Source of the DNA: a virus
DNA: 64,000 nucleotides
Reading direction: 5' to 3' (one strand)
Virus record (IMG/VR): IMGVR_UViG_3300030085_004590
Coordinates: 40,432 to 104,431 of that record
Shown here: positions 1 to 64,000 of the stretch, one piece after another
How positions within the stretch are numbered: the stretch's first letter is position 1
Layout of the letters: the number at the start of each line of letters is the position of its first letter
Notes under the pieces: model-generated
Database searches by the model: none
What the model saw: only the letters and a program-made list of their open reading frames with translations
What the model was told of the DNA's origin: nothing
Translations under genes and position numbers: made by a program

Positions 1-2490
1 GTTGTGTTATATGATGGTGCTGGAAGTAAAACAGCTGTAGCAATTATTTTGACCGGTACTGCTCAGAATTTTACATCACCTGAATATAGATTTTTAGAGA
101 ATGGTGTAGAAAGACAAACTTGGGGTTCAACAAATACATACACGATACCAGATTCACAAGAAGCAGCTGCAAACTCAGCAGACCTTTGGAAAGTTGAAGT
201 AAGAGAAGGTTCAAGTGGTACTTATGATGCATTTGATGAAACAAACATCTATGGTGTACAAGATGGTACTGATGGTACTCCTGGTGCTGATGCATATACT
301 GTTCTTTTAACAAATGAAGCTCATACACTTCCAACTACAAATGCTGGTACCGTAACTTATACTGGTTCAGGTACCTCTGTTATTGTTTATAAAGGTACAA
401 CTGAATTGGATGGTGTAACAAGTGGTACACCAGGTAGTGGTGAATTTAAAGTAACTGCAACCGCAACAAATATTACTGCAGGTTCACAAACATCAACTGG
501 TAATCCTGTCGTGTTTGCAAATGCAAGTTCAATTTCTGCAGATACCGCACAGATATCATTTAGTATTAATATAGAAAATAGTGTAACAGTTACCAAAATA
601 CAAAGTTTCGGTAAATCAATACAAGGTGATGATGGTACTCCAGGTGCCTCAGGTAAAAGAACTGGAACTGGTATGGTTCATTACAATGCTGCATCCTCTA
701 CTCAACCAAGTAGTCCTGATGATGGTTCTACAACCTTTACATTCAGTACTGGTGTAATGAGTGGTATGACAAGTGGTTGGCAAATGGGTGCACCTACATA
801 CCAATCTGGTAACACTAACAAATATTGGTATGCAACATTTACCGCAGAAGAAGATACTGCTGGTGGTGGTACTTCTACAAATTCAAATAATGATTTTGGT
901 ACAGTAACACAAGCAATTGGATTTAGTGGTTTAGTTTCCTTTACTTCTGCAAATAATGTATCAGATGGTTCTAACACATTATCATTTGGTGCTGCAGGTT
1001 CAACTTTGATTAATGGTGATAATATTTCTACTGGTCGAATTATATCAACAAACTATGTAACTGGTTCTGGTGATGGATTTACCACAACTGGTGTTGAATT
1101 CGATTTAGATAATAACAACTTTGCAGCAGAAGAATTTTTTATTAGTCAAGGAAATGCTAACTTTAGTGGTAGTATTGCTGGTGGTAATATTTCAATCGGT
1201 GATGGTGCTTTTACAGTTACTAATCAAGGTGTACTTAATGCTCAAAGTGCAGTAATTAGTGGTTCAATATTTTCTGAAGGTGGAACGATTGGTGGTTTTT
1301 CAATTTTTGAAAGAGAATTATCAAATACAGATAGAACCATACAATTAATTTCAACTACTGACCCTGTCATAAAACTACAAGATAGTTCAAACCAAGATAA
1401 AATTGTTTTAAGTACAGAATCTCAGTTAACACCAGTTGGGGGAACATTCTCTGGTGTTACTCTTGGTATAAATGGAACAACTCAGAATAGTTATTCTAAT
1501 TTAATATCACAAAATGGTAGTAGTCTTGGACATACCAATTCTACTTTATTAGTAAGTACAGGTACTGCAACTCGTTTTCCATCTAGTGGTAATATACCTT
1601 CCGCAGCAGATGGTTTAACTTTAACCGCAGCTATTGCAATTGATGAACATAGTTCCTTAAACCCAATAGGAAAAGCAACCTATACACCGGCACCTGGTTA
1701 TTATTTTACTGGTGGTAATTTAAGTATTAACTATGGTGTTAAAGTATATAAAAATGGTTCAACTTTATTACAAACAGTTACAAAATTTCAATCAATAAAT
1801 GTAGCACCAGGTAGTTATGGTTCTACTGAACTCAAAACAAGTGCTGGTTCCGAAACTTGTAACTTCTCATTTGCAGTAGAATCAGGTGCGTATTATGAAT
1901 TTAAAACCTTCGTTTCTTATGTATCTACATATGGTACATTTACAACAAGTTATTTTAATTCTCATACTCTTAGAACAACGACAAAGACACCAGAAATACA
2001 AACTTCAGGTACGAGTGCAACTTTATCAGCAGCTGGTTCAGTTTCATTCGCAGAAATAAACCAAGGTGGTCTACAAGTAATTACATCAGCAACACAACTT
2101 ATTAGGTCTGATTTTAATTCACTTGATGCCTTATCAGTTACAGGTTCTATTTCTGCAACTGGTAATATTACCGCTTTTGCTTCATCAGATGAAAGATTAA
2201 AAACAAATATACTTCCTATTGTACAACCCTTAGAAAAAATAAATAAAATTAGTGGAGTAGAATTTGATTGGGTTGAAGGATTTGAAGAGATTCATCACTT
2301 TGAAGGTCATGATGTTGGAGTAATTGCTCAACAAGTACAACCAATCTTACCTGAGATTACAAGATTAAATAAAGTAAATGGATATTGGGGAGTAAAATAT
2401 GAAAAACTTACACCACTATTAATCGAAGGAATCAAAGAACTTTCTAAAAAAGTTGAAGAACTAGAAAACAAATTAAAAGATAAAGAATAA
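1..2490 (+). CDS. Tail fibre protein with C-terminal S74 chaperone (5' truncated)
   Basis: The reading frame is open at the left window edge, so the true start lies upstream; the first usable codon is GTG at 4. The visible 828 residues are Ser/Thr/Gly-rich with short collagen-like Gly-x-y runs (GTDGTPGAD, GDDGTPGASG), typical of trimeric phage fibres. The last ~100 residues (from about nt 2179) match the peptidase S74 intramolecular chaperone: SSDERLKTN, then DVGVIAQQVQ, then a C-terminal heptad-like helix. In this family the domain trimerises and folds the fibre, then cleaves itself off with a Ser/Lys pair in that SSDERLK segment. The next gene overlaps by one base. It is probably a receptor-binding or side fibre; the receptor is unknown. 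Confidence 0.85.
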   Translation, partial: VVLYDGAGSKTAVAIILTGTAQNFTSPEYRFLENGVERQTWGSTNTYTIPDSQEAAANSADLWKVEVREGSSGTYDAFDETNIYGVQDGTDGTPGADAYTVLLTNEAHTLPTTNAGTVTYTGSGTSVIVYKGTTELDGVTSGTPGSGEFKVTATATNITAGSQTSTGNPVVFANASSISADTAQISFSINIENSVTVTKIQSFGKSIQGDDGTPGASGKRTGTGMVHYNAASSTQPSSPDDGSTTFTFSTGVMSGMTSGWQMGAPTYQSGNTNKYWYATFTAEEDTAGGGTSTNSNNDFGTVTQAIGFSGLVSFTSANNVSDGSNTLSFGAAGSTLINGDNISTGRIISTNYVTGSGDGFTTTGVEFDLDNNNFAAEEFFISQGNANFSGSIAGGNISIGDGAFTVTNQGVLNAQSAVISGSIFSEGGTIGGFSIFERELSNTDRTIQLISTTDPVIKLQDSSNQDKIVLSTESQLTPVGGTFSGVTLGINGTTQNSYSNLISQNGSSLGHTNSTLLVSTGTATRFPSSGNIPSAADGLTLTAAIAIDEHSSLNPIGKATYTPAPGYYFTGGNLSINYGVKVYKNGSTLLQTVTKFQSINVAPGSYGSTELKTSAGSETCNFSFAVESGAYYEFKTFVSYVSTYGTFTTSYFNSHTLRTTTKTPEIQTSGTSATLSAAGSVSFAEINQGGLQVITSATQLIRSDFNSLDALSVTGSISATGNITAFASSDERLKTNILPIVQPLEKINKISGVEFDWVEGFEEIHHFEGHDVGVIAQQVQPILPEITRLNKVNGYWGVKYEKLTPLLIEGIKELSKKVEELENKLKDKE

Positions 2491-4553
2491 TGCCACAATT
2501 ACCAGCATCAGGAATAATATCAGCTTCGATGATAAATATTGCTTTGGGTAACCCAGCCGGAGATGAAATCAGTTGGGGCGATATGGCAACAGAATATGAT
2601 TTATCATCACCAAATTATGGAGATTCAGACCCAGGTCTTGGTTTAGATGAATTGTATGGAAGATATCCCGCAGCTGGCGATTTCGTATTTGATGATGCGT
2701 TTCCATCTTCAAGTGATACTGGTTGGATAATAAATAATGATGCACAAAATCAATCTACACCACAAACAAATGAAGGTACGATTAATTCTATTACTTATAA
2801 TGGAACAGTAGATTCAACTCCAACTTGGGCAAAAGTTTGGACAGGTACTACAAGAACTGCAGATATAGTAGTTACCATTCCACAAAACGACCCCCTTTCT
2901 CAACCATATAATAATTACCCAGGTACAGTATCAGGACAAGTTTCAACAACACAAAATGCCTATAACTTGGTAGAAGAAGATTTAAGTGGTGCGGATAGTA
3001 TGGGTATAAATGCTCAGACAGGTGAAGTAACTTGGACTGCTGGTAATGATAATGAACGAAATTCACCAATTACCACAACTACTTTTGCAAAATCAAGTCC
3101 CAACACAATTAATCCATCAGCAGGAGAGGCAGGAGTATTTAAAACATATTATACTGTTTTAACAAATAATAGTAAAACAACAATCAGTGCGGGAGATAAC
3201 TATATGGTAGTAGGAGTACCATCCACTGCTCAAGGAAGTGGACAATATGGTAATTATCCGGGAACAGTCAGTAAAGATTTCCCTACCACAACTCAGTATT
3301 CATCTTCATCACTTGAAATTATAGGATATTTAGGGGGAGTTGCTCCAACAATAGTTGGTGCAGCTACTTCATCAATTACATTTGATTGGGATGAAGATGG
3401 TCCTTCAAATGGAAAAAGAGTAGGAGTGGATATTACAGCAGGATATAATGTATCATCTCAACCTATGCAAATTAATGGTATAACAATGAACAGTTCTTAC
3501 GGTCCGACAGGAGATGCAGTTCCAGGTTCTCCTCAATTTGATGATAGAATGGTAATTGTATCAGGTAGTACCTCAACCGATTCTGGTTCAACTGGTATTG
3601 GGTTTCAACAATATTCTGGTAATGGAGAAACAAATGGTTCAAGTCCTCCACTAAGAATTTATATGAATGGAAGGAATACAAGTACAACAAATGCTGTTAG
3701 TAGGTCAATTTCATTTACAACACAATATGGTGGTTCTTTTATATTAAATGTATTTCAATTACCAAACATAAGTTTTGTGTGTAATCCGACAGGAGCAGTG
3801 TTTACATTCTTAGCAGGTGGTGCTACAACTCGTACAGTTACTATCACTACTGGTCTTTCTTGGACTGCTGCTATTACAAATGGTAGTGGTGCTACATTTA
3901 GTTTTAATAGTGGATTTAGTAATACTTCTACAAGTGCAACTGGTAATGGTTCGGTAACTGTTTATACAACATCTGCTAATAGTGGTACTGCAAAAACTGG
4001 TACTATGACAATTACACCAACTGGTTACCCAAGTTTGGCAGAAAGTTATTCATTATCACAAGCAGCAGCAACAGTAACATCTAATGCTTGGGCTAATTTG
4101 GCAGGAAGTTGGGTAGATTATTCAACAAGTACCTCAAGTATAACAATTAATCAGAACACATCTTATCCATATGCTTGGTCGGTTAGTTATTTCCCAATAG
4201 CAATGAAAACAAATTATGTTACTACTTATGGTGCATCTTTATCAAATACTACTTATATTACAATAGGAAGTAACAGTTCAGGAGGTTCTAGTTTACTTTC
4301 AAGTATAAATAGTGTTGCTAGTAATCCAACTCTTGCTCAGTTCTATGTTAATATTGGACATACGCCAACACAACAATATAGTACTGGAACTACTTTTAGT
4401 ACTACCGTTACTGTTACTTTCAATAGTGGTGAAGTACATTATATAACTGTTAAATTAAAAGGTAGTGGTACTGGTGGTGGTGGTACTCCACCGGGTGGTG
4501 GTTCACCAAGTGGTCCTCCAGGTGGTCCTCCTCCAGAAGGCGGTATGGAATAA
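2490..4553 (+). CDS. Fibre/adhesin-like virion protein with BACON-like domain
   Basis: This 687-residue Ser/Thr/Gly-rich protein starts in the overlap with the S74 fibre gene (TAATG). The N-terminal ~60 residues (PASGIISASMINIALG and GLDELYGR) look like the short attachment segment seen at the start of phage tail-fibre proteins. Around residues 430-530 a beta-rich unit with TVTITTGLSWTA and a closing SLSQAA resembles a BACON domain, a fold common in Bacteroidetes proteins and in some of their phages. The C terminus is a Gly/Pro tail (GGGTPPGGGSPSGPPGG). The next gene is preceded by a T4-late-like box. A virion adhesin is likely; the BACON call is by eye only. Confidence 0.65.
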   Translation: MPQLPASGIISASMINIALGNPAGDEISWGDMATEYDLSSPNYGDSDPGLGLDELYGRYPAAGDFVFDDAFPSSSDTGWIINNDAQNQSTPQTNEGTINSITYNGTVDSTPTWAKVWTGTTRTADIVVTIPQNDPLSQPYNNYPGTVSGQVSTTQNAYNLVEEDLSGADSMGINAQTGEVTWTAGNDNERNSPITTTTFAKSSPNTINPSAGEAGVFKTYYTVLTNNSKTTISAGDNYMVVGVPSTAQGSGQYGNYPGTVSKDFPTTTQYSSSSLEIIGYLGGVAPTIVGAATSSITFDWDEDGPSNGKRVGVDITAGYNVSSQPMQINGITMNSSYGPTGDAVPGSPQFDDRMVIVSGSTSTDSGSTGIGFQQYSGNGETNGSSPPLRIYMNGRNTSTTNAVSRSISFTTQYGGSFILNVFQLPNISFVCNPTGAVFTFLAGGATTRTVTITTGLSWTAAITNGSGATFSFNSGFSNTSTSATGNGSVTVYTTSANSGTAKTGTMTITPTGYPSLAESYSLSQAAATVTSNAWANLAGSWVDYSTSTSSITINQNTSYPYAWSVSYFPIAMKTNYVTTYGASLSNTTYITIGSNSSGGSSLLSSINSVASNPTLAQFYVNIGHTPTQQYSTGTTFSTTVTVTFNSGEVHYITVKLKGSGTGGGGTPPGGGSPSGPPGGPPPEGGME

Positions 4554-4562
4554 AATTAATTT

Positions 4563-4570
4563 TATAAATA
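4563..4570 (+). promoter_or_regulatory. T4-late-like TATAAATA box
   Basis: TATAAATA, the T4 late-promoter core, lies in forward orientation in the 33-base gap, 16 bases before the ATG of the first glycan-island gene. It is the only forward copy I noticed in an intergenic gap; the other gaps carry TATATTTATA. Confidence 0.4.
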
Positions 4571-4586
4571 ATAAAAAAATTAAGTT

Positions 4587-5777
4587 ATGGCAATATTTCG
4601 AGGTAAACAAAGAGATGAATTAAAAGGTTCATTAATGAATTATATTATTCATTGTAATGAAGAGATTGATACTGATGTATTAGTAGATAAAATAAATAAT
4701 TCACTTCCTTTTAAAGAACAAATAAAAACATCAGATTCATTTACATCAAGTGTCAATATATTAGTAACAACTGGTGCAGGAAATACAATTCAAGGGGGTG
4801 CAGATATTTGGACAAACCATTTTTTAAAAACTATCTGGCCTAAATTACCAAAAAGAAAAAATTGGAGATTGTTAATTGATTCAAAACGACCAGTTGATTT
4901 TGATTCAGAATCATTACCAAAAGGTTTAGTATTTCATTTTCATGGTGATGACCCTAATAAAACTGATGAATGGTTAAAAGAATGTATGGGTATTTATTAT
5001 CTACATTCTCATTATCATAAAAGAGAACACATTTGGAAGTATGAAAGTAAATTCAAAACAATTTTTGTACATGCATATCCAAAAGAAATGCAAGAAGTTA
5101 TAAACAAGGTACCTGAATTAAAACGATTACAATTTAATACAAAAGTTGAACCTGAATTTTACAATGATTTTTTACAATCATTTAAAAAAAGAATTTGGAT
5201 AGGAAACAATCCAAGTAGTTTATTAGATGATTTTCCAAACTATACCTACACTATACCAAATTTTTACGAATTTAAATACAATAAGAAACCATCTAAGGAG
5301 CTTTCTAAAAAAATAGGTTTTGCATCAAGGATAGAATCAAGAAAGTGTGTACATTGGATGCATGGACACGAGGGATTTGTTTTATCATCGAGATATGATT
5401 TTGAAAATTTGAGAGATACTACTTCATATTCATTTCCAAATATAAAATTTTATCAATGGAATATGGATATACATAATTCTTTTATGAATAAAGATTTCGA
5501 TATTTTTCATGGAGCATATTTTAAAGAACCATTTGGTTATTCAATATTTCAAGCAGTGGATTATGGTAAGATTCCAATAATACACACAGATTGGGCAAAA
5601 GAAGTAGATTACAAATATAGAGCAAGTTCAAAAAATGAATTTGATAAGATGGTTAAAAAAATCCACTTTGATGATTCACGAACAAGATTTGTAGAATTTG
5701 CTAAATTAAAAACTTATATGAAAACATTTGATTACAAACAAATTTGGACAGAAAAAGTTTTAGAAAAATTTATTTAA
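4587..5777 (+). CDS. Glycosyltransferase, GT4/GT-B-like
   Basis: This 396-residue protein probably transfers a sugar from a nucleotide-sugar donor. Near residues 55-75 a glycine-rich segment (TGAGNTIQGGADIW) fits the first Rossmann fold of GT-B enzymes. Near residues 309-336, KEPFGYSIFQAVDYGKIPII matches the GT4-type donor-binding E-P-F-G-x(3)-E/Q-A signature, with Glu314 as the expected ribose-binding residue; the usual second Glu is Gln here. It opens a run of sugar genes behind a possible late promoter. Acceptor and product are unknown; virion or host-surface glycan modification are both plausible. Confidence 0.75.
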   Translation: MAIFRGKQRDELKGSLMNYIIHCNEEIDTDVLVDKINNSLPFKEQIKTSDSFTSSVNILVTTGAGNTIQGGADIWTNHFLKTIWPKLPKRKNWRLLIDSKRPVDFDSESLPKGLVFHFHGDDPNKTDEWLKECMGIYYLHSHYHKREHIWKYESKFKTIFVHAYPKEMQEVINKVPELKRLQFNTKVEPEFYNDFLQSFKKRIWIGNNPSSLLDDFPNYTYTIPNFYEFKYNKKPSKELSKKIGFASRIESRKCVHWMHGHEGFVLSSRYDFENLRDTTSYSFPNIKFYQWNMDIHNSFMNKDFDIFHGAYFKEPFGYSIFQAVDYGKIPIIHTDWAKEVDYKYRASSKNEFDKMVKKIHFDDSRTRFVEFAKLKTYMKTFDYKQIWTEKVLEKFI

Positions 5778-5789
5778 TATATTTATATA
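5778..5789 (+). promoter_or_regulatory. Putative phage promoter, TATATTTATATA
   Basis: A copy of the recurring intergenic motif, 13 bases before the ATG at 5803 in a 25-base gap. Confidence 0.5.
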
Positions 5790-5802
5790 CACAAAAGATA
5801 AT

Positions 5803-6579
5803 ATGTCTATTATTAACTATGTCTTAGTTAAAGAGTTTTTTACCAACAACTTCAAGATAAAAAAAGACACAAATCAAAAAGAGTTCAAAGATTTTTCACC
5901 TGTTAAATACAGATGGACACATGGAGCTACTGATTTTCATCTTGGTGATGGTTTACTCATTTATTCAGCTATTCAGTATATGAGAGCTAAAACTTGTGTC
6001 TGTTTAGGAAGTGGTGGTGGATTCATTCCACGAATCATGTCTCAGGCAAGAATGGATTTACATGACCAAAAAATATTTGAAGGTGAAAAACTTATGGAAT
6101 GGGGAGATGTAGGAACAACTATTTTAGTTGATGCATCAAATGGTGTTGGTGGACATACTGATTGGGTAGAGAAAGATTCTTTTTTTAGAACTCATTTTCC
6201 ATGTAGAGTAATTTTAGATACTACTGAAAATGCATATTATAATTTTTTCGTAAAAGAAGATATTAAGATTGATTATCTTCATATTGATGCAGGACATTCT
6301 TATGAAGATGTAAAAAAAGATTTTGAATTATATTCAAAACTATTATCACCAAATGGTATTATATCAATACACGATACAGATGAATCTTTTGAAAAAGAAC
6401 ATATAATATCGGATGATATAATAGATTCATATCATCAAGAATATGCTAATGGACCAGCAAAATTTGTAAAAGAATTAAAAGAAAATAAAGAGTGGGAAGT
6501 ATTTAACTTCTTTAATAATGGTATTTTAAGAGATAAACCATCTTCTACTGGTCTAACATTTATTAGAAAAAATGCATAA
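5803..6579 (+). CDS. Class I SAM-dependent methyltransferase
   Basis: This 258-residue protein resembles the Methyltransf_24-type enzymes found in glycan and small-molecule clusters. A glycine-rich SAM loop (CLGSGGGF) lies at residues 67-74. A post-strand acidic motif, HIDAGHSYEDV, has Asp162 and is typical of the family. ISIHDTD at residues 187-193 gives a likely metal- or substrate-binding His190/Asp191. It sits between two glycosyltransferases and overlaps the next one by 8 bases, so methylation of a sugar or sugar intermediate is the likely job. The exact acceptor cannot be read from sequence. Confidence 0.75.
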   Translation: MSIINYVLVKEFFTNNFKIKKDTNQKEFKDFSPVKYRWTHGATDFHLGDGLLIYSAIQYMRAKTCVCLGSGGGFIPRIMSQARMDLHDQKIFEGEKLMEWGDVGTTILVDASNGVGGHTDWVEKDSFFRTHFPCRVILDTTENAYYNFFVKEDIKIDYLHIDAGHSYEDVKKDFELYSKLLSPNGIISIHDTDESFEKEHIISDDIIDSYHQEYANGPAKFVKELKENKEWEVFNFFNNGILRDKPSSTGLTFIRKNA

Positions 6580-7426
6580 GATAAATTTAGTAACTGTTGT
6601 GGGACATAATATAACAATGTTACCACATATGTTAAATCATTATAAAGATATAGTAGATGAAGTATATGTAGTTGTTTATAGACAACACGAAGATGATGGT
6701 ATAGTTGATAAAATAAAAAAATTAGGTATAACTCCATATAAAATTGTAACTGAACCAAAGTTTAATTGGGAAAAAGTTACTGAGTTATACAACGAAGTAA
6801 AAAAAACAAAACCAAACGAATGGTGGGTGGTTTCGGACGATGATGAATTCCATGTGTATCCTAAACCTTTACAAGAAATGATAAATGATTGTGAAGAAAA
6901 TGGTTGGGAGTTTATAACAGGTGGATTCATCGATAGGATAGGAGAGGATGGTACATTTCCAAAAGTTTATAATAAAACTAATATATGGAAAAAATTTCCT
7001 TATGGTGGATTTTTTAGATATCCACTTTCTCAAGCTTGTCCAAATAAATGTTGTGTTATGAAAGGGAGAGTAAAAGTAACACACGGACAACATTATGGTA
7101 TTATTAAAGATAAGCACATTTGGGGAAAAGAAAATTTAAATCATCCTCTTCGATATCCACCGGGTAGAGGAGAAGGGTTTGTACAAGTACACCACTTTAA
7201 GTGGGATTCAACCGTTTTAGAAAGATTAAAAGAAGTTTCTGAAACAAAAAAAGAGTACACTTTTTGGGAAGAATACCAAAAAATGTATGATGCAATAAAA
7301 GATTCTGATTGGAAAATTGATATTTCAAATAAAGAATTTTTTATGGAACGATTACATCAAAATCCAAGTGAACATTGGGAATATTCAAAATGGAATCGTT
7401 TGTTAAAAAAAATTATCGCGGTTTGA
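6572..7426 (+). CDS. Glycosyltransferase, GT2/GT-A-like
   Basis: This 284-residue protein begins with a GT-A-like nucleotide-sugar fold (NLVTVVGHNITMLPHML) and carries a DxD-type metal site, SDDDEFHV, at residues 88-95. This matches the glycosyltransferase 2-like proteins common in large marine phages, although the family is divergent. A later His/Gly-rich stretch around residue 165 (VTHGQHYG) may contribute to metal or acceptor binding. It overlaps the methyltransferase gene by 8 bases, which suggests coupled translation. No signal peptide or membrane helix is visible. Donor and acceptor are unknown. Confidence 0.7.
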   Translation: MHKINLVTVVGHNITMLPHMLNHYKDIVDEVYVVVYRQHEDDGIVDKIKKLGITPYKIVTEPKFNWEKVTELYNEVKKTKPNEWWVVSDDDEFHVYPKPLQEMINDCEENGWEFITGGFIDRIGEDGTFPKVYNKTNIWKKFPYGGFFRYPLSQACPNKCCVMKGRVKVTHGQHYGIIKDKHIWGKENLNHPLRYPPGRGEGFVQVHHFKWDSTVLERLKEVSETKKEYTFWEEYQKMYDAIKDSDWKIDISNKEFFMERLHQNPSEHWEYSKWNRLLKKIIAV

Positions 7427-7435
7427 TAGTTTTTA

Positions 7436-7447
7436 TATATTTATATA
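7436..7447 (+). promoter_or_regulatory. Putative phage promoter, TATATTTATATA
   Basis: A copy of the recurring intergenic motif, 25 bases before the small gene at 7473. Confidence 0.5.
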
Positions 7448-7472
7448 TGTATTTAAAATTAAATTAAAAGTT

Positions 7473-7652
7473 ATGCCAGCAAAAAAAGACGAAACAGCAC
7501 AAATTTTAGAAGAGAGAAAAGTAAAAGCTCTTGAAAAAATTGCTAATTCATTAGATGCACTTACTTTATGGTTTGAAGAAATCGATAAAGAAGATTGGGG
7601 ACCAAGAATCGAATGGTACCTTTCAGAGTGGTACGAAAAGAAAATCAAGTAA
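7473..7652 (+). CDS. Small hypothetical protein, 59 aa
   Basis: An ATG at 7473 opens a 59-codon frame ending in TAA at 7650-7652, which exactly fills the gap between two larger genes. It follows a promoter-like box. The product starts MPAKKDETAQILEERK, is charged and mostly helical, and has a Trp-rich second half (LWFEEIDKEDWGP, WYLSEWYEKK). This resembles small regulatory or scaffold-like phage proteins, but I do not recognise a family. The next gene starts 7 bases downstream, so the two are probably co-transcribed. Confidence 0.65.
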   Translation: MPAKKDETAQILEERKVKALEKIANSLDALTLWFEEIDKEDWGPRIEWYLSEWYEKKIK

Positions 7653-7659
7653 ATAACTT

Positions 7660-9081
7660 ATGTCAAAAATCGGTATCATAGTTCCGTACAGAAACCGAAG
7701 GACACACTTAAATCATTTTACTACTGCAATTAAACATCATTTTGATGATTCAAAACTTTCATATGAATTAATCATTGTTGAACAGGCAGATAAAAAATCA
7801 TTCAATAGAGGTTCATTATTAAACATTGGTGTAATTAAAGCAAAAGAACTTAATTGTACTTATGTTGCATTACACGATGTTGATATGTTACCTATTGATG
7901 TTGATTATTCTGAGGTGAGTGTTCCTACCCATCTTGCAACCAATTTTATTTCACATAAAGATAAAATGAAAAGGGTTGTATTTGATGAGTACTTCGGTGG
8001 AGTTACTTTATTTCCAATAGATGATTATTTCCATGTCAATGGATATTCAAACAAATATTGGGGATGGGGTTATGAAGATGATGATTTATTGTGGAGATGT
8101 AAAGAAAACTTTCTTGATTTTAACACAAAACAATTACCTACAAAGGCACATAGTAGTGCAGGTTTAGAGTTTAATGGTTACACTAGTCAAGTTAAAATAC
8201 CAAAACCATTTAAGTTAAAAAATTATACTTTATTTTGTTCATTTAATCCAGCAGAGATAGAATGTAATGAAGGGTTTATGTTTGATGAATATAATATTTT
8301 ATCAATACCAGGTATGGATACTGGTTTTACTTTTAACTCTTACAAAAGATATAAATTTGAAACTTGGACGGCAGATAAAGAATGTATAAGTTTAAAATCA
8401 AATATCACTACACCAAAACAAACTACATTATGTGCATCAATAAACCAAGATGAACACATAATTAAATTTTATCAAGATGGTGAACTCGTAGATGAGGCAG
8501 AATATGAAGGTAGAGTACTCCATTATTTAAATGAAAAATTTATTTACCTTGGTGATTCACCATCTCTTCAATATAATCAAAGAAGGCCTTTTAGAGGTAC
8601 GATTGATTATTTCGCATTATTTAATCATTCGTTAGAAGATGCACAAATAAAAGAAATTTCTGATAACAAAGGTATGGGATTAACTGAAGCATATGGTGAT
8701 TATGTTGCACCACATACTTTAGAAATGTGTTATGATATGAAGAATGCAACTTATTCTGAAGTTTATGATGTTACTCAAAGAAAAAGAACAGCAGAAGTTA
8801 AGGATTGTGGTAAGGTTCTAATAAATCAAGTAGATGATTTTATAGAAATACCCGTACCATATAGAAGAGAATCAACCTTTAAACTTTTGTATCATAAAGA
8901 AAATGGTTTTTATGAAAATAAATGGACATGGACAGAAACAAGAAAAAATCAACTTCACTTTTATAATAAAGTTTTAAAAGGAAAATCTGATTATAAAAGA
9001 GATGGTATAGATAATGTTAGATACGATTTATTATCCGATACAAAAATGGATGATTATCACTTTATATCAGTAGAACTATGA
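7660..9081 (+). CDS. GT7-like galactosyltransferase fused to LamG-like domain
   Basis: The N-terminal ~150 of 473 residues match the beta-1,4-galactosyltransferase (GT7) core: IIVPYRNRRTHL near the start, FNRGSLLNIG, the metal site HDVDMLP (Asp73, Asp75), and WGWGYEDDDLLWR from residue 134, the hallmark donor/acceptor segment of the family. From about residue 165 to 345 follows a beta-sandwich resembling Laminin_G_3/concanavalin-like domains (EFNGYTSQVKIP, RGTIDYFALFNHSLEDAQI). The fusion suggests that a carbohydrate-binding module directs the transferase. It overlaps the next gene by 4 bases. A paralogue with the same architecture lies two genes downstream. Confidence 0.8.
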   Translation: MSKIGIIVPYRNRRTHLNHFTTAIKHHFDDSKLSYELIIVEQADKKSFNRGSLLNIGVIKAKELNCTYVALHDVDMLPIDVDYSEVSVPTHLATNFISHKDKMKRVVFDEYFGGVTLFPIDDYFHVNGYSNKYWGWGYEDDDLLWRCKENFLDFNTKQLPTKAHSSAGLEFNGYTSQVKIPKPFKLKNYTLFCSFNPAEIECNEGFMFDEYNILSIPGMDTGFTFNSYKRYKFETWTADKECISLKSNITTPKQTTLCASINQDEHIIKFYQDGELVDEAEYEGRVLHYLNEKFIYLGDSPSLQYNQRRPFRGTIDYFALFNHSLEDAQIKEISDNKGMGLTEAYGDYVAPHTLEMCYDMKNATYSEVYDVTQRKRTAEVKDCGKVLINQVDDFIEIPVPYRRESTFKLLYHKENGFYENKWTWTETRKNQLHFYNKVLKGKSDYKRDGIDNVRYDLLSDTKMDDYHFISVEL

Positions 9082-9488
9082 TGCCAATGTATAAGACAGG
9101 AATAATTGCAGGTAACTTTGATGTACTACATCCAGGTTACATTAAAATGTTTGAAGAGTGTAAATCCTATTGTGAAAATTTTATAATACTTTTACACACC
9201 GACCCATCAATTGAAAGACCAGAAAAATTAAAACCAATACTTTCGGTAGAAGAAAGAATGGAAATGTTATATGCAATAAAATTCATTGATTTTATTCATA
9301 TTTATACTTACGAAAATGAATTGGTGAAATTGTTAGAAGGAATACGACCAGATATAAGATTTTTGGGTGATGATTATAGGGGAAGAACTTATACAGGTTT
9401 TGAGTTAAATATTCCAATTCACTATTTAAATAGAGACCATGGTTGGTCTACAACAAAATTTAAAAATCTAATTGCAAAGACAGTATGA
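9078..9488 (+). CDS. Cytidylyltransferase-like protein (TagD/RfaE2 type)
   Basis: This 136-residue protein has the small nucleotidyltransferase fold of glycerol-3-phosphate cytidylyltransferase and ADP-heptose synthases, which activate a phosphate sugar or alcohol with CTP or ATP. The first motif is GNFDVLHPGYIKMF, so the usual HxGH is HPGY (His18, Tyr21). The C-terminal STTKFKN stands where the family has its IS(S/T)T-type motif. Starts at 9078 or 9081 are both possible; 9078 gives the usual 4-base ATGA overlap. It lies between the two GT7-LamG genes and may supply an activated donor to them. Activity with Tyr in the HxGH site is uncertain. Confidence 0.75.
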   Translation: MMPMYKTGIIAGNFDVLHPGYIKMFEECKSYCENFIILLHTDPSIERPEKLKPILSVEERMEMLYAIKFIDFIHIYTYENELVKLLEGIRPDIRFLGDDYRGRTYTGFELNIPIHYLNRDHGWSTTKFKNLIAKTV

Positions 9489-10954
9489 AGATAGGTGTTT
9501 GTGTTCCTTATAGAAATAGAGAAGCTCACTTAAAAGAGTTTATACCAACTGTTAGTAAATATTTGGAATCACAAGGAATTGATTACCACATTTATTTTGG
9601 TCATCAAGTAGATGATAAATTGTTTAATAGAGGTGCTACAAAAAATGTAGCAGCAGAGTGGGCATTCAAAGAAGGATGTGATTACATTGTTTGGCATGAT
9701 ATCGATATGATACCCGAAGAAGGTTGTGATTATTCTTTTCCAAAAAAACATCCCATACATATTGCAACAAATATATCTCAAATGGATTACAAACTAAAGT
9801 ATGAAGAATACTTTGGTGGAGCAGTTTTATTTTCAAAAGAACAAGTAGAGGCAACAAATGGATACTCAAATGATTATTGGGATTGGGGAATGGAAGATGA
9901 TGATTTATTTTGGAGATGTGTACTTGAAGGATATGCGAATGCATCTTATATGGATTATCCTACTGAAAAACAAAGTTACTTAAATTTCAATGGTAAAAAT
10001 TCATTTATAAAAATAGATAGAGATAAAAAATTAAGAAACATTACTTCTCGTTCTCATACAGTTTCAGTTTTAGTTCGTGCATATCAACAAGAAGATAAAG
10101 TAAACATTTGGTTAGTAGGTGATGAGGATAGAAGATTTTGTGAGTATCCAATAATTCGTAGACCAGGATATGATTGGGGATTGAGTTATAACAATTCAAG
10201 AGCATATACGGCCCAACTTTGGGATAATCAAAGAAATCATTTATATCAATGGATAAAAAGATATGAAGGACAATGGACATGGGTTACTTTAAGTGTTGAT
10301 ACTGCAAATCAAAAAATTCATTTTTATTTAAATGGTAAAGAATCAGATGCAAGACACGGTCATGGTACACAATCCCCTTTACATTATGAGAATAGATTAA
10401 AATCCTATGGATTAGATGATTGGTACATAGGAACAACTACTTCTGCACGAAAAACTGATATTAATCGTTGGTTAAAAGGAGATATAGGAAAAGTTTGTAT
10501 GTGGAATAGAGTACTATCAGAAGAAGAAATAAAAAATATTCACAAAAATGTACCAGAAAAGAATTTAGTTTTACATTATGATTTTAATTCTGATTTACAA
10601 AAAAATTCTCCTTACACCGCAGTTGATTTAAGTGGAAACGAATTACATGGTAGTATTAGAAACTGCGAATTACACGAAGGAGAAATAAAAATACCATATA
10701 CAGTTTTACCACACAGAGTACCTGGAAGATTAAAATGTTTACCACACAAAGATGAAGGATTGGTAAAAGATGAACATGGAAACGATAAGTGGGCAAAGGG
10801 AGAAACCACTGCAAGAAACGAAAGAAGATATGTTCTTCAAATGCAACAAGGTGAATGGGATTATAAATCAGATGGTATAAAACAATTAAAATATGAATTA
10901 GTTGGAGTTGAAGAGATTACTCCCAAAGCAAAACTAATAAATGTTAAATTTTGA
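9485..10954 (+). CDS. GT7-like galactosyltransferase fused to LamG-like domain, second copy
   Basis: This 489-residue paralogue shares the architecture of the gene at 7660. The GT7 part has CVPYRNREAHL, FNRGATKNVA, HDIDMIP (Asp72, Asp74) and WDWGMEDDDLFWR from residue 132. A LamG-like sandwich spans roughly residues 165-380 (LNFNGKNSFIKIDR, WTWVTLSVDTANQKIHFYLN, IGKVCMWNRVLSEEEIKNI). The C-terminal ~90 residues resemble the tail of the first copy (both contain a late DYK-DGI segment). It overlaps the cytidylyltransferase-like gene by 4 bases. The two copies have diverged strongly, so they probably differ in donor or acceptor. Confidence 0.8.
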   Translation: MKIGVCVPYRNREAHLKEFIPTVSKYLESQGIDYHIYFGHQVDDKLFNRGATKNVAAEWAFKEGCDYIVWHDIDMIPEEGCDYSFPKKHPIHIATNISQMDYKLKYEEYFGGAVLFSKEQVEATNGYSNDYWDWGMEDDDLFWRCVLEGYANASYMDYPTEKQSYLNFNGKNSFIKIDRDKKLRNITSRSHTVSVLVRAYQQEDKVNIWLVGDEDRRFCEYPIIRRPGYDWGLSYNNSRAYTAQLWDNQRNHLYQWIKRYEGQWTWVTLSVDTANQKIHFYLNGKESDARHGHGTQSPLHYENRLKSYGLDDWYIGTTTSARKTDINRWLKGDIGKVCMWNRVLSEEEIKNIHKNVPEKNLVLHYDFNSDLQKNSPYTAVDLSGNELHGSIRNCELHEGEIKIPYTVLPHRVPGRLKCLPHKDEGLVKDEHGNDKWAKGETTARNERRYVLQMQQGEWDYKSDGIKQLKYELVGVEEITPKAKLINVKF

Positions 10955-10956
10955 TA

Positions 10957-10968
10957 TATATTAATATA
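10957..10968 (+). promoter_or_regulatory. Weak variant of the phage promoter motif
   Basis: TATATTAATATA differs from TATATTTATATA at one base, in the 24-base gap before the radical SAM gene at 10979. It may be fortuitous in such AT-rich DNA. Confidence 0.25.
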
Positions 10969-10978
10969 AAGATATTCA

Positions 10979-12427
10979 ATGGCAGATTTAATAGCAAAAC
11001 AAGAAGAGAAAAAAAGAAAAATTAACATTGATGATGATAGTCCATTTTATGTGGATATTAGAAAATCATTAAATGACCAAGGACCTGGGTTTTGTTTAGC
11101 AAAGTGGACACAAGTTACAATGCATTTACAATTGGGTCATACTCATTCTTGTCACCACCCTAAAACACATCAAGTTCCTTTAAGAGAATTAAAAAGAAAT
11201 CCAACTGCTCTTCACAATACGATGTACAAGAAAAGAAGAAGAAAAGAGATGTTGGAAGGACAAAGACCAGATGAATGTGATTATTGTTGGAATGTAGAAG
11301 ATAGTTCTAATAGATTTTCAGATAGAACTTTTAAATCTGCAGAGAACTGGTCGTATCCTTATATGGATGAAATCAAATCATTAGGTTGGAGAGATGATTA
11401 TAATCCAAAGTATGTTGAAGTTTCATTTTCAAATGCATGTAATTTTAAATGTTCTTATTGTGGACCAGCATTTTCAACAAAATGGATGGAAGAAGCTGAA
11501 AAATTTGGAGCATATCCAACAACAGATGGTTTTAATGATTTAACTTATTTAAAACAAGAAGGTAAAATGCCAATGCCAGTAACCCAAACAAATCCATATG
11601 TAGATGCGTTTTGGAGATGGTGGCCAGATTTATATAAAGATTTACACACTTTTAGAATTACTGGTGGTGAACCTTTAATGTCACAAGATACTTGGAAAGT
11701 TTTAGATTTTATTTTAGAACAAGAAAATCCAAATAGAGAATTGAATCTTGCAATAAACTCTAACTTAGGAGTACCTGATAAATTAATTGATAGATTTATA
11801 GAAAAGGTTGCGAGAATTTGTGATGAGGGAAGAGTAAAAGAATTTGTAATCTTTACTTCGGTTGATACTTGGGGTAAACAGGCAGAATATATTCGAAATG
11901 GTTTAGAGTTTAATAGATTTTGGGATAACTGTCATAAAGTTTTAGAAAAAATACCACAAGTTATATTAACTTACATGGTAACTTACAATGCACTTTCAGT
12001 TCCAAACTATGATAAACTAATTAGAGGTGTTTATGATTTAAAAACCACTTATGGTTCGGATGATAGATATTGGAACTCTGCAACATTCTTAGATACATCT
12101 TATTTAAGACACCCAACTCACCAAACAGTACAAGTTTTAGAACCACATTGGGCAGATAAAATTTATGCTGATGCACAATTAGTAGATTTCTTAGGAGTAC
12201 CATTATTCGAAAAAGAATACATTGGATATTCGGATGTTGAAATTCAAAAATTAAAAAGAACTTTCGATTGGATGAAATCACCAGTGGCAGAAGAACAATT
12301 AAAAAAACAAAGATACAACTTTGGAAGATATTTCAGAGCACACGATGAGAGAAGAGGAACAGATTTCTGTGCTACTTTTCCAGAACTAGAAGAATTTTAT
12401 AGAAAATGTTTAGAAATTAAGATATGA
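10979..12427 (+). CDS. Radical SAM protein (twitch-type)
   Basis: This 482-residue protein has the radical SAM iron-sulfur motif CNFKCSYC (Cys154, Cys158, Cys161) followed by TGGEP near residue 229, which contacts SAM. These enzymes make a 5'-deoxyadenosyl radical. The N terminus carries extra Cys/His residues (SCHHPKTHQ, ECDYCWN) that could bind another cluster or zinc, as in the phage 'twitch-domain' radical SAM proteins known from large marine phages. Substrate is unknown; the sugar-gene neighbourhood and the 4-base overlap with a LamG-like gene suggest modification of a glycan or of a virion protein. Confidence 0.8.
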   Translation: MADLIAKQEEKKRKINIDDDSPFYVDIRKSLNDQGPGFCLAKWTQVTMHLQLGHTHSCHHPKTHQVPLRELKRNPTALHNTMYKKRRRKEMLEGQRPDECDYCWNVEDSSNRFSDRTFKSAENWSYPYMDEIKSLGWRDDYNPKYVEVSFSNACNFKCSYCGPAFSTKWMEEAEKFGAYPTTDGFNDLTYLKQEGKMPMPVTQTNPYVDAFWRWWPDLYKDLHTFRITGGEPLMSQDTWKVLDFILEQENPNRELNLAINSNLGVPDKLIDRFIEKVARICDEGRVKEFVIFTSVDTWGKQAEYIRNGLEFNRFWDNCHKVLEKIPQVILTYMVTYNALSVPNYDKLIRGVYDLKTTYGSDDRYWNSATFLDTSYLRHPTHQTVQVLEPHWADKIYADAQLVDFLGVPLFEKEYIGYSDVEIQKLKRTFDWMKSPVAEEQLKKQRYNFGRYFRAHDERRGTDFCATFPELEEFYRKCLEIKI

Positions 12428-13158
12428 TTCAATTAAAAGGTGATAATGCATATTTTATCCCTCCAAAAAATCGTTATGGGTTATGTAAAAAGGAAACCTT
12501 TGATTTAACTGAAAAGGATTTCACAGTTTGTGTACGCGTAAAAATAGATTGGGATAAAATGGAAATTGGTACTCCAACCCACGAAGGGGGTATTGTTGCA
12601 AAGAACGGTAGACATTGTGGTTTAAGTGCTTTAAAAATAAATGAAGAACAATGTTATATCAAAGCACAATTTTGGACATGGCAAACAAGAGAAGTTGGTG
12701 TAGAATTTCACGATACATGGATTGATGTAAATCAAAATAGTGATTGGATGACAGTTGCAATGATACATGATAAAAAGAAAAAAGTTGTAACTTGTTATGT
12801 AGATGGAAAAGTAAGTAAAATTTCATATTCAGGTGAAATAATAGATTATAGAGATTCTTGGATTTGGGTTGGGTGTAATAACTCATTAGATAGTTGTGCA
12901 CCTGAACACAGAGGATTCCTTCATGGAGAAATAAATCACTTATCAATTTTTGAAACTGCATTAAAAAATGAAGAAGTAGAAAAAACATTTGAAATAAACT
13001 CACCAGATTCAGTTGATTTCGATAAAATACCAGCAGCAATATATTGTTTTAAAGAAGAATGGCAAACTCCATATAAAATCATGGATATTACTCATAATGG
13101 TAACTCGATGATTTTATTTGATAAAAAATGGATGGCAGAAGATAATAGTTTAATTTAA
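12424..13158 (+). CDS. LamG/concanavalin-like domain protein
   Basis: This 244-residue protein seems to be one beta-sandwich of the Laminin_G_3 type. It has FTVCVRVKIDWDKME, DWMTVAMIHDKKKKVVTCYVDGK and a closing HGEINHLSIFETALKNEEVE, which corresponds to the I-x-x-F/V-x-x-F/W-N-R-A-L-x-x-E-E segment of the family. It resembles the C-terminal halves of the two GT7 fusions but stands alone. The start overlaps the radical SAM gene by 4 bases (ATGA), so the pair is probably translated together. A glycan-binding helper or modified substrate is plausible; no catalytic residues are evident. Confidence 0.65.
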   Translation: MIQLKGDNAYFIPPKNRYGLCKKETFDLTEKDFTVCVRVKIDWDKMEIGTPTHEGGIVAKNGRHCGLSALKINEEQCYIKAQFWTWQTREVGVEFHDTWIDVNQNSDWMTVAMIHDKKKKVVTCYVDGKVSKISYSGEIIDYRDSWIWVGCNNSLDSCAPEHRGFLHGEINHLSIFETALKNEEVEKTFEINSPDSVDFDKIPAAIYCFKEEWQTPYKIMDITHNGNSMILFDKKWMAEDNSLI

Positions 13159-13163
13159 TTTAA

Positions 13164-14570
13164 ATGAAAAAACATATTCATTTTGTATATGATTTTCTAT
13201 TTCCTAATGGACATTTAGATTTTGGATACAACATCAGTACCCTAAGAGATAATTTTTTATACCAAGTAGAAAATAATACTGAAGATAGAACTTTGTTACT
13301 ATCGGCACCACATATTCCAGCTGTTTTAGAAAAACAATCAGGTATGTTTGCTGATGAATTTATTTCTACTAATACACATTGGAATAAAATGTTAGTAACA
13401 GAAATACAAAATGTTTTAGATAGAAAAAATTATAATGAAAGTTTACATCATTTTGTAGTTTGTCTTGAATCAACAAATGCAAGTAACTTTTTTGAATACT
13501 ATTCAAATCCAAATGTAGATTTTGATAATTTATTTTCACCAAAACTTCTTAGATATTTAAAAAAAAGAAGAGAATTCAAAATTTTAATGATTGATAATAG
13601 AGAAGGTGCATATCCTCATGTACCAAAATTATTTGTAAAAGTAAAAGAATGGTTAGATAGACATAACATTAAAGATAGAAACAAATTTATTATTTCTACT
13701 TGTAATGAAAATATTAAAAAAATAAAAATTGATGATTCAAGAATTAAAGTTTTTAATAATAATTATTATCTATATTCAGCTGGCAAATACATTAAACAAT
13801 GTGAAGAAAGAAATAATCAAATTACTGAAGGACATAATGATTATGAATTTTCGTTACAACAAGAATTAAAGTTTGATATAAAAGAAAAATATTTTTTAAA
13901 TTATAACAGAAACTCTGGTAGATATCATAGACCTTTTTTAGTACATAAACTTTTCTTAAATAATCTTTATGATAAGGGATTTATTTCACTATTTCAGACA
14001 GATGATTTTGATAACCAACTAAGTAGAAACCATGCTGATGAAAAACTAAATATCTATCCAAAAACTATAAAAAAATGGAAGGAAACATTATCTCAATGGT
14101 ATCCATCAATAATAGATTCTGATAAAGGTGATGAAGTTGCAATGTTTCATAATTATTTAAGTAGAAAAGATGAATATGAAAAAAGTTATTTTTCAATTGT
14201 TTCTGAAACAAATGCTGAAACAAAATATTTATTTGTAACAGAAAAAACTTTAAAACCAATAATGAATCTACATCCATTTTTGGTGAATGGAAATCCATAT
14301 ACTTTAAAACATCTTAAAAGTTTAGGATTTCAAACCTTTGGTAAATGGTGGGATGAAAGTTATGATTCTGAAGAGAATTTCGAAAAAAGGACAGAGATGT
14401 TAATAGAACAAGTAAAGTTGCTTTGTTCTAAAACAAAAGAAGAGTGGGTTGAAATTTTACAAGAAATGGAACCTTTACTCAAGTATAATCAAAGTTTACT
14501 AAAACAAAAATGGATGAGTAAACAATATGAAAAAAATTTAGTAGATATCTTAGATACTTCTTTAATTTAA
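13164..14570 (+). CDS. Putative glycosyltransferase, paralogue family member 1
   Basis: This is the first of three paralogues in the island. The 468-residue protein starts KKHIHFVYDFLFPNGHLDFG. Its C-terminal third holds the shared block: FSIVSETNAETKYLFVTEKT, LKPIMNLHPFLVNGNP, LKSLGFQTFGKWWDESYD. The pattern S-E-T-N...T-E-K-x-x-K-P-I...P-F resembles the donor-binding C-terminal half of GT10/exostosin-like glycosyltransferases (Y-x-T-E-K then P-V), so I infer a GT-B-type transferase; this is a motif-level guess. A 5-base gap separates it from both the LamG gene and the next epimerase. Confidence 0.5.
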   Translation: MKKHIHFVYDFLFPNGHLDFGYNISTLRDNFLYQVENNTEDRTLLLSAPHIPAVLEKQSGMFADEFISTNTHWNKMLVTEIQNVLDRKNYNESLHHFVVCLESTNASNFFEYYSNPNVDFDNLFSPKLLRYLKKRREFKILMIDNREGAYPHVPKLFVKVKEWLDRHNIKDRNKFIISTCNENIKKIKIDDSRIKVFNNNYYLYSAGKYIKQCEERNNQITEGHNDYEFSLQQELKFDIKEKYFLNYNRNSGRYHRPFLVHKLFLNNLYDKGFISLFQTDDFDNQLSRNHADEKLNIYPKTIKKWKETLSQWYPSIIDSDKGDEVAMFHNYLSRKDEYEKSYFSIVSETNAETKYLFVTEKTLKPIMNLHPFLVNGNPYTLKHLKSLGFQTFGKWWDESYDSEENFEKRTEMLIEQVKLLCSKTKEEWVEILQEMEPLLKYNQSLLKQKWMSKQYEKNLVDILDTSLI

Positions 14571-14575
14571 AAGTT

Positions 14576-15541
14576 ATGAAAATATTAATTACAGGTGGTT
14601 CGGGTTACTTAGGTTCAGTTATTACAGAAAAATTACTGAATGAAAATTATCAAGTAACTATTTTAGATAATTTGATGTATAATCAAACATCATCAATTAT
14701 TTTTTCACACAATCCTAATTTTAATTTTATATATGGAGATGTTAGGGATAAAACATTACTAAAATCAATAGTAAATGATTTTGATGTTATTATTCCTCTT
14801 GCTGCAATAGTAGGATTTCCAGCATGTGATAAAGATAAGGATTTAGCAACCGCAGTAAATTACGAGCACGTCCGCTATATTTGTGAATTGATAAAAAATT
14901 CTGATATAAGAATAGTTTATCCAAATACAAATAGTGGATATGGGATAGGAGAGGATGGTGAGTGTACTGAAGAAAGTCCACTCAATCCAATTTCACATTA
15001 TGGTGTTACCAAAGTCAAAGCAGAGAGTGAGGTTTTGAATATTGGGGGAATATCTGTAAGATTGGCAACAGTATTTGGTTCATCACCAAGAATGAGAATG
15101 GATTTATTAGTAAATGAATTTGTATATAAGGCATTGACTGATAAGTACATAACGATATTTGAAAAAAACTTTGTAAGAAACTACATTCACATCAGAGATG
15201 TTGCAAATGTATTTTTATTTATGATTCAAAACTACCAAGAACATAGTGGAGAGGTGTTCAATGTAGGTTTATCAGATGCTAATCTAACAAAACAACAATT
15301 AGTTGAAAAAATAAAAGATTATGTACCAGATTTTGCAATCACATATTCAGATTATTATGAGGACCCAGATAAAAGAGATTATATAGTATCAAATAAAAAA
15401 ATTGAATCAACTGGTTGGAATCCACAATATACATTGGATTCTGGTATTGAAGAATTAATTAAAACATATACCATTCTTATACAAGATTTAAGTTCTAAAT
15501 ATAGAAATGGTTTTCCATTAGGTTATGGCAAAAGGACGTAG
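14576..15541 (+). CDS. NAD-dependent epimerase/dehydratase (extended SDR) 1
   Basis: This 321-residue protein has the nucleotide-binding GGSGYLG at residues 7-13, DVRDKTLL after the third strand, and the catalytic Tyr142-x(3)-Lys146 in HYGVTKVKAE. An RNYIHIRDVANVF segment is typical of nucleotide-sugar epimerases and dehydratases. It probably alters a nucleotide-activated sugar (4-epimerase, 4,6-dehydratase or reductase class; the exact reaction is not readable). It overlaps the RmlC-like gene by 17 bases, which suggests the two act in one deoxysugar pathway. Two more SDR genes follow at 17866 and 18828. Confidence 0.85.
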   Translation: MKILITGGSGYLGSVITEKLLNENYQVTILDNLMYNQTSSIIFSHNPNFNFIYGDVRDKTLLKSIVNDFDVIIPLAAIVGFPACDKDKDLATAVNYEHVRYICELIKNSDIRIVYPNTNSGYGIGEDGECTEESPLNPISHYGVTKVKAESEVLNIGGISVRLATVFGSSPRMRMDLLVNEFVYKALTDKYITIFEKNFVRNYIHIRDVANVFLFMIQNYQEHSGEVFNVGLSDANLTKQQLVEKIKDYVPDFAITYSDYYEDPDKRDYIVSNKKIESTGWNPQYTLDSGIEELIKTYTILIQDLSSKYRNGFPLGYGKRT

Positions 15542-16109
15542 TATATTTTATAAAGAAAGAGATTGGGATGATTTTCATTTCTATCATGGTTCTAAATTAA
15601 ATGAAGTAAAGGTTATACAACCATCGGTTTATTATGAACAAAGAGGTTCTATATCTACAACTTATCATTCAGATTATTACGATAGAATCTTGCCTGCTGA
15701 GGAAAGGACTAAGGGATTAAAATTTAAACATGATAGATTTTCTAAATCTAAACAAAATGTACTCAGAGGATTACACTATGATGATAAAACATGGAAGTTA
15801 GTAAGTTGTTTGCATGGTAAAATTTATTTAGTAGTTTTAGATTTAAGACCAAAACAAAAAAACTTTGGAAAATGGGAATCTTTTATACTCTCACCAGAAA
15901 CAACAACACAAGTATTGATACCACCTATGTTTGCCAATGGACATTATGTCTTTGAAGATGATTCAATCTTTCATTATAAGATGGCATATCATGGTGAATA
16001 CAATGATGAAAACAAACAACAAACAATAAAATGGGATGATACGAAGTATGAAATAGAATGGCCTTGTACAAATCCTATATTATCAAAAAGAGATGCAAAT
16101 GGAAATTAA
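15525..16109 (+). CDS. dTDP-4-dehydrorhamnose 3,5-epimerase-like protein (RmlC cupin)
   Basis: At 194 residues this is close to the usual ~180 of RmlC. The family hallmark VLRGLHYD at residues 79-86 supplies the catalytic base His84. KLVSCLHGKIYLVVLDLRP, then a Phe/Gly-rich strand and LIPPMFANGHYVFEDDSIFHYKM give the rest of the double-stranded beta-helix active site. These enzymes epimerise 4-keto-6-deoxy sugars bound to a nucleotide. The gene overlaps its neighbours by 17 bases on both sides, so translation is probably coupled. The sugar nucleotide used here is unknown. Confidence 0.8.
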   Translation: MAKGRSIFYKERDWDDFHFYHGSKLNEVKVIQPSVYYEQRGSISTTYHSDYYDRILPAEERTKGLKFKHDRFSKSKQNVLRGLHYDDKTWKLVSCLHGKIYLVVLDLRPKQKNFGKWESFILSPETTTQVLIPPMFANGHYVFEDDSIFHYKMAYHGEYNDENKQQTIKWDDTKYEIEWPCTNPILSKRDANGN

Positions 16110-16737
16110 AAATTTACAAAATCACGAGGATAGATGGATAGATGGAAATTTTTCTAAGGAAGATTTAATAGCTTTTGAAGATGATGTCATAAAACATTGG
16201 GAAAATGGAGAAATCACAGGTCCTATACATCTTTCACATGGCAATGAAGAACAATTAATCGAAATATTTAAAAAAGTAGGAGTTGAAGATTGGGTATTTT
16301 CAACTTGGAGGTCACACTATCATGCACTTTTACATGGAGTAGACCCAAAGTATTTGAAACAAAAAATTTTAGAAGGTAAATCAATAACTATCATAGATAA
16401 ATCATCTAATTTTTATTCTTCTGCAATCGTAACTGGTATTTTACCAATTGCATTGGGAGTTGCAAAGGGTTTAAAAGAAAGAGGAAGTGATGAAAAGGTT
16501 TGGTGTTTCATTGGTGATATGACTTTTGAAACTGGTATCTTTTATGAAGTACACAAATACGCAAGAAACTTTGATTTACCACTTTATTTTGTAGTAGAAG
16601 ATAATGAGGTATCAACAAATACACCAACTGGTCATACTTGGAATAATATTCAAAGAGAAATACCAGAAGATGTAATCTATTACAAGTATAAATCTAAATA
16701 TCCACATTACGGTACTGGCAAATGGGTAGTATTTTAA
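16093..16737 (+). CDS. Thiamine-diphosphate enzyme, PP (E1 alpha-like) subunit
   Basis: This 214-residue protein corresponds to the diphosphate-binding half of a ThDP enzyme of the dehydrogenase-E1/transketolase type. TWRSHYHALLHGV near residue 75 resembles the E1-alpha RxHxH region. GDMTFETG at 141-148 and Asn171 (EDNEVSTN) form the GD-x-x...N motif that binds Mg-ThDP, with 28 residues between Asp142 and Asn171. It is shorter than normal E1 alpha (~330). The matching PYR half is encoded separately at 19825, with SDR genes and a glycosyltransferase-like gene between. Start at 16093 or 16099 are both possible. Confidence 0.75.
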   Translation: MQMEIKNLQNHEDRWIDGNFSKEDLIAFEDDVIKHWENGEITGPIHLSHGNEEQLIEIFKKVGVEDWVFSTWRSHYHALLHGVDPKYLKQKILEGKSITIIDKSSNFYSSAIVTGILPIALGVAKGLKERGSDEKVWCFIGDMTFETGIFYEVHKYARNFDLPLYFVVEDNEVSTNTPTGHTWNNIQREIPEDVIYYKYKSKYPHYGTGKWVVF

Positions 16738-17876
16738 AATTTATATTTTTATTTGATGAAGAATATCCATCATGGTCTTTTCGAGGACCATTTACTGATT
16801 ATATTCAAAACAATTTTGAGTATAGTTTTATAGATGATATAGATAAATCAAAAAATAATATTTTAATCATTGAAGGAACTGAATGTTTTAAAGGACCACA
16901 CAGAGTTTTTAAAAAAGAACTCTATGATTTAATTAAAGAAAATAATTTAAAGGTAATTTTTGCATCAATTGCTGACCCATGTACTTGGTCTGATAAGATT
17001 AACTTTATGAATGATATAAATTCATACGGTCTGAAAGATAAAGTTTATTATGTGGATACTTGTGTAAATCATTCTGAAGATTACAATACTTTTTGTTATC
17101 ATCATTTTTTAGAAGAACCTGGTATTCATATGAAAAAGTGGGGAGATTTTAAATTTTTTGAAGAAAATGAATTAGGATATAAAAGTGAAGATATAACACT
17201 TGAAGAATTAGATATTTTTAGAAATAAAAAGTTTTTATCATTTAATAGAACAGTTGATAAAGATAATAGAATGAGTTTATTTCACACTTATCTTGAAAAT
17301 GATTTTTCAGATTCTTATTTTAGTTTTCTTAATTTTTGTGCATCAGATGGTTCAGTACCATTTTTTACAAAAAGTAAAAAATTATCAATCGATGAATATA
17401 AAAGTAAACTCCCAATTGAGTTAGATACTAAAAATAGTGGAGTTAATTTACAAAGTTTTAAAACAAGTAATACTTTTAAAAAAGATTTATTTTTAAATTC
17501 ATGTATTAACATTGTTACTGAAACATCGTTTCAATGTAATGGATTATTTTTATCAGAAAAAATAATAAAACCAATTGTATGTTACCAACCCTTCATAGTT
17601 GTAGGACCTTATAATTACTTAAAAGAATTACGAAGTTTGGGATACAAAACTTTCTCTGATTTTTGGGATGAAAGTTATGATGAAATAGAAAATGGTGAAG
17701 ATAGATATTTTGCAATTGAAAAATTAATTTTAGAATTAAATAGTAAAAGTATTAATGAATTAAATGAAATTTATCAAAAAACTAAAAATATATGTATATA
17801 TAATAGAGAGGTATTTAATAACTTCAAGGAAGATTCCATTCCTAACATAATAAAACAAATAGAAAATGAATGGTAA
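16722..17876 (+). CDS. Putative glycosyltransferase, paralogue family member 2
   Basis: This 384-residue protein shares its C-terminal block with the genes at 13164 and 20360: NIVTETSFQCNGLFLSEKI, IKPIVCYQPFIVVGPYN, LRSLGYKTFSDFWDESYD. The N-terminal part starts SILKFIFLFDEEYPSW and differs from the paralogues. A central FLSFNRTVDKDNRMSLFHTY resembles the 'NR...R' stretch near the middle of the other two. It overlaps both neighbours (16 and 11 bases), which places it inside the translationally coupled sugar run. A GT-B-like transferase is inferred from the weak GT10/exostosin-like pattern only. Confidence 0.5.
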   Translation: MGSILKFIFLFDEEYPSWSFRGPFTDYIQNNFEYSFIDDIDKSKNNILIIEGTECFKGPHRVFKKELYDLIKENNLKVIFASIADPCTWSDKINFMNDINSYGLKDKVYYVDTCVNHSEDYNTFCYHHFLEEPGIHMKKWGDFKFFEENELGYKSEDITLEELDIFRNKKFLSFNRTVDKDNRMSLFHTYLENDFSDSYFSFLNFCASDGSVPFFTKSKKLSIDEYKSKLPIELDTKNSGVNLQSFKTSNTFKKDLFLNSCINIVTETSFQCNGLFLSEKIIKPIVCYQPFIVVGPYNYLKELRSLGYKTFSDFWDESYDEIENGEDRYFAIEKLILELNSKSINELNEIYQKTKNICIYNREVFNNFKEDSIPNIIKQIENEW

Positions 17877-18831
17877 AAAGGTTTTAATCACAGGTGCTAA
17901 TGGATTAGTAGGAAATTACACCGTACAAAAATGTATCGATAGAGGTGCATTCGTAACTGCAGTTGATATTGTTGAACCAACAAATCAAATCGAAAAATAT
18001 AAGGATGAAAATTATCAATTCATCAAAGCAGATTTAAGAGAATTTAAAAGTTGTAAAAGAGTTGTCGAAGGACAAGATATAATACTTCATATTGCAGGTG
18101 TTAAAGGTTCACCTAAAAGAGCAATGGAACAACCAGCAGATTATTTTGTACCAATGTTACAATTTAATACCAATATGATGGAAGCAGCAAGATTAGAAGA
18201 TGTAGAGTGGTATGTATATACATCGACTGTTGGTGTTTATCAACCCGCTGAGGTATTTTATGAGGATGATGTATGGAAAACCTTCCCATCAGAAAAAGAT
18301 AAGTATGCTGGATGGGCAAAGAGATTGGGTGAATTACAAGCTGAAGTATATTCAGTATCATTCGATTGGAATAAAGCATCAGTTGTAAGACCAGCAAACA
18401 TTTATGGTAGACATGACAACTTCGGACCAGAATCAACAGTAATCGCTTCACTTATTAAAAGATTATTTGGTGAAAAAGAACATCCACTAATTTGTTGGGG
18501 AGATGGAACACCAATCAGAGATTTTATTTATGCTGGTGATGTTGCAGATGGAATCATAAAAGCATACGAACAAAAATTAACACAACCAATCAATTTAGGT
18601 AGTGGTACTGGTGTTACTATTAAAGAACTTGCAGAAACTCTCGTAGAAATATACGAAGATATGTATGGAGTTAAAGTTGGTATCGAATGGGATACTACAA
18701 AACCAAATGGTGATGCAAAAAGATTAATGAGTACAGAAAGAGCAGAATCTTTCGGTATCAAACAACAAGTATCCTTAAAAGAAGGATTAAAAGAAACAAT
18801 AGATTATTATTTAAATGAATTTAAAAAATGA
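17866..18831 (+). CDS. NAD-dependent epimerase/dehydratase (extended SDR) 2
   Basis: This 321-residue protein has GANGLVG at residues 10-16, ILHIAGVKGSPKRAM after strand 4, and STVGVYQP at strand 5. KYAGWAKRLGE holds the likely catalytic Tyr and Lys, but with four rather than three residues between them, so the Tyr assignment is uncertain. RPANIYGRHDNFGPES and PIRDFIYAGDVADGI are typical of GDP-/dTDP-sugar epimerases and reductases. It overlaps the next SDR by 4 bases. The product may work in series with SDR 3 and with the thiamine enzyme; no exact reaction can be assigned. Confidence 0.85.
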   Translation: MNGKKVLITGANGLVGNYTVQKCIDRGAFVTAVDIVEPTNQIEKYKDENYQFIKADLREFKSCKRVVEGQDIILHIAGVKGSPKRAMEQPADYFVPMLQFNTNMMEAARLEDVEWYVYTSTVGVYQPAEVFYEDDVWKTFPSEKDKYAGWAKRLGELQAEVYSVSFDWNKASVVRPANIYGRHDNFGPESTVIASLIKRLFGEKEHPLICWGDGTPIRDFIYAGDVADGIIKAYEQKLTQPINLGSGTGVTIKELAETLVEIYEDMYGVKVGIEWDTTKPNGDAKRLMSTERAESFGIKQQVSLKEGLKETIDYYLNEFKK

Positions 18832-19820
18832 AAAAAACAGATAAAATTTTAGTTACCGGAGCAAGTGGATTTATAGGTTCACGATTAATCAAAATGTTAT
18901 ATGAATTAGGTTATGTAAACATTCGTGCAACATCATGGAGTAGAGATTTACGAAATGATTTTGAAGGCTGTGAAAACATAGAACACATAAAAGGAAACTT
19001 GCAAGATGCAGACTTTTGTGAGATAGTGTCGAAAGGATGTGATGTTATATTTCATGCAGCTGCTAATACATCGAACGCATTAGATACAAAATATAATCCG
19101 CTTCTCCATGTAACTCCCAATATAGAAATGAATGTAAATCTTATGGAACAATCATGGAAACATGGGGTTAAAAAGTTTATCTTTATATCATCAAATACAA
19201 CTTATCCAGATTTAAAAGATGTACCTTGTACCGAAGATGTAGAAGTACAAACACCAGATATCGTACCAGTTTACAAAGCAGTAGGTTGGATGAAAAGATA
19301 TTGTGAAACTCTTTGTGATTTCTTTTCAAATCAAATTCACAACCCAATGCAGTGTGTAATTATTAGACCTTCAAATGCATTTGGACCAAACGATAAGTAC
19401 GATTTTGAAAAATGTCATGTTACACCTGCAAATATTAGAAAAGTTGCAGATAACCTAAATCCAATACCTGTTTGGGGAGATGGTACTGAAGTAAGAGATG
19501 TAATTCATGTTGATGATATGGTGAGTGGATTTATAACAGTTGCTGAAAAGGTTGATACATATGATATTTACAATGTATCTTATGGTGAAGGATATACTGT
19601 TATGGAAGTACTTGATAAAATTAAAGAAATCGAAGGAAACACAAACCCAGTCGAATTCGTAAACAACAAGGCACCAATGATACCTGTCAGATTATTAGAT
19701 AATCAAAAATTAAAAGATTTAGGTTGGACACCAAAATACGATTTAGAAAGTGGATTAAGAGATGCACTATCTTGGTATAAGGAAAATAAAGACCAATTTA
19801 ATCCAAATTCAAAACCTTAA
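18828..19820 (+). CDS. NAD-dependent epimerase/dehydratase (extended SDR) 3
   Basis: This 330-residue protein has GASGFIG at residues 11-17, VIFHAAANTSNA at strand 4, FISSNTTYPD at strand 5 and VYKAVGWMKRYCE where the active-site Tyr and Lys are expected. RPSNAFGPNDKYDFEKCHV and EVRDVIHVDDMVSG are nucleotide-sugar SDR segments. It is similar to SDR 2 and overlaps it by 4 bases, which suggests an old duplication or a two-step pathway. The E1-beta-like gene begins 4 bases after its stop. Exact substrate unknown. Confidence 0.85.
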   Translation: MKKTDKILVTGASGFIGSRLIKMLYELGYVNIRATSWSRDLRNDFEGCENIEHIKGNLQDADFCEIVSKGCDVIFHAAANTSNALDTKYNPLLHVTPNIEMNVNLMEQSWKHGVKKFIFISSNTTYPDLKDVPCTEDVEVQTPDIVPVYKAVGWMKRYCETLCDFFSNQIHNPMQCVIIRPSNAFGPNDKYDFEKCHVTPANIRKVADNLNPIPVWGDGTEVRDVIHVDDMVSGFITVAEKVDTYDIYNVSYGEGYTVMEVLDKIKEIEGNTNPVEFVNNKAPMIPVRLLDNQKLKDLGWTPKYDLESGLRDALSWYKENKDQFNPNSKP

Positions 19821-19824
19821 TAAA

Positions 19825-20370
19825 ATGAGTGAACCAAAGTTTACACCATACTTAGATGCGTTAACAGAAGCAATGAAATTAAGTATGGAAGATGATAAAA
19901 CTATATTCATCGGACAACAAATTGTTTATTATGGAAATCCAATGAGTAAAACCATTGAGGGATTACCAAAAGAAAGAATGATAGAAACACCAGTAATGGA
20001 AGAAGTTCAAATGGGTATGAGTTTAGGTCTTGCAATGTCTGGTCACAATGTGGTAAGTTTTTATCCAAGATGGGATTTCTTAATTTGTGCAGCAAATCAA
20101 TTGGTAAATCATTTAGATAAAATAAACATCATGTCAGATGGTGATTGGAATCCAAATGTAATTATAAGAGTTGGTAAAGGAAGTGATGTTCCATTAGACC
20201 CTGGTCACCAACACAAGGCAGATTATACAGAAGAATTCAAAACAATATTAAAACATACAAATGTAGTTAAACTTGATTCCCATGAAAAGATTCTACCTGC
20301 ATACAAAAAAGCATTAAAAGGTGGTATTTGGGTGATGGTAGAATATCCTCAATTATATTATGAGAATTAA
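19825..20370 (+). CDS. Thiamine-diphosphate enzyme, PYR (E1 beta-like) subunit
   Basis: From the ATG at 19825 (MSEPKFTPYL) the product is 181 residues. An upstream ATG at 19762 would add 21 residues inside the preceding SDR gene and is less likely. The sequence matches the pyrimidine-binding domain of E1 beta/transketolase: ETPVMEEVQMGMSLGLA holds the catalytic Glu (about residue 59) that activates ThDP, followed by a strand and WDFLICAANQLVNHLDK. It ends before the C-terminal transketolase domain of normal E1 beta (~325 residues). With the protein at 16093 it would form a minimal split PP/PYR enzyme, perhaps a ketol-transfer or decarboxylation step on a sugar. Confidence 0.75.
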   Translation: MSEPKFTPYLDALTEAMKLSMEDDKTIFIGQQIVYYGNPMSKTIEGLPKERMIETPVMEEVQMGMSLGLAMSGHNVVSFYPRWDFLICAANQLVNHLDKINIMSDGDWNPNVIIRVGKGSDVPLDPGHQHKADYTEEFKTILKHTNVVKLDSHEKILPAYKKALKGGIWVMVEYPQLYYEN

Positions 20371-21820
20371 AAGAGTATTTGATGTAAAAGGACCAATGGG
20401 GTTTGTACCTAATGGTATTAATTGGAATTTTACAAACATTTTTTGGAAATATAACTTTTATGTTACTCATAAACTTATAGATGAGTTCAATGAAACATAT
20501 GGACAGATTGGAGTATATGATTGTAATTTAAATTTATCAGAAGATTCAACAAAAAATTATCATATTAGTAATTTACATTACGATTCTAAAACAAAACTTG
20601 TAAACGGTAATAGAACAGAAAATTATTTCTATACTATTCATCCCTTTGGAAATATAAATGTATCAAGTGGTTCTGAACCAACTTATCATCAAGGTAGACA
20701 TAGTTTCGATTTTATATCTAAAAAAGCAAAAGATTGTACAAATGCAAAAAACTTTTGGTTAGTTTATGATTATAGTAGTGAAGGTGATATAAGACCTCAC
20801 ATTTTTAAGGAATTACACAAGGCATGTAAACGAAATAAAATTAACCCATCTAAAGTAATTGTAATTACTGCATCTGAAAATACATTTGATATTTATAAAC
20901 AATATTTAAATAAACATCCACAAGAAAATTTATTTTATACGGCATTTTATCCTTGGTCATTATTAGGAAAAGCAAAAGATACTAATGCTATTTTAATTGA
21001 AAAGAAAAAAATTCATTTTAATAGTTTTAAAAATGAAAATTCATTAATGGAAGATAGTGAATTTGATTTATTAACTAATAGAGAATCACACGCATTATGT
21101 TTAAATAGAAGATTAGCTGCACATAGAGTTGTAATTATTAGTTGGTTACTAGAAACTGGTTTATTTGAAAAAACAAAAACATCATTTGATTTATCGATGA
21201 GACATAATCATGATGAAATTGGATTAAATTTGGCATCTACAAGACCAGAACAAGGTGGACCATATCTTTCAAGTCAAGATAAGATTAACCAAATTCTTTC
21301 AGGTTTTAGAAAAATGAAAAAATTAGGAAAAAGTGTAGTTGATACTGAAGATATAAAAGGAGTATGGGGTTTTGCATTTGAAGATGCAAAAAATTATAAA
21401 TCTACTTACTTTTCAATTGTAACCGAAACTCTATTTTATGAATTAGGTAATTATATTTCAGAAAAAACATGGAAACCAATACAACATTTACATCCTTTTG
21501 TATTCGTAGGTAGACCTGGAATGTTAAAGTATTTACATAGTTTAGGATTTAAAACCTTTTCAGATTTTTGGGATGAAAGTTATGATACGATTGAAGATAA
21601 TCCAACAAGGATGGATAAAATCTGTGAAGTTGTTTCTTTTCTTTTAAATAAATCTAAAGAAGAATGGGATGAACTTAATAAAAAATTAAAACCAATTCTT
21701 ATTCATAATAGAAACTTACTATTAACATTTCAAGAATATACTGTTGGGAATATTTATAAAAGTAAACTAGATGAATTAATTTCAAATGAACCTAATCAAA
21801 AAAATTATTACTTACTTTAA
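20360..21820 (+). CDS. Putative glycosyltransferase, paralogue family member 3
   Basis: This 486-residue protein overlaps the E1-beta-like gene by 11 bases and ends the glycan island. The shared C-terminal block is FSIVTETLFYELGNYISEKT, WKPIQHLHPFVFVGRPG, LHSLGFKTFSDFWDESYD. A central LCLNRRLAAHRVVIISWL corresponds to the 'NR...R' region of the other members. The N-terminal half (RIKRVFDVKGPMGFVPNG) is specific to this copy. As for its paralogues, a GT10/exostosin-like transferase is inferred from a short motif and needs structural confirmation. Confidence 0.5.
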   Translation: MRIKRVFDVKGPMGFVPNGINWNFTNIFWKYNFYVTHKLIDEFNETYGQIGVYDCNLNLSEDSTKNYHISNLHYDSKTKLVNGNRTENYFYTIHPFGNINVSSGSEPTYHQGRHSFDFISKKAKDCTNAKNFWLVYDYSSEGDIRPHIFKELHKACKRNKINPSKVIVITASENTFDIYKQYLNKHPQENLFYTAFYPWSLLGKAKDTNAILIEKKKIHFNSFKNENSLMEDSEFDLLTNRESHALCLNRRLAAHRVVIISWLLETGLFEKTKTSFDLSMRHNHDEIGLNLASTRPEQGGPYLSSQDKINQILSGFRKMKKLGKSVVDTEDIKGVWGFAFEDAKNYKSTYFSIVTETLFYELGNYISEKTWKPIQHLHPFVFVGRPGMLKYLHSLGFKTFSDFWDESYDTIEDNPTRMDKICEVVSFLLNKSKEEWDELNKKLKPILIHNRNLLLTFQEYTVGNIYKSKLDELISNEPNQKNYYLL

Positions 21821-21902
21821 AAATAAGAAGAGAGAACGAATCTATAAAAAAAAGTTAGAAGAACTTCGTAAAAGAGACCCCTTCATCTACAAAAACCATT
21901 AA
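21786..21902 (+). CDS. Small basic protein, 38 aa
   Basis: An ATG at 21786, inside the end of the preceding gene (35-base overlap), opens a 38-codon frame ending in TAA at 21900-21902. The product begins MNLIKKIITYFKNKKRER and ends KRDPFIYKNH. A hydrophobic-basic N-terminal helix, a Lys/Glu-rich middle and a D-P-F-I-Y ending resemble tiny conserved proteins I recall from other T4-like marine phages. It fills most of the gap before the 1803-residue gene. Function unknown. Confidence 0.6.
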   Translation: MNLIKKIITYFKNKKRERIYKKKLEELRKRDPFIYKNH

Positions 21903-21915
21903 TTCTTATTTCTAA

Positions 21916-21927
21916 CATATTTATATA
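21916..21927 (+). promoter_or_regulatory. Putative phage promoter, CATATTTATATA
   Basis: A one-base variant of the recurring motif, 20 bases before the ATG of the 1803-residue multi-enzyme gene. Confidence 0.5.
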
Positions 21928-21947
21928 CTGATAAGGTATATTGGAAT

Positions 21948-24900
21948 ATGAACAAACTCTCACAATTTCTTGTAGAGCAAATGCTCCTAGAGGATGAAAG
22001 TCCTATTAAGAAGGTCGTAGTAGTATATGGTGGTAGGTTTCAACCTATGCACAAAGGACACTACGGTACATACCAACATCTTGTCAAAAAATTCGGTAGA
22101 AATAATGTTTTTATCAGTACTTCCAACAAAGTAGAAAGACCAAAATCACCTTTTAACTTCAAAGAGAAGGTGAAAATCATGACTACAATGTTCAATATAC
22201 CTAAATCAAAAATAGTACAGGTAAAAAACAATTATGCTCCAACAGAAATCCTCAAAAAATACGATAAAAACACAACCGCCTTCATAACCGTTGTTGGTGA
22301 AAAGGATGCAGGAAGATTGGGTGGAAAGTATTTCAAACCATGGAAAGGAAAAGCAGAGGTTGGTTATGAGGATGGTGGTTATGTTTATGCCGCACCATCA
22401 AGTGGTGGTGGTATAAGCGGAACTGAAACTCGTAATGGGTTATCAGTAGGGTCGGATGACCAGAAGAAGTCTTTCTTTAAATCTCGTGCATATGGAAAGT
22501 TCAATGCAACGATTTTTAAGATGATTACGGACAAACTTAATGAGGGAGTAATCGAGATTTCTAAAGAAAGGATTGAAGAATGGCTCATCAACGAAAGTTC
22601 GAAGATGAGTTCAGGTCAAGTGGATGATGGGCCAAACTTCTTTTTCCCTAACTATGATGTATATTCTCGTATCAATGTAAAAAGAGCAGCAAAGATTGGA
22701 TTTGAGGTAGTAAATATGATTACTTCTAAAGAAATCGAGGATTACTATGACCATCCAAGTTATCCTGATGGGCCAGTAAAGGCAGTTACTTATTTCCCTG
22801 CTGGTGTTTTGGGTACAACAACCGCAACAAACCAAATTGATATTTATTCATCAAAAGCGTATTCCGATTGGTACAAACATTCAACTCGTAAAGCATCAAT
22901 GGTTGGTTATGAGTTAGTTAAATCACTTGCAAATAAAGAAGATTTAAAACAAGATAAAGAACAATCAGTAGAAGATGCAAAAGGAGATAAGGTTTCTCAG
23001 AAAGAATACGAAGCATCTTTAAATGAAGCAATTACATTACCAGTTGAAGTTGGTGATACAATTCTAACTGGTAGATTTAAAAACAAAAAAACAGTTGTTA
23101 AAACTATTGGTAAAGATGAACATGGAATGCCAACTATTAATGGTAGAAAAGTTGTAAACTTTAGATTAGTGAAAGAAGGATTCCAAGCAATTTTTGAAGA
23201 TGATGCAGATAAATATACTCATGTAGGTGGTGGTAACTACAAACCAAAAGGAAAAGAAGATGATGAAGATGCACCTACTTTCAATAAAGATGGAGATAGA
23301 TTTGTTCAAGTAGATAAAGGTGGTGATGATAAACCACAAGATGCTAAATCAAAAATTAGTGGTAAAGATATGTTCAAACATTCACCAGATATTAAAAAAG
23401 AAAAAGAACCCAAAAAACAAGGATTCTTTTCTAAATTATTTGGTCTACCAAGTTCACCAGAAGAAAAGAAAAAAGTACTTACACTTAAAAGTATAGAAAA
23501 TGTAGATGATAAAGAGTTTGCAAAACACATTAAGAAAAAAGTATTACCAAACCTACCAGATAAAAGTAAAGAAGAACTTAAACCTATTTTACAAAAGTAT
23601 GTTGAACTAAAAAAACAACTTAAGAAAACAGATGATGATGATGAACAATCAGAAATAATGTATAAACAAGATAAGATTCGTGATTATGTTTATGATTATA
23701 CAAAAGAAAAAATGAATGAGATTGCTGGTACGGCAGTTGATTGTGAAAAGTGTAATCACTCTTGGGATATAGAGGCAAATGATAATGAAAAATATTTATG
23801 TCATAATTGTGGATGGGATTCACAAAAACAAGAGTATGATTATGATGCATTTGATTCATGGCAGGAAAAAATGGGATTGAATGAAAGAAGTAAAGGTAAA
23901 TTAAGACCTGCTGATTTACTAAGAAGAAAAGCAGCAATGGCTGGTAAACGAGCTGCAATTGCAAGAAGAAGAAAAAGAACTATGATGAGGAGAAAACCTC
24001 TTGCTAAACTAAAAAAGATTGCATACAAAAAAGCATACCTACAAGTTTATGATGAGTTTATGAAGGATTTATTTCCTGGTATGAAGAAAAAGGATTTATC
24101 AATCCAACAAGCAAAGATAGTTCATAAGAATGTATTAAGAAAAAAGAAAAGAGTTCTTAAAAGAGCAAGATTTAAATTCTTACCTGCTTTAAGAGCAAAA
24201 GAGGCAGAAAAATTCGGTGATAAATCAGAAACAAACGAATTAATGATTGGATATGCAGGACCTGAAGATATGAAAAGGTTTGCAAAGAGAAATAAAGAAT
24301 ATAGAAAAGATGCTGAATCAAGTAAGGAGTATCAATACGAACCAATTAAAGAACAATCAGATAAAAAAACACAATGTATCAATAACTTTGTAGAATATGC
24401 TTGTAAAAGATTAAAACTTGATGGTAATCCAAAGATATCTTTGATGAGTGGTACAGAATATGCAGATACTCATAAAAGTTTAGGTGGTTTCAATCCACAA
24501 ACAAAAGAAATCTATGTTGCAACTGAAAATAGATTAACTGCTGATATTTGTAGAACGATTGCACATGAATTAGTTCATAGAAAACAAGATGAGATGGGAT
24601 TATTAAAAGACCCAATCAAAGATGGAGCAGATGGTTCACCGATTGAAAATCAAGCACATGCAGTTGCAGGAATTATAATGAGAGAATATGGTAGAATTGA
24701 TGATACAATTTACCAAGAAGGAATTAACTCTTTTTATTACGATGATTTAGCAAAGTATGTTTACAAAAAAAGAGGAGAGATTAACAGATTATTCAAAAAC
24801 TTACCTGATGAGAAAAAGGCTGAGTATTTAGAAAAACTTTACATCAAATTATTCCAGGGCCCAACTTCAAGAATGGTACATAGAGATATCAAAGGTAAGG

Positions 24901-27359
24901 GTGGTGAATTATTAAAGATGTTGAGAAAGGATAGAAGATTAAAAGAACAATGTGAAAGATTACCAAACGAATCAGAACAAGATTACAGAAGGAGATGTTT
25001 TGGTTACAATCCTTTAACTCCACCACCTGCAGGATTACAAAGATTAGGTGAGAATAAAGCAACAAGAACAAAATTCAATTTAACAATACCTTCTGATATT
25101 AAAAAACTTCAAAAGGCATTTAAGAAAGATAAAAAACAACTTTATGTAGTTGGTGGAGCAGTTAGAGATGCACTTCTTGGTAAAAAACCAAAAGATTTTG
25201 ATTTAACAACAGATGCAACACCAGAAGAAATGATTAAGATTGCGAAACAAGGTAAATTTAAACATTCTACAACAAATGTAAATGCAAATCTTGATTTAGG
25301 AAGTATAATCATCAATGGACACGAAGTAACTACATTCAGACAAGATGTTGGTAAAGGTAGGAGACCAGATAAAGTAGTTTATTGTGATATTTCAACAGAT
25401 TCTAAGAGAAGAGATTTAACTTGTAACTCTTTATACTACGATATTGATAAAAAAGAGATTATTGATTTCCATGGTGGTGTAGAAGATTTGAAAAAAGGAG
25501 TTATTAGAACAGTTGGTAAAGCAAAAGAAAGATTTGATGAGGACCCATTAAGAAAATTAAGAGCAGTAAGGTTCGAAACTCGATTAGGTGCTAAATTAGA
25601 TAAAGAAACTTTAGATGCACTTAAAAAAGATAACAAAATAACACAACTTTCATATCAAAGAATAAGTGATGAGTTTATAAGTGCAATAAAACAATCAAAA
25701 AACACTAAAGTTTACTTAGATAGATGTGATGAAGTTGGGTTTACACCACAAATTCTACCAGGTCTTAAAGTAAGTAAACCATATCCACACGATAATAACC
25801 CAATTACTTTAATGGCATTTATTCTAAGAGATAATGACCCTGCAAAAGTAGGTAAAATATTAAATAAAATCAATTATAGTAATGAAATTAAAGATGCAAT
25901 AGTGTTTTTAATATCATTAAAAGGATTTAAACCTGAATTGATTGTACCATTTAAGAAACTACATGATAAAATAAAGTTATCAGATAGTGATATTGTAGAT
26001 TTTGGTAAAAGAATTGGTAAAAAACTTGATAAATTTGTTAAATTCAAGTTATCTGTAAAAGGAAAAGATGTACCAAAGGATATACCCGATGGGCCAGAGA
26101 AAGGTTTGTGGATAAAGAATAGAGAAAAAGAACTATTCATGAAAGAAGGTATCCTTACAGAAGGTGGTGCGTATGGACATATGTCTCACCCATTCGATAC
26201 TGATATCAATTTAACCTTTGGACAACTAAAAGATATCGTAAATCGTGCACTCGAAGGTACACTTGAATTCACAAGAGAGAAAACTGATGGTCAAGCTCTT
26301 GCAATTTCATGGAGAGATGGAAGATTAGTAGCAGCAAGAAACAAAGGACACCTAAAAAACAAAGGTGAGAACGCTTTAGATATCAAAGGAGTATCAGATA
26401 AGTTCCAAGGTAGAGGTGGATTATCAGATGCATACAATTATGCGATGAAAGACCTTTCAAATGCAATCAAAGCACTTACAGATAAACAAAGAGATAAGAT
26501 TTTTAAACAAGGTGCGTGTTTTATGAACCTTGAAGTGATATATCCAACATCAGTTAATGTCATTCCTTACGGCCAGGCGTTACTTGTGTTCCATGGAACG
26601 ATGGAATATGATATGGAAGGTAAGGCAATTGGTGAAAATGGTGAAGCAGCAAGAATATTAGCTGGTATGATTAAACAAGTTAACAAAGATGTACAAGATA
26701 ACTACACTATTCAAGGGCCACCAATTGTAAAGTTACCTAAATCACAAGATTTATCAAAGAAAAGAGCAAAATATTCATCTCAAATCTCTAAATTACAAAA
26801 AGAATTCAAATTAAAGGATACAGATGGTGTTGCAAACTATCATCAAGCATGGTGGGAACAATGGGTTGATAAAAACTCACCAACAACACTCGATAATAAA
26901 ACCAAAATGGGGTTAGTTAAGAGATGGGCTTTCATGGATAAGAAATTTAGATTGGATAATAAGAATATTTCTGATTCTAAAACACTTGAATGGGCTAAGA
27001 AAACAGATAAAGATAATCATAAGAAGATATCAAAAGATAATCTAATGAAGTTTGAGAAAATCTTCTTAGGATTAGGTGCAGAAGTATTAGAATTTACTTC
27101 ATCTGCACTTACAGTTAATCCTGATAAGGCAGTTCGTGATATAAAGAAACGAATTGATAAAACAATCAAAGATGTTAAGAAATCAGGTGACCCAAAAAAG
27201 ATAGAAAAACTAAAATTAGAACTTGGTAGGTTAAATTCTATTGGTGGTTCTAAGAAAATTGTACCAAATGAAGGTATAGTATTTTTATATAAAGGAAATA
27301 CTTTTAAACTTACAGGTACATTTGCATCTGTAAACCAAATCCTTGGTATTTTCTTCTAA
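21948..27359 (+). CDS. 1803-aa multi-enzyme protein, probable head polyprotein
   Basis: The product begins with a capsid-targeting-like peptide (MNKLSQFLVE). Seen in order: a nucleotidyltransferase with HKGH (35-38) and ISGTETR (156-162), of NMNAT/cytidylyltransferase type; an unassigned region (about 217-360); an SH3/KOW-like segment after residue 361; a zinc ribbon CxxC-x15-CxxC (599, 602, 618, 621); a very basic region (about 647-802); a metallopeptidase HELVH (873-877) with Glu900 as possible third ligand; a CCA-adding/poly(A)-polymerase-like domain with GGAVRD (1069-1074) and DFD (1083-1085); and a ligase-like covalent nucleotidyltransferase with KTDG (1445-1448), LEVIYP (Glu1529), EGIVF (1775) and FKLTG (Lys1787). 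L/I-x-E sites lie between the modules (199, 216, 360, 646, 802, 1035, 1405). Cleavage by gp21 and packaging are inferred. Confidence 0.85.
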   Translation: MNKLSQFLVEQMLLEDESPIKKVVVVYGGRFQPMHKGHYGTYQHLVKKFGRNNVFISTSNKVERPKSPFNFKEKVKIMTTMFNIPKSKIVQVKNNYAPTEILKKYDKNTTAFITVVGEKDAGRLGGKYFKPWKGKAEVGYEDGGYVYAAPSSGGGISGTETRNGLSVGSDDQKKSFFKSRAYGKFNATIFKMITDKLNEGVIEISKERIEEWLINESSKMSSGQVDDGPNFFFPNYDVYSRINVKRAAKIGFEVVNMITSKEIEDYYDHPSYPDGPVKAVTYFPAGVLGTTTATNQIDIYSSKAYSDWYKHSTRKASMVGYELVKSLANKEDLKQDKEQSVEDAKGDKVSQKEYEASLNEAITLPVEVGDTILTGRFKNKKTVVKTIGKDEHGMPTINGRKVVNFRLVKEGFQAIFEDDADKYTHVGGGNYKPKGKEDDEDAPTFNKDGDRFVQVDKGGDDKPQDAKSKISGKDMFKHSPDIKKEKEPKKQGFFSKLFGLPSSPEEKKKVLTLKSIENVDDKEFAKHIKKKVLPNLPDKSKEELKPILQKYVELKKQLKKTDDDDEQSEIMYKQDKIRDYVYDYTKEKMNEIAGTAVDCEKCNHSWDIEANDNEKYLCHNCGWDSQKQEYDYDAFDSWQEKMGLNERSKGKLRPADLLRRKAAMAGKRAAIARRRKRTMMRRKPLAKLKKIAYKKAYLQVYDEFMKDLFPGMKKKDLSIQQAKIVHKNVLRKKKRVLKRARFKFLPALRAKEAEKFGDKSETNELMIGYAGPEDMKRFAKRNKEYRKDAESSKEYQYEPIKEQSDKKTQCINNFVEYACKRLKLDGNPKISLMSGTEYADTHKSLGGFNPQTKEIYVATENRLTADICRTIAHELVHRKQDEMGLLKDPIKDGADGSPIENQAHAVAGIIMREYGRIDDTIYQEGINSFYYDDLAKYVYKKRGEINRLFKNLPDEKKAEYLEKLYIKLFQGPTSRMVHRDIKGKGGELLKMLRKDRRLKEQCERLPNESEQDYRRRCFGYNPLTPPPAGLQRLGENKATRTKFNLTIPSDIKKLQKAFKKDKKQLYVVGGAVRDALLGKKPKDFDLTTDATPEEMIKIAKQGKFKHSTTNVNANLDLGSIIINGHEVTTFRQDVGKGRRPDKVVYCDISTDSKRRDLTCNSLYYDIDKKEIIDFHGGVEDLKKGVIRTVGKAKERFDEDPLRKLRAVRFETRLGAKLDKETLDALKKDNKITQLSYQRISDEFISAIKQSKNTKVYLDRCDEVGFTPQILPGLKVSKPYPHDNNPITLMAFILRDNDPAKVGKILNKINYSNEIKDAIVFLISLKGFKPELIVPFKKLHDKIKLSDSDIVDFGKRIGKKLDKFVKFKLSVKGKDVPKDIPDGPEKGLWIKNREKELFMKEGILTEGGAYGHMSHPFDTDINLTFGQLKDIVNRALEGTLEFTREKTDGQALAISWRDGRLVAARNKGHLKNKGENALDIKGVSDKFQGRGGLSDAYNYAMKDLSNAIKALTDKQRDKIFKQGACFMNLEVIYPTSVNVIPYGQALLVFHGTMEYDMEGKAIGENGEAARILAGMIKQVNKDVQDNYTIQGPPIVKLPKSQDLSKKRAKYSSQISKLQKEFKLKDTDGVANYHQAWWEQWVDKNSPTTLDNKTKMGLVKRWAFMDKKFRLDNKNISDSKTLEWAKKTDKDNHKKISKDNLMKFEKIFLGLGAEVLEFTSSALTVNPDKAVRDIKKRIDKTIKDVKKSGDPKKIEKLKLELGRLNSIGGSKKIVPNEGIVFLYKGNTFKLTGTFASVNQILGIFF

Positions 27360-27382
27360 AAATTTCGGTTTTCATATTTTGA

Positions 27383-27394
27383 TATATTTATATA
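27383..27394 (+). promoter_or_regulatory. Putative phage promoter, TATATTTATATA
   Basis: A copy of the recurring motif in the 60-base gap after the 1803-residue gene, 25 bases before the ATG at 27420. Confidence 0.5.
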
Positions 27395-27419
27395 TAAAAT
27401 TATAACCTAATATATAACA

Positions 27420-28079
27420 ATGGGTAAAGAATTCAAAAAGAAATATATGCACCCAACTCGTAGAAAGTTGGTAAACATGATAAAGACCGGTGAGTATGAA
27501 AAAAATACTACAATCGGTTGGAATGCTAAGAAAGAAGAAAGAAAAGTTGGTGATGTTTGGGAAGATGAACATCATAGATATGAAAAGAAAGAGGGATATA
27601 CTCTTAAAACCAACAAAAACTCAGAAACATTCCAAGAAATTAGAAAATATTTAGAAGAAAAATCTAAATGTAAGAATTCTGAATGTAAAACAAAGAAAAT
27701 TACAGCAAAAGATAAAAAGTTCATTGAAAAGGGTGGTTTTTGTATAAATTGTACTGCAGATAGAGAACATAATATAAGAACTGCAGGATTATGGGAAGAT
27801 TACCAAAATTATAAGGTATGGACTAGAATGATAATCTATGGTAAAAATAAATTAGAACAATATAGAGAATCATTAGGTGATTTAAAAGAAGAATATCACA
27901 TGCATAACGACCAAGGAGAAATAACTGAAACTTGGAAGTTACCAAAACCAATTGATGAGGTTCGAGCAGAAATACAAGAACTCATTGATTATGGTGAAGG
28001 GGAAATAAAAGAGTTGGAAGCAAAAAAGGAAGAAGCTTTTAACAAAATAAAGGAAAAAAATTATGAACATTATATTTAA
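27420..28079 (+). CDS. Conserved-looking phage protein with zinc-binding cysteines
   Basis: This 219-residue basic protein starts GKEFKKKYMHPTRRKLVNMI. It carries a possible zinc site C84-x4-C89-x18-C108-x2-C111 and ends in a Glu/Lys-rich coiled-coil-like segment (about residues 175-215). I do not recognise a named family. The place just upstream of the terminase region is where T4 has the small terminase gp16, but the length and cysteines give no real support for that role. It overlaps the next gene by 17 bases. Cytoplasmic; DNA or RNA binding is possible. Confidence 0.7.
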   Translation: MGKEFKKKYMHPTRRKLVNMIKTGEYEKNTTIGWNAKKEERKVGDVWEDEHHRYEKKEGYTLKTNKNSETFQEIRKYLEEKSKCKNSECKTKKITAKDKKFIEKGGFCINCTADREHNIRTAGLWEDYQNYKVWTRMIIYGKNKLEQYRESLGDLKEEYHMHNDQGEITETWKLPKPIDEVRAEIQELIDYGEGEIKELEAKKEEAFNKIKEKNYEHYI

Positions 28080-28752
28080 TTTGTTATTTAAAAGATGGAA
28101 GGAGTTATTAATCCTTCTTTTAATTGGTATCATATTCTTAATGAGAGGATGTGGACCAGATAATAGTGATAAAGAAATAATAAACATAGATGGTGAAGAT
28201 TTTGAATTACTTAAACAAGAAACTGATACAGTTTTTGTAGAAAAAGAAGTTCAAGTAACAAAATATGTTCCAAGATATATAACAAAAGAAGTAATCAAAG
28301 AAGTGGAGATACCAGTAGATGTAGATTCACTTGCAATTATCAAAGATTACTTTTCAAGAGTAACAGTAACAGATACTTTGAACTTAAATTATGATTTTCC
28401 AAAAGAAGTTACAGATTCTTTGGGACAAAAACCACCAAGTAGTTTAGGATATGGTATTCTTACTGATGTTATTTCACAAAATAGAATAGAATCAAGAGAA
28501 ATTGATTGGTTCTTCAGAATTCCAACAGTTTACAACACTACAATTGTAAAAGAGTTACCTAAAAACGAATTTTATTATGGTTTCGGATTAGGAGTTGACC
28601 AAACAAATGGATTTGGTAACTTTAGTTTGAATGGATTGTTAAAAACTAAGAAAATGAATATCTATGGATTAAATGTAGGTATGTCAAATCAAGCAGGACA
28701 ATACAAACCATTCGTTGGTACATCACTATATTGGAAAATAGGTAAAAAATAA
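28063..28752 (+). CDS. Membrane-anchored protein, DUF6808-like
   Basis: This 229-residue protein has one N-terminal membrane helix (about residues 13-28, ELLILLLIGIIFLMRG) followed by Cys and a long periplasm-facing-type region. That region has a repetitive Val/Lys/Glu stretch (TVFVEKEVQVTKYVP, RYITKEVIKEVEIPVD) and a beta-rich end (FYYGFGLGVDQTNGFGNF). The pattern resembles single-pass proteins, DUF6808-like, that I associate with Bacteroidetes phages, where they sit near lysis or packaging genes; a spanin-like role is possible but unproven. It overlaps its upstream neighbour and ends directly at the terminase start. Confidence 0.6.
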   Translation: MNIIFNLLFKRWKELLILLLIGIIFLMRGCGPDNSDKEIINIDGEDFELLKQETDTVFVEKEVQVTKYVPRYITKEVIKEVEIPVDVDSLAIIKDYFSRVTVTDTLNLNYDFPKEVTDSLGQKPPSSLGYGILTDVISQNRIESREIDWFFRIPTVYNTTIVKELPKNEFYYGFGLGVDQTNGFGNFSLNGLLKTKKMNIYGLNVGMSNQAGQYKPFVGTSLYWKIGKK

Positions 28753-30345
28753 ATGGCAAAAACATCTTTAAAAGATATAATCAAGATTGAGTATCAGAAA
28801 TGTGCCTCAGACCCAATACACTTCATGAAGAAGTATTGTATGATTCAACATCCTGTCCGAGGTAAGATACCATTTCACTTATTTCCTTTTCAAGAAAGAA
28901 CTTTAGATGAATTTACCAAACATAGATACAACATTATTCTAAAATCAAGACAGACAGGTATCTCAACCTTAACTGCAGGATTTGCATTATGGAAAATGTT
29001 GTTTAATCAAGATTTTAATGTATTAGTTATTGCGACTAAACAAGAAGTTGCTAAGAACCTTGTAACGAAGGTTCGTGTAATGAACCAATACTTACCAAGT
29101 TGGTTAAAACAAACAACAGTAGAAGATAACAAACTATCTCTACGATACTCCAATGGTTCACAAATCAAAGCAACATCAGCAGCTGGTGATGCTGGTCGTT
29201 CTGAAGCATTATCCTTATTAGTATTTGATGAGGCAGCTTTCATTGATAAGATTGAAGATATATGGATATCAGCACAATCTACCCTTTCAACAGGTGGTAA
29301 CGCAATTATCCTTTCAACACCCAATGGTGTCGGAAATTTCTTTCACAAAACTTGGGTAGGTGCAGAAGAAGAAGAAAATGGGTTCAATACAATCAGATTA
29401 CATTGGACAGTTCATCCTGAAAGAAATCAAGATTGGAGAGATGAACAAGAAAAGTTATTGGGAGTAAAAGGTGCAGCACAAGAATGTGATTGTGATTTCG
29501 TTTCTTCTGGTGATACAGTTATTGACCCACAACTTTTACAATTTTACAAAGAATCTTATATTCAAGAACCAATTGAAAAGACAGGATTTGATGGAAACCT
29601 TTGGAAATGGGAATATCCAAATTACAACAAAGGTTACATGGTTGTTGCCGATGTTGCGAGAGGAGATTCAACCGATTATTCGGCATGTCATGTAATTGAT
29701 ATTGAACAAGCAACTCAAGTTGCAGAATATAAAGGTAAATTAGATACAAAAGATTTTGGAAACTTTCTTGTATCACTTGCAACTGATTACAATCAAGCAT
29801 TACTTGTTATTGAGAATGCAAATATTGGTTGGGCAGTAATACAACAAGTAATTGATAGAGGTTATCAAAATCTATTCTACATGAGTAAGGATTTAAAATA
29901 TGTAGATGTTGAACATCAACTATCAAATAGATATAGAGCCGAGGAACGAGGAATGGTTGCAGGATTTTCTACAACTTCTAAAACACGACCTTTGATTATA
30001 TCAAAGTTAGATGATTATTTTAGAGATAAATCAGTAACAGTTCGTTCAGCAAGATTAATCGATGAATTATTCACTTTTATATGGAAAGGAAATAGGGCAG
30101 AAGCAATGCAAGGATACAACGATGATTTAACAATGTCATTCGCAATTGGTCTTTGGGTTAGAGATACTGCACTTAGATTAAGACAAGAAGGAATTGATTT
30201 AACTAAACAAGCATTGGGTGGTATTGGAGCACATCAATTAGATATTGCAGGTATGGGATTTGGTGGTAATACTCAATTAGAAGATAATCCTTGGAAACAA
30301 AGAGTTGGTGATAGAGATGAGGATTTAACTTGGTTAATTAAATAA
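28753..30345 (+). CDS. 17: Terminase large subunit (gp17-like)
   Basis: This 530-residue motor and nuclease packages DNA into the prohead. The ATPase has Walker A SRQTGIST at residues 65-72 and Walker B LLVFDEAAF with Asp159/Glu160. The RNase H-like nuclease begins at VVADVARGDSTDY with the metal ligand Asp300, and a second acidic patch lies in the region IENANIGWAVIQQ. Length and motif order match T4 gp17-type TerL. It is adjacent to portal and head genes, as expected for a late packaging module. The start ATG follows the previous stop with no gap and no clear Shine-Dalgarno sequence. Confidence 0.95.
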   Translation: MAKTSLKDIIKIEYQKCASDPIHFMKKYCMIQHPVRGKIPFHLFPFQERTLDEFTKHRYNIILKSRQTGISTLTAGFALWKMLFNQDFNVLVIATKQEVAKNLVTKVRVMNQYLPSWLKQTTVEDNKLSLRYSNGSQIKATSAAGDAGRSEALSLLVFDEAAFIDKIEDIWISAQSTLSTGGNAIILSTPNGVGNFFHKTWVGAEEEENGFNTIRLHWTVHPERNQDWRDEQEKLLGVKGAAQECDCDFVSSGDTVIDPQLLQFYKESYIQEPIEKTGFDGNLWKWEYPNYNKGYMVVADVARGDSTDYSACHVIDIEQATQVAEYKGKLDTKDFGNFLVSLATDYNQALLVIENANIGWAVIQQVIDRGYQNLFYMSKDLKYVDVEHQLSNRYRAEERGMVAGFSTTSKTRPLIISKLDDYFRDKSVTVRSARLIDELFTFIWKGNRAEAMQGYNDDLTMSFAIGLWVRDTALRLRQEGIDLTKQALGGIGAHQLDIAGMGFGGNTQLEDNPWKQRVGDRDEDLTWLIK

Positions 30346-30348
30346 TTA

Positions 30349-30358
30349 TATATTTATA
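30349..30358 (+). promoter_or_regulatory. Putative phage promoter, TATATTTATA
   Basis: A copy of the recurring motif in the 31-base gap after terL, followed by a strong Shine-Dalgarno AAGGAG at 30363-30368 with 8 bases to the ATG at 30377. Confidence 0.55.
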
Positions 30359-30376
30359 ATATAAGGAGAAAATATT

Positions 30377-30757
30377 ATGATTTCAATGAAAAACTTACTT
30401 AATGAAAACGAAAGTTATTGTAGTGAATACTATGTAGAAAACTATCACGATATAAAAGAATTCGTAGAATTCATGAAATCGTATAAAGAAGATATCAACG
30501 AGGCAGAATACCAAGGAAGAAAAGTAAAACTTGGTAAACCAATGCAAGGTGATGTTAAGAAATTCAAAGTATATGTTAAAAATCCCCAAGGTAATGTAGT
30601 AAAAGTAAACTTTGGTCATAAAGGAAAAGGTGGAGAGAAAACAATGTCAATCAAAAAGAATAATCCTCAAAGGAGAAAATCTTTTAGAGCAAGACATAAT
30701 TGTGATAACCCAGGTCCAAGACACAAAGCAAGATACTGGTCATGTAGAGCATGGTAA
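30377..30757 (+). CDS. Small head-associated protein with capsid-targeting-like N terminus
   Basis: This 126-residue protein is preceded by AAGGAG at good spacing. The N terminus MISMKNLLNENE resembles T4 internal-protein targeting peptides (M-K-x-x-x-F/L-I/L-x-E) and contains L-N-E; a second site, I-N-E-A, occurs near residue 40. The C-terminal half is basic, with KVYVKNPQGNVVKVNFG, then SFRARHNCDNPGPRHKARYW and a final SCRAW. I recall similar FRARHNC...YWSC ends on head-region proteins of T4-like marine phages, but with no known function. It sits between terminase and portal, where T4 has the tail sheath and tube genes. Confidence 0.7.
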   Translation: MISMKNLLNENESYCSEYYVENYHDIKEFVEFMKSYKEDINEAEYQGRKVKLGKPMQGDVKKFKVYVKNPQGNVVKVNFGHKGKGGEKTMSIKKNNPQRRKSFRARHNCDNPGPRHKARYWSCRAW

Positions 30758-30794
30758 AAAATAAATAAAGGTTATAATTTAAATTAGGAATAAA

Positions 30795-32531
30795 ATGGCA
30801 GATACTTCATTTTTTGGTAGATTAACGAAACTATTCAGAGCTCAAGCGGTGGTTACCATCGATAAGCAGGGTAGAAGAAAAGTTGTAGATACCGATGAAA
30901 GACAACAAACGAATCTATCATCTCTAAGAGATAGATACACTAAGATTCAGAAATCTTTCTTCGAACAAGCAGGTGGTGCACAATCAATGGCATACCAACA
31001 AGTTCGTAGAGAGGTATTCAGAGATTATGATGCAATGGATAACGACCCAATATTAGCATCAGCACTTGATATATACGCAGATGAATCAACTCTTAAAAAC
31101 GAGTTTGGTAATCAACTTACAATTGTATCAGATAATGATAAAGTACAAGAAATACTAAGAAACTTATTTTACGATATTCTTAACATTGAGTTCAACTTAT
31201 GGCCATGGGTAAGAAATATGTGTAAGTATGGAGATTTCTTCTTAGGTTTAGAAATCGCCGAAGGTAAAGGTATCGTAAATGTTACTCCTCACTCTGTTTA
31301 CAATACAGAAAGATTAGAAAGAACAGACCCATCAAATCCAAATTCAGTAAAGTTCAAAATTACTGAGGACCCGAATGGTAAAGAAGAATATGAAAACTTT
31401 GAAATAGCTCACTTTAGATTATTAGCGGATACTAACTGGTTGCCTTATGGTAAATCCATGATTGAGAATGGTAGAAGATTGTGGAAACAGTTATCTCTAA
31501 TGGAAGATGCTATGTTAATCCATAGAATCATGAGAGCACCAGAAAAGAGAGTATTCAAAGTGGACATAGGAAATATCCCTCCAACAGAGGTTGATAACTA
31601 TATGCAAAGAATCATCAATAAAATGAAGAAAGTTCCTTTCGTTGATAGAAATACTGGTGATTACAACTTAAAGTACAATATGCAAAATCTAACTGAAGAT
31701 TTCTACTTACCAGTTAGAGGTGGTGATAGTGGTACAAACATTGAAAACCTTGCAGGTTTAGAATATGCAACTATCGAAGATATTGATTACTTAAAAAACA
31801 AATTATTTGCAGCTCTTAAAATTCCAAAAGCTTATTTAGGATATGAAGAAAACATTGCAGGTAAAGCAACTCTTGCTGCTGAAGATGTTAGATTTGCAAG
31901 AACAATCGAAAGAATTCAAAGAACAGTAATTTCAGAATTAACTAAAATTGCAATCGTACATTTATACTCACAAGGTATTCAAGATTCAGAAATGGTTAAC
32001 TTTGAATTACAATTAGTAAATCCATCATTTATTTACGAACAAGAAAAAGTAAACTTGTGGAGTGAAAAAATTAGATTGGCTCAAGATATTCAAGGATTGA
32101 ATATGTTATCTAAAGATTGGGTATATGATAATATTTTCAAATTATCAGATGCTGAATCAGATGAACAAAAAATTAAGATGATTGATGATTTAAAAGATAG
32201 ATTTAGATTCAGGTCTATTGAGGATGAAGGTAATGACCCAGCAATGGAAGATGAAGAACCAGATGATATCGAAGAATCTTTAGAAAAACTTAAACAAGAA
32301 ATCAAAGATAAAGGTGGTAGACCAAGAGAAGGTGGAACTTATGGAAAAGATAAACATCCATATGGTAGAGACCCACTTGGAAATAAAGAAAGAAAAGATG
32401 CAAAGAAGAATACAACTTCTGAAGAAAAAGCTTTAAAATATATTAGTGGAATTGCATCAAAAAGAAAGTATTTACACGAAATAAAAGATATGTTAGACGA
32501 GGATAATATCCTCAAAGATACAGAAAATTAA
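30795..32531 (+). CDS. 20: Portal protein (gp20-like)
   Basis: This 578-residue protein forms the dodecameric portal vertex through which DNA enters and leaves. Recognisable T4-like portal segments include YQQVRREVFRDYDAMDNDPI, ALDIYADESTLKN, WPWVRNMCKYGDFFLGLEI and PKAYLGYEENIAGKATLAAE. The acidic C terminus (EDEGNDPAMEDEEPDDIEE) is followed by a Gly/Lys-rich tail with GGRPREGGTYGKDKHPYG. It follows terL with one small gene between them; gp18 and gp19 are missing from that gap compared with T4. Confidence 0.93.
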   Translation: MADTSFFGRLTKLFRAQAVVTIDKQGRRKVVDTDERQQTNLSSLRDRYTKIQKSFFEQAGGAQSMAYQQVRREVFRDYDAMDNDPILASALDIYADESTLKNEFGNQLTIVSDNDKVQEILRNLFYDILNIEFNLWPWVRNMCKYGDFFLGLEIAEGKGIVNVTPHSVYNTERLERTDPSNPNSVKFKITEDPNGKEEYENFEIAHFRLLADTNWLPYGKSMIENGRRLWKQLSLMEDAMLIHRIMRAPEKRVFKVDIGNIPPTEVDNYMQRIINKMKKVPFVDRNTGDYNLKYNMQNLTEDFYLPVRGGDSGTNIENLAGLEYATIEDIDYLKNKLFAALKIPKAYLGYEENIAGKATLAAEDVRFARTIERIQRTVISELTKIAIVHLYSQGIQDSEMVNFELQLVNPSFIYEQEKVNLWSEKIRLAQDIQGLNMLSKDWVYDNIFKLSDAESDEQKIKMIDDLKDRFRFRSIEDEGNDPAMEDEEPDDIEESLEKLKQEIKDKGGRPREGGTYGKDKHPYGRDPLGNKERKDAKKNTTSEEKALKYISGIASKRKYLHEIKDMLDEDNILKDTEN

Positions 32532-32548
32532 TTAATCTTATATAATTT

Positions 32549-32558
32549 TATATTTATA
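32549..32558 (+). promoter_or_regulatory. Putative phage promoter, TATATTTATA
   Basis: A copy of the recurring motif in the 67-base gap after the portal gene, 40 bases before the ATG at 32599. Confidence 0.5.
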
Positions 32559-32598
32559 ATAGGGAAAATTTACTATATCATAATAGGAAAAAATAAAG

Positions 32599-33468
32599 AT
32601 GAGAAAAATAAAACATTCAAAATTTAAAAATACTGGTTTTCTTTTTGAATTACTCACAAGGCAAGTTACCCTTGAAATTATCAATGGTACTGAAGAAAAA
32701 GCTAAGGGTATTATAAAAGAATTCTATGGTAAAGGTACTGAAATGTCTAAGGAACTTAGATTGTTCAACCTTTTAATAAATGAAAAATATAACTCTGAGG
32801 CAAAAGCTGAAAAGTTTATCGATGCTATATTAGAAGCACATACAAAAATAGATTATAAATCGCTTCAACGAGAAAAATATAATCTTGTAAAATCTATCAA
32901 GGAGAACTTTGAAATTAAAAATTTCTTATCTTCCCCGGTAACAAACTATAAAATTTTAGCTTCAATCCATAAGTTGTTTGAAGGTAAAAAAAATGATATC
33001 CTTGATGTAAAAGATGTATTCGATTCAAAACTTACTCTTGTAGAACATATCTCATCTAATTCCCCTACATTAAAAGAGAAAGAAGATAAGTTAGTAGAAG
33101 AATACAGAAAGCAAGAAAAGGATTTAAGATTATTGACATATAAAATTCTTGTTGAAACTTTTAACAAAAAATATACAAACTTAAATGATGAACAAAAATC
33201 ACTTTTAAGGGAATATATTAATAATGTTAACAACACTTCAAAGTTCAACGAGTATTTTGAGAAAGAATTAATCAAAACTATCACTTCTTTACACGAAATG
33301 TATAAAGGAATGAAAGATAAGATTACAAAAATCAAGTTGAAAGAAACTATTAATGTTTTAAAAAAGCAAAAAATTGGTAAAAAGATTACCGATGAGCAAG
33401 TTTCAGCTTTGATGATGTCTTATGAGTTGATTAAGGAGATAAATAATGTCAATGGAAAAAAATCTTAA
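32599..33468 (+). CDS. Head-region helical protein, 289 aa
   Basis: This 289-residue, almost fully helical, Lys/Glu-rich protein starts RKIKHSKFKNTGFLFELLTR. It has no recognisable catalytic motif. Its place between portal and prohead protease is where T4 has the prohead core genes 67 and 68, so a prohead core or assembly role is reasonable; similarity to those short proteins is not visible. It contains LINEKY and IKEINN type sites that might be gp21 targets. It overlaps the next gene by 23 bases. Confidence 0.65.
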   Translation: MRKIKHSKFKNTGFLFELLTRQVTLEIINGTEEKAKGIIKEFYGKGTEMSKELRLFNLLINEKYNSEAKAEKFIDAILEAHTKIDYKSLQREKYNLVKSIKENFEIKNFLSSPVTNYKILASIHKLFEGKKNDILDVKDVFDSKLTLVEHISSNSPTLKEKEDKLVEEYRKQEKDLRLLTYKILVETFNKKYTNLNDEQKSLLREYINNVNNTSKFNEYFEKELIKTITSLHEMYKGMKDKITKIKLKETINVLKKQKIGKKITDEQVSALMMSYELIKEINNVNGKKS

Positions 33469-33925
33469 AGAAATCTTAGATGAAATTCTTGATGAAGTTC
33501 AAAAAGAATTAGATGAAGCCACTACAACAGGTAATGTAGATGGTTATCAAACTCCATACGCATTCTCCGATAAAGGTAAAAAAGACAAAAAAAGAAAAAA
33601 GAAGATAGCAACTGCACTTGGTTATAGTGTTGTTGGTGGTGATGTTAATAATATTAATGAAGCCAAAGTAAAAAGACCAGTAAATCGTTGGTTAGAGTTA
33701 AAAAACGATGAATCAATGCATCCTCATAAGAAGATGGCAATGGGTCTTAAAGAATTAAAGTATCAATTAAGAGAAGTTGAAAAGTTTTTCAATTGGTATA
33801 ATAAGATAAAAACTATGAATGAGTTAGATTCTAATCAATATTGGAAAAGAACTAACAGACATATTTATACTATAAAGGAAAAACTAATCAAAATCGCTAA
33901 AACAATACAGGAGATTGAGAAATGA
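33446..33925 (+). CDS. Head protein with capsid-like LDE|ATTTG maturation site
   Basis: The start at 33446 is chosen because AAGGAG lies at 33433-33438 with 7-base spacing. The 159-residue product has an acidic amphipathic N terminus (NLKEILDEILDEVQKE) and then LDEATTTGNVDG, whose LDE at residues 22-24 matches the probable cleavage site of the capsid protein (LDEATNTGTSAG). Later come a basic stretch (KGKKDKKRKKK), INEAKVKRP and a helical C terminus. I infer that it is processed by gp21 and stays in the head. Function unknown; it overlaps the next gene by 4 bases. Confidence 0.7.
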   Translation: MSMEKNLKEILDEILDEVQKELDEATTTGNVDGYQTPYAFSDKGKKDKKRKKKIATALGYSVVGGDVNNINEAKVKRPVNRWLELKNDESMHPHKKMAMGLKELKYQLREVEKFFNWYNKIKTMNELDSNQYWKRTNRHIYTIKEKLIKIAKTIQEIEK

Positions 33926-34251
33926 AAATAACTAGAGAACAACTTAAAAATATAGTCAGAGAAACTTTACAAGAAGAATCTGAATACCAAACATTTTTCA
34001 AAAAAGCTTTAGAAAAAGCTGGTAAATCTATCCCACAAATGTCTGATAATGAAAAGAAGGCATTTTTTAACAAGATTGAAAAAACTTGGAAAGGTAGAGG
34101 AAAAAAGAATGAAAGATTTGGAAGAGGACACCAAGGTGCAACTTTTGGTTCACAAGAAATTGATGAGGTAAATCCAACTTCATCTGAAATTGGTAAAGGT
34201 GATAACAAGAAACCATCTAAAGGTGCTTCTGATTCATCTAATGTAAAGTAA
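33922..34251 (+). CDS. Small head-region protein, 109 aa
   Basis: It begins MKITREQLKNIVRETLQEE, an amphipathic leader like others in this cluster. Residues 24-60 (FFKKALEKAGKSIPQMSDNE, AFFNKIEKTWKGRG) resemble a short helical domain that I recall from head-region proteins of other phages. The C terminus is Gly/Ser/Lys-rich and probably disordered. Start and stop overlap neighbours by 4 bases upstream and abut the next ATG downstream, so it is part of a tightly coupled run. No enzyme motif. Confidence 0.65.
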   Translation: MKITREQLKNIVRETLQEESEYQTFFKKALEKAGKSIPQMSDNEKKAFFNKIEKTWKGRGKKNERFGRGHQGATFGSQEIDEVNPTSSEIGKGDNKKPSKGASDSSNVK

Positions 34252-34252
34252 A

Positions 34253-34429
34253 ATGACTAAAAGAGAATTGTACGATATCATCAATGAGGAAATCGTTAAC
34301 TTTAAAAAAGGAAAAATTAACGAAGAACTCACCGAATCTGATAAAAATCTAATTAGAAAAATTATCAGACAAGAAGTATCTGCAATCTTTTTTGATTTGT
34401 TTAAGAAAAGAAAAACTTGGGGAGCATAA
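34253..34429 (+). CDS. Small head-region protein, 58 aa
   Basis: An ATG at 34253, 1 base after the previous stop, opens a 58-codon frame ending TAA at 34427-34429. The product starts MTKRELYDIINEEIVNF and contains two I-N-E sites (DIINEE, KINEEL). It is wholly helical and charged, ending KKRKTWGA. Its stop overlaps the ATG of the protease gene (TAATG), which argues strongly that it is real. It may be an internal head or core peptide; no family recognised. Confidence 0.7.
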   Translation: MTKRELYDIINEEIVNFKKGKINEELTESDKNLIRKIIRQEVSAIFFDLFKKRKTWGA

Positions 34430-35022
34430 TGAATAAATTACTAATAGAAACAAGATTATTCGAGGGTAAGGTAAACGAAGATGATAGTGGAAGAACTATC
34501 GTTAAGGGTATTCTACAAAGAGCTGGTGCAGAAAATCAGAATGGTAGAATATATCCTAAACCTATCCTTATGAGAGAAGCAAAGAAATACGAACAACTAA
34601 TTAAAGAAAGAAGAGCATTAGGTGAATTAGACCATCCTGATTCTTCTGTAATCAACCTAAAGAATGTATCTCACAATGTAAGAGAGATTCATTGGGATGG
34701 TGATGATTTAGTAGGAACAGTTGAGATTTTACCAACCCCAAGCGGTAACATCTTAAAAGAACTTTTACAAGCAGGTATTCTATTAGGTATTTCATCAAGA
34801 GGTATGGGTTCAGTAGAACCTTTGACTGGTGGTAAAGTTCAAGTAGGTGAAGATTTTGAATTAATCGGTTGGGATTTCGTATCTAACCCATCTACTCATG
34901 GAGCATTTATGGTTCCTATGAACGAATCTGTGAACAAACAAATTCAAGAACAAGCAGTAGTTTGTAATGAATGGTGTAAGGCACAAGATATGATGAGAGA
35001 AATTATAACAGAATTAAATTAA
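34429..35022 (+). CDS. 21: Prohead core protease (gp21-like)
   Basis: The ATG at 34429 (MNKLLIETRLF) overlaps the previous stop and gives 197 residues. A longer reading from a TTG at 34417 is less likely. The T4-type prohead protease fold shows GRIYPKPILMREAKKY near residue 35, GELDHPDSS with the catalytic His69, and LGISSRGMGSVEP with Ser122/Ser123 near the nucleophile position. VGWDFVSNP-like sequence (IGWDFVSNPSTHGAFM) closes the domain. The enzyme cuts scaffold, capsid and internal proteins, in T4 after (I/L)-x-E. Its own neighbours are full of such sites. Confidence 0.9.
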   Translation: MNKLLIETRLFEGKVNEDDSGRTIVKGILQRAGAENQNGRIYPKPILMREAKKYEQLIKERRALGELDHPDSSVINLKNVSHNVREIHWDGDDLVGTVEILPTPSGNILKELLQAGILLGISSRGMGSVEPLTGGKVQVGEDFELIGWDFVSNPSTHGAFMVPMNESVNKQIQEQAVVCNEWCKAQDMMREIITELN

Positions 35023-35026
35023 GGTT

Positions 35027-35215
35027 ATGGGATTTAATGTACAGGACTTTATGTCCAAAAATAAATTTAAGTTGGGTAAAGTTACCAGAGAAGTAGGAGA
35101 AACTCCATTCAAAGGTGGACACAACGATATAAGAAAAACAAACTATGAAGTTAAGTTAACCGAAGATGGTAAACTTGATTTATATACACATAAAACGGAG
35201 ACAAAAGAATTATGA
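35027..35215 (+). CDS. Small hypothetical protein, 62 aa
   Basis: This 62-residue protein begins 4 bases after gp21, with a weak ribosome site (TTAAGG then TTATG), and its stop overlaps the ATG of the next gene. The sequence starts GFNVQDFMSKNKFKLGKVTR and ends in a Thr/Lys-rich stretch (YTHKTETKEL). No known domain. Tight coupling on both sides supports it as a gene of the head cassette. Confidence 0.65.
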   Translation: MGFNVQDFMSKNKFKLGKVTREVGETPFKGGHNDIRKTNYEVKLTEDGKLDLYTHKTETKEL

Positions 35216-36351
35216 TTAAATTAGGTGGTCTTGTAACTCTTAAACCGATTACTGAAGCAGATGTATTCACTGCTACAAGTAAAGAAACTGGTACAACTTC
35301 TGTATTCAAATCAAAAGCAGCAAGAGATGCTGCAATCAAAGCAGGTACTCACGAAAAAAGAAAAGATGATAAAGATGGTGCAGTTAAAGACCCAACAGAT
35401 AAACCTAAAGTAAACATATTCAACAAAGATAAAGAAGAACCTAAAAAGGATGAACCTAAAGATGATGGTAGACCAAAAGATTCAACTGGTGGTAGAGCAG
35501 GTAATCCTGAAGTAAACAAAGCAGTTCGCCAAAAAGCAAAAGATTTAGGAGTTCATCCAAATAACTTAGGAAGAAAAGAATATGAAAGAAGAATGAAAAA
35601 AGCGGCAGTAGAAGCACTAACTGATTCAAACTTTCATTCTGAAGCAAGAAAACTAATTTCAGTATTAGAAGATAAACCAGAATGGGCAAAAGACCCAAAT
35701 CAAGACCCTAACAAACCAGATATTTTTTCACCTGAATATAAAGAATGGGAAAAAACAAGTGTATATTCATCTGATTTATATGATTCAGCACCTGGTACTG
35801 ATGAAATCGCTCATGAAGCAAGTAACCAAGCTGGATGGGATGGTGTATCTGCATTAGATGCAATCGCATTTGATTTAAAAATGAATGGAAGTAAAGAATT
35901 AGCTGCAAAAATTCAATCAGCAATTGAAAATACTAATGAATCTACAAGATTAGGTAAATTATTACCAGAAGGTTTACTTAGAGAAGGTACTCGTTCACAA
36001 GTTGGTATCATCGATAGAAGTGGTAAGATTGCATCAATCTATGTTCACTATGATGGATATCCAAGAAATATGAAACCTGCACTTAAAAAACATATGAAGA
36101 ACGAAAAAGATGTTCTTAAGTTAATTAAGATGGGTGGAGCAAGTGGTATTTATGCTGATAAACCAGAAGTACCTTATTATAAAAAAGGTAATGGTATGAA
36201 ACCTTTAAAGGGTTCAAACAAAGATATTTATGGATTTATAGATAAAACTAAAGATTCATGGGCAGAGTATTTATATTTATACAATATGAAGGATAGAAAA
36301 TGGTACTATGCTGACACATATAAAGATAAAGAACTAAAAAAATTATTTTAA
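35212..36351 (+). CDS. Head-region protein with processed-leader features, 379 aa
   Basis: The N terminus (MIKLGGLVTLKPITEADVF) has an I-T-E site that could release a short leader. A disordered Lys/Asp/Pro-rich segment follows (about residues 45-100), then a helical part (NPEVNKAVRQKAKDLGVHPN, about 100-145). A second site, LLREGTRSQ, precedes a compact C-terminal domain (from about residue 262, VGIIDRSGKIASIYVHYDGY) that reads like a small conserved phage domain of unknown function. I infer an internal head protein possibly split by gp21. No catalytic residues identified. Confidence 0.65.
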   Translation: MIKLGGLVTLKPITEADVFTATSKETGTTSVFKSKAARDAAIKAGTHEKRKDDKDGAVKDPTDKPKVNIFNKDKEEPKKDEPKDDGRPKDSTGGRAGNPEVNKAVRQKAKDLGVHPNNLGRKEYERRMKKAAVEALTDSNFHSEARKLISVLEDKPEWAKDPNQDPNKPDIFSPEYKEWEKTSVYSSDLYDSAPGTDEIAHEASNQAGWDGVSALDAIAFDLKMNGSKELAAKIQSAIENTNESTRLGKLLPEGLLREGTRSQVGIIDRSGKIASIYVHYDGYPRNMKPALKKHMKNEKDVLKLIKMGGASGIYADKPEVPYYKKGNGMKPLKGSNKDIYGFIDKTKDSWAEYLYLYNMKDRKWYYADTYKDKELKKLF

Positions 36352-36361
36352 GGATAGAAAA

Positions 36362-36736
36362 ATGAAACTATTAGATATCTTAAAAGAAGAAATAACTGCT
36401 AGAGAATTGAAAGATGCTCTTCGTAGTAGACCATATGATATTCAAGTACTTAGTCGATTTTTAATGGATAAAGTAAAGAATTTTAATGGATTAGGATATC
36501 CTGGTTATAACACTTACAAATTAAACTTTAAATCACCAGTACAAGGATTAAAAACCAATGCTAAAAGTAATGGTAAGAGTAAAGAACATATGATAAGTGG
36601 TAAAGAATTAAAAAGTTTAATACCAAATATACTTAAAAAATCAGGTAAAGTAAATTTAGTTTACAAAATAACAAAACAAAGTGTATTCAAACCAGGCATG
36701 ACAATAGGCGGTGAAGGGTATTGGATAGTAAAATAA
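36362..36736 (+). CDS. Small protein with capsid-targeting-like N terminus, 124 aa
   Basis: It starts MKLLDILKEEITARELKDAL, very like T4 capsid-targeting peptides, with L-K-E at residues 7-9. The rest is basic and mixed alpha/beta (LGYPGYNTYKLNFKSPVQG, ending KPGMTIGGEGYWIVK). It lies 10 bases after the previous gene with a short AAGGA in the gap. Likely an internal head protein; function unknown. Confidence 0.65.
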   Translation: MKLLDILKEEITARELKDALRSRPYDIQVLSRFLMDKVKNFNGLGYPGYNTYKLNFKSPVQGLKTNAKSNGKSKEHMISGKELKSLIPNILKKSGKVNLVYKITKQSVFKPGMTIGGEGYWIVK

Positions 36737-36754
36737 TTATTTAAGGAGAGAACA

Positions 36755-37468
36755 ATGAAACTAACCCAACTAATGAAAGAAAACGAAGAAAGACCTCTAT
36801 CTAACGAGGTTAAAAGACATTTTCTTGAAATTGTTTCTACTTACAACAAGTATCAAGAATCAATGGATAGAAAATCAGATATTACCCAAGTAGCAGAAAC
36901 CCTTGGTGGAATTACTGAAGCTGCTAGAACACTTGCAATCAAAGAAGCAGGAGATTGGTTCGATAAACATACTGTAAAGAGAAACATGAGTGAATTGGAT
37001 AAGTTGGGTAAACAATTCGATAAAGTTGCTCTTGAGGCTCGTGCACTTGACCAAAGAATGGCAGGATTATACGAGGATATGGGACACATCCTTTCAAGAT
37101 ACTATAAGTTCGGTGAGATTACTGAAGATGAAATGAAAAACAGATTAGGTATTAACGAAACTAAAGAAGAAGATTGTGGATGTAACCCAATTAATGAACA
37201 ACCTGTAACAGTACACAACAGAACTTCCAATGGAAACATTGTTACTACACTAAAAGAATCAGATTTAAACGAAGAAGAAATGAAACTTTATGAGTTTGGT
37301 AAAAAAGTAACTAAACTTATGGAGAAGAGTTGTCCAAATGACCCAGGTAAATGGGCAGCATCTAAAGCAGCAGCAAAAAAGAAGTTTGATGTATATCCTT
37401 CTGCTTACGCTAATGGATGGGCTGCAAAAAACTACAAGGGTAAGGGTGGAACTTGGAAAAACTGCTAA
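36755..37468 (+). CDS. Head-region protein with capsid-targeting-like N terminus and Trp/Gly-rich end
   Basis: It is preceded by AAGGAG (36743-36748, 6-base spacing). The 237-residue product begins MKLTQLMKENEERPL, a targeting-like leader. A helical domain follows (residues ~20-135), then GCNPINEQPVTVHN with an I-N-E site, then DLNEEEMKLYEFG with L-N-E, and a final ~45-residue module (SCPNDPGKWAASKAAAKKKF, SAYANGWAAKNYKGKGG). The end module resembles a short domain frequent in phage head-region proteins. I infer that gp21 separates the helical domain from this module. Confidence 0.7.
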   Translation: MKLTQLMKENEERPLSNEVKRHFLEIVSTYNKYQESMDRKSDITQVAETLGGITEAARTLAIKEAGDWFDKHTVKRNMSELDKLGKQFDKVALEARALDQRMAGLYEDMGHILSRYYKFGEITEDEMKNRLGINETKEEDCGCNPINEQPVTVHNRTSNGNIVTTLKESDLNEEEMKLYEFGKKVTKLMEKSCPNDPGKWAASKAAAKKKFDVYPSAYANGWAAKNYKGKGGTWKNC

Positions 37469-37477
37469 GGAGTAACA

Positions 37478-38359
37478 ATGAAACTCACAATATCAAAACC
37501 CTTTAAATCCAACGATAGAACTTTTGAAAAAGTATTCGGTCTTTTCAATAAGAAAGATTACTTTAATGTAAAAGGTTTGGCAAAAGTACAAATCGGAAAC
37601 TTCGAAAGAGCACTTCAGAAAAATGATAAAAATGCTCAACAAGTTTTAGATATGTTTAAGGGTGATGATAAAAAAGCAAAAGAATATATTATTCAAGTAA
37701 TCCACGATAGAAAGAAAGAACAAGCATTTAACGATTACAAAGCACTTAAAGATGCAGTTGATTCAATTCAAAAAGGAAAACCTAATGTTGGTGCAGTTGA
37801 TTATGTAAAAAGAATCATCCACAATAACAACCAAAAGTATTCAATCGCTTTGTATAGTGCAATTAGTGGTAAAAAATTTAATAACTACAAAGATATTCAT
37901 AAAGATATAGATTCTTCAATAAACGAAGGACAAAAAAGATACAATCAAAAAGATGGTGTTGGTAAATCAAAATATGTAATCTCTTACCACGATGGTAAAA
38001 AGAAACATAAAGATGGTAGTGATTTCTTTGATATCCAAATTTTTAGAAACAAAAAAGATTTAGCAAAGTTTGTTAATACATTACACAAAGGTGGATACAA
38101 ATATGGATTCGCTGAAACACTAAACGAATCTAAAACGAAAGAAAGCAAAATTGTTCAGATGATGTACAAATATGCTCCAAAAGAGAAACAATTTTACACT
38201 AAATTAGCACAACACGAAAAAAGAATTGGTCCAAGAGATTATATAAAATTTATTTATAGTGCTCTTAAAGGATTAGGTTTAGACCCAAGAAAATATAGAC
38301 AAGCACATCAAATACCTGATGCAGAAGAAAAAATTTATCAAACAATATCAAAAAAATGA
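37478..38359 (+). CDS. Head-region protein, possible gp21 substrate, 293 aa
   Basis: It is preceded by AAGGAG (37467-37472, 5-base spacing). The 293-residue basic, helical product starts MKLTISKPFKSNDRTFEKVF. Two sites, SINEGQKRY (about residue 149) and TLNESKTKE (about residue 218), split it into three similarly sized parts. The middle part is a small alpha/beta unit (GKSKYVISYHDGKKKHKDGS). Unlike its neighbours the N terminus has no obvious short targeting peptide. Its stop overlaps the next ATG by 4 bases. Function unknown. Confidence 0.65.
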   Translation: MKLTISKPFKSNDRTFEKVFGLFNKKDYFNVKGLAKVQIGNFERALQKNDKNAQQVLDMFKGDDKKAKEYIIQVIHDRKKEQAFNDYKALKDAVDSIQKGKPNVGAVDYVKRIIHNNNQKYSIALYSAISGKKFNNYKDIHKDIDSSINEGQKRYNQKDGVGKSKYVISYHDGKKKHKDGSDFFDIQIFRNKKDLAKFVNTLHKGGYKYGFAETLNESKTKESKIVQMMYKYAPKEKQFYTKLAQHEKRIGPRDYIKFIYSALKGLGLDPRKYRQAHQIPDAEEKIYQTISKK

Positions 38360-38715
38360 TTAAATTAAGAAATTTACTTAACGAAAGAGTACATTTCTAT
38401 GGAAATGCAAAAGTTCTACTCCAATCAAAAGCAAAAGATGCGGAACTACCATCTCAACAAGTTGAGTTCAAGTTTAATTATGCATATCCTGATTTCTTAG
38501 GTGAAGGACCAACTTTAACTTGTATCCCAAAAAGTTCAAAAGATTTAGATAAGATTGATACTTTAGGTAGTATATCAAAAGATGACATTTGTAAACAATT
38601 AGCAGAGTTCGCATCAAAGAAAACAAAACAAAAGTTTGTACCAATCGATTACAGACATCTTGACCAATACGCAATAGCATTAGATATCGAACCTATTTTA
38701 AAGAAGATAAGATAA
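38356..38715 (+). CDS. Small protein with capsid-targeting-like N terminus, 119 aa
   Basis: It starts MIKLRNLLNERVHFYGNAKV; L-N-E at residues 8-10 gives a predicted 10-residue leader of T4 capsid-targeting type. The remainder (about 109 residues) is mixed alpha/beta with DFLGEGPTLTCIPKSSKDLD. It overlaps both neighbours by 4 and 1 bases. Likely an internal head protein of unknown function. Confidence 0.65.
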   Translation: MIKLRNLLNERVHFYGNAKVLLQSKAKDAELPSQQVEFKFNYAYPDFLGEGPTLTCIPKSSKDLDKIDTLGSISKDDICKQLAEFASKKTKQKFVPIDYRHLDQYAIALDIEPILKKIR

Positions 38716-39059
38716 TGAAACTCCAAGATATCATAGAAGAAATATTCGAAGAAACCACAAATGAAGATTTGAGAAATTGGTTCAAATCTAAATGGGTGAA
38801 TATTGGTAAGAAAGATAAGAGTGGAAAACATCCACCATGTGGTACGAGTGGTAGTAAGAGAGGATACGCTAAATGTGTTCCTGCTAAAAAAGCAGCATCC
38901 ATGAGTAAGAAAGAAAAAGAATCTGCAACTCGTAGAAAAAGAGCAGCACAAAACAAAGCAAATAGAGGTGGAAAGAGTAGTAGAGGACAAGGAAAAAAAC
39001 CTATAAATGTATCTACTCATACTGGTGGAAGAAAGAGTGGGACTGGAAAAGGTTCATAA
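38715..39059 (+). CDS. Small basic DUF5872-like protein
   Basis: It starts MKLQDIIEEIFEETTNEDLR, a targeting-like acidic leader, and continues as WFKSKWVNIGKKDKSGKHPP, CGTSGSKRGYAKCVPAKKAA and a Lys/Arg/Gly-rich tail. The W-V-x-I-G-K-K-D-K-S-G-K-H-P-P-C-G...Y-x-K-C-V-P pattern is the small conserved phage domain I recall as DUF5872, found on its own or fused to head proteins. High basicity and a packaged-protein leader suggest DNA contact in the head. Its exact function is not known. Confidence 0.7.
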   Translation: MKLQDIIEEIFEETTNEDLRNWFKSKWVNIGKKDKSGKHPPCGTSGSKRGYAKCVPAKKAASMSKKEKESATRRKRAAQNKANRGGKSSRGQGKKPINVSTHTGGRKSGTGKGS

Positions 39060-39061
39060 TA

Positions 39062-39071
39062 TATATTTATA
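39062..39071 (+). promoter_or_regulatory. Putative phage promoter, TATATTTATA
   Basis: A copy of the recurring motif, 30 bases before the bS21 gene. AAGGAG follows at 39095-39100, only 1 base before the ATG. Confidence 0.5.
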
Positions 39072-39101
39072 TTAAATAAAGTTACACTTAAATAAAGGAG
39101 A

Positions 39102-39428
39102 ATGAGTAAACACCCAAAATTAGTTTCTGTTAAAGTCAAAAACAGAGATATCAACAAAGCACTTAAAATTTTTAAAAGAAGAGTAAATGATTCTGCACAC
39201 TTACAAGAGTTAAGAGAAAGAAAATATTTCGAAAAACCTTCATTAGCAAAAAGAAAAGCAAAACAACAAGCGAAAAGAGAACAAGAAAGAGAAACTATAC
39301 TTGCTAAAATAAATGATGGTAATACGAAACTTCAATTAAAAATGCGAAAGAAAAAAAGAAAAAAAGGAAAACCTAACAATCAGAAAAAAACTAATGAACA
39401 AAAAGGTTCATATAAATTAATTTCTTAA
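39102..39428 (+). CDS. rpsU: Phage-encoded ribosomal protein bS21 homologue
   Basis: Residues 6-55 match bacterial bS21: VSVKVKNRDINKALKIFKRR, then RERKYFEKPSLAKRKAKQQA, corresponding to the family pattern V-x-N-E...A-L-R-x-F-K-R...R-R-x-x-Y-E-K-P-x-x-x-R-K-R. bS21 sits near the 3' end of 16S rRNA in the 30S platform and influences initiation. The phage protein is 108 residues, longer than the ~65-70 of most bS21, because of a Lys-rich and probably disordered tail (KMRKKKRKKGKPNNQKKTNE). It has its own promoter-like box and lies just upstream of scaffold and capsid genes, which suggests it retunes host ribosomes for late translation. Confidence 0.88.
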   Translation: MSKHPKLVSVKVKNRDINKALKIFKRRVNDSAHLQELRERKYFEKPSLAKRKAKQQAKREQERETILAKINDGNTKLQLKMRKKKRKKGKPNNQKKTNEQKGSYKLIS

Positions 39429-39599
39429 AAATTAAGGTTTTCTGTATATATTCTATATTTATATACAATAATCCACTAATGTGGATTCATTTTTATGGTT
39501 TTTAATACCCACGAGTTCTTATGTGAGGTGACCGAACCAAAATTAATTCTTATTGAAAATCCCTTAATATTTTCACGAAACAAACGAAAGGTTTAAAAA
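39429..39599 (+). promoter_or_regulatory. Structured leader between bS21 and scaffold genes
   Basis: This 171-base gap contains TATATTTATATA (39454-39465), a perfect inverted repeat AATCCAC-TAAT-GTGGATT (39470-39487) followed by an interrupted T tract, and a second AT-rich repeat TGAAAAT/ATTTTCA (39554-39560/39569-39575). A weak AAAGG precedes the ATG of gp22. If transcription starts just after the TATA-like box, the first hairpin would be at the 5' end of the scaffold-capsid mRNA; alternatively it may be a terminator for the bS21 transcript. Confidence 0.5.
39470..39487 (+). terminator. Hairpin AATCCAC-TAAT-GTGGATT (terminator or 5' mRNA hairpin)
   Basis: A perfect 7-bp stem with a 4-base loop, followed by CATTTTTATGGTTTTT. 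The T tract is broken, so termination would be weak. It lies 16 bases downstream of the start of a promoter-like box. Confidence 0.45.
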
Positions 39600-40859
39600 A
39601 TGGCAAATTCAAATTTATTGAAAGAAGCTATTGCTGATGCTAAAGCTGTTAGAGAAACTGCTATTGCTAATGCTAAAATCGCTCTTGAAGAAGCTTTCAC
39701 TCCAAGACTACAATCTATCCTTTCTCAAAAACTTCAGCAAGAAATTGAAGGAGAAGATGAGAAACACGAAGAAGTAGAAGAAGGAACTTACAACGCTGAT
39801 GGTGAAGAAGAAATCACTGCAGAAGGTGAAGAGGAAGTTAATGAAGAGTACGATAAAGATGATGCTCCTGACGCAGGTGCTTCTGATATCGGTGATGGAG
39901 ACAATAAGCAACCTGCAGATGATGCTAATAGTTCATCAGATGTAGCTCAAGGAAACCCTGATACTGAAGTCGAAACTGCACCAGTTGGTTCTGAAGAGGA
40001 CGATACTGAAGTAGTTAAAGAAGGCGAAGAATCAGAGGAAGAAGATTCAGTAGAAGAAACTGTATCTGAAGATTCTCACGAAGAGGAAGAATCTAACGAA
40101 GGATATATGGAAGATTCACACGAAGAAGAAGATTCAGTAGATGAAGAACTTGATTTAGAATCAATCATTAAGGAACTTGAAGCAGAACTTTCTGAAGAAG
40201 AAGGTGCTGACCACGAAGAGGAACTTGATGCTGAGGAAAAAGAAGAAGTTGAAGATATCGCTGATGACGCTGTTGATTCTCATGAAGATGAGAAACACGA
40301 AGAAGAAGTGGAAGAAGAAATGTATTCTGAAGAAGATGACTCTGAAGAAGAAGATTTAGATGAAGAAATCGATTTAGAAGAAATCCTAAGAGAAATGGGA
40401 TATGGTTCTGAAGAGGAAGTTTCTGAAGGTGAAGATTCTGAAGAAGAAAAAGAAGAGGTTGAAGAAAACAACGAATTAGAAGAAGTAAAAGCTGAGTTAA
40501 ACGAAGCAATTTCTACTATTAAAGAGTTGAAGTCTACAATCAATGAAGTAAATCTATTAAACGCTAAATTACTTTACACTAACAAATTGTTCAGAGCTTA
40601 TGAACTAAACAACGACCAAAAACACAAAGTTGTTGAAACATTAGACAGAACTAAAAATGTTAGAGAAGTAAAATTAGTATTCTCAACATTAGCTGAGAGT
40701 TTCAAAATAGGTGGAACTTCAAAGAAACAAAAACAAGCTAAAATTAACGAATCATTCGCATCTAAACCAGTTGCATCGACTGCTCCTAAAAAAGAAGTAA
40801 TCGCTGAATCAACTAACACGATGGCTGATAGATTCAAAAAATTAGCAAACATTAATTAA
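39600..40859 (+). CDS. 22: Prohead scaffold/core protein (gp22-like)
   Basis: This 419-residue, extremely Glu/Asp-rich protein sits directly before the major capsid gene, as gp22 does in T4. The N terminus (SNLLKEAIADAKAVRETAIA, ALEEAFTPRLQSILSQKL) is the helical segment I associate with gp22-type scaffolds of marine T4-like phages. A long acidic central region (about residues 48-300) follows, then a helical, more basic C terminus with LNEAISTIKEL, INEVNLL and KINESFASK, candidate gp21 cuts. In T4 the scaffold is degraded by gp21 before packaging. Cytoplasmic assembly, late expression. Confidence 0.85.
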   Translation: MANSNLLKEAIADAKAVRETAIANAKIALEEAFTPRLQSILSQKLQQEIEGEDEKHEEVEEGTYNADGEEEITAEGEEEVNEEYDKDDAPDAGASDIGDGDNKQPADDANSSSDVAQGNPDTEVETAPVGSEEDDTEVVKEGEESEEEDSVEETVSEDSHEEEESNEGYMEDSHEEEDSVDEELDLESIIKELEAELSEEEGADHEEELDAEEKEEVEDIADDAVDSHEDEKHEEEVEEEMYSEEDDSEEEDLDEEIDLEEILREMGYGSEEEVSEGEDSEEEKEEVEENNELEEVKAELNEAISTIKELKSTINEVNLLNAKLLYTNKLFRAYELNNDQKHKVVETLDRTKNVREVKLVFSTLAESFKIGGTSKKQKQAKINESFASKPVASTAPKKEVIAESTNTMADRFKKLANIN

Positions 40860-40887
40860 TTTAACAAAATTTTAAGGAGAGATAAAA

Positions 40888-42492
40888 ATGGCAAATTTTG
40901 ATTTATCTAAACTTATGGAAGGAAAGAACCCACAACAAGTTATGCTTGCTGAGACAAGAGAACTTAAGTCAAAGTGGGACCAAACTGGACTTCTTGAAGG
41001 TTTAAACGAAAGAGAGCAATCTCAAATCTCTGTACTTCTTGAAAACCAAGCAAAACAATTGCTAGATGAAGCTACTAACACTGGTACTTCAGCAGGTTCA
41101 GAGGAGTGGAGTGGTGTTGCTCTTCCATTGGTACGAAGAATTTTTGGTGAAATCGCATCTAAAGAATTCGTTTCGGTACAACCAATGAACTTACCTTCTG
41201 GACTTATTTTCTATTTAGATTTTAAGTACGGAACTGCACAACCAGGTAACCCTGCATTCAACGGAAAATCACTTTTCGGTGGTACAGGTTCAGACCTTGG
41301 TTCAACTGACTCTGCAACTAACGGTCTTTATGGCGAGGGTAGATTTGCATATTCAGTAAACGATGTAACTGATTCAGTTGCAAATGGTGATTTAACAGTA
41401 GCTTCTGCTTCATGGGCAGATGTAAACTACGATGCTGATTTATCTGCATCAGTTGCTGACAAATCATTAATGAAAATTACATTCGCTCATTCTGAGTTGA
41501 CAAGACCTGACTTAGATGCAGTAAGAAGTTACTACATCTCAGCATCAGATTTTGCAACTGCAGATGCTTATTACCCAGCTCACTCACAGGTTTCTGGTGC
41601 AAATATCATTGTATTTGCAAAAGGTGCTGGTTTAGGTATGGCTGATGGATTACAAGTAAAACACTCACAACAACCAGTTGCTGAGAACAGAGGTGATTTC
41701 GAAGATGGAAACGCATCTGCATCAGTAGGAACAGATTTAGGTATTCCTGAAGTTGACCTAGAGTTAAAGTCTGAAGCAATCGTTGCTAAGACTAGAAAAC
41801 TAAAGGCAGTATGGACACCTGAACTTGCTCAAGACCTTAACGCTTACCACTCAATTGACGCTGAAGCTGAATTAACTTCTATGTTATCTGAGTACATCTC
41901 ATTAGAGATTGACTTAGAAATCTTAGATATGTTAAAATCAAACGCTTTAACATCTGAGTATTGGTCAGTAACATTAGGTGAAGAGTACGATGCTAACTCA
42001 ACTTCATGGGTTGCAGGTTCTAACTCTGCTGCTTATACTAAAAACTCTTGGTTCCAAACTTTAGGAGCAAAGATTAATAAAGTAAGTAACAAGATTCACC
42101 AATTAACTCTAAGAGGTGGAGCAAACTTTATCGTTGCTTCTCCAGACGTATGTACGATTTTAGAATCTATACCAGGATTTACTGTATCGGCTGAAAAAGA
42201 TGCTTCATCTTTCGCAGCAGGTGTAACTACTGTTGGTTCTTTATCAAACAGATACACAGTTTACAAAAACCCTTATATGACTTCTAACGAAATCTTATTA
42301 GGATTTAAAGGAAGCAACTTCCTAGAGACTGGAGCTGTTTATGCACCGTATGTACCACTTATCATGACACCTTTAGTGTATGACCCGACTAACTTCACTC
42401 CAAGAAGAGGAGTTATGACGAGATATGCTAAGAAAATGGTAAGACCTGAGTTCTATGGTAAAATCTTCGTTAAAGATTTAAATAACTTATAA
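40888..42492 (+). CDS. 23: Major capsid protein (gp23-like)
   Basis: This 534-residue protein has a strong ribosome site (AAGGAG 40874-40879, 8-base spacing), as fits the most abundant virion protein. LVRRIFGEIASKEFVSVQPM and GLIFYLDFKYGT are the gp23 hallmarks, and APYVPLIMTPLVYDPTNFTP followed by RYAKKMVRPEFYGKIFV closes the HK97-fold region. An N-terminal delta-like segment ends at LLDE, with the predicted gp21 cut after Glu61 (codon for Ala62 at 41071), close to T4's cut after residue 65. A strong terminator follows. Confidence 0.95.
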   Translation: MANFDLSKLMEGKNPQQVMLAETRELKSKWDQTGLLEGLNEREQSQISVLLENQAKQLLDEATNTGTSAGSEEWSGVALPLVRRIFGEIASKEFVSVQPMNLPSGLIFYLDFKYGTAQPGNPAFNGKSLFGGTGSDLGSTDSATNGLYGEGRFAYSVNDVTDSVANGDLTVASASWADVNYDADLSASVADKSLMKITFAHSELTRPDLDAVRSYYISASDFATADAYYPAHSQVSGANIIVFAKGAGLGMADGLQVKHSQQPVAENRGDFEDGNASASVGTDLGIPEVDLELKSEAIVAKTRKLKAVWTPELAQDLNAYHSIDAEAELTSMLSEYISLEIDLEILDMLKSNALTSEYWSVTLGEEYDANSTSWVAGSNSAAYTKNSWFQTLGAKINKVSNKIHQLTLRGGANFIVASPDVCTILESIPGFTVSAEKDASSFAAGVTTVGSLSNRYTVYKNPYMTSNEILLGFKGSNFLETGAVYAPYVPLIMTPLVYDPTNFTPRRGVMTRYAKKMVRPEFYGKIFVKDLNNL

Positions 42493-42520
42493 TAGTTAAT
42501 TAAAACTTTATAGAAAAATT

Positions 42521-42553
42521 AAGAGGGGTTCGTAAGTTCCCCTCTTTTTTTTT
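42521..42553 (+). terminator. Rho-independent terminator after the capsid gene
   Basis: Perfect 8-bp stem AAGAGGGG (42521-42528) and CCCCTCTT (42539-42546), 10-base loop TTCGTAAGTT, then a run of T to 42553. It ends transcription of the capsid gene 29 bases after its stop. Confidence 0.9.
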
Positions 42554-42580
42554 ATTTTATACTCTCCTTTTCAATTAATT

Positions 42581-42590
42581 TATATTTATA
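42581..42590 (+). promoter_or_regulatory. Putative phage promoter, TATATTTATA
   Basis: A copy of the recurring motif directly downstream of the capsid terminator and 33 bases before the gp13-like gene; AAGGAG at 42609-42614 serves the ATG. Confidence 0.55.
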
Positions 42591-42623
42591 GTAGTATAAT
42601 TGAATAGTAAGGAGTAGAAAAAT

Positions 42624-43775
42624 ATGTCACAAGCAAGAATTTGGACAGGTTCAGCAGATTTTACCTCAGGTTCTTCAACCCCTTTCGGTACATATGATTC
42701 GGATTCATCTTTTCAAACAGATGCACCTAAAATAGCATCTTGGTGTGCAAAAAGATTAGGATATCCGATTATTGATATTGAATTACAAGGAGAGAACTTT
42801 TTTGCGGTATTTGAAGAAGCAGTGAGTGAATACTCATCTCAAGTGAACCAATTTAATATAAGAAATAACCTCGGAGCATTAGAAGGACAAGCAACTGGTT
42901 CAAACTATACTGGCCAATCAGTATTAGGTTCAGAACTAAATAATGTTGCAACAATAGCAGAAACTTATGGTAATTTTGCTAATGTTGGTGGTAGAACTGA
43001 TATAAAGAAAGATTATATTACAGTTAATACTGGTTCCCAAGAATACGATTTACAAACCCTATTTGCAAATGTTTCAGAAAGTGGTGAAAGAATTGATGTA
43101 ACAAAAGTATTTTACGAAACATCACCTGCTATTCAAAGATTCTTTGACCCTTACTCAGTAAGTGGACAAGGAACACTTAACTTGATTGATGAATTTGGTT
43201 TCGGTTCATTCTCACCAGCGGCACAATTTATCTTAATGCCAATTTACGAAGATATGTTAAGAATTCAACAAATTGAATTCAATGACCAAATCAGAAAATC
43301 AGCACATACATTCAATATAGTAAATAATAAATTACAAATATTTCCAAAACCAACAACAGAATACAAACTTTGGTTTGAATATCAAGTTGTAAAAGATAGA
43401 AGAGAAAATGCAACTATTATAACTCCTAATGTAGTATCAGATTACTCAAATGTAGGATATAACTTTGCAGAATATAACAAAATCAATGATGTTGGTAAAC
43501 AATGGATAAGAAAATATACACTCGCTTTGGCAAAAGAGATGTTGGGTGCAGTTAGAGAAAAATATTCAACTGTTCCTATACCTGGTTCTGAAGTTTCTTT
43601 AGATGGTGCAGCATTAAGAGCTGAAGCACAAACAGAAAAAGATGCTCTTATTGAACAATTAAGAGAGAATCTGAATGAAGTAAGTAAAAAACAAAGAATG
43701 GAAAACGAAGCATCAATGGTTGAACAACAACAACAAGTAATGAATCGTGTTCCACTAAACATTTATATAGGATAA
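42624..43775 (+). CDS. 13: Neck protein (gp13-like)
   Basis: This 383-residue protein has a good ribosome site (AAGGAG, 9-base spacing). It has the layout of gp13-type head-completion proteins of marine T4-like phages: ASWCAKRLGYPIIDIELQGE, then FEEAVSEYSSQVNQFNIRNN near the start, a beta-rich middle and a helical, Gln/Glu-rich C terminus with MLGAVREKYSTVPIPGSEVS. In T4, gp13 and gp14 seal the packaged head and receive the tail. Here it follows the capsid gene rather than lying upstream of the terminase. Assignment rests on pattern and neighbours. Confidence 0.7.
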   Translation: MSQARIWTGSADFTSGSSTPFGTYDSDSSFQTDAPKIASWCAKRLGYPIIDIELQGENFFAVFEEAVSEYSSQVNQFNIRNNLGALEGQATGSNYTGQSVLGSELNNVATIAETYGNFANVGGRTDIKKDYITVNTGSQEYDLQTLFANVSESGERIDVTKVFYETSPAIQRFFDPYSVSGQGTLNLIDEFGFGSFSPAAQFILMPIYEDMLRIQQIEFNDQIRKSAHTFNIVNNKLQIFPKPTTEYKLWFEYQVVKDRRENATIITPNVVSDYSNVGYNFAEYNKINDVGKQWIRKYTLALAKEMLGAVREKYSTVPIPGSEVSLDGAALRAEAQTEKDALIEQLRENLNEVSKKQRMENEASMVEQQQQVMNRVPLNIYIG

Positions 43776-43779
43776 AATT

Positions 43780-44343
43780 ATGCCGAAGTTTTTCAACGCA
43801 AAAGATTTAGATTTCATCAAAACTATTTCTGAGGAAGTAGTAGATTATGTTGTGGAACAAGCTGTAACTTTATTTAAGGTATCAGTTGGTGAAACAAAAA
43901 CTAATCTATATGGTGAATCTTTAGGTAAAGTTTGGAGAGCACCTTCTACTGTTATGGCGATAGTAGATAGGGAACCTGCAAATGTTGTATATGAAGGATT
44001 TGGTGCAGATAAACAACAGGCAGTAGAATTTAGATTTAATAGAATGAGATGTAGAGAAACTTCTTATTCGGTTCCAAAAATTAGAGATGTGAATGGAACT
44101 CTTGTACCAACTGAAGCAATCCAAAATTTAACAGTTGGTTATCCTGAAATTGGTGATGTAATTCTTTTTGATGGTACATATTATGAAATTGATAATGTAA
44201 GAGAACACCAATTAATAGGTGGTCAACCTGAAATCTATGACCAAGAAGGTGATTCATTCGATGATTCAAGAATGGTTCTAACCGCAGTTGCATTTATGGT
44301 AAGAAGAAGTCAAATTCAAATAGATGAAAGGATATATCACTAA
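43780..44343 (+). CDS. 14: Neck protein (gp14-like)
   Basis: At 187 residues this is shorter than T4 gp14 (256). It follows the gp13-like gene by 4 bases, as the pair does in T4. GETKTNLYGESLGKVWRAPS near residue 40 and PEIGDVILFDGTYYEIDNVR near residue 130 match the compact beta-rich proteins called gp14 in T4-like marine phages. Predicted to complete the neck after packaging. The stop overlaps the next start by 1 base. Confidence 0.65.
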   Translation: MPKFFNAKDLDFIKTISEEVVDYVVEQAVTLFKVSVGETKTNLYGESLGKVWRAPSTVMAIVDREPANVVYEGFGADKQQAVEFRFNRMRCRETSYSVPKIRDVNGTLVPTEAIQNLTVGYPEIGDVILFDGTYYEIDNVREHQLIGGQPEIYDQEGDSFDDSRMVLTAVAFMVRRSQIQIDERIYH

Positions 44344-45503
44344 TGGCAATAGACCCTTTAAAAAAATTACCTAAAAACAGAGCCCTACAATACAAAAAAG
44401 AAAGTATTGAACAAGGAAAGGGTGTAAGATTATATGATGTTGATTTAGCAATCGCAGAACATATGATTGATACTGTATTGCCTACTGTTGAGATATTCCA
44501 AGAAAAACAAAAAGTACCAGTTGTATATGGTAATCCTGAGAGATGGAAATCAGTACAAAAAGATGGATACCTAAGAGATAAAAAAGGAATGTTACAGATT
44601 CCTTTGGTAATGTTCAAAAGAAACTCAATTGAACGAAACGATACATTATCAAACACAATGAATCGTCATGTATCTTACCCATCAGTATCAAAATATTCTA
44701 AAAAACATAGATACGATAGATTTTCTGCAATGACTGCAACTGAAAAACCAGTTGAATTATATGATATCGTTATACCTGATTATGTAACCCTAACATATGA
44801 AGTAATAATTTGGACTGATTTTACAGAACATATGAACAAAGTAGTTGAAGCATTTCAATATGCAACAGATGAATATTGGGGAGATAAGGGTGGATTTAAA
44901 TTTAGAGTAAAAATAGATTCATTTGATAATACAACTGAAATAAGTGAAGGTTCTCAAAGAATAGTAAGAACAAACTTTACAATGGCAGTAAATGCATATC
45001 TTTTACCAGAACAATTTGATAATGAATCGACTCATAAAAAATCAATTAGTGGTAAAAAAGTTGTATGGGGATTAGAAACTGATATGACAGGGCTAGATGG
45101 TGGAAATGTTACAAATTCCACAATTAAAAAGAAATTAATGAATGAATATTCAGATGCAATTGATTTTATTTCGATAAGAGGTTCGAAACAAGGTTCATTT
45201 GTTGATGCAGATACAATGAAAATAACGAGTGTAGAACAACCGAAATTACCACCTGAACTAATTGGTACATTTAATGAAGATGAGTGGTATAGAGTGTATA
45301 TAAATGGTGTTTTTATACCAAAAGCAAAATACAATGTTGTTTATCAAGATAATACAGATGAAATTTATTTTAATTTTTCAACAGGTTCTTTATCAGAAGG
45401 TGGAACATATCCAACTGATTTACAATCAACAACAACTGATTTAGGATATATTTTAGAAAATACAGATGAATTTGGAGTAACCGGTAAATTTATAGAATTA
45501 TAA
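44343..45503 (+). CDS. 15: Tail completion/sheath stabiliser-like protein (gp15-like)
   Basis: This 386-residue protein follows gp13/gp14 as gp15 does in T4. Segments LTYEVIIWTDFTEHMNKVVE, AFQYATDEYWGDKGGFKFRV and RIVRTNFTMAVNAYLLPEQ are shared, from memory, with tail-stabiliser-type proteins of T4-like marine phages. The C-terminal ~80 residues (EDEWYRVYINGVFIPKAKYN) form a small beta module resembling the two short proteins that follow, which suggests a shared structural unit. Longer than T4 gp15 (272). Assignment is moderate. Confidence 0.6.
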   Translation: MAIDPLKKLPKNRALQYKKESIEQGKGVRLYDVDLAIAEHMIDTVLPTVEIFQEKQKVPVVYGNPERWKSVQKDGYLRDKKGMLQIPLVMFKRNSIERNDTLSNTMNRHVSYPSVSKYSKKHRYDRFSAMTATEKPVELYDIVIPDYVTLTYEVIIWTDFTEHMNKVVEAFQYATDEYWGDKGGFKFRVKIDSFDNTTEISEGSQRIVRTNFTMAVNAYLLPEQFDNESTHKKSISGKKVVWGLETDMTGLDGGNVTNSTIKKKLMNEYSDAIDFISIRGSKQGSFVDADTMKITSVEQPKLPPELIGTFNEDEWYRVYINGVFIPKAKYNVVYQDNTDEIYFNFSTGSLSEGGTYPTDLQSTTTDLGYILENTDEFGVTGKFIEL

Positions 45504-45832
45504 TGGCATTAAAGGATTTAGTAAATATATTAACACAAGTGCATGAACCAGATGAGTATCAATTAACAGCTCATGATATGAATCATACATCATATTGGAT
45601 TTGGAAGTTGACTGATGGGAAGATGAAAGATTTAGATATAAATCTTAGAACTTTTAGACCAGAACACGCGAGGTTTGACATATTTATAAATGGCCAATAT
45701 ATTTTGGAAAATGATTATGTTTTTGAACATGATGGTAAAAATTTACTTATCAAGTTTATAAAAGCTAATTTTAGTTATAATTTAAGTAGTAGTGATGAGA
45801 TAAAAATCGAGGGAGATATACAAGTAGGATGA
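45503..45832 (+). CDS. Small virion beta-module protein, 109 aa
   Basis: It starts in a 1-base overlap with the gp15-like gene and overlaps the next by 4. The C-terminal half (ARFDIFINGQYILENDYVFE) resembles the C-terminal module of the gp15-like protein (VYINGVFIPKAKYNVVYQD) and the next small protein. Such F-x-N-G-x-x-I/L-x-x-x-D-Y units occur in phage tail or adhesin-attachment proteins. Likely structural; no enzyme features. Confidence 0.6.
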   Translation: MALKDLVNILTQVHEPDEYQLTAHDMNHTSYWIWKLTDGKMKDLDINLRTFRPEHARFDIFINGQYILENDYVFEHDGKNLLIKFIKANFSYNLSSSDEIKIEGDIQVG

Positions 45833-46197
45833 GTTCAAAACCAAAACCAAATGTAATAACTCCTTTCGATGATAAACAAAGGTTTAAGAATCTTGTATTA
45901 GAGGTAATTAAAGACATGGAAGTTTTTAATCATGTACCTGATTCTATTTCATTAGATGGTAATAATTTTACACTTACTTTATCTAATAAAAAACTTGTTT
46001 ATCAAGATGTATCTGTTGATTCCCTCTCCGATTATGTGGATGTTTTTCTACAAGGAGTAAAAAAACCATCAGATATTTATTCGGTTACTGATAATGGAAC
46101 AAATGTAGTAATAGTTTTTACTGAAAGTATCACACTAAGTCCTGGTGATATAGTGAATACAGATTTTTCAGTAAAAGGAAAGATAGTGAGTAGATAA
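45829..46197 (+). CDS. Small virion beta-module protein, 122 aa
   Basis: It overlaps the previous gene by 4 bases and the giant fibre gene by 1. The C-terminal part (YVDVFLQGVKKPSDIYSVTD, then a strand and LSPGDIVNTDFSVKG) is the same type of beta module as in the two genes upstream. The position immediately before the fibres suggests a fibre-attachment or baseplate-peripheral role. Function inferred from context only. Confidence 0.55.
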   Translation: MSSKPKPNVITPFDDKQRFKNLVLEVIKDMEVFNHVPDSISLDGNNFTLTLSNKKLVYQDVSVDSLSDYVDVFLQGVKKPSDIYSVTDNGTNVVIVFTESITLSPGDIVNTDFSVKGKIVSR

Positions 46198-49100
46198 TGG
46201 CAACATTAATTCAAAGTAAACAGATAGAAGGAGTAGTAACCGCCTCGGTAGTTACTGGTGAATTTCAAGTAAGTGGTTCATCCCAATTTACTGGTTCATT
46301 AAGTATAAATGGTGATGTTACTGCAACTGGTGCCTTTATAGGAGATGGTTCTCAATTAACATTTGGTGGTACTGGTTTAGTTACTGGTTCTTCTCAAATA
46401 TCATTTACTGGTTTAAGTGGATTACCAAGTGGTTTAGTAAGTGGTTCTTCTCAAATAAATTACTCTTCAATACAAAATACACCAACATTTTTACCAGGTG
46501 ATAATGTAACAATCACTTCTGGTAGTAATATTATTACAATATCATCAACAGGCGGTGGTGGTGGTTCAAATGATTCTCTTAACTCATTTACTGCATCTTA
46601 TTATACTGATTCTGCATCATTTGATACAAGGATAGATGGTATTAATGCAAGTGGTAGTGGTGCTAATTGGAATGTAAATTTATCAAATATACCAAGTGGT
46701 TTAGTTAGTGGTTCATCACAAATTACATATTCTGAAATAGATAGTATCCCAAGTGGTATCATAAGTGGTTCAGAACAACTACCAGCAGGTGTTGTAAGTG
46801 GTTCTATACAAGTTTTAGGTGGAACTGATATAATTAGTGGTTCACAACAAATTACTGCGTTAGGATTCATTTCTTCATCTCATACAGATATAACATCTTT
46901 AAACTCATACACTGCATCAAACGATATTAATATTTCTAATTTAGAATCAACAACTGCTTCATTAGATACAAGAATAACTCAATTATCAAATGCAACAGGT
47001 TCTTATGAAACTATTGGAAGAGGAATTATAAGTTCATCAGAACAATTCCCAAGTGGTATTTTAAGTGGTTCTGCACAAATTACATCTTTAGGATTTATAT
47101 CAGAATCATCGGTAAATACATCATTAAATGATTATACTGCATCGAATGATATAAACATAAGTAATATTCATTCCACAACTGCTTCGTTAGAACAAAGAGT
47201 TGGACAAATCGAATCAAATACAGGTTCTTATGATGATTTAACTAATATTTCATCCTTAAACGCATTTACATCATCGGCAACGATACAATTATCTAATTTA
47301 GAATCAACAACTGCTTCATTAGATACAAGAATCACTACTGAAAAGGATAGAATAGATAATATATTAAGTGGGGCTAATGCAGATTACGACCAATTCGTAG
47401 AGATTGTTGATTTAGTAAACTCAACAGATACAGAAAATGATACTGCATTCGCAAATCACTATACTTCAAGTAGACAAAGAGATTTATCACTCGAACAATT
47501 CAGTAGTTCAATACAAACTGAAGTAGATGGATTAAGTGCAGCAACTTCTTCATATCTAACTTCATTAGATAGTGGTATTATAAGTTCATCAGAACAATTA
47601 CCTGGTGGAATAGTAAGTGGAAGTTCGCAATTAACTGGTTTAGGATTCCTAAGTGGTTCTTTATTACCAGGTACAAATATAACAATCAACTCTGGTAGTG
47701 ATGGATTCTTTATTAGTTCTTCAGCAGGTGGTGGTTCAAGTGTAACTGTTTCAGATTCAGCACCAGGTTCACCATCAGAAGGTGATTTATGGTGGAAATC
47801 AAATGATGGTAATCTTTATGTTTACTATGATGGTTATTGGGTAATATCAGTTGATACTACAAATGCTTTACCATCAGGTGTTCTTAGTGGTTCTGCACAA
47901 ATTACTGCTTTAGGATTTGTAAGTAGTAGTGGTGATAGTACACCAGCAGGAACAATTAGTGGTTCACAACAGATTACTGATTTAGGATTCATTTCCTCAT
48001 CAGATTCAACAACATCATTAAATACATTTACTTCTTCTATACAAACACAAGTAAATGGATTAAGTGCAGCAACTTCATCTTACTTAACATCAAGTGGTTC
48101 AGTAGATTTTACAGATATTACTTCAGTACCAAGTGGTATTATAAGTGGTTCATCACAAATAACAGCATTAGGATTTGTAAGTGAAAGTGGAGATAGTACA
48201 CCAGCAGGAACTGTAAGTGGTTCATCTCAATTAACCGCTTCATATGATGCAAGATATCAATTAAGTGGTTCATCTATTCCTTTTGATGGAAATAGAATTG
48301 TATCACAAGAAAAATTACCAACGATGTTTACTTCATCGTTTAATCCAGGTACAAGTGGTTCAGTTGTAGATTTCTTAAATGCAATATTTTATCCAAACAC
48401 AGAACCATCAATCACAAGTGGTAATCAAACAATTTCTGAATATAGTGCAAGTTCAGCTGCTATATTCACATTAGAAGCAACAGACCCGGAAGGTCAATCA
48501 CTTACTTTTGGAACTGCATCTGATTATACAGATGATTTAGTTAGAGTAGCATCAAATGGTGTTGTAACTTTAAATGCATTAGCAGAATCATCTTCATTTA
48601 ATACTGATTTAGTAGGTGGTTCACATGGACACACATTTACTGCAACTGCAACAGATACATTTAACTCTACTGTTGAAAAAGATATTACAATATTTGTAAC
48701 TCCAAACGCAGCACCAATATTTAGAGAAACTTCAGTAAGTGGAAATCAAATTACAAATGTTACTGCAAGTTTAAATGAAAGTTCATCTGATGGTACATTA
48801 GTAAAAAGAATATTCTTTACAGATGCTGAAAGTGATACAATTACAATTGATTCATCATCAATATCACCTCAAGCACATTTTACAATAACAAAATCATCAA
48901 CTTATGTTGATATAACACAAAATACAGGTTCACTTAATTACGAAGTAGACCCATTATATACTTTTAGTATTAGTGCATCTGATGAACATTTTCAAAATTC
49001 ACAAGATTCTGATTCAATATCAGTTTTACCAATATCAATTAGTGTTGTAGATAATGCAACTCCAACTGTGAACAATCAAACTCTTTCATCTATAAATGAA

Positions 49101-52100
49101 AATAGTTCAAATGGTGCAGCGGTTGGTACTATATCTGCAACTGATTCAGAAGGAAATACAATAACATTTACAAACTTTAGTTTATATAGATTAGAATTAG
49201 ATAATGTTTTAGTTAGTAGTGGTTCATATGGTGGAACATCACAATTAACAGACCCACATGAAAATCCATTCCAAATGGATTCAAGTGGTAATGTAACAAG
49301 AAAGAATGGTGTATTTATAAATTCTGATTTAATCAACGAATATCAATATACTGTTGAGGTTAGAGATGCATATAATAATAACTCTAATCCCGCAATAGTT
49401 ACTATACCAATTGCTGATGATACACCAGCAACAGTTTCAGATAACTGGGTAGTTGGCCCTTATATTAAAGAATCTGAAGAAAGTGGTGTAACTATAAAAA
49501 CTATAAACTATGGAATCAACAATGATGCAGATTATCAATCAACTCAAGCTGGTACTTGGAGTTCATCTAATCCAGCAATATCAATCAACTCAGGTGGTGG
49601 CTTAACATTAGGTGTTGATTTAAGTGGTTCGGTAACTCAAAGTGGAGATACTTTAGATTCAACAATTACATTTACAAATAGTTTTGGTACAACTACAACT
49701 GATAATTTGAGTGTAGTAATTGTAGCAAATCATCACCCAAGTGCATCATTTACATTACAAAATTCAAATCTAAATACTAATTTAGCAACAACGAATACAA
49801 ATTTGGTTTCTGTATCGATAACGGATACAGAGAGTGATACTCCTTATTCTGCTTCTTTATCTGGTACTGATGCAGCAAAGCTTAATATCAATTATACAAA
49901 CTCAAATTCATCATCTCTCTTCATTAGAGCAAATGAGAACTTATCTGCAGGAACCATAACTTATAACCTAAGAGTAACTGATGCTTATAGTGAAGTTTCA
50001 GATTACACAGGTCAAACAATTTCTATCAATCAAGCTGATACAGGTACACTTGGTGGGGATACAACATCATATTTAATAGAATCATCAAGAAGTGGTTCAG
50101 TTTTAAGAGATGCAAGTGGTTTCGAATCAGGTAGTGCTTCACAATTAAGTGTTTCATACTCTGGCTCAGATGGTACTCCATCAGTACAATCATTCACTTC
50201 ATCAAATGCTGCAATTGCAATTGATAATAGTGGTAGTTTAACATTAGCAGTTGATATTAGTGGTTCTGCTACATCTTCAGGTGATACAATATCATCTGAT
50301 ATCACATTCTCTGATAACTATGGTAATATAGGTAGTGGTAGTTTAACTGTAAATGTATTTGCAAACTCACATCCAAGTGCATCATTTACTAATAATAGTA
50401 GTGTTTATAATACAAACCAAGCAACATCAAGTGCATTAATGGTTTCATTAACAATTACAGATGCTGAATCAGATACTCCATTCAGTATGAGTTTAAGTGG
50501 AACAGATGCAAGTAAATTTAATATAGTACCACAAAATTCAAATACTTCTTCAGTTCAGTTAACTGCAGCATCTGATTTTGCTGGTGGAACTTATTCATAT
50601 ACTGCATCAATTTTTGACCAATTTGGTGAAACATCACAATATGAAAGAGAAATTACAATTGCTCAGGCAAATTTAGGAACTTTAACAACAAATGGAACAT
50701 TCTATATTATAGAATCAGCAACAAGTACTGCACCAATTAGAACAAACTCAAATGGTAGAACTGGTACACAAGGTGATTTAGGAGTTACTTATTCACCAAA
50801 CTATGGTTCACAAGTTGTACAAGAATTTACATCATCAAATGCATTAATTGCAGTAAATTCAAGTGGTAATTTAACTGTTGGAACAAATATAAGTGGTAGT
50901 GGTAATGTTAGTGGAGATTCAATTAGTTCAAATATAACATGGGCAGACCAACATGGTAATGTAGGTAGTGGTTCAATATCAGTTAATGTAACTACAAACA
51001 ATGCACCAAATGTAAATACAACATCAACTTCTAATTTAAACACAAACCAAGCAACTGGTTCAGCAACACTACTTCAATTAGGTATAAATGATGCTGAAAG
51101 TGATGCAATACCTAATAGTGCATTGAGTTTTGAGGGATATAATACAACTTATTTTACACCTACTATCAACTCTTCAACAATGTTCTTGTCAGTAAACAAT
51201 ACTTCAGTACCTTCTGGTACATATCCATATACTGCATCACTTCAAGATGTTCATGGATTTAGTACAAGAAAAGTAAATGGTTCATTTACTATTGCACAAG
51301 CAGATACTGGTACATTAACTGGTGATACTTCAATTTATGCAGTTGAATCAGCGTTAAGTGGTTCAGTACTTAGAGATGCGACTGGATTTGGAAATGGAAA
51401 TGCATCAGATGTTGATGTTTCTTATTCACCATCATATGGTTCACCAACTGTTCAATCATTTACCTCATCAAATGCAGCGATTGCAATAAGTGATAGTGGA
51501 GCAATGACATTAGCAGTTGATTTAAGTGGTTCAGCAACACAAAGTGGAGATACTGTATCTACAACAATAACTTTTGATGACCAATATGGAAATGTTGGTA
51601 GTGGTTCGGTAACACTTAATGTATTTAGTAACCAATCACCAGCAGCAGCTTTTGTATCATCATCAAATTATGAAAGTGATAATGCAACAAGTGGTTCCGA
51701 TGCTGGAGCATTAACAGTAACCGATACAGAAAGTAATTCACCATTTACAATAACACTTGCTGGTACAGATGGTGGTAAGTTTGATGTTAGTGGTTCATCA
51801 TCACCATTTGAAATACAACCAACTGGTTCATTAACTGCTGGAACATATACAATTAACATAACAGTAACAGATAGTTACTCAGAATCAGTAACATTATCTA
51901 ATCAAACAATAACAGTTGACCAATCTGCAAACAATGGTGAAGTATATATTTATTATTCAAATGCAGCATCAGATTCTGCACTTGGTTCTAGTTACTTAGC
52001 GGTAATGGGAGCAGATTCAGTAGATGGTTCAACTCCACCAGAAGTGAATGGATTTACAGCAAATAGTGCATCACCATTCTTCCAAATGACTGGTTCAATT

Positions 52101-52508
52101 GGTGATTCATCTTACTCACTTGCGGGTGGAAAAACAATGACATTAGCAGCCACAATAAGTGGTTCGGATTTACCAACAATAATTTCAGCTTCAGCAGGAG
52201 CTATGAGTTGGGCAAATGGTGTACAAACAATAATAGTAATACCAAGTGGTTCATCAATGACAGGTGTACCAACATCTATGACAGATGGTTTTGGTGGAAG
52301 TACAGCAGGAGAATATGTATTATTACACTATATAGATGGCACAGCGGCACCTTTAGGGGGAACAACATCAATAATTCACACACTTGATGTTGATGGAACA
52401 AAAGAAGGTTTTGATAAGTGGCATGTAATAGGTGCAAAAGTAAATAGTAGTGCAACAAATATGAGAATAAAAATAGTACCAAGTAGTGGTTCATTAGGAG
52501 CGTTTTAA
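46197..52508 (+). CDS. Giant tail fibre/adhesin with tandem 211-aa modules
   Basis: This 2103-residue protein is very rich in Ser, Thr, Gly and Asn. Residues ~1-700 contain many SGSSQI/SGSEQL-type beta repeats and coiled-coil-like TTASLDTRI segments. Residues ~740-1070 hold cadherin/Ig-like modules (SATDSEGNTITF, ATDPEGQSLTF). From about residue 1073 to 1905 four modules repeat: 1073-1279 (divergent), 1280-1490, 1491-1701 and 1702-~1905, with landmarks ADTGTL, SFTSSNAAIAI and TDAESDTPF. The C terminus (~1906-2103) is a separate beta domain. No transmembrane helix or chaperone seen. A long host-binding fibre is likely. Confidence 0.85.
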   Translation: MATLIQSKQIEGVVTASVVTGEFQVSGSSQFTGSLSINGDVTATGAFIGDGSQLTFGGTGLVTGSSQISFTGLSGLPSGLVSGSSQINYSSIQNTPTFLPGDNVTITSGSNIITISSTGGGGGSNDSLNSFTASYYTDSASFDTRIDGINASGSGANWNVNLSNIPSGLVSGSSQITYSEIDSIPSGIISGSEQLPAGVVSGSIQVLGGTDIISGSQQITALGFISSSHTDITSLNSYTASNDINISNLESTTASLDTRITQLSNATGSYETIGRGIISSSEQFPSGILSGSAQITSLGFISESSVNTSLNDYTASNDINISNIHSTTASLEQRVGQIESNTGSYDDLTNISSLNAFTSSATIQLSNLESTTASLDTRITTEKDRIDNILSGANADYDQFVEIVDLVNSTDTENDTAFANHYTSSRQRDLSLEQFSSSIQTEVDGLSAATSSYLTSLDSGIISSSEQLPGGIVSGSSQLTGLGFLSGSLLPGTNITINSGSDGFFISSSAGGGSSVTVSDSAPGSPSEGDLWWKSNDGNLYVYYDGYWVISVDTTNALPSGVLSGSAQITALGFVSSSGDSTPAGTISGSQQITDLGFISSSDSTTSLNTFTSSIQTQVNGLSAATSSYLTSSGSVDFTDITSVPSGIISGSSQITALGFVSESGDSTPAGTVSGSSQLTASYDARYQLSGSSIPFDGNRIVSQEKLPTMFTSSFNPGTSGSVVDFLNAIFYPNTEPSITSGNQTISEYSASSAAIFTLEATDPEGQSLTFGTASDYTDDLVRVASNGVVTLNALAESSSFNTDLVGGSHGHTFTATATDTFNSTVEKDITIFVTPNAAPIFRETSVSGNQITNVTASLNESSSDGTLVKRIFFTDAESDTITIDSSSISPQAHFTITKSSTYVDITQNTGSLNYEVDPLYTFSISASDEHFQNSQDSDSISVLPISISVVDNATPTVNNQTLSSINENSSNGAAVGTISATDSEGNTITFTNFSLYRLELDNVLVSSGSYGGTSQLTDPHENPFQMDSSGNVTRKNGVFINSDLINEYQYTVEVRDAYNNNSNPAIVTIPIADDTPATVSDNWVVGPYIKESEESGVTIKTINYGINNDADYQSTQAGTWSSSNPAISINSGGGLTLGVDLSGSVTQSGDTLDSTITFTNSFGTTTTDNLSVVIVANHHPSASFTLQNSNLNTNLATTNTNLVSVSITDTESDTPYSASLSGTDAAKLNINYTNSNSSSLFIRANENLSAGTITYNLRVTDAYSEVSDYTGQTISINQADTGTLGGDTTSYLIESSRSGSVLRDASGFESGSASQLSVSYSGSDGTPSVQSFTSSNAAIAIDNSGSLTLAVDISGSATSSGDTISSDITFSDNYGNIGSGSLTVNVFANSHPSASFTNNSSVYNTNQATSSALMVSLTITDAESDTPFSMSLSGTDASKFNIVPQNSNTSSVQLTAASDFAGGTYSYTASIFDQFGETSQYEREITIAQANLGTLTTNGTFYIIESATSTAPIRTNSNGRTGTQGDLGVTYSPNYGSQVVQEFTSSNALIAVNSSGNLTVGTNISGSGNVSGDSISSNITWADQHGNVGSGSISVNVTTNNAPNVNTTSTSNLNTNQATGSATLLQLGINDAESDAIPNSALSFEGYNTTYFTPTINSSTMFLSVNNTSVPSGTYPYTASLQDVHGFSTRKVNGSFTIAQADTGTLTGDTSIYAVESALSGSVLRDATGFGNGNASDVDVSYSPSYGSPTVQSFTSSNAAIAISDSGAMTLAVDLSGSATQSGDTVSTTITFDDQYGNVGSGSVTLNVFSNQSPAAAFVSSSNYESDNATSGSDAGALTVTDTESNSPFTITLAGTDGGKFDVSGSSSPFEIQPTGSLTAGTYTINITVTDSYSESVTLSNQTITVDQSANNGEVYIYYSNAASDSALGSSYLAVMGADSVDGSTPPEVNGFTANSASPFFQMTGSIGDSSYSLAGGKTMTLAATISGSDLPTIISASAGAMSWANGVQTIIVIPSGSSMTGVPTSMTDGFGGSTAGEYVLLHYIDGTAAPLGGTTSIIHTLDVDGTKEGFDKWHVIGAKVNSSATNMRIKIVPSSGSLGAF
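49413..51920 (+). repeat. Tandem 211-residue (633-bp) modules in the giant fibre gene
   Basis: Three clear units begin at 50034, 50667 and 51300 with exact 633-base spacing, and a divergent unit begins at 49413. Each starts near A-(D/N)-x-G-T-L and carries S-F-T-S-S-N-A and T-D-A/T-E-S landmarks. They differ at many positions, so they are old duplications. Confidence 0.75.
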
Positions 52509-52523
52509 ATAGGAATATAAGAT

Positions 52524-53111
52524 ATGCCAAATTTAGGAGAAAAGTTAGGATTAACCTCAGGTGCAATTACCGCCAAAACGGCGTTAGCTGATATTGATTA
52601 TATTAGAGGTGCCTTTAAGGTATATGCATCATCTGATTTAGTTGGGATTTCTCCGAATTATTTTTCGGATAAACAGATAATCTATGTCAAAGATAGTGGT
52701 TCATTATATCAAGCAGATGTTGTACTTGCAGATTTTATCACAGTATTTGAAGATTCTGTAACATTTAGAGCTTGGTCATTCGATAGTGGTTCCTTCGTAA
52801 GTGCATCATATAATGAAGCAACAGCACAACTTACTTTCTTTGGACAAGATATTGAAAATTCAACAAGAGTTTCAATGTCTATTGATTTATCTTCCTTGAC
52901 AGGTTCAGGTGGAGGAGGTGGTGGTAGTGGTGATATTACTGCTGTTTTTGCTGGAGATGGATTAACTGGTGGAGCTTCAAGTGGTAACGCTACTTTAGAA
53001 GTAGATGCAGGATTAGGTATAAACCTAAGTGGTGGAGTAAATGTTGATACTGGTTCTAACCATTTTATTGGGGGAGTACAAAAAGTAGAAATTGATGGAG
53101 ATACTTTTTAA
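52524..53111 (+). CDS. Fibre-associated virion protein, 195 aa
   Basis: It begins 15 bases after the giant fibre gene. The N-terminal ~120 residues form a compact part (KLGLTSGAITAKTALADIDY, FKVYASSDLVGISPNYFSDK) and the C-terminal ~65 residues are a Gly-rich fibre-type segment (GSGGGGGGSGDITAVFAGDG) ending in EIDGDTF. The same kind of short acidic D-G-x-T-F ending is found on the genes ending at 56301 and 62505, so these proteins may share an assembly signal. Structural role inferred. Confidence 0.65.
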   Translation: MPNLGEKLGLTSGAITAKTALADIDYIRGAFKVYASSDLVGISPNYFSDKQIIYVKDSGSLYQADVVLADFITVFEDSVTFRAWSFDSGSFVSASYNEATAQLTFFGQDIENSTRVSMSIDLSSLTGSGGGGGGSGDITAVFAGDGLTGGASSGNATLEVDAGLGINLSGGVNVDTGSNHFIGGVQKVEIDGDTF

Positions 53112-53247
53112 TCTAAAGTATCAACATTTTATATTTATAATAGTAAATTGCACTATATAGTGCTTAAAAAAGGGTGAATACCCGTTGAACAAATGATTCA
53201 AAGTAATAAAGGTAATTAATTAATTAACAAAAAGGAAAAATTTAGAA
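53112..53247 (+). promoter_or_regulatory. Leader with promoter-like box, palindrome and hairpin
   Basis: This 136-base gap holds TATATTTATA (53130-53139), the perfect 14-base palindrome GCACTATATAGTGC (53150-53163) and a short hairpin GGGT-GAAT-ACCC (53172-53183). A weak ribosome site AAAGG lies before the ATG at 53248. Confidence 0.5.
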
Positions 53248-56200
53248 ATGGCACAAATTATTAAACATAGAAGAGGTAATCTTGAAGTCCTTAAAGATGC
53301 AACAACGAGAGCTGGTGAGCTTTTGGTTGTTACTGGTTCAAGTGGACTTGGAACGATTGCTAATGGAGCAAGTTTAGTATTTGTTGGTATTGATGGTTCA
53401 ACGGCAACACCTGTAAACAAAATATTACAAGGTACAACCGTACCAGATTTGACTGGAGCATCCTACAACACCCATGTTGATGGTATTCCATTCTATGATA
53501 CCGATGATAACAAACTTTATATCCTTAACAAAGGTGGAAACATCGAAGTAAAAGCATCACCTGAAACTGGTGGAACTGGTATCGTATCAGGTTCATCACA
53601 AGTTTCATCTTCATTTGAACAAGTAGGTAGTGGGATAGTATCAGGTGCGGCTCAAATAAACTCATTAATAAACGATACAATAGCAGCAACAATTGTAGCA
53701 GAAATAGATAACGATGAAATACCAATTGCTAAATTAGCAGAAGATGCAATTACAATTAGTGGAACATCGGTAACTTTAGGTGGTGCAATAACTGACGAAA
53801 CTTTATTCGGAGGAACAGGTGTAGTTACTGGTTCAGCACAAATAACAAACATAGCAAATTCACAATTAGCTGGTTCAATTGCTAATGCAAAGTTAGCAAA
53901 TTCAGCAATAACAATTAGTGGAACATCTGTATCTCTTGGAGCTGCAATTACTGATGAAACTCTATTTGGTGGAACTGGTGTAGTATCTGGTTCAGCTCAA
54001 GTAGATGGAGCAAGTATAGCAAACAACTCTATTACAATTGCTGGTAACTCAACTGATTTAGGTGGTTCAGTTACTTTTGCAAATATAGCAAAAGGAACAG
54101 GTACAATATCTGGTTCGGCACAATTACTAAATGTTGCTACTGATTTTGGTACTGGTAGAGTAAGTGGTGAAGATTTTGGTGATGCAGCTGGAACATCTGA
54201 TTTTACTGGTTCATTCATTGGTGATGGTTCTGCTCTTACTGGTGTAGCAAGTACATTAGATATTAGTGGTTCATCTGGTAATGGAACAGTAGCTTTAAAA
54301 ACACAAGATTTAACAATAACTGGTACGGCAAATGAAATTGAAACTTCAGTATCAGGTCAAACAGTAACAATTGGAATACCAACAAACCCAACACTTGGTG
54401 GTAATGTAACTGTAACTGGTAACCTTACAGTAGAAGGAACAACAACTCAAGTTGATTCTACAACCGTAACAATCGGAGATAACATTTTAGAACTTAACTA
54501 TGGTGGTTCTGCAAATACAAGTGGTATTTTAACAAAAGATGCAACTGGTGGTTCAACTGTATCTGGTTCATTCTTATGGAATGCAACAAACGATAGATGG
54601 ACAGCAGGAAAATTAGGTTCAGAATCAAATGTATTATTAGCAAATGGTGATGGAGTAGTTTCTGGTTCATCTCAAGTTTTAGATATTTTAGCTTCACTTA
54701 ACTCAGCAACTGGTTCTTACCTAACAACTGTTGATATTTCATCTGATACGAATTTAGCAGTTTCAGACACTACTGAAGTTAATATGATTTTAACTGGTGA
54801 TACTATCTCTGCTGAACTAATCGGTGGAGTTGTTTCAGGTTCTGGTCAAGTAGTATTACAAAGTGCTGATAAAACTGGCTTTACAGGTGCTAGTTCTATC
54901 ACAACTTTAGGTACTATATCAACTGGTACTTGGAATGGAACTGCAATTGATAAAACATATTTAGATGATGAAGTACTAAACGCTTCTTTAAATGCGTTTA
55001 CTGCAAGTAATGCAAATACATCTCTTAACTCAGCAACTGGTTCATACTTAACCGCAGCTGGAATATCAGATGCTGCTTTCGATACAGGTTCTTCACCAGA
55101 TTCACTTGTATTCTTTGATGCAACTGATAGTGGTGTTAAGAGAGAAGCAATCGCTGATTTCTTAGGTGTTATCGCAGGTGATAATATCTCAGTTTCAAAT
55201 AATAGATTAAATGTAGAAGGTGGTGGTGATATTACATCAGTAACCGCTGGAGATGGTTTAAGTGGTGGTGGTACAACTGGTGATGTAACATTAGCAGTAC
55301 AAGTTGATGATTCATCAATCGAAACCAATTCTGATACATTAAGAGTAAAGGCATTAGGTATAACAAATGCAATGTTAGCAGGTTCAATTGCAAATGCAAA
55401 ATTATCAAACTCTGCAATAACTATTAGTGGTACTTCAGTATCATTAGGTAGTTCAATAACAGATGAAACTTTATTCGGTGGAGTTGGTGTAATAACTGGT
55501 TCTGCACAAGTAGTATCTGCATTATCAAATCAGGCAACTGATTTCGGTACTGGAAGAGTAAGTGGTGATGACTTTGGTAACACTGCTGGAGATACTGAGT
55601 TTACTGGTTCATTTAGTGGTGATGGTTCAAGTTTAACTGGTATTGCTAGTACATTAGATATTAGTGGTTCATCTGGTAATGGAACTGTTGCACTTAAAAC
55701 ACAAGATTTAACAATCGCTGGTACAACTAATGAAATTGAAACTTCGGTTTCTGGCCAAACAGTAACAATAGGATTACCTAATAATGTAACAGTTGGAAAC
55801 AACCTTACAGTTGGTGGTAACCTTACAGTAGAAGGTACAACGACTACTGTTGATTCAACTTCAGTAACAATTGGTGATAGAATCTTAGAACTTAACTACG
55901 CAAGAGGTGCTGGAGATGCAGGTTTATTAGTAACTGATGTCGATGGTACAACTGCTAGTGGTTCATTAATTTGGGATTCAGCAACTGATGCTTGGCAAGG
56001 TGGTGCATTAAGTTCTGAAAAAGAATTTGCGAGATTAAACGCTTCTCCAACTTCTAACAGAGTTCTTAAAGCAAATGCTAGTGGATTATTAGTTGACTCT
56101 TTAGTTTCTGATGATGGTACTAATGTAACTATAACAGGTACTGCGGAATTAAGAGTTAATGGAGCAACAGCAAGTGGATTTGCATTCTTCAATGCAGATA

Positions 56201-56301
56201 AATCTATTGAATCTGTTGCGGCATCTACTGATGGCGATTTAATTCAATGGAATGGTTCATCATTCGTTGCAAGTAACGAGGTTGATGGAGGCACATTCTA
56301 A
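53248..56301 (+). CDS. Tail fibre protein, 1017 aa
   Basis: It begins MAQIIKHRRGNLEVLKDATT, the short strand-plus-basic start (I-x-x-R-R-G) of Mtd_N-type fibre N termini, and GELLVVTGSSGLGTIANG. The body is built from fibre repeats of the type NAKLANSAITISGTSV, SLGAAITDETLFGG and DFTGSFIGDGSALTG, plus NLTVEGTTTTVDSTSVTIGD. The C terminus ends EVDGGTF. Several repeat blocks are nearly identical to blocks in the genes at 56462 and 62563. A strong terminator follows within 55 bases. Probably a trimeric fibre. Confidence 0.85.
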   Translation: MAQIIKHRRGNLEVLKDATTRAGELLVVTGSSGLGTIANGASLVFVGIDGSTATPVNKILQGTTVPDLTGASYNTHVDGIPFYDTDDNKLYILNKGGNIEVKASPETGGTGIVSGSSQVSSSFEQVGSGIVSGAAQINSLINDTIAATIVAEIDNDEIPIAKLAEDAITISGTSVTLGGAITDETLFGGTGVVTGSAQITNIANSQLAGSIANAKLANSAITISGTSVSLGAAITDETLFGGTGVVSGSAQVDGASIANNSITIAGNSTDLGGSVTFANIAKGTGTISGSAQLLNVATDFGTGRVSGEDFGDAAGTSDFTGSFIGDGSALTGVASTLDISGSSGNGTVALKTQDLTITGTANEIETSVSGQTVTIGIPTNPTLGGNVTVTGNLTVEGTTTQVDSTTVTIGDNILELNYGGSANTSGILTKDATGGSTVSGSFLWNATNDRWTAGKLGSESNVLLANGDGVVSGSSQVLDILASLNSATGSYLTTVDISSDTNLAVSDTTEVNMILTGDTISAELIGGVVSGSGQVVLQSADKTGFTGASSITTLGTISTGTWNGTAIDKTYLDDEVLNASLNAFTASNANTSLNSATGSYLTAAGISDAAFDTGSSPDSLVFFDATDSGVKREAIADFLGVIAGDNISVSNNRLNVEGGGDITSVTAGDGLSGGGTTGDVTLAVQVDDSSIETNSDTLRVKALGITNAMLAGSIANAKLSNSAITISGTSVSLGSSITDETLFGGVGVITGSAQVVSALSNQATDFGTGRVSGDDFGNTAGDTEFTGSFSGDGSSLTGIASTLDISGSSGNGTVALKTQDLTIAGTTNEIETSVSGQTVTIGLPNNVTVGNNLTVGGNLTVEGTTTTVDSTSVTIGDRILELNYARGAGDAGLLVTDVDGTTASGSLIWDSATDAWQGGALSSEKEFARLNASPTSNRVLKANASGLLVDSLVSDDGTNVTITGTAELRVNGATASGFAFFNADKSIESVAASTDGDLIQWNGSSFVASNEVDGGTF

Positions 56302-56322
56302 TAAGAATTTACTAAATAAAAC

Positions 56323-56355
56323 AATCCCCCTTCGTAAGTTGGGGGATTTTTTTTT
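56323..56355 (+). terminator. Rho-independent terminator after the 1017-aa fibre gene
   Basis: Perfect 8-bp stem AATCCCCC (56323-56330) and GGGGGATT (56341-56348), loop TTCGTAAGTT, then T to 56355. The loop is identical to that of the capsid terminator. Confidence 0.9.
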
Positions 56356-56371
56356 ATACTTTTTATTTTTT

Positions 56372-56383
56372 TATATTTATATA
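56372..56383 (+). promoter_or_regulatory. Putative phage promoter, TATATTTATATA
   Basis: A copy of the recurring motif just after the terminator, 78 bases before the ATG at 56462. The leader between holds the palindrome CCAAAATTTTGG (56409-56420). Confidence 0.5.
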
Positions 56384-56461
56384 GGTGGAATATTAATATA
56401 TAAAGAACCCAAAATTTTGGTCAAACATATTTATTAGTAATATAAAAGGAACATATAATAG

Positions 56462-59400
56462 ATGGCAACATTAAAATTTAGGAGAGGTACCTCATTTACA
56501 TCACCTCAGTTAGCAGAACCGTTTTTTAACACAGATAGTGATACACTACAAGTTGGTGATGGTTCTTCAAATATCACTTTATTAAAGATAGGTGAAAATG
56601 ATGGTAATGTTGTAGTTTCAGGTAGTATAGAAGTAACACAAGATTTAACAATAGGTGGAAACTTATATTTAGGTGATAATATAGCAGATAATATTGTTAT
56701 ATCAGCAGAACTAAGTTCATCTCTAATTCCAAACAATAACGATGCTTTTGATTTAGGTTCAGATACTAAAAGATGGGCAAACTTATATGCTGTTTCTGCA
56801 TCTATTCAAAATGTTTCATTCCCAGGTTCTGGTTTACTTTCTTCATCACAACAAGTAGATGATTTAGGATTCCTTAAAGTATTAGGTGATAGTGTAGTAT
56901 CTGGTTCAGAACAAATTACTGATGTTTTAACATCTGTAAATTCTTATACTGCATCAAATGATACAACTAATACAACACAAAATTCACGATTAGACCAATT
57001 ATCCACAGAGACGGGTTCTATTTCCACAGAACAAGCAAATCAAGATACAAGATTAGACCAACTTTCAACTGAAACTGGTTCTATATCAACAGAACAAGCT
57101 TTACAAGATACAAGATTAAATCAACTTGCATCTGCAACTGGTTCATATTTAACATCAACTGGTTCGGTAGATTATAGTGATATAACTTCAGTACCCGCTG
57201 GAATCGTTAGTGGTTCAATTCAAATTCTTGGGGGAAGTGATATAATAAGTAGTTCCGAACAAATTACTGATTTTGGATTTATATCATCATCTGATTCAAC
57301 TACTTCATTAAATTCATATACTGCATCAAATGATATTAATATTTCAAATATTCATTCATTTACTTCATCGAATGAAAATACATCTTTAAACACATTCACT
57401 GCAAGTAATGGAAATACATCACTAAATTCATATACTTCTTCAAATGATATTAATATTACTAATATTCATTCCACAACTGCATCATTTGAAAGTAGATTAG
57501 ATTTTTTAAGTAATGCTTCACATTCACATTCTAATAAAGCAAATCTTGATACAATTAATCAAGATTTATCAACAACATCAAATGTAACATTTAATACTGG
57601 TTCATTTACTGGTAATATGACAATTACTGGTGATTTGACTGTATTAGGTTCTTCAACTGAAATTTCTTCAACAGAATTAAGAATTGAAGATAAATTAATT
57701 ACAGTTGCAAGTGGTTCTGCAGATTCCGCAGCAGCAGATGGAGCAGGTTTAGAAATTGATGGAGCAGGAAAATCATTAAAATGGGACCACAATACATCTC
57801 AATTTGTATTAGATGCAAAAGTAAGTTCATCGGTAGGATTTAAAGGAGAAGGTGGAGAACTTACAGGTATTGATACAGACCAAGTAACTGAGGCAACAAA
57901 TAAATATTATACAGATGCTAGAGTAAAACAAAAAATGACTAATGAAGTTGCACACTCTGGTTCATTCTTAGGAACTGCAACGACATCAAATTTAACAGAA
58001 GGAACAAATTTATATTGGACTGAAACAAGATTTAGTTCATCTTTAGATGCAAGAGGAGTAATTAGTGGTTCTTCACAAATTACAATTACTGAATCTCAAA
58101 TTTCGGATTTATCACATACAAATATAACTTCATTAAATTCATATACTGCATCAAATGATACAACTAATACAACACAAAATACAAGATTAGACCAACTTTC
58201 AACTGAAACTGGTTCAATTACAACTGAACAGGCTTTACAAGATACTAGATTAAATCAACTTGCATCAGAAACTGGTTCTTACCTAACAAGTGTTGATATA
58301 TCTACTGATACAAATTTAGCGGTTTCGGATACAACTAATGTTGATATGATATTAACAGGTGATACTCTCTCTGCTAACTTGACTGGAGGGGTTGTATCGG
58401 GTTCTGCACAATTAAGTGGTACATTCTTATCAAAACTAGGAGACGGTGTGTTAAGCAGTTCAGCATTCAGTTCTCCATCACAAGGTACAGTAAGAGCTAC
58501 AATCAATGGAGTAAATACTGATGTAGATACTGGTTTACAATCTGCTGATTCACCAAGTTTCAATGGATTATCATTAACTTCAGTAACAGAAGTAGATAGT
58601 GGTGAGTATAGTGCTCTATTTATCAGTTCTTCAAACTTATTAGGAACAAGAGAATTAGGAACTTCAGCATTCCTACATTATTCAAACTCTATTGCAGATG
58701 GTAACTCACAAGTTATTGGTACTGCACAAGCAACAAAAAATTATATTGATGCTCAAATCATCGAAGCAGGTTCTGGTGATATTACTGAAGTACTTCCAGG
58801 TTTAGGTATGAGTGGTGGAGCACAAACTGGTTCTGCAACTCTTACATTAAATACTGGTTCATCACACTTTATAACTGGTGTAACTAATATTGCAGGTGGA
58901 GCTGTTGAACTAGGTTCATTAAATGCATACACGGCTTCTAATGATATTAATATTACAAATATTCATTCCACAACCTCATCACTAGAACAAAGAGTAGGAC
59001 AAATAGAATCAAATACTGGCTCATACGATGACCAAACTGTTATTACTTCGTTAAATGCATTTACTGCATCAAACGCTAATACATCATTAAACGCATTTAC
59101 ATCAAGTAATGCAAATACATCTTTAAATGAATATACTCAATCTGCAACATTCAGAGCAAGAGTTGATAATTATTTAGATGGTGGAAATGGTATTGCTTAT
59201 GGTAGTGGTACGATAGATGTAGATGGTACAGTATTAAGAACAATTGGAATGGGTGTAGTTACTGGTTCATCACAAATTGACCACGATGCAACTACAAACT
59301 TCGTAGCAAATGAACACATTGACCACTCTACAATTACAATTGGTAGTGGACAAGGTTTAAGTGGTGGTGGAACAATTAATGTAAGCAGAAGTATAACATT

Positions 59401-61837
59401 AGATACTGGTTCAACACACTTTGTAGAAGGTGTGGATAATAGATTAGGTTCACTAAACTCATACACTGCAAGTAATGCTATTAATATTTCAAATATTCAC
59501 TCTACAACTTCTTCATTAGAACAAAGAGTTGGACAAATTGAATCAAATACTGGTTCATATGATGACCAAACAGTAATCACATCACTTAACTCATATACTG
59601 CATCAAACGATACAACTAACACAACTCAAAATACAAGATTAGACCAATTAGCATCTGCAACTGGTTCGTATTTAACATCTTCTGGTTCAGTAGATTATAG
59701 TGATATAACTTCAGTACCAGCTGGAATTGTTAGTGGTTCATCTCAGACCGTAGCTCATTTAGTAAATAAAGATGTAAACTTTGGAACTGGTGATATAACT
59801 GCATCTGTTGTTGCAACAAGTACTATTCATCCAAATGTTGGTGATGATACCATATCTTTTAAAACAGGTACATATTTAGATGGAATACTTGAAGTTGAAG
59901 CAACAACTTTAAAAGGTTCAATAGCAGCTACAAATGGAGTTGTTTCTGGTTCATCACAAATAAATCTAGCATCAGCAACTGGTGTTGCAACTTCTGCCTC
60001 ATTCGCAGAAACTGCATCATTATCAACTTATACTGCTGAATGGATATTAGGTGCAGTTGGTTCATCTCATTACACCTTTACAGGCCCTGGTCATTTAACA
60101 GGTTCAAGTGACCCATCTCTTTACTTAGTAAGAGGACAACAATATAAATTTACAAATAATTCAGGTGGACATCCATTTAGAATTCAATCAACTGCAAATG
60201 GTTCAGCAGGTACACAATATAACAATGGTGTAACAAATCAAGATGCTGGTAATGGAACAACATTATTCTTTGATGTTCCAATGAACGCACCTGAAACTCT
60301 TTATTATCAATGTACTGCACATGGTAGTATGGGTGGCCCAATATACATCGTTGATTCAAATAGTATCGATGGTAGATTAGATACTCTTGAAGGAGAATCA
60401 CATGAAAACCCATTAACATTTAACGATACAAGTACTATTAACTTAGTAAGAAGTACTAATACAATTACTGCTCACGCAATTGGTGGAGTAGTTTCTGGTT
60501 CAGGTCAAATTAGTTTAGGTGCAGCTGCAGGTACTGTTGATATTTCATCACAAACAAACTTAGCAGTTTCAGATACATCAGAAGTTAATATGATTTTAAC
60601 TGGTGATACTATCTCTGCTGAATTAATAGGTGGAGTAGTTTCTGGTTCATCTCAAATAACAAATATTGCTAATTCACAATTAGCTGGTTCAATTGCAAAT
60701 GCAAAATTAGCAAATTCTGCAATCACAATTAGTGGAACTTCAGTTTCATTAGGTGGAAGTATTACTGATGAAACATTATTTGGTGGTACTGGTGTAATTA
60801 GTGGTTCATCTCAAGTATCACTTAGTGGATTTGATACAGAGGATTTATCTGAAGGTTCATCAAATCTTTACTACACAGATGCAAGAGTAAAAACAAAATT
60901 AGATGCTGAAGGTGTATTAAGTGGTTCAACACACGCAGGTAACCAAACATTCTCAAATAATGTAACTATTAGTGGAGATTTAGATGTAGCTGGAACAACT
61001 ACATATACTTCTACTAATAATGTAAATATTGGTGATAATATATTAGAACTTAACTTTGGTGGTTCTGCAACAACAGGTGGTATATATGTAAAAGATGCGA
61101 CTGGTGGTAATACTGTAAGTGGTTCTTTACTTTGGGATGCTACAAATGATTATTGGAAAGCAGGAGCACTAGGTTCTGAAGTACAAATTGCATTAGTAAA
61201 TGGAACATATAGTGGATTAAGAGCACAATCAACAACAAAAGGTGATGTTGGTTTAGGAAATGTTGAAAACACAGCACTATCAACTTGGGCTGGTTCATCT
61301 AACATTACAACTTTAGGTACTATTTCAACTGGTACTTGGCAAGGAACTGCTATAGATGATGCTTACTTATCAAATAATACTGCACATCTAAGTGGTACAC
61401 AAACATTTACAGGTCTTAAATCATTCTCATCGGCAGTTAACATAGATGCAACCGCACAATCAACTTCTAAAACAACAGGTGCCTTAATTGTAGATGGTGG
61501 TGTTGGTATTGCTAAAACATTAAATGTTGGAGAAGATGTTGTAGCATATGCATCTTCAGATGAAAGATTAAAAAATAATATACAACCAATTTCTAATCCA
61601 TTAGAAAAAATAAATCAGATTTCTGGTAATAGTTTTGTATGGGACGAAGAAAAACAAAATATTTATAAAGGTAAAGATTATGGAGTAATTGCTCAAGAGA
61701 TTGAAAATATCTTACCTGAATTGGTTGAAACACGAGAAAGTGGTTATAAAGCAGTAAAATACGAAAAACTTGTTTCACTATTAATAGAAGGTATCAAAGA
61801 GTTATCCAAAGAAGTTGAAGAATTAAAAAATAAATAG
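56462..61837 (+). CDS. Tail fibre, 1791 aa, with cupredoxin-like domain and S74 chaperone
   Basis: It begins MATLKFRRGTSFTSPQLAEP and TLQVGDGSSNITLLKIG, an Mtd_N-like fibre N terminus. The body alternates SGSSQI-type beta repeats with coiled-coil-like TRLDQLSTETGSI segments. Residues ~1198-1302 form a distinct domain, YTFTGPGHLT to GPIYIVDS, with His1237, Cys1284, His1287 and Met1290 (YYQCTAHGSMGG), the ligand spacing of amicyanin-type blue-copper proteins. The end (from Ala1697, ASSDERLKNN, then DYGVIAQEIENILPELVE) is an S74 intramolecular chaperone like that of the first gene. Probably a trimeric receptor-binding fibre that self-cleaves. Confidence 0.88.
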   Translation: MATLKFRRGTSFTSPQLAEPFFNTDSDTLQVGDGSSNITLLKIGENDGNVVVSGSIEVTQDLTIGGNLYLGDNIADNIVISAELSSSLIPNNNDAFDLGSDTKRWANLYAVSASIQNVSFPGSGLLSSSQQVDDLGFLKVLGDSVVSGSEQITDVLTSVNSYTASNDTTNTTQNSRLDQLSTETGSISTEQANQDTRLDQLSTETGSISTEQALQDTRLNQLASATGSYLTSTGSVDYSDITSVPAGIVSGSIQILGGSDIISSSEQITDFGFISSSDSTTSLNSYTASNDINISNIHSFTSSNENTSLNTFTASNGNTSLNSYTSSNDINITNIHSTTASFESRLDFLSNASHSHSNKANLDTINQDLSTTSNVTFNTGSFTGNMTITGDLTVLGSSTEISSTELRIEDKLITVASGSADSAAADGAGLEIDGAGKSLKWDHNTSQFVLDAKVSSSVGFKGEGGELTGIDTDQVTEATNKYYTDARVKQKMTNEVAHSGSFLGTATTSNLTEGTNLYWTETRFSSSLDARGVISGSSQITITESQISDLSHTNITSLNSYTASNDTTNTTQNTRLDQLSTETGSITTEQALQDTRLNQLASETGSYLTSVDISTDTNLAVSDTTNVDMILTGDTLSANLTGGVVSGSAQLSGTFLSKLGDGVLSSSAFSSPSQGTVRATINGVNTDVDTGLQSADSPSFNGLSLTSVTEVDSGEYSALFISSSNLLGTRELGTSAFLHYSNSIADGNSQVIGTAQATKNYIDAQIIEAGSGDITEVLPGLGMSGGAQTGSATLTLNTGSSHFITGVTNIAGGAVELGSLNAYTASNDINITNIHSTTSSLEQRVGQIESNTGSYDDQTVITSLNAFTASNANTSLNAFTSSNANTSLNEYTQSATFRARVDNYLDGGNGIAYGSGTIDVDGTVLRTIGMGVVTGSSQIDHDATTNFVANEHIDHSTITIGSGQGLSGGGTINVSRSITLDTGSTHFVEGVDNRLGSLNSYTASNAINISNIHSTTSSLEQRVGQIESNTGSYDDQTVITSLNSYTASNDTTNTTQNTRLDQLASATGSYLTSSGSVDYSDITSVPAGIVSGSSQTVAHLVNKDVNFGTGDITASVVATSTIHPNVGDDTISFKTGTYLDGILEVEATTLKGSIAATNGVVSGSSQINLASATGVATSASFAETASLSTYTAEWILGAVGSSHYTFTGPGHLTGSSDPSLYLVRGQQYKFTNNSGGHPFRIQSTANGSAGTQYNNGVTNQDAGNGTTLFFDVPMNAPETLYYQCTAHGSMGGPIYIVDSNSIDGRLDTLEGESHENPLTFNDTSTINLVRSTNTITAHAIGGVVSGSGQISLGAAAGTVDISSQTNLAVSDTSEVNMILTGDTISAELIGGVVSGSSQITNIANSQLAGSIANAKLANSAITISGTSVSLGGSITDETLFGGTGVISGSSQVSLSGFDTEDLSEGSSNLYYTDARVKTKLDAEGVLSGSTHAGNQTFSNNVTISGDLDVAGTTTYTSTNNVNIGDNILELNFGGSATTGGIYVKDATGGNTVSGSLLWDATNDYWKAGALGSEVQIALVNGTYSGLRAQSTTKGDVGLGNVENTALSTWAGSSNITTLGTISTGTWQGTAIDDAYLSNNTAHLSGTQTFTGLKSFSSAVNIDATAQSTSKTTGALIVDGGVGIAKTLNVGEDVVAYASSDERLKNNIQPISNPLEKINQISGNSFVWDEEKQNIYKGKDYGVIAQEIENILPELVETRESGYKAVKYEKLVSLLIEGIKELSKEVEELKNK

Positions 61838-61848
61838 GATACCACCAA

Positions 61849-62505
61849 ATGGCACAAATCATTAAATTAAAAAGAAGTACTACTCCAAGTGGGAAACCTA
61901 CTACTTCTAATTTATCTGTTGGTGAATTAGCAATAAATGTTAATGATGGGAAAGTATTTCTTAGAAAATCAGGTTCAGCAGTTGGTGATAACATAAAAGA
62001 ATTTGTAACACTTGACCATTCAGGTACCTTAAGTGGTTCTTTAAATATAACTGGTTCAATAACTGCAAGTGCTTTTAAAGGTGATGGTTCTGGTCTTTCT
62101 AATATTACAGCAGAAATATCTGAAAATGCAACTGTTACTGCATCATTTGCAAATACCGATACAATAAATGTAACTCACAATTTTAATAGTAAAAATATAA
62201 TGGTATCAGTTTATGATTCAAGTGATAGTATGATTATACCATCAGAAGTAAACTTAACCAGTCCAAATGTTGCACAAGTAGTATTATCAGCAAACGATAG
62301 TGGTTTTATAGTTGTTGCAAAAGGTGGACACATTGTAAGTGGTTCAGTAGATGCAAATCAGATTACTAATTTAGATGACCTTGTTGTAAATGAAGTTAAT
62401 GAATTAGGAGTGTTTAGTGGTTCTGCACAAGTATCACTAAGTGGAGATGTGACTGGTACTGCAGCAGCAACAGTTATATCCCAAGTAGATGGAGAAACTT
62501 TCTAA
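61849..62505 (+). CDS. Fibre-type virion protein, 218 aa
   Basis: It starts 11 bases after the S74 fibre. MAQIIKLKRSTTPSGKPTTS and VGELAINVNDGKVFLRKSGS form the Mtd_N-type fibre N terminus. A short beta-repeat part (SLNITGSITASAFKGDGSGL) leads to a central domain with NVTHNFNSKNIMVSVYDSSD, reminiscent of a compact carbohydrate- or receptor-binding beta fold. The protein ends QVDGETF, like two other fibre genes here. A short tip or adaptor fibre is plausible. Confidence 0.7.
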   Translation: MAQIIKLKRSTTPSGKPTTSNLSVGELAINVNDGKVFLRKSGSAVGDNIKEFVTLDHSGTLSGSLNITGSITASAFKGDGSGLSNITAEISENATVTASFANTDTINVTHNFNSKNIMVSVYDSSDSMIIPSEVNLTSPNVAQVVLSANDSGFIVVAKGGHIVSGSVDANQITNLDDLVVNEVNELGVFSGSAQVSLSGDVTGTAAATVISQVDGETF

Positions 62506-62529
62506 TATGTTGTTAGATAAAAAAATGTT

Positions 62530-62541
62530 TATATTTATATA
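62530..62541 (+). promoter_or_regulatory. Putative phage promoter, TATATTTATATA
   Basis: A copy of the recurring motif, 21 bases before the ATG at 62563; an AAAGGA ribosome site lies between. Confidence 0.5.
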
Positions 62542-62562
62542 AGATAAAGGAAGAAATTAAAA

Positions 62563-64000
62563 ATGATTATACATAACCCCATAGTATCAGGTTCACTAAG
62601 GTTCCCATCAGATGAAAATGGTAATTTGATAACATTACAAGTTGTCAATGGTACCCTTGAAACACTAACTTTAAACTCAAGTGGTGTCAACCAAAATGTG
62701 CAACCAGCAGTAAATTACTCTGGTTCATTTACTGGTTCATTCATTGGAGATGGTAGTGGATTAACTGGTCTAACATCTGCTAATAATAATACAATTACAC
62801 TTACTGCAGGAGCTGGATTAGATGGTGGTGGTTCAATTACTCTTAACCAAAGTTCAGATGAAACAATAACATTTACAGTAAGTGATAGTGTTATAAGTGG
62901 TTCTTCTCAAGTAGACCATGATGCAACTACAAACTTTGTTGCAGGAGAACACTTTTTACAATCAGCAATTACAACAGTAGGTACTGTAACAACTGGTAAT
63001 GTTCAAGCAATTTTACCAAGTGGAACTATATCTGGTTCTTCTCAAGTATCTTTAGAAACTGTGACTGGTGGTAGTGGAATCCAATCAGGTTCTATTACAA
63101 ATGCAGATTTAGCAGGTTCAATAGCAAATTCTAAATTAGCAAATTCAAGTATTAGTATTGGTGGTATTAGTTTCTCATTAGGTGATACTGATGCAACACC
63201 GGCATTTGATTTATCGGATGCAACTGGTTACGCAACTTCTAATTTAAGTGGTACGATTACAAACTCTCAGTTGGCTGGTTCTATTGCAAATGGTAAATTA
63301 TCAAATAGTGCTATTACTATAAGTGGAACATCTGTTTCTTTAGGTGGTTCTATAACTGATGAAACTTTATTTGGTGGAGTAGGAGTAGTAACAGGTTCTG
63401 CTCAAATCTCACATGATTCAACAACTGGTTTTGTTGCAAATGAACACATAGACCACTCATCAGTTTCAATTACTGCAGGAACTGGTCTTAATGGTGGTGG
63501 TACAATTGCATCTACAAGAACTTTAAATGTAGATTCAGATTATAAGAATGATTCCTTAAATGCATTTACCGCAAGTAACGCAAATACATCATTAAACGCA
63601 GCAACATCCTCATATTTAACTTCTGTTGACATTTCATCTGATACAAACTTAGCAGTTTCTGATACTGATGAAGTTAATATGATATTAAGTGGAGATACTC
63701 TCTCTGCTGAACTAATTGGTGGTGTTGTTTCAGGTTCAGCACAAATTTCAATCGGTTCAACAACTGGTACTTTAGCAGTAAATAAAGGTGGTACTGGTGC
63801 AACAACCGCAGCAGGAGCAAGGAGTAATTTAGGAGTAGATGCTGCTGGAACAGATAACTCAACCGATGTAACACTTTCAGGTACACCAGATTATATTACA
63901 ATAAGTGGACAAGTAATAACAAGAAATACAATCGATATTGGTGATGATACAAATCTTACCGCAGGAACTGGTATTACTTTAACTGGTGATACTCTTTCAA
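62563..64000 (+). CDS. Tail fibre protein (3' truncated by window end)
   Basis: From the ATG at 62563 (MIIHNPIVSGSLRFPSDENG) the frame stays open to the end of the window, giving at least 479 residues. AAAGGA precedes the start. The sequence has the same repeat units as the two large fibres: GSFTGSFIGDGSGLTG, LAGSIANAKL-type blocks, ITISGTSVSLGGSITDETLF and SSYLTSVDISSDTNLAVSD. NKGGTGATTAAGARSNLG near the end is a widespread phage tail-fibre repeat. It is another fibre whose C-terminal tip is outside the window. Confidence 0.85.
   Translation, partial: MIIHNPIVSGSLRFPSDENGNLITLQVVNGTLETLTLNSSGVNQNVQPAVNYSGSFTGSFIGDGSGLTGLTSANNNTITLTAGAGLDGGGSITLNQSSDETITFTVSDSVISGSSQVDHDATTNFVAGEHFLQSAITTVGTVTTGNVQAILPSGTISGSSQVSLETVTGGSGIQSGSITNADLAGSIANSKLANSSISIGGISFSLGDTDATPAFDLSDATGYATSNLSGTITNSQLAGSIANGKLSNSAITISGTSVSLGGSITDETLFGGVGVVTGSAQISHDSTTGFVANEHIDHSSVSITAGTGLNGGGTIASTRTLNVDSDYKNDSLNAFTASNANTSLNAATSSYLTSVDISSDTNLAVSDTDEVNMILSGDTLSAELIGGVVSGSAQISIGSTTGTLAVNKGGTGATTAAGARSNLGVDAAGTDNSTDVTLSGTPDYITISGQVITRNTIDIGDDTNLTAGTGITLTGDTLS

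What the first reader, a model, noticed from the sequence alone, without database searches (positions are those of the whole stretch)
21948..27359. 1803-residue multi-enzyme polyprotein probably packaged in the head and cut by the prohead protease
One gene joins seven recognisable modules (HKGH nucleotidyltransferase, SH3-like, zinc ribbon, very basic region, HELVH metallopeptidase, CCA/poly(A)-polymerase-like, KTDG ligase-like). The N terminus MNKLSQFLVE resembles T4 capsid-targeting peptides. L/I-x-E sites, the T4 gp21 consensus, lie between modules at Glu199, 216, 360, 646, 802, 1035 and 1405, and several share the form (L/I)-N-E. Known: T4 packages Alt and internal proteins this way. Inferred: this phage packages a whole enzyme set as one chain, then separates it inside the capsid for injection. 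L/I-x-E is short and occurs by chance, so the case rests on the sites falling in linkers.
Basis: partly seen in the sequence, partly recalled or inferred. Interest (0 to 1): 0.9.

Follow-up and report, generated by a model that had tools for sequence, protein, structure and literature searches.

The report
Phage enzyme polyprotein with cleavage cassettes
A T4-like environmental phage joins an enzyme set (an NAD-synthesis-like enzyme, a tRNA-tail-adding enzyme, a metalloprotease and a ligase-like enzyme) in one long protein whose joints carry the cutting signal of the phage's own head protease, and relatives swap, drop or split the pieces exactly at those joints, so the phage probably packs the chain in its head and cuts it into separate enzymes there.

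Summary
The 1803-aa ORF is real. L/I-x-E is not enriched overall (13 seen, 16 expected), but its placement is far from random. In AlphaFold models 12 of 13 sites lie in low-confidence linkers (4 expected); no comparable control motif does this. In two non-overlapping sets of related chains, homology-block ends fall on L/I-x-E 4-5 times more often than expected, the most of any motif tested. In all 63 distinct upstream contexts, the C-terminal ligase-like module is preceded by (L/I)-x-E with P2 free, whatever module lies upstream. In other phages the ligase-like and SH3-like modules are separate genes, each starting with a short leader that ends in the motif at the same junction; some chains still carry such a leader inside them. 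The leader has the 10-residue T4 IPIII register. The head cluster encodes a gp21-family protease and a Gp23 capsid protein with a conserved (L/I/V)-x-E propeptide end. Cleavage in the head is strongly inferred; presence in virions and injection are untested. The enzymes suggest a tRNA/NAD repair kit against host defences. New variant of a known kind (T4 internal proteins, polyvalent proteins).

The parts
21948..21977 (+). leader, residues 1-10 MNKLSQFLVE, first predicted cut after E10
   Evidence: same length and L8/E10 register as described for the T4 IPIII capsid-targeting sequence (PMC9026906); helix 2-13 in model; conserved in chains of this clade
21978..21992 (+). second leader piece, cut site E15 (LLE)
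   Evidence: LxE at 14-16 in most chains of this clade, also those lacking the one at 10
21993..22544 (+). NMN/cytidylyl-type adenylyltransferase module, residues 16-199 (GRFQPMHKGH)
   Evidence: Pfam CTP_transf_like 9.8e-07; Foldseek NadM/NMNAT/PPAT prob 1.00; PDB profile hit NMNAT 2e-5
22596..23027 (+). module M3, residues 217-360, function unknown, shared by about half of the surveyed chains
   Evidence: module clustering
23028..23183 (+). SH3-like module, residues 361-412
   Evidence: beta strands 371-397; standalone 60-aa gene with leader MKFIKPFALFE| in huge phage LR756502
23184..23714 (+). region 413-589: low-confidence, acidic/lysine-rich to about 490, then a predicted helical stretch to about 590
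   Evidence: 405-492 pLDDT<50, helices 491-592; absent from most relatives
23715..23885 (+). zinc-ribbon module, residues 590-646 (CEKC...CHNC)
   Evidence: sequence; module cluster C6 in 26 chains
23886..24353 (+). very basic helical module, residues 647-802
   Evidence: helices 654-756 with pLDDT about 90; no phage-record relative found
24354..24947 (+). HELVH zincin-like metallopeptidase module, residues 803-1000
   Evidence: motif; present in 36 of 94 distinct chains; weak DUF6782 metallopeptidase match below cutoff
24948..25052 (+). 35-residue mini-module, residues 1001-1035
   Evidence: bounded by LxE on both sides, also elsewhere in relatives
25053..26162 (+). CCA-adding enzyme module, residues 1036-1405
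   Evidence: PolyA_pol 7.8e-30; CCA-adding enzymes in PDB by sequence and fold
26163..27356 (+). ligase-like covalent nucleotidyltransferase module, residues 1406-1803 (E-K-T-D-G)
   Evidence: invariant motifs I-V over 22 divergent relatives; standalone genes with leader; split intein between K and T of KTDG in relatives
34429..35022 (+). prohead protease, T4 gp21 family
   Evidence: Pfam Peptidase_S77 9.1e-27
40888..42492 (+). major capsid protein with propeptide; predicted cut LLDE|ATNTG after residue 61
   Evidence: Pfam Gp23 1.1e-77; [LIV]xE at this position conserved in the relatives inspected
28753..30345 (+). terminase large subunit
   Evidence: phrog_2 5.5e-49; terminase motif found within 7 kb downstream in 90 of 95 testable related chains
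30377..30757 (+). small head-cluster gene with leader MISMKNLLNE|
36362..36736 (+). small head-cluster gene with leader MKLLDILKE|
38356..38715 (+). small head-cluster gene with leader MIKLRNLLNE|

Best explanation
The gene encodes a virion polyprotein. Its 10-15-residue leader is a T4-type capsid-targeting sequence that puts the chain into the prohead core. The gp21-family protease then cuts after (L/I)-x-E in the linkers, removing the leader and separating the NMNAT-like enzyme, M3, SH3-like, zinc-ribbon, basic, metallopeptidase, CCA-adding and ligase-like modules inside the head. The freed enzymes probably enter the cell with the DNA and act at once, most plausibly restoring tRNA (CCA addition, ligation; an HD-domain module in relatives) and NAD destroyed by host defences. 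Shown here: the ORF, modules, linker placement, junction conservation, module shuffling, fusion and fission at the site, and the protease and capsid genes. Inferred: packaging, actual cleavage, injection, function.
For: 12/13 LxE in linkers, p=7e-6, no such effect in control motifs. HSP boundaries on LxE 4.3x/5.2x (set 1) and 4.3x/5.3x (set 2, no chain close to set 1); [VM]xE next, which fits a slightly looser P3. 63/63 distinct contexts (L/I)-x-E|GGAYGH, P2 any of at least 8 residues. Ligase-like module as a standalone 414-aa gene MIRLHKILNEVLLKE|GGAY (L182, L183, L185, L187, L205), with the same leader embedded inside the chains of L197 and L020; the related L186 is fused where L182 is split. 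Standalone ligase-like gene with leader MKFLKSYEEFLNENLILE| in huge phage LR756500 and standalone SH3-like gene with MKFIKPFALFE| in LR756502. The cultured Microcystis phage Mel-JY01 has leader MGKLINILLSE| and junction IIAE|GGLGG. gp21-type protease and Gp23, MCP site [LIV]xE|A. Leader-position LxE in 12/19 head-cluster genes vs 13/76 others, p=1.5e-4. Known T4 rules: L/I-X-E, 10-residue CTS, leader fusions carry foreign proteins into the head (PMC9026906).
Against: No proteomic or biochemical data. L/I-x-E also occurs conserved inside folds (E1563 in the ligase-like module; SIKE in the HD module of relatives), so the motif alone does not mean cutting. 5 of 94 chains have no LxE in the first 20 residues, and a second clade has leaders of only 5-6 residues, though T4 Alt's propeptide is 7 (PMC9026906). 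E-x-[LI] and [LI]-x-x-E also show some boundary enrichment, partly by overlap with LxE. Boundary p-values assume independence that related sequences lack. The leader test also gives weaker signals for [LI]xK and Ex[LI].
Confidence: 0.78

Rival explanations
1. Polyvalent protein processed by its own metallopeptidase module, before packaging or after injection, as proposed by Iyer et al. 2017 for phage P1 DdrB and N4 vRNAP-like proteins.
For: A HELVH zincin-like module is present in this chain; the paper proposes this role for zincin-like domains in polyvalent proteins (PMC5512222).
Against: 58 of 94 distinct chains lack the HE[LM]VH module, and 56 of those keep LxE|GGAY. Standalone genes keep the same leader cut point without any such module. 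L/I-x-E is the documented gp21 motif (PMC9026906).
Confidence: 0.06
2. Ordinary intracellular multi-domain enzyme, not packaged; LxE is simply common in linkers of this family and the leader is coincidence.
For: Motif count is not above expectation; no virion data; modules are metabolic enzymes also known as free proteins in phages.
Against: P3/P1 fixed with free P2 at junctions between unrelated modules; boundary enrichment specific to LxE; leaders on the standalone forms; position in the head/terminase region.
Confidence: 0.1
3. The chain is a cleaved scaffold/core protein (like T4 gp22/gp67) in which most fragments leave the head and only a few have a role; the enzyme folds are decayed passengers.
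For: T4 core proteins are cut at many LxE sites and mostly expelled (PMC9026906); a very basic module and disordered stretches are present.
Against: Catalytic motifs of the ligase-like module are invariant over 22 divergent relatives and key NMNAT motif residues are invariant in the alignment; a separate acidic scaffold-like gene (39600-40859) lies just before the capsid gene.
Confidence: 0.06

Closest known systems
T4 internal proteins (IPI, IPII, IPIII) and Alt: capsid-targeting leader removed by gp21 at L/I-x-E
   Same: short N-terminal leader with the cut at residue 10 in the IPIII register, gp21-family protease, Gp23-type capsid, late head region
   Different: T4 proteins are one mature protein each; here one leader serves a chain of several enzymes with cut sites between the modules
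Polyvalent proteins (Iyer et al. 2017, PMC5512222)
   Same: several unrelated enzyme domains in one phage protein, near virion genes, combinatorial architectures, presumed delivery with DNA
   Different: release by the capsid maturation protease at conserved inter-module sites in place of an embedded peptidase; T4-like CTS; text searches of the paper for ligase and nucleotidyltransferase did not show this NMNAT/CCA/ligase combination
Ejection proteins of phiKZ-like phages cut by the prohead protease (SPN3US, PMC10052503)
   Same: packaged and injected proteins cut after x-x-E motifs by a gp21 homolog
   Different: 13 of the 14 mapped SPN3US sites remove N-terminal propeptides and the other is the protease's own C-terminal cut; no separation of folded enzymes was reported
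Polyproteins of eukaryotic RNA viruses (operational analogy only)
   Same: one chain, several enzymes, released by a virus protease at short conserved sites
   Different: unrelated proteins; assembly-linked release inside a DNA-phage head

Membership tests
T4-type gp21 substrate | L/I-x-E cleavage motif at the processed positions | tested here: met
   12 linker sites in this chain; junction conserved 63/63 contexts at the ligase-like module
T4-type gp21 substrate | cognate gp21-family (S77) protease in the same phage | tested here: met
   window 34429-35022, Peptidase_S77 9.1e-27
T4-type gp21 substrate | actual cleavage | not testable with these tools
   needs mass spectrometry or co-expression
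T4-type CTS-bearing internal protein | about 10-residue N-terminal targeting leader ending in the cut site | tested here: met
   MNKLSQFLVE, L8/E10 register as described for IPIII (PMC9026906); LxE leaders on 12/19 head-cluster genes vs 13/76 others
T4-type CTS-bearing internal protein | present in mature virion and injected | not testable with these tools
   no proteomics available; a paper search for the cultured relative Mel-JY01 found none
Polyvalent protein (Iyer 2017) | several unrelated effector/enzymatic domains in one mobile-element protein | tested here: met
   NMNAT-like and CCA modules by profile and fold; zincin- and ligase-like modules by motif only
Polyvalent protein (Iyer 2017) | embedded peptidase or other hallmark polyvalent domain | tested here: inconclusive
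   HELVH module present here but absent from 58 of 94 relatives; MuF/portal/ART/ParB hallmark domains not found by Pfam
Class II CCA-adding enzyme | PolyA_pol head domain and CCA-enzyme fold | tested here: met
Covalent nucleotidyltransferase (DNA/RNA ligase, capping) superfamily | ordered motifs I (KxDG), Ia, III, IIIa, IV, V | tested here: met
   invariant K40/D42/G43, R59, E124, E370-G371, K382 across 22 relatives; IIIa nearly invariant
Covalent nucleotidyltransferase (DNA/RNA ligase, capping) superfamily | profile or fold match to solved ligases | tested here: not met
   no significant match by profile or Foldseek, though the model was dominated by the CCA module; hence called ligase-like only

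The most novel reading that the evidence does not exclude
A widespread family of T4-like and larger phages carries a cassette polyprotein: a head-delivered, protease-released RNA and NAD repair kit whose contents are exchanged between phages at the cleavage sites, so that each phage pre-loads its virion with enzymes against tRNA-cutting and NAD-depleting defences, including a CCA-adding enzyme that could restore tRNA tails cut by nucleases such as Cas12a3.
Probability: 0.4. Interest if true: 0.95.

Novelty: new variant of a known kind. Interest (0 to 1): 0.86.

Why it matters
It would show that the capsid maturation protease of tailed phages also works as a polyprotein protease that releases enzymes for delivery, a role that literature searches here did not find described. 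The junction motif gives a simple way to read out virion cargo in uncultured phages. The cargo (NMNAT-like, CCA-adding, HD-domain, ligase-like, zincin-like, and a weakly RegB-like module below the Pfam cutoff in relatives) points to repair of tRNA and NAD at the start of infection; the Cas12a3 paper (PMC12851939) states that means of viral resistance to tRNA-tail cutting are unknown, and a virion-borne CCA-adding enzyme is a candidate. The hypothesis is testable in one cultured phage, Mel-JY01.

Tried and rejected
Overall enrichment of L/I-x-E: absent, so frequency is no argument. Self-cleavage by the HELVH module as the general mechanism: rejected because most relatives lack it. Naming the KTDG module a specific ligase family: no Pfam, PDB-profile or Foldseek support, so only superfamily motifs are claimed; the PDB profile hits (eS6, fusion glycoproteins) start outside the motif core and were judged lysine-rich/coiled chance matches. 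A first alignment with isolated metallopeptidase fragments (A3) misaligned and was replaced by A5. The zinc-ribbon and basic modules found no informative family match. The one apparent exception to LxE|GGAY (L141, LLLM) is a truncated frame at a contig edge from a distant relative and was left unexplained. Paper searches found no report of a phage polyprotein cut into enzymes by a prohead protease and nothing on Mel-JY01.

Full report
Observation. The frame 21948-27359 is open and encodes 1803 aa. It lies in a 123-kb IMG/VR record, in a region of late genes: behind a run of genes that look like sugar-modifying and glycosyltransferase functions (by inspection) and ahead of terminase (28753), portal (30795), prohead protease (34429) and the Gp23-type capsid protein (40888). 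Two enzymatic modules are firmly identified: an NMNAT/cytidylyltransferase-type module (Pfam 9.8e-07; Foldseek to NadM/NMNAT/PPAT) and a CCA-adding enzyme (Pfam 7.8e-30; PDB by sequence; by fold). The HELVH zincin-like and zinc-ribbon modules rest on motifs. The C-terminal module shows ordered motifs of the ligase/capping superfamily, invariant or nearly so across 22 relatives down to 36% identity, but no database confirms it.

Chance. L/I-x-E is not over-represented in the chain: 13 against 16 expected. Placement is the point. In AlphaFold models of residues 1-802 and 803-1803, 12 of 13 sites lie in segments with pLDDT below 50 (two residues tolerance) where 4.0 are expected (p=7e-6); [LI]xD, [LI]xK, [KR]xE, [AG]xE and others show no such excess. 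The exception, E1563, lies inside the ligase-like module. The models are modest overall (mean pLDDT 65 and 69) and the ligase-like part is not confident throughout.

Relatives. Chains range from 762 to 2104 aa. The first and last modules are nearly constant; the middle is shuffled, absent or moved, for example the CCA module lies before the basic module in L031. In 87 non-redundant chains cut at L/I-x-E there are 76 distinct module orders and 36 module families found in three or more chains (this count depends on cutting at the motif, so it describes and does not prove).

Junction tests. Ends of homology blocks between chains were compared with motif positions. In the first set of 27 representatives they fall on L/I-x-E 4.3 times (starts) and 5.2 times (ends) more than expected. 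In a second set of 44 representatives chosen to exclude chains close to the first set the factors are 4.3 and 5.3. L/I-x-E is the strongest motif tested; [VM]xE is second, which fits the V at P3 seen in some capsid-protein sites. The p-values assume independence and are only indicative. The C-terminal module gives the cleanest case: in 63 of 63 distinct 8-residue contexts the three residues before GGAYGH are (L/I)-x-E, with T, L, M, N, S, Q, I, K and others at P2, although the module further upstream differs.

Fusion and fission at the site. In L182, L183, L185, L187 and L205 the ligase-like module is its own 414-aa gene beginning MIRLHKILNEVLLKE|GGAY or close to it. In the fused chains of L197 and L020 the same leader sits inside the polyprotein directly before the module. 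L186 is fused at the place where the related L182 is split. In two distant huge-phage records the ligase-like module (LR756500, leader MKFLKSYEEFLNENLILE|) and the SH3-like module (LR756502, leader MKFIKPFALFE|) are separate genes whose leader ends in the motif at the same junction. A separate CCA-type gene in L119 begins MITFKSLLVE|. The one cultured relative, Mel-JY01, has leader MGKLINILLSE| and junction IIAE|GGLGG. Leader plus module thus behaves as the unit that is fused or split.

Targeting and protease. T4 IPIII needs ten residues for packaging; residues 8 and 10 govern processing and the gp21 motif is L/I-X-E (PMC9026906). MNKLSQFLVE has L8 and E10. Leader-position L/I-x-E occurs in 12 of 19 genes of the head cluster and 13 of 76 elsewhere in the same genome (p=1.5e-4; weaker signals for two control motifs). 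The window's protease is Peptidase_S77 and its capsid protein is Gp23, with a conserved [LIV]xE|A propeptide end in relatives. A terminase motif follows within 7 kb in 90 of 95 testable chains.

Mechanism. Best reading: packaged by the leader, cut in the prohead by the gp21 homolog, modules freed for injection. Self-cleavage by the HELVH module is unlikely as the general mechanism because 58 of 94 distinct chains lack it and 56 of these keep the ligase-like junction. In SPN3US a gp21 homolog removes N-terminal propeptides (13 of 14 sites, PMC10052503); release of a set of folded enzymes was not found in the papers searched. The cargo suggests defence against tRNA and NAD loss: CCA addition, ligation, HD domain in relatives (Pfam 1.2e-08), NMNAT-like. 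Phage reconstitution of NAD is known (PMC12774641), and nucleases cutting tRNA tails are now known as immunity (PMC12851939). This functional step is inference.

Limits. No proteomics; motif matches inside folds exist; a few chains have no clear leader; a second clade has leaders of 5-6 residues (T4 Alt: 7 residues, PMC9026906). These keep confidence below certainty.

Noticed in passing
L273 10134-10427 and 11210-11317; also L274, L280, L291: Split intein inside the ligase-like module, exactly between K and T of KTDG: the polyprotein ends REK|C...KII, a separate ORF follows, then a gene starting with an intein C-half ending VHN|TDGQ. Pfam Intein_splicing matches both halves below the curated cutoff. 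The catalytic lysine and the rest of the enzyme would be joined by trans-splicing.
   Followed up: partly
L274 10994-13630 and L273 13729-16365: The terminase gene in the same phages also appears interrupted (284-aa N part, then a similar 244-aa ORF, then another piece), as in known fractured phage genes.
   Followed up: no
L280 11273-12100: GIY-YIG endonuclease gene with NUMOD3 close behind the split ligase-like gene.
   Followed up: no
window 35212-36351, 36755-37468, 37478-38359: Other head-cluster proteins with LxE-type leaders or internal LNE/INE linkers; the phrog_1987 match in 35212-36351 starts at residue 259, directly after LLRE258, suggesting smaller multi-part virion precursors.
   Followed up: partly
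L062 9400-10944: Separate gene with leader MIKLGGLITLKPITE| followed by the acidic GKEDDExAPTF motif also found at residues about 421-455 of the window polyprotein.
   Followed up: no
L202, residues 728-872 of the chain: Module C10, in 18 chains, with a weak match to T4 endoribonuclease RegB (2.3e-4, below the Pfam cutoff): possible RNase cargo.
   Followed up: no
L031, residues 1380-1537 of the chain: HD-domain module (Pfam 1.2e-08) with a conserved SIKE inside the fold: an example of the motif that is probably not cut.
   Followed up: no

Follow-up and report, generated by a model that had tools for sequence, protein, structure and literature searches.

A phage bS21 with arginine at the Tyr54 position and a possible late switch towards Shine-Dalgarno-led translation

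An uncultivated virus, represented by a record of 123,353 bases, carries a single gene for ribosomal protein bS21 beside its head genes, and we tentatively read the product as a late translational switch that would open the anti-Shine-Dalgarno (anti-SD) sequence for late phage genes. We put the probability of this reading at roughly 0.4. Several independent features of the clade to which the virus belongs point towards such an opening. Whether ribosomes of altered composition select particular mRNAs is debated, as is the reason why phages carry bS21 so often. The clade offers a natural two-class design, with early genes devoid of Shine-Dalgarno (SD) sites, late genes bearing them and a bS21 without the residue that hides the anti-SD; if the reading is true, exchange of bS21 would switch mRNA choice, which is one measurable outcome.

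Results

The whole stretch of DNA analysed, here called the window, is 64,000 nucleotides long. Its features relevant to the argument are the following.

4587 to 21820, plus strand: sugar and envelope biosynthesis cassette, genes without SD site (PHROG matches, SD scoring)
28753 to 30345, plus strand: terminase large subunit (phrog_2)
30795 to 32531, plus strand: portal protein (phrog_213)
34417 to 35022, plus strand: prohead protease (PF03420, phrog_207)
39062 to 39070, plus strand: late-promoter-like box TATATTTAT ahead of bS21, at 32-40 nt from its ATG (enrichment counts)
39097 to 39100, plus strand: GGAG 1 nt before the bS21 ATG, a conserved anomaly with the same spacing in G024 and G025
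39102 to 39428, plus strand: phage bS21 (rpsU-like) gene, 108 aa (PF01165, TIGR00030 and PDB matches; conserved in L005, L294, L295 and L296)
39102 to 39293, plus strand: bS21 core, residues 1-64 (Pfam/NCBIfam match over residues 8-63)
39276 to 39278, plus strand: codon of Arg59, aligned with Tyr54 of Flavobacterium johnsoniae
39294 to 39425, plus strand: Lys-rich C-terminal tail of bS21, residues 65-108, clade motif ETIL.KI..G.T.L.L..KK.KK (kin sequences, dN/dS 0.19)
39454 to 39462, plus strand: second TATATTTAT box, preceding the leader of the scaffold gene (enrichment counts)
39470 to 39576, plus strand: scaffold-gene leader, a structured RNA with two or three hairpins (family-wide covariation)
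39600 to 40859, plus strand: acidic scaffold-slot gene, 419 aa, putative scaffold, between protease and major capsid protein (MCP) genes, with a homologue in the same slot of kin and of phage immuto
40888 to 42492, plus strand: MCP gp23 (PF07068, E 1e-77), AAGGAG upstream, SD dG -7.9

The protein encoded at 39102-39428, the sole bS21 of the record, exceeds the curated cut-offs of both family profiles (PF01165 Ribosomal_S21, 47.3 bits versus 27, over residues 8-63; TIGR00030, 43.1 bits versus 28.95) and matches bS21 chains of solved ribosomes in the PDB, with a best E of 1.4e-7. Comparison with the relative L005, at 43 nucleotide differences, gives a dN/dS of about 0.2 in core and tail alike, so that both the core and the Lys-rich tail must be regarded as coding and constrained. 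The tail motif ETIL.KI..G.T.L.L, followed by a Lys-rich stretch, is common to the kin G024, G025 and G041, which are longer records, and to G003. The sequence-only reading had credited this protein with the full bS21 core, a Lys-rich extension, a promoter-like box of its own and a place in the head operon just 5' of the scaffold and capsid genes, and all of this is confirmed by the matches, the kin and the enrichment counts given below. Searching phage records by tblastn with the full-length protein returned no match, and with only the core as query and a relaxed E-value, distant bS21 were the sole matches; no relative turned up when bacterial genomes were scanned at the protein level for the phage bS21. 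Inference of the host from bS21 similarity was dropped, as pairwise scores cannot place the phage protein among bacterial lineages.

Upstream of bS21 lie the terminase, portal and prohead protease genes, and downstream, on the same strand, the scaffold slot and gp23. The product of 39600-40859 has no database match; its position, and the presence of a homologue in the same slot in kin, suggest that it is the scaffold. A capsid-protein scan of viral contigs yielded 50 MCP loci with enough upstream sequence, in 29 of which bS21 is found 1.1-2.9 kb upstream of the capsid gene on the same strand; the slot is empty of bS21 in the other 21, one of which (G003) has the gene elsewhere. The position of bS21 beside the head genes is thus an old one. 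Immediately upstream of bS21 there is a small basic gene (38715-39059) with a weak DUF5872 match and a match to phrog_23735, and elsewhere a protein of 1803 aa (21948-27359) combines a tRNA-nucleotidyltransferase-like stretch (phrog_2244) with a separate cytidyltransferase-like one (phrog_395). No tRNA genes were found.

Two kinds of promoter-like sequence partition the genes of the clade. The window has 14 copies of the 9-mer TATATTTAT, 13 of them on the plus strand, versus 3.8 expected; in the clade this 9-mer precedes structural genes 32 times versus 0.5 expected, never in reversed orientation. Other, non-structural genes are preceded by TTTG-N19-21-TANNTTTG, the housekeeping promoter type of Bacteroidota, in 10 cases versus 0.1 expected, and structural genes never are. 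For the clade, and likewise for G003, the distance between TTTG and TANNTTTG shows a sharp maximum at exactly 20 nt (in the clade, 34 at 20 nt versus about 13 at other spacings), which SD-rich relatives do not show; neither T4-type TATAAATA nor sigma-70 promoters are enriched. On these grounds operons behind TATATTTAT are read as late and those behind the host-type promoter as early. The own record has one host-type promoter, near record position 1240 and outside the window; within the 64,000 nucleotides of the window there is no TTTG-N20-TANNTTTG. The clade as a whole, having such promoters before its putative early genes, resembles phages of Bacteroidota hosts. The premise of a Bacteroidota host, raised conditionally in the sequence-only reading, therefore gains support from the promoters of kin, which fall short of proving it.

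Against this inference of the host stands the Microcystis elabens phage Mel-JY01 (PP395634.1, loci L147-L156), in which TTG-N17-24-TANNTTTG, likewise the promoter type of Bacteroidota, occurs 19 times versus 0.8 expected. Its recorded host is a cyanobacterium, and either this host record deserves a check or the promoter motif is not host-specific.

Across the capsid family, in loci with and without bS21, a structured RNA lies between the TATATTTAT box and the scaffold gene. Its two helices show 96.9% paired cells in alignment A4 (L052 6708-6797, L024 6612-6704 and 25 further loci), with 67 double changes versus at most 12 when the partners are slid, and the RNA has no match in Rfam. The variant in the window is diverged and obtains no score with model R1; it was placed at 39470-39576 by alignment with kin.

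How are SD sites distributed between the two gene sets? Genes were called from the first ATG with a minimum of 80 aa, and each was scored by the most stable duplex that its positions -18 to -4 form with ACCUCCUU, a dG of -4 or below counting as a site; gene classes were assigned by homology, the clade comprised the own record, G023, G024, G025 and G041, to which G003 was added, and close relatives were pooled. Sites are found at 40% of genes of the own record versus 11% of its internal ATGs. The Flavobacterium phage immuto, which has no bS21, displays them at 2% of genes versus 20% at internal ATGs, and Molly, a Maribacter phage also without bS21, has almost none. Along the window, no sites precede the genes of the sugar cassette (2.5-27 kb), and most genes from 28 kb onward possess them. 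In the clade and G003 together, sites precede 76/146 structural genes versus 4/32 replication genes (p=2.8e-5), the genes for NrdA, NrdB, RecA/UvsX, DnaB and exonuclease having none; this split fades at stricter cut-offs, to p=0.015 at -6 and 0.14 at -7 kcal/mol. The controls HTVC008M, Melnitz, S-PM2 and RM378 lack such a division between structural and replication genes. When genes are divided by operon, sites are found at 128/316 behind TATATTTAT versus 14/125 behind the host-type promoter, the latter proportion being equal to background (p=5e-10), and this split by promoter class also holds for G003 taken by itself (p=0.0075).

Over all loci compared, the structural region is richer in SD sites where bS21 is present (median 0.69, n=27) than where it is absent (0.17, n=18; p=8e-7). 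The phylogenetic independence of this link is weak: bS21 presence changes only 5 times on the MCP tree, giving 4 independent pairs, about 2 for and 0 against, too few for significance. A family-wide rule equating Arg at position 54 with SD use and Tyr with its absence was rejected, since of two bS21-bearing loci that are SD-poor one has Tyr (L014) and the other Arg (L017), and L057, L068 and L073 (Tyr) are SD-rich.

The residue in question is known from F. johnsoniae, where bS21 stacks its Tyr54 on the tail of 16S rRNA (McNutt et al. 2023, PMC9976891). There bS21 controls access to the anti-SD: translation led by SD sites rises when either Tyr54 or the C-terminal region is lost, the Y54A substitution increasing expression of strong-SD reporters 1.7-3-fold; this stimulation required very strong SD sites (PMC9976891). 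Sites in the phage have ordinary strength and are weaker than those needed in F. johnsoniae. Tyr occupies position 54 in 80/80 Flavobacterium loci and in 28 of 30 loci sampled from class Bacteroidia (two Tyr read by eye), with 1 His and 1 Arg making up the remainder, that is, Tyr in 108/110 and Tyr or His in 109/110 over both samples. The window lacks the aromatic contact to the 16S rRNA 3' tail and has Arg59 instead; Arg is likewise found in L005, L009, L010 and G003, in loci L294, L295 and L296, and in G024, G025 and G041.

In the wider phylum, comparison of Bacteroidota L457-L486 with L456 and L487-L515 places Tyr at position 54 in Bacteroidia and Arg in most other best-scoring genomes sampled, and rpsU of Arg-type non-Bacteroidia Bacteroidota often has GAGGTGA-like sites. 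The Tyr/Arg boundary may mark the origin of SD blindness in Bacteroidota.

The start of the bS21 gene itself departs from the rest of the clade, where GGAG ends 6-8 nt upstream of the start in most of 101 genes. In the own record, G024 and G025 the bS21 GGAG stands 1 nt before the start, and G041 has AAGAGA. A GGAG at 1 nt from the ATG lies too near it to count as an ordinary SD site, and the extended, well-placed autoregulatory SD of Bacteroidia-type rpsU is absent from the window, G024 and G025. A ribosome that pairs with SD sites should gain nothing from this spacing and may be hindered by it.

Discussion

If the phage bS21 acts as a late switch, the course of events might be as follows. 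The protein, presumably functional and made along with the late head genes, would most likely replace or top up host bS21 on Bacteroidota 30S subunits. In the host protein a pocket accommodates the 3' tail of 16S rRNA, against which Tyr54 stacks; the Arg and basic tail of the phage protein would leave the anti-SD free on the ribosomes that carry it. Late structural mRNAs with normally spaced AAGGAG-type sites would then gain, and SD-less early phage and host mRNAs would lose. The sequence-only reading had noted AAGGAG sites in late mRNAs, and they are indeed common in late genes; it had also left undecided whether the phage protein frees or blocks the anti-SD, and the change from Tyr to Arg, with SD sites in structural and not in replication genes, fits freeing better than blocking. 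The mRNA of bS21 would itself be read by the SD-independent route of the host, because its GGAG lies too near the start. A switch gene needs to be readable before the switch, and the placement of the GGAG could also damp it afterwards. Taken to its full extent, the proposal is of a specialised ribosome of phage making, in which an Arg-type bS21 inserted late into SD-blind Bacteroidia ribosomes opens the anti-SD and turns on a gene set written with SD sites, the ill-placed GGAG keeping bS21 readable before and damped after; in this complete form we hold it possible, if somewhat unlikely.

Could the phage simply be supplying a component in demand? Host bS21 is readily exchanged and assembles late, and its replacement by the phage version might serve to maintain complete 30S subunits through the late burst with mRNA choice unchanged, the tail only strengthening binding. 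Such a role, which we consider rather unlikely, would be served by the late box and head-operon location, and by a core and a tail under equal constraint. HTVC008M and Melnitz, phages of SD-using hosts, carry bS21 and show no split in SD sites between structural and replication genes. Supply leaves unexplained, however, both the confinement of SD sites to late operons in the clade and the missing Tyr typical of Bacteroidia.

It is similarly doubtful that the pattern reflects nothing but the type of host. A host that is not SD-blind, for example a non-Bacteroidia member of Bacteroidota with an Arg-type bS21, would allow late genes to keep ancestral or expression-related SD sites, while early and acquired genes would be SD-less for other reasons and bS21 would be incidental. 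Arg at position 54 in 26 of the 30 best Pfam scorers of a phylum-wide Bacteroidota sample makes such hosts conceivable; bS21 and SD use are both clumped on the tree, and pairwise scores do not resolve the nearest bacterial bS21. Phages of SD-using hosts, however, have SD sites in both gene classes. An explanation of the SD-less genes as nothing but acquired genes was ruled out, as sites are equally missing from NrdA, NrdB, RecA/UvsX and DnaB, replication genes that immuto has as well. That the phage bS21 poisons host translation or binds RNA away from the ribosome is improbable given its entire ribosome-binding core and late production at the peak of phage translation, even though its tail is basic and E. 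coli ribosomes with the bS21 of HTVC008M were only about 5% active in vitro (PMC6375957), a result that speaks against the switch as well.

The reading of phage bS21 as a late switch extends ideas already published, since both its location beside head genes and the late-mRNA hypothesis are known (Chen 2022; Mizuno 2019). Chen 2022 (PMC9723584) described bS21 among the late genes of freshwater Bacteroidetes phages, with late expression, and proposed that it favours phage mRNAs; Mizuno 2019 (PMC6375957) found that bS21 of pelagiphage HTVC008M enters E. coli 70S ribosomes. The present gene shares with the former phages a location only a few genes away from those for terminase, portal, protease and MCP, and the same general hypothesis of ribosome substitution. 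It differs in strand, bS21 being opposite to the structural genes in those phages and on the same strand here, and in residue 54, which is aromatic in 61/61 of them and was read as still blocking the anti-SD, whereas here Arg is accompanied by late SD sites. The clade thus departs from those phages at the very residue that was used to argue for blocking. HTVC008M bS21 belongs to the same Pfam family but adjoins CobS and a heat-shock gene rather than a scaffold, in a genome with SD sites throughout. The host bS21 of F. johnsoniae (PMC9976891) has 64 aa with Tyr54, and its gene has an activating extended SD, as opposed to the phage GGAG at 1 nt. Mel-JY01 and the uncultured phage LR756508 share the gene order, with bS21 between protease and scaffold/MCP, although position 54 is Lys and Met, respectively, and the tails are short or unrelated. 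What appears to be new here, as judged from sequence, is the Arg at the position of Tyr54, the division of SD sites by gene and promoter class, and the 1-nt spacing of the GGAG.
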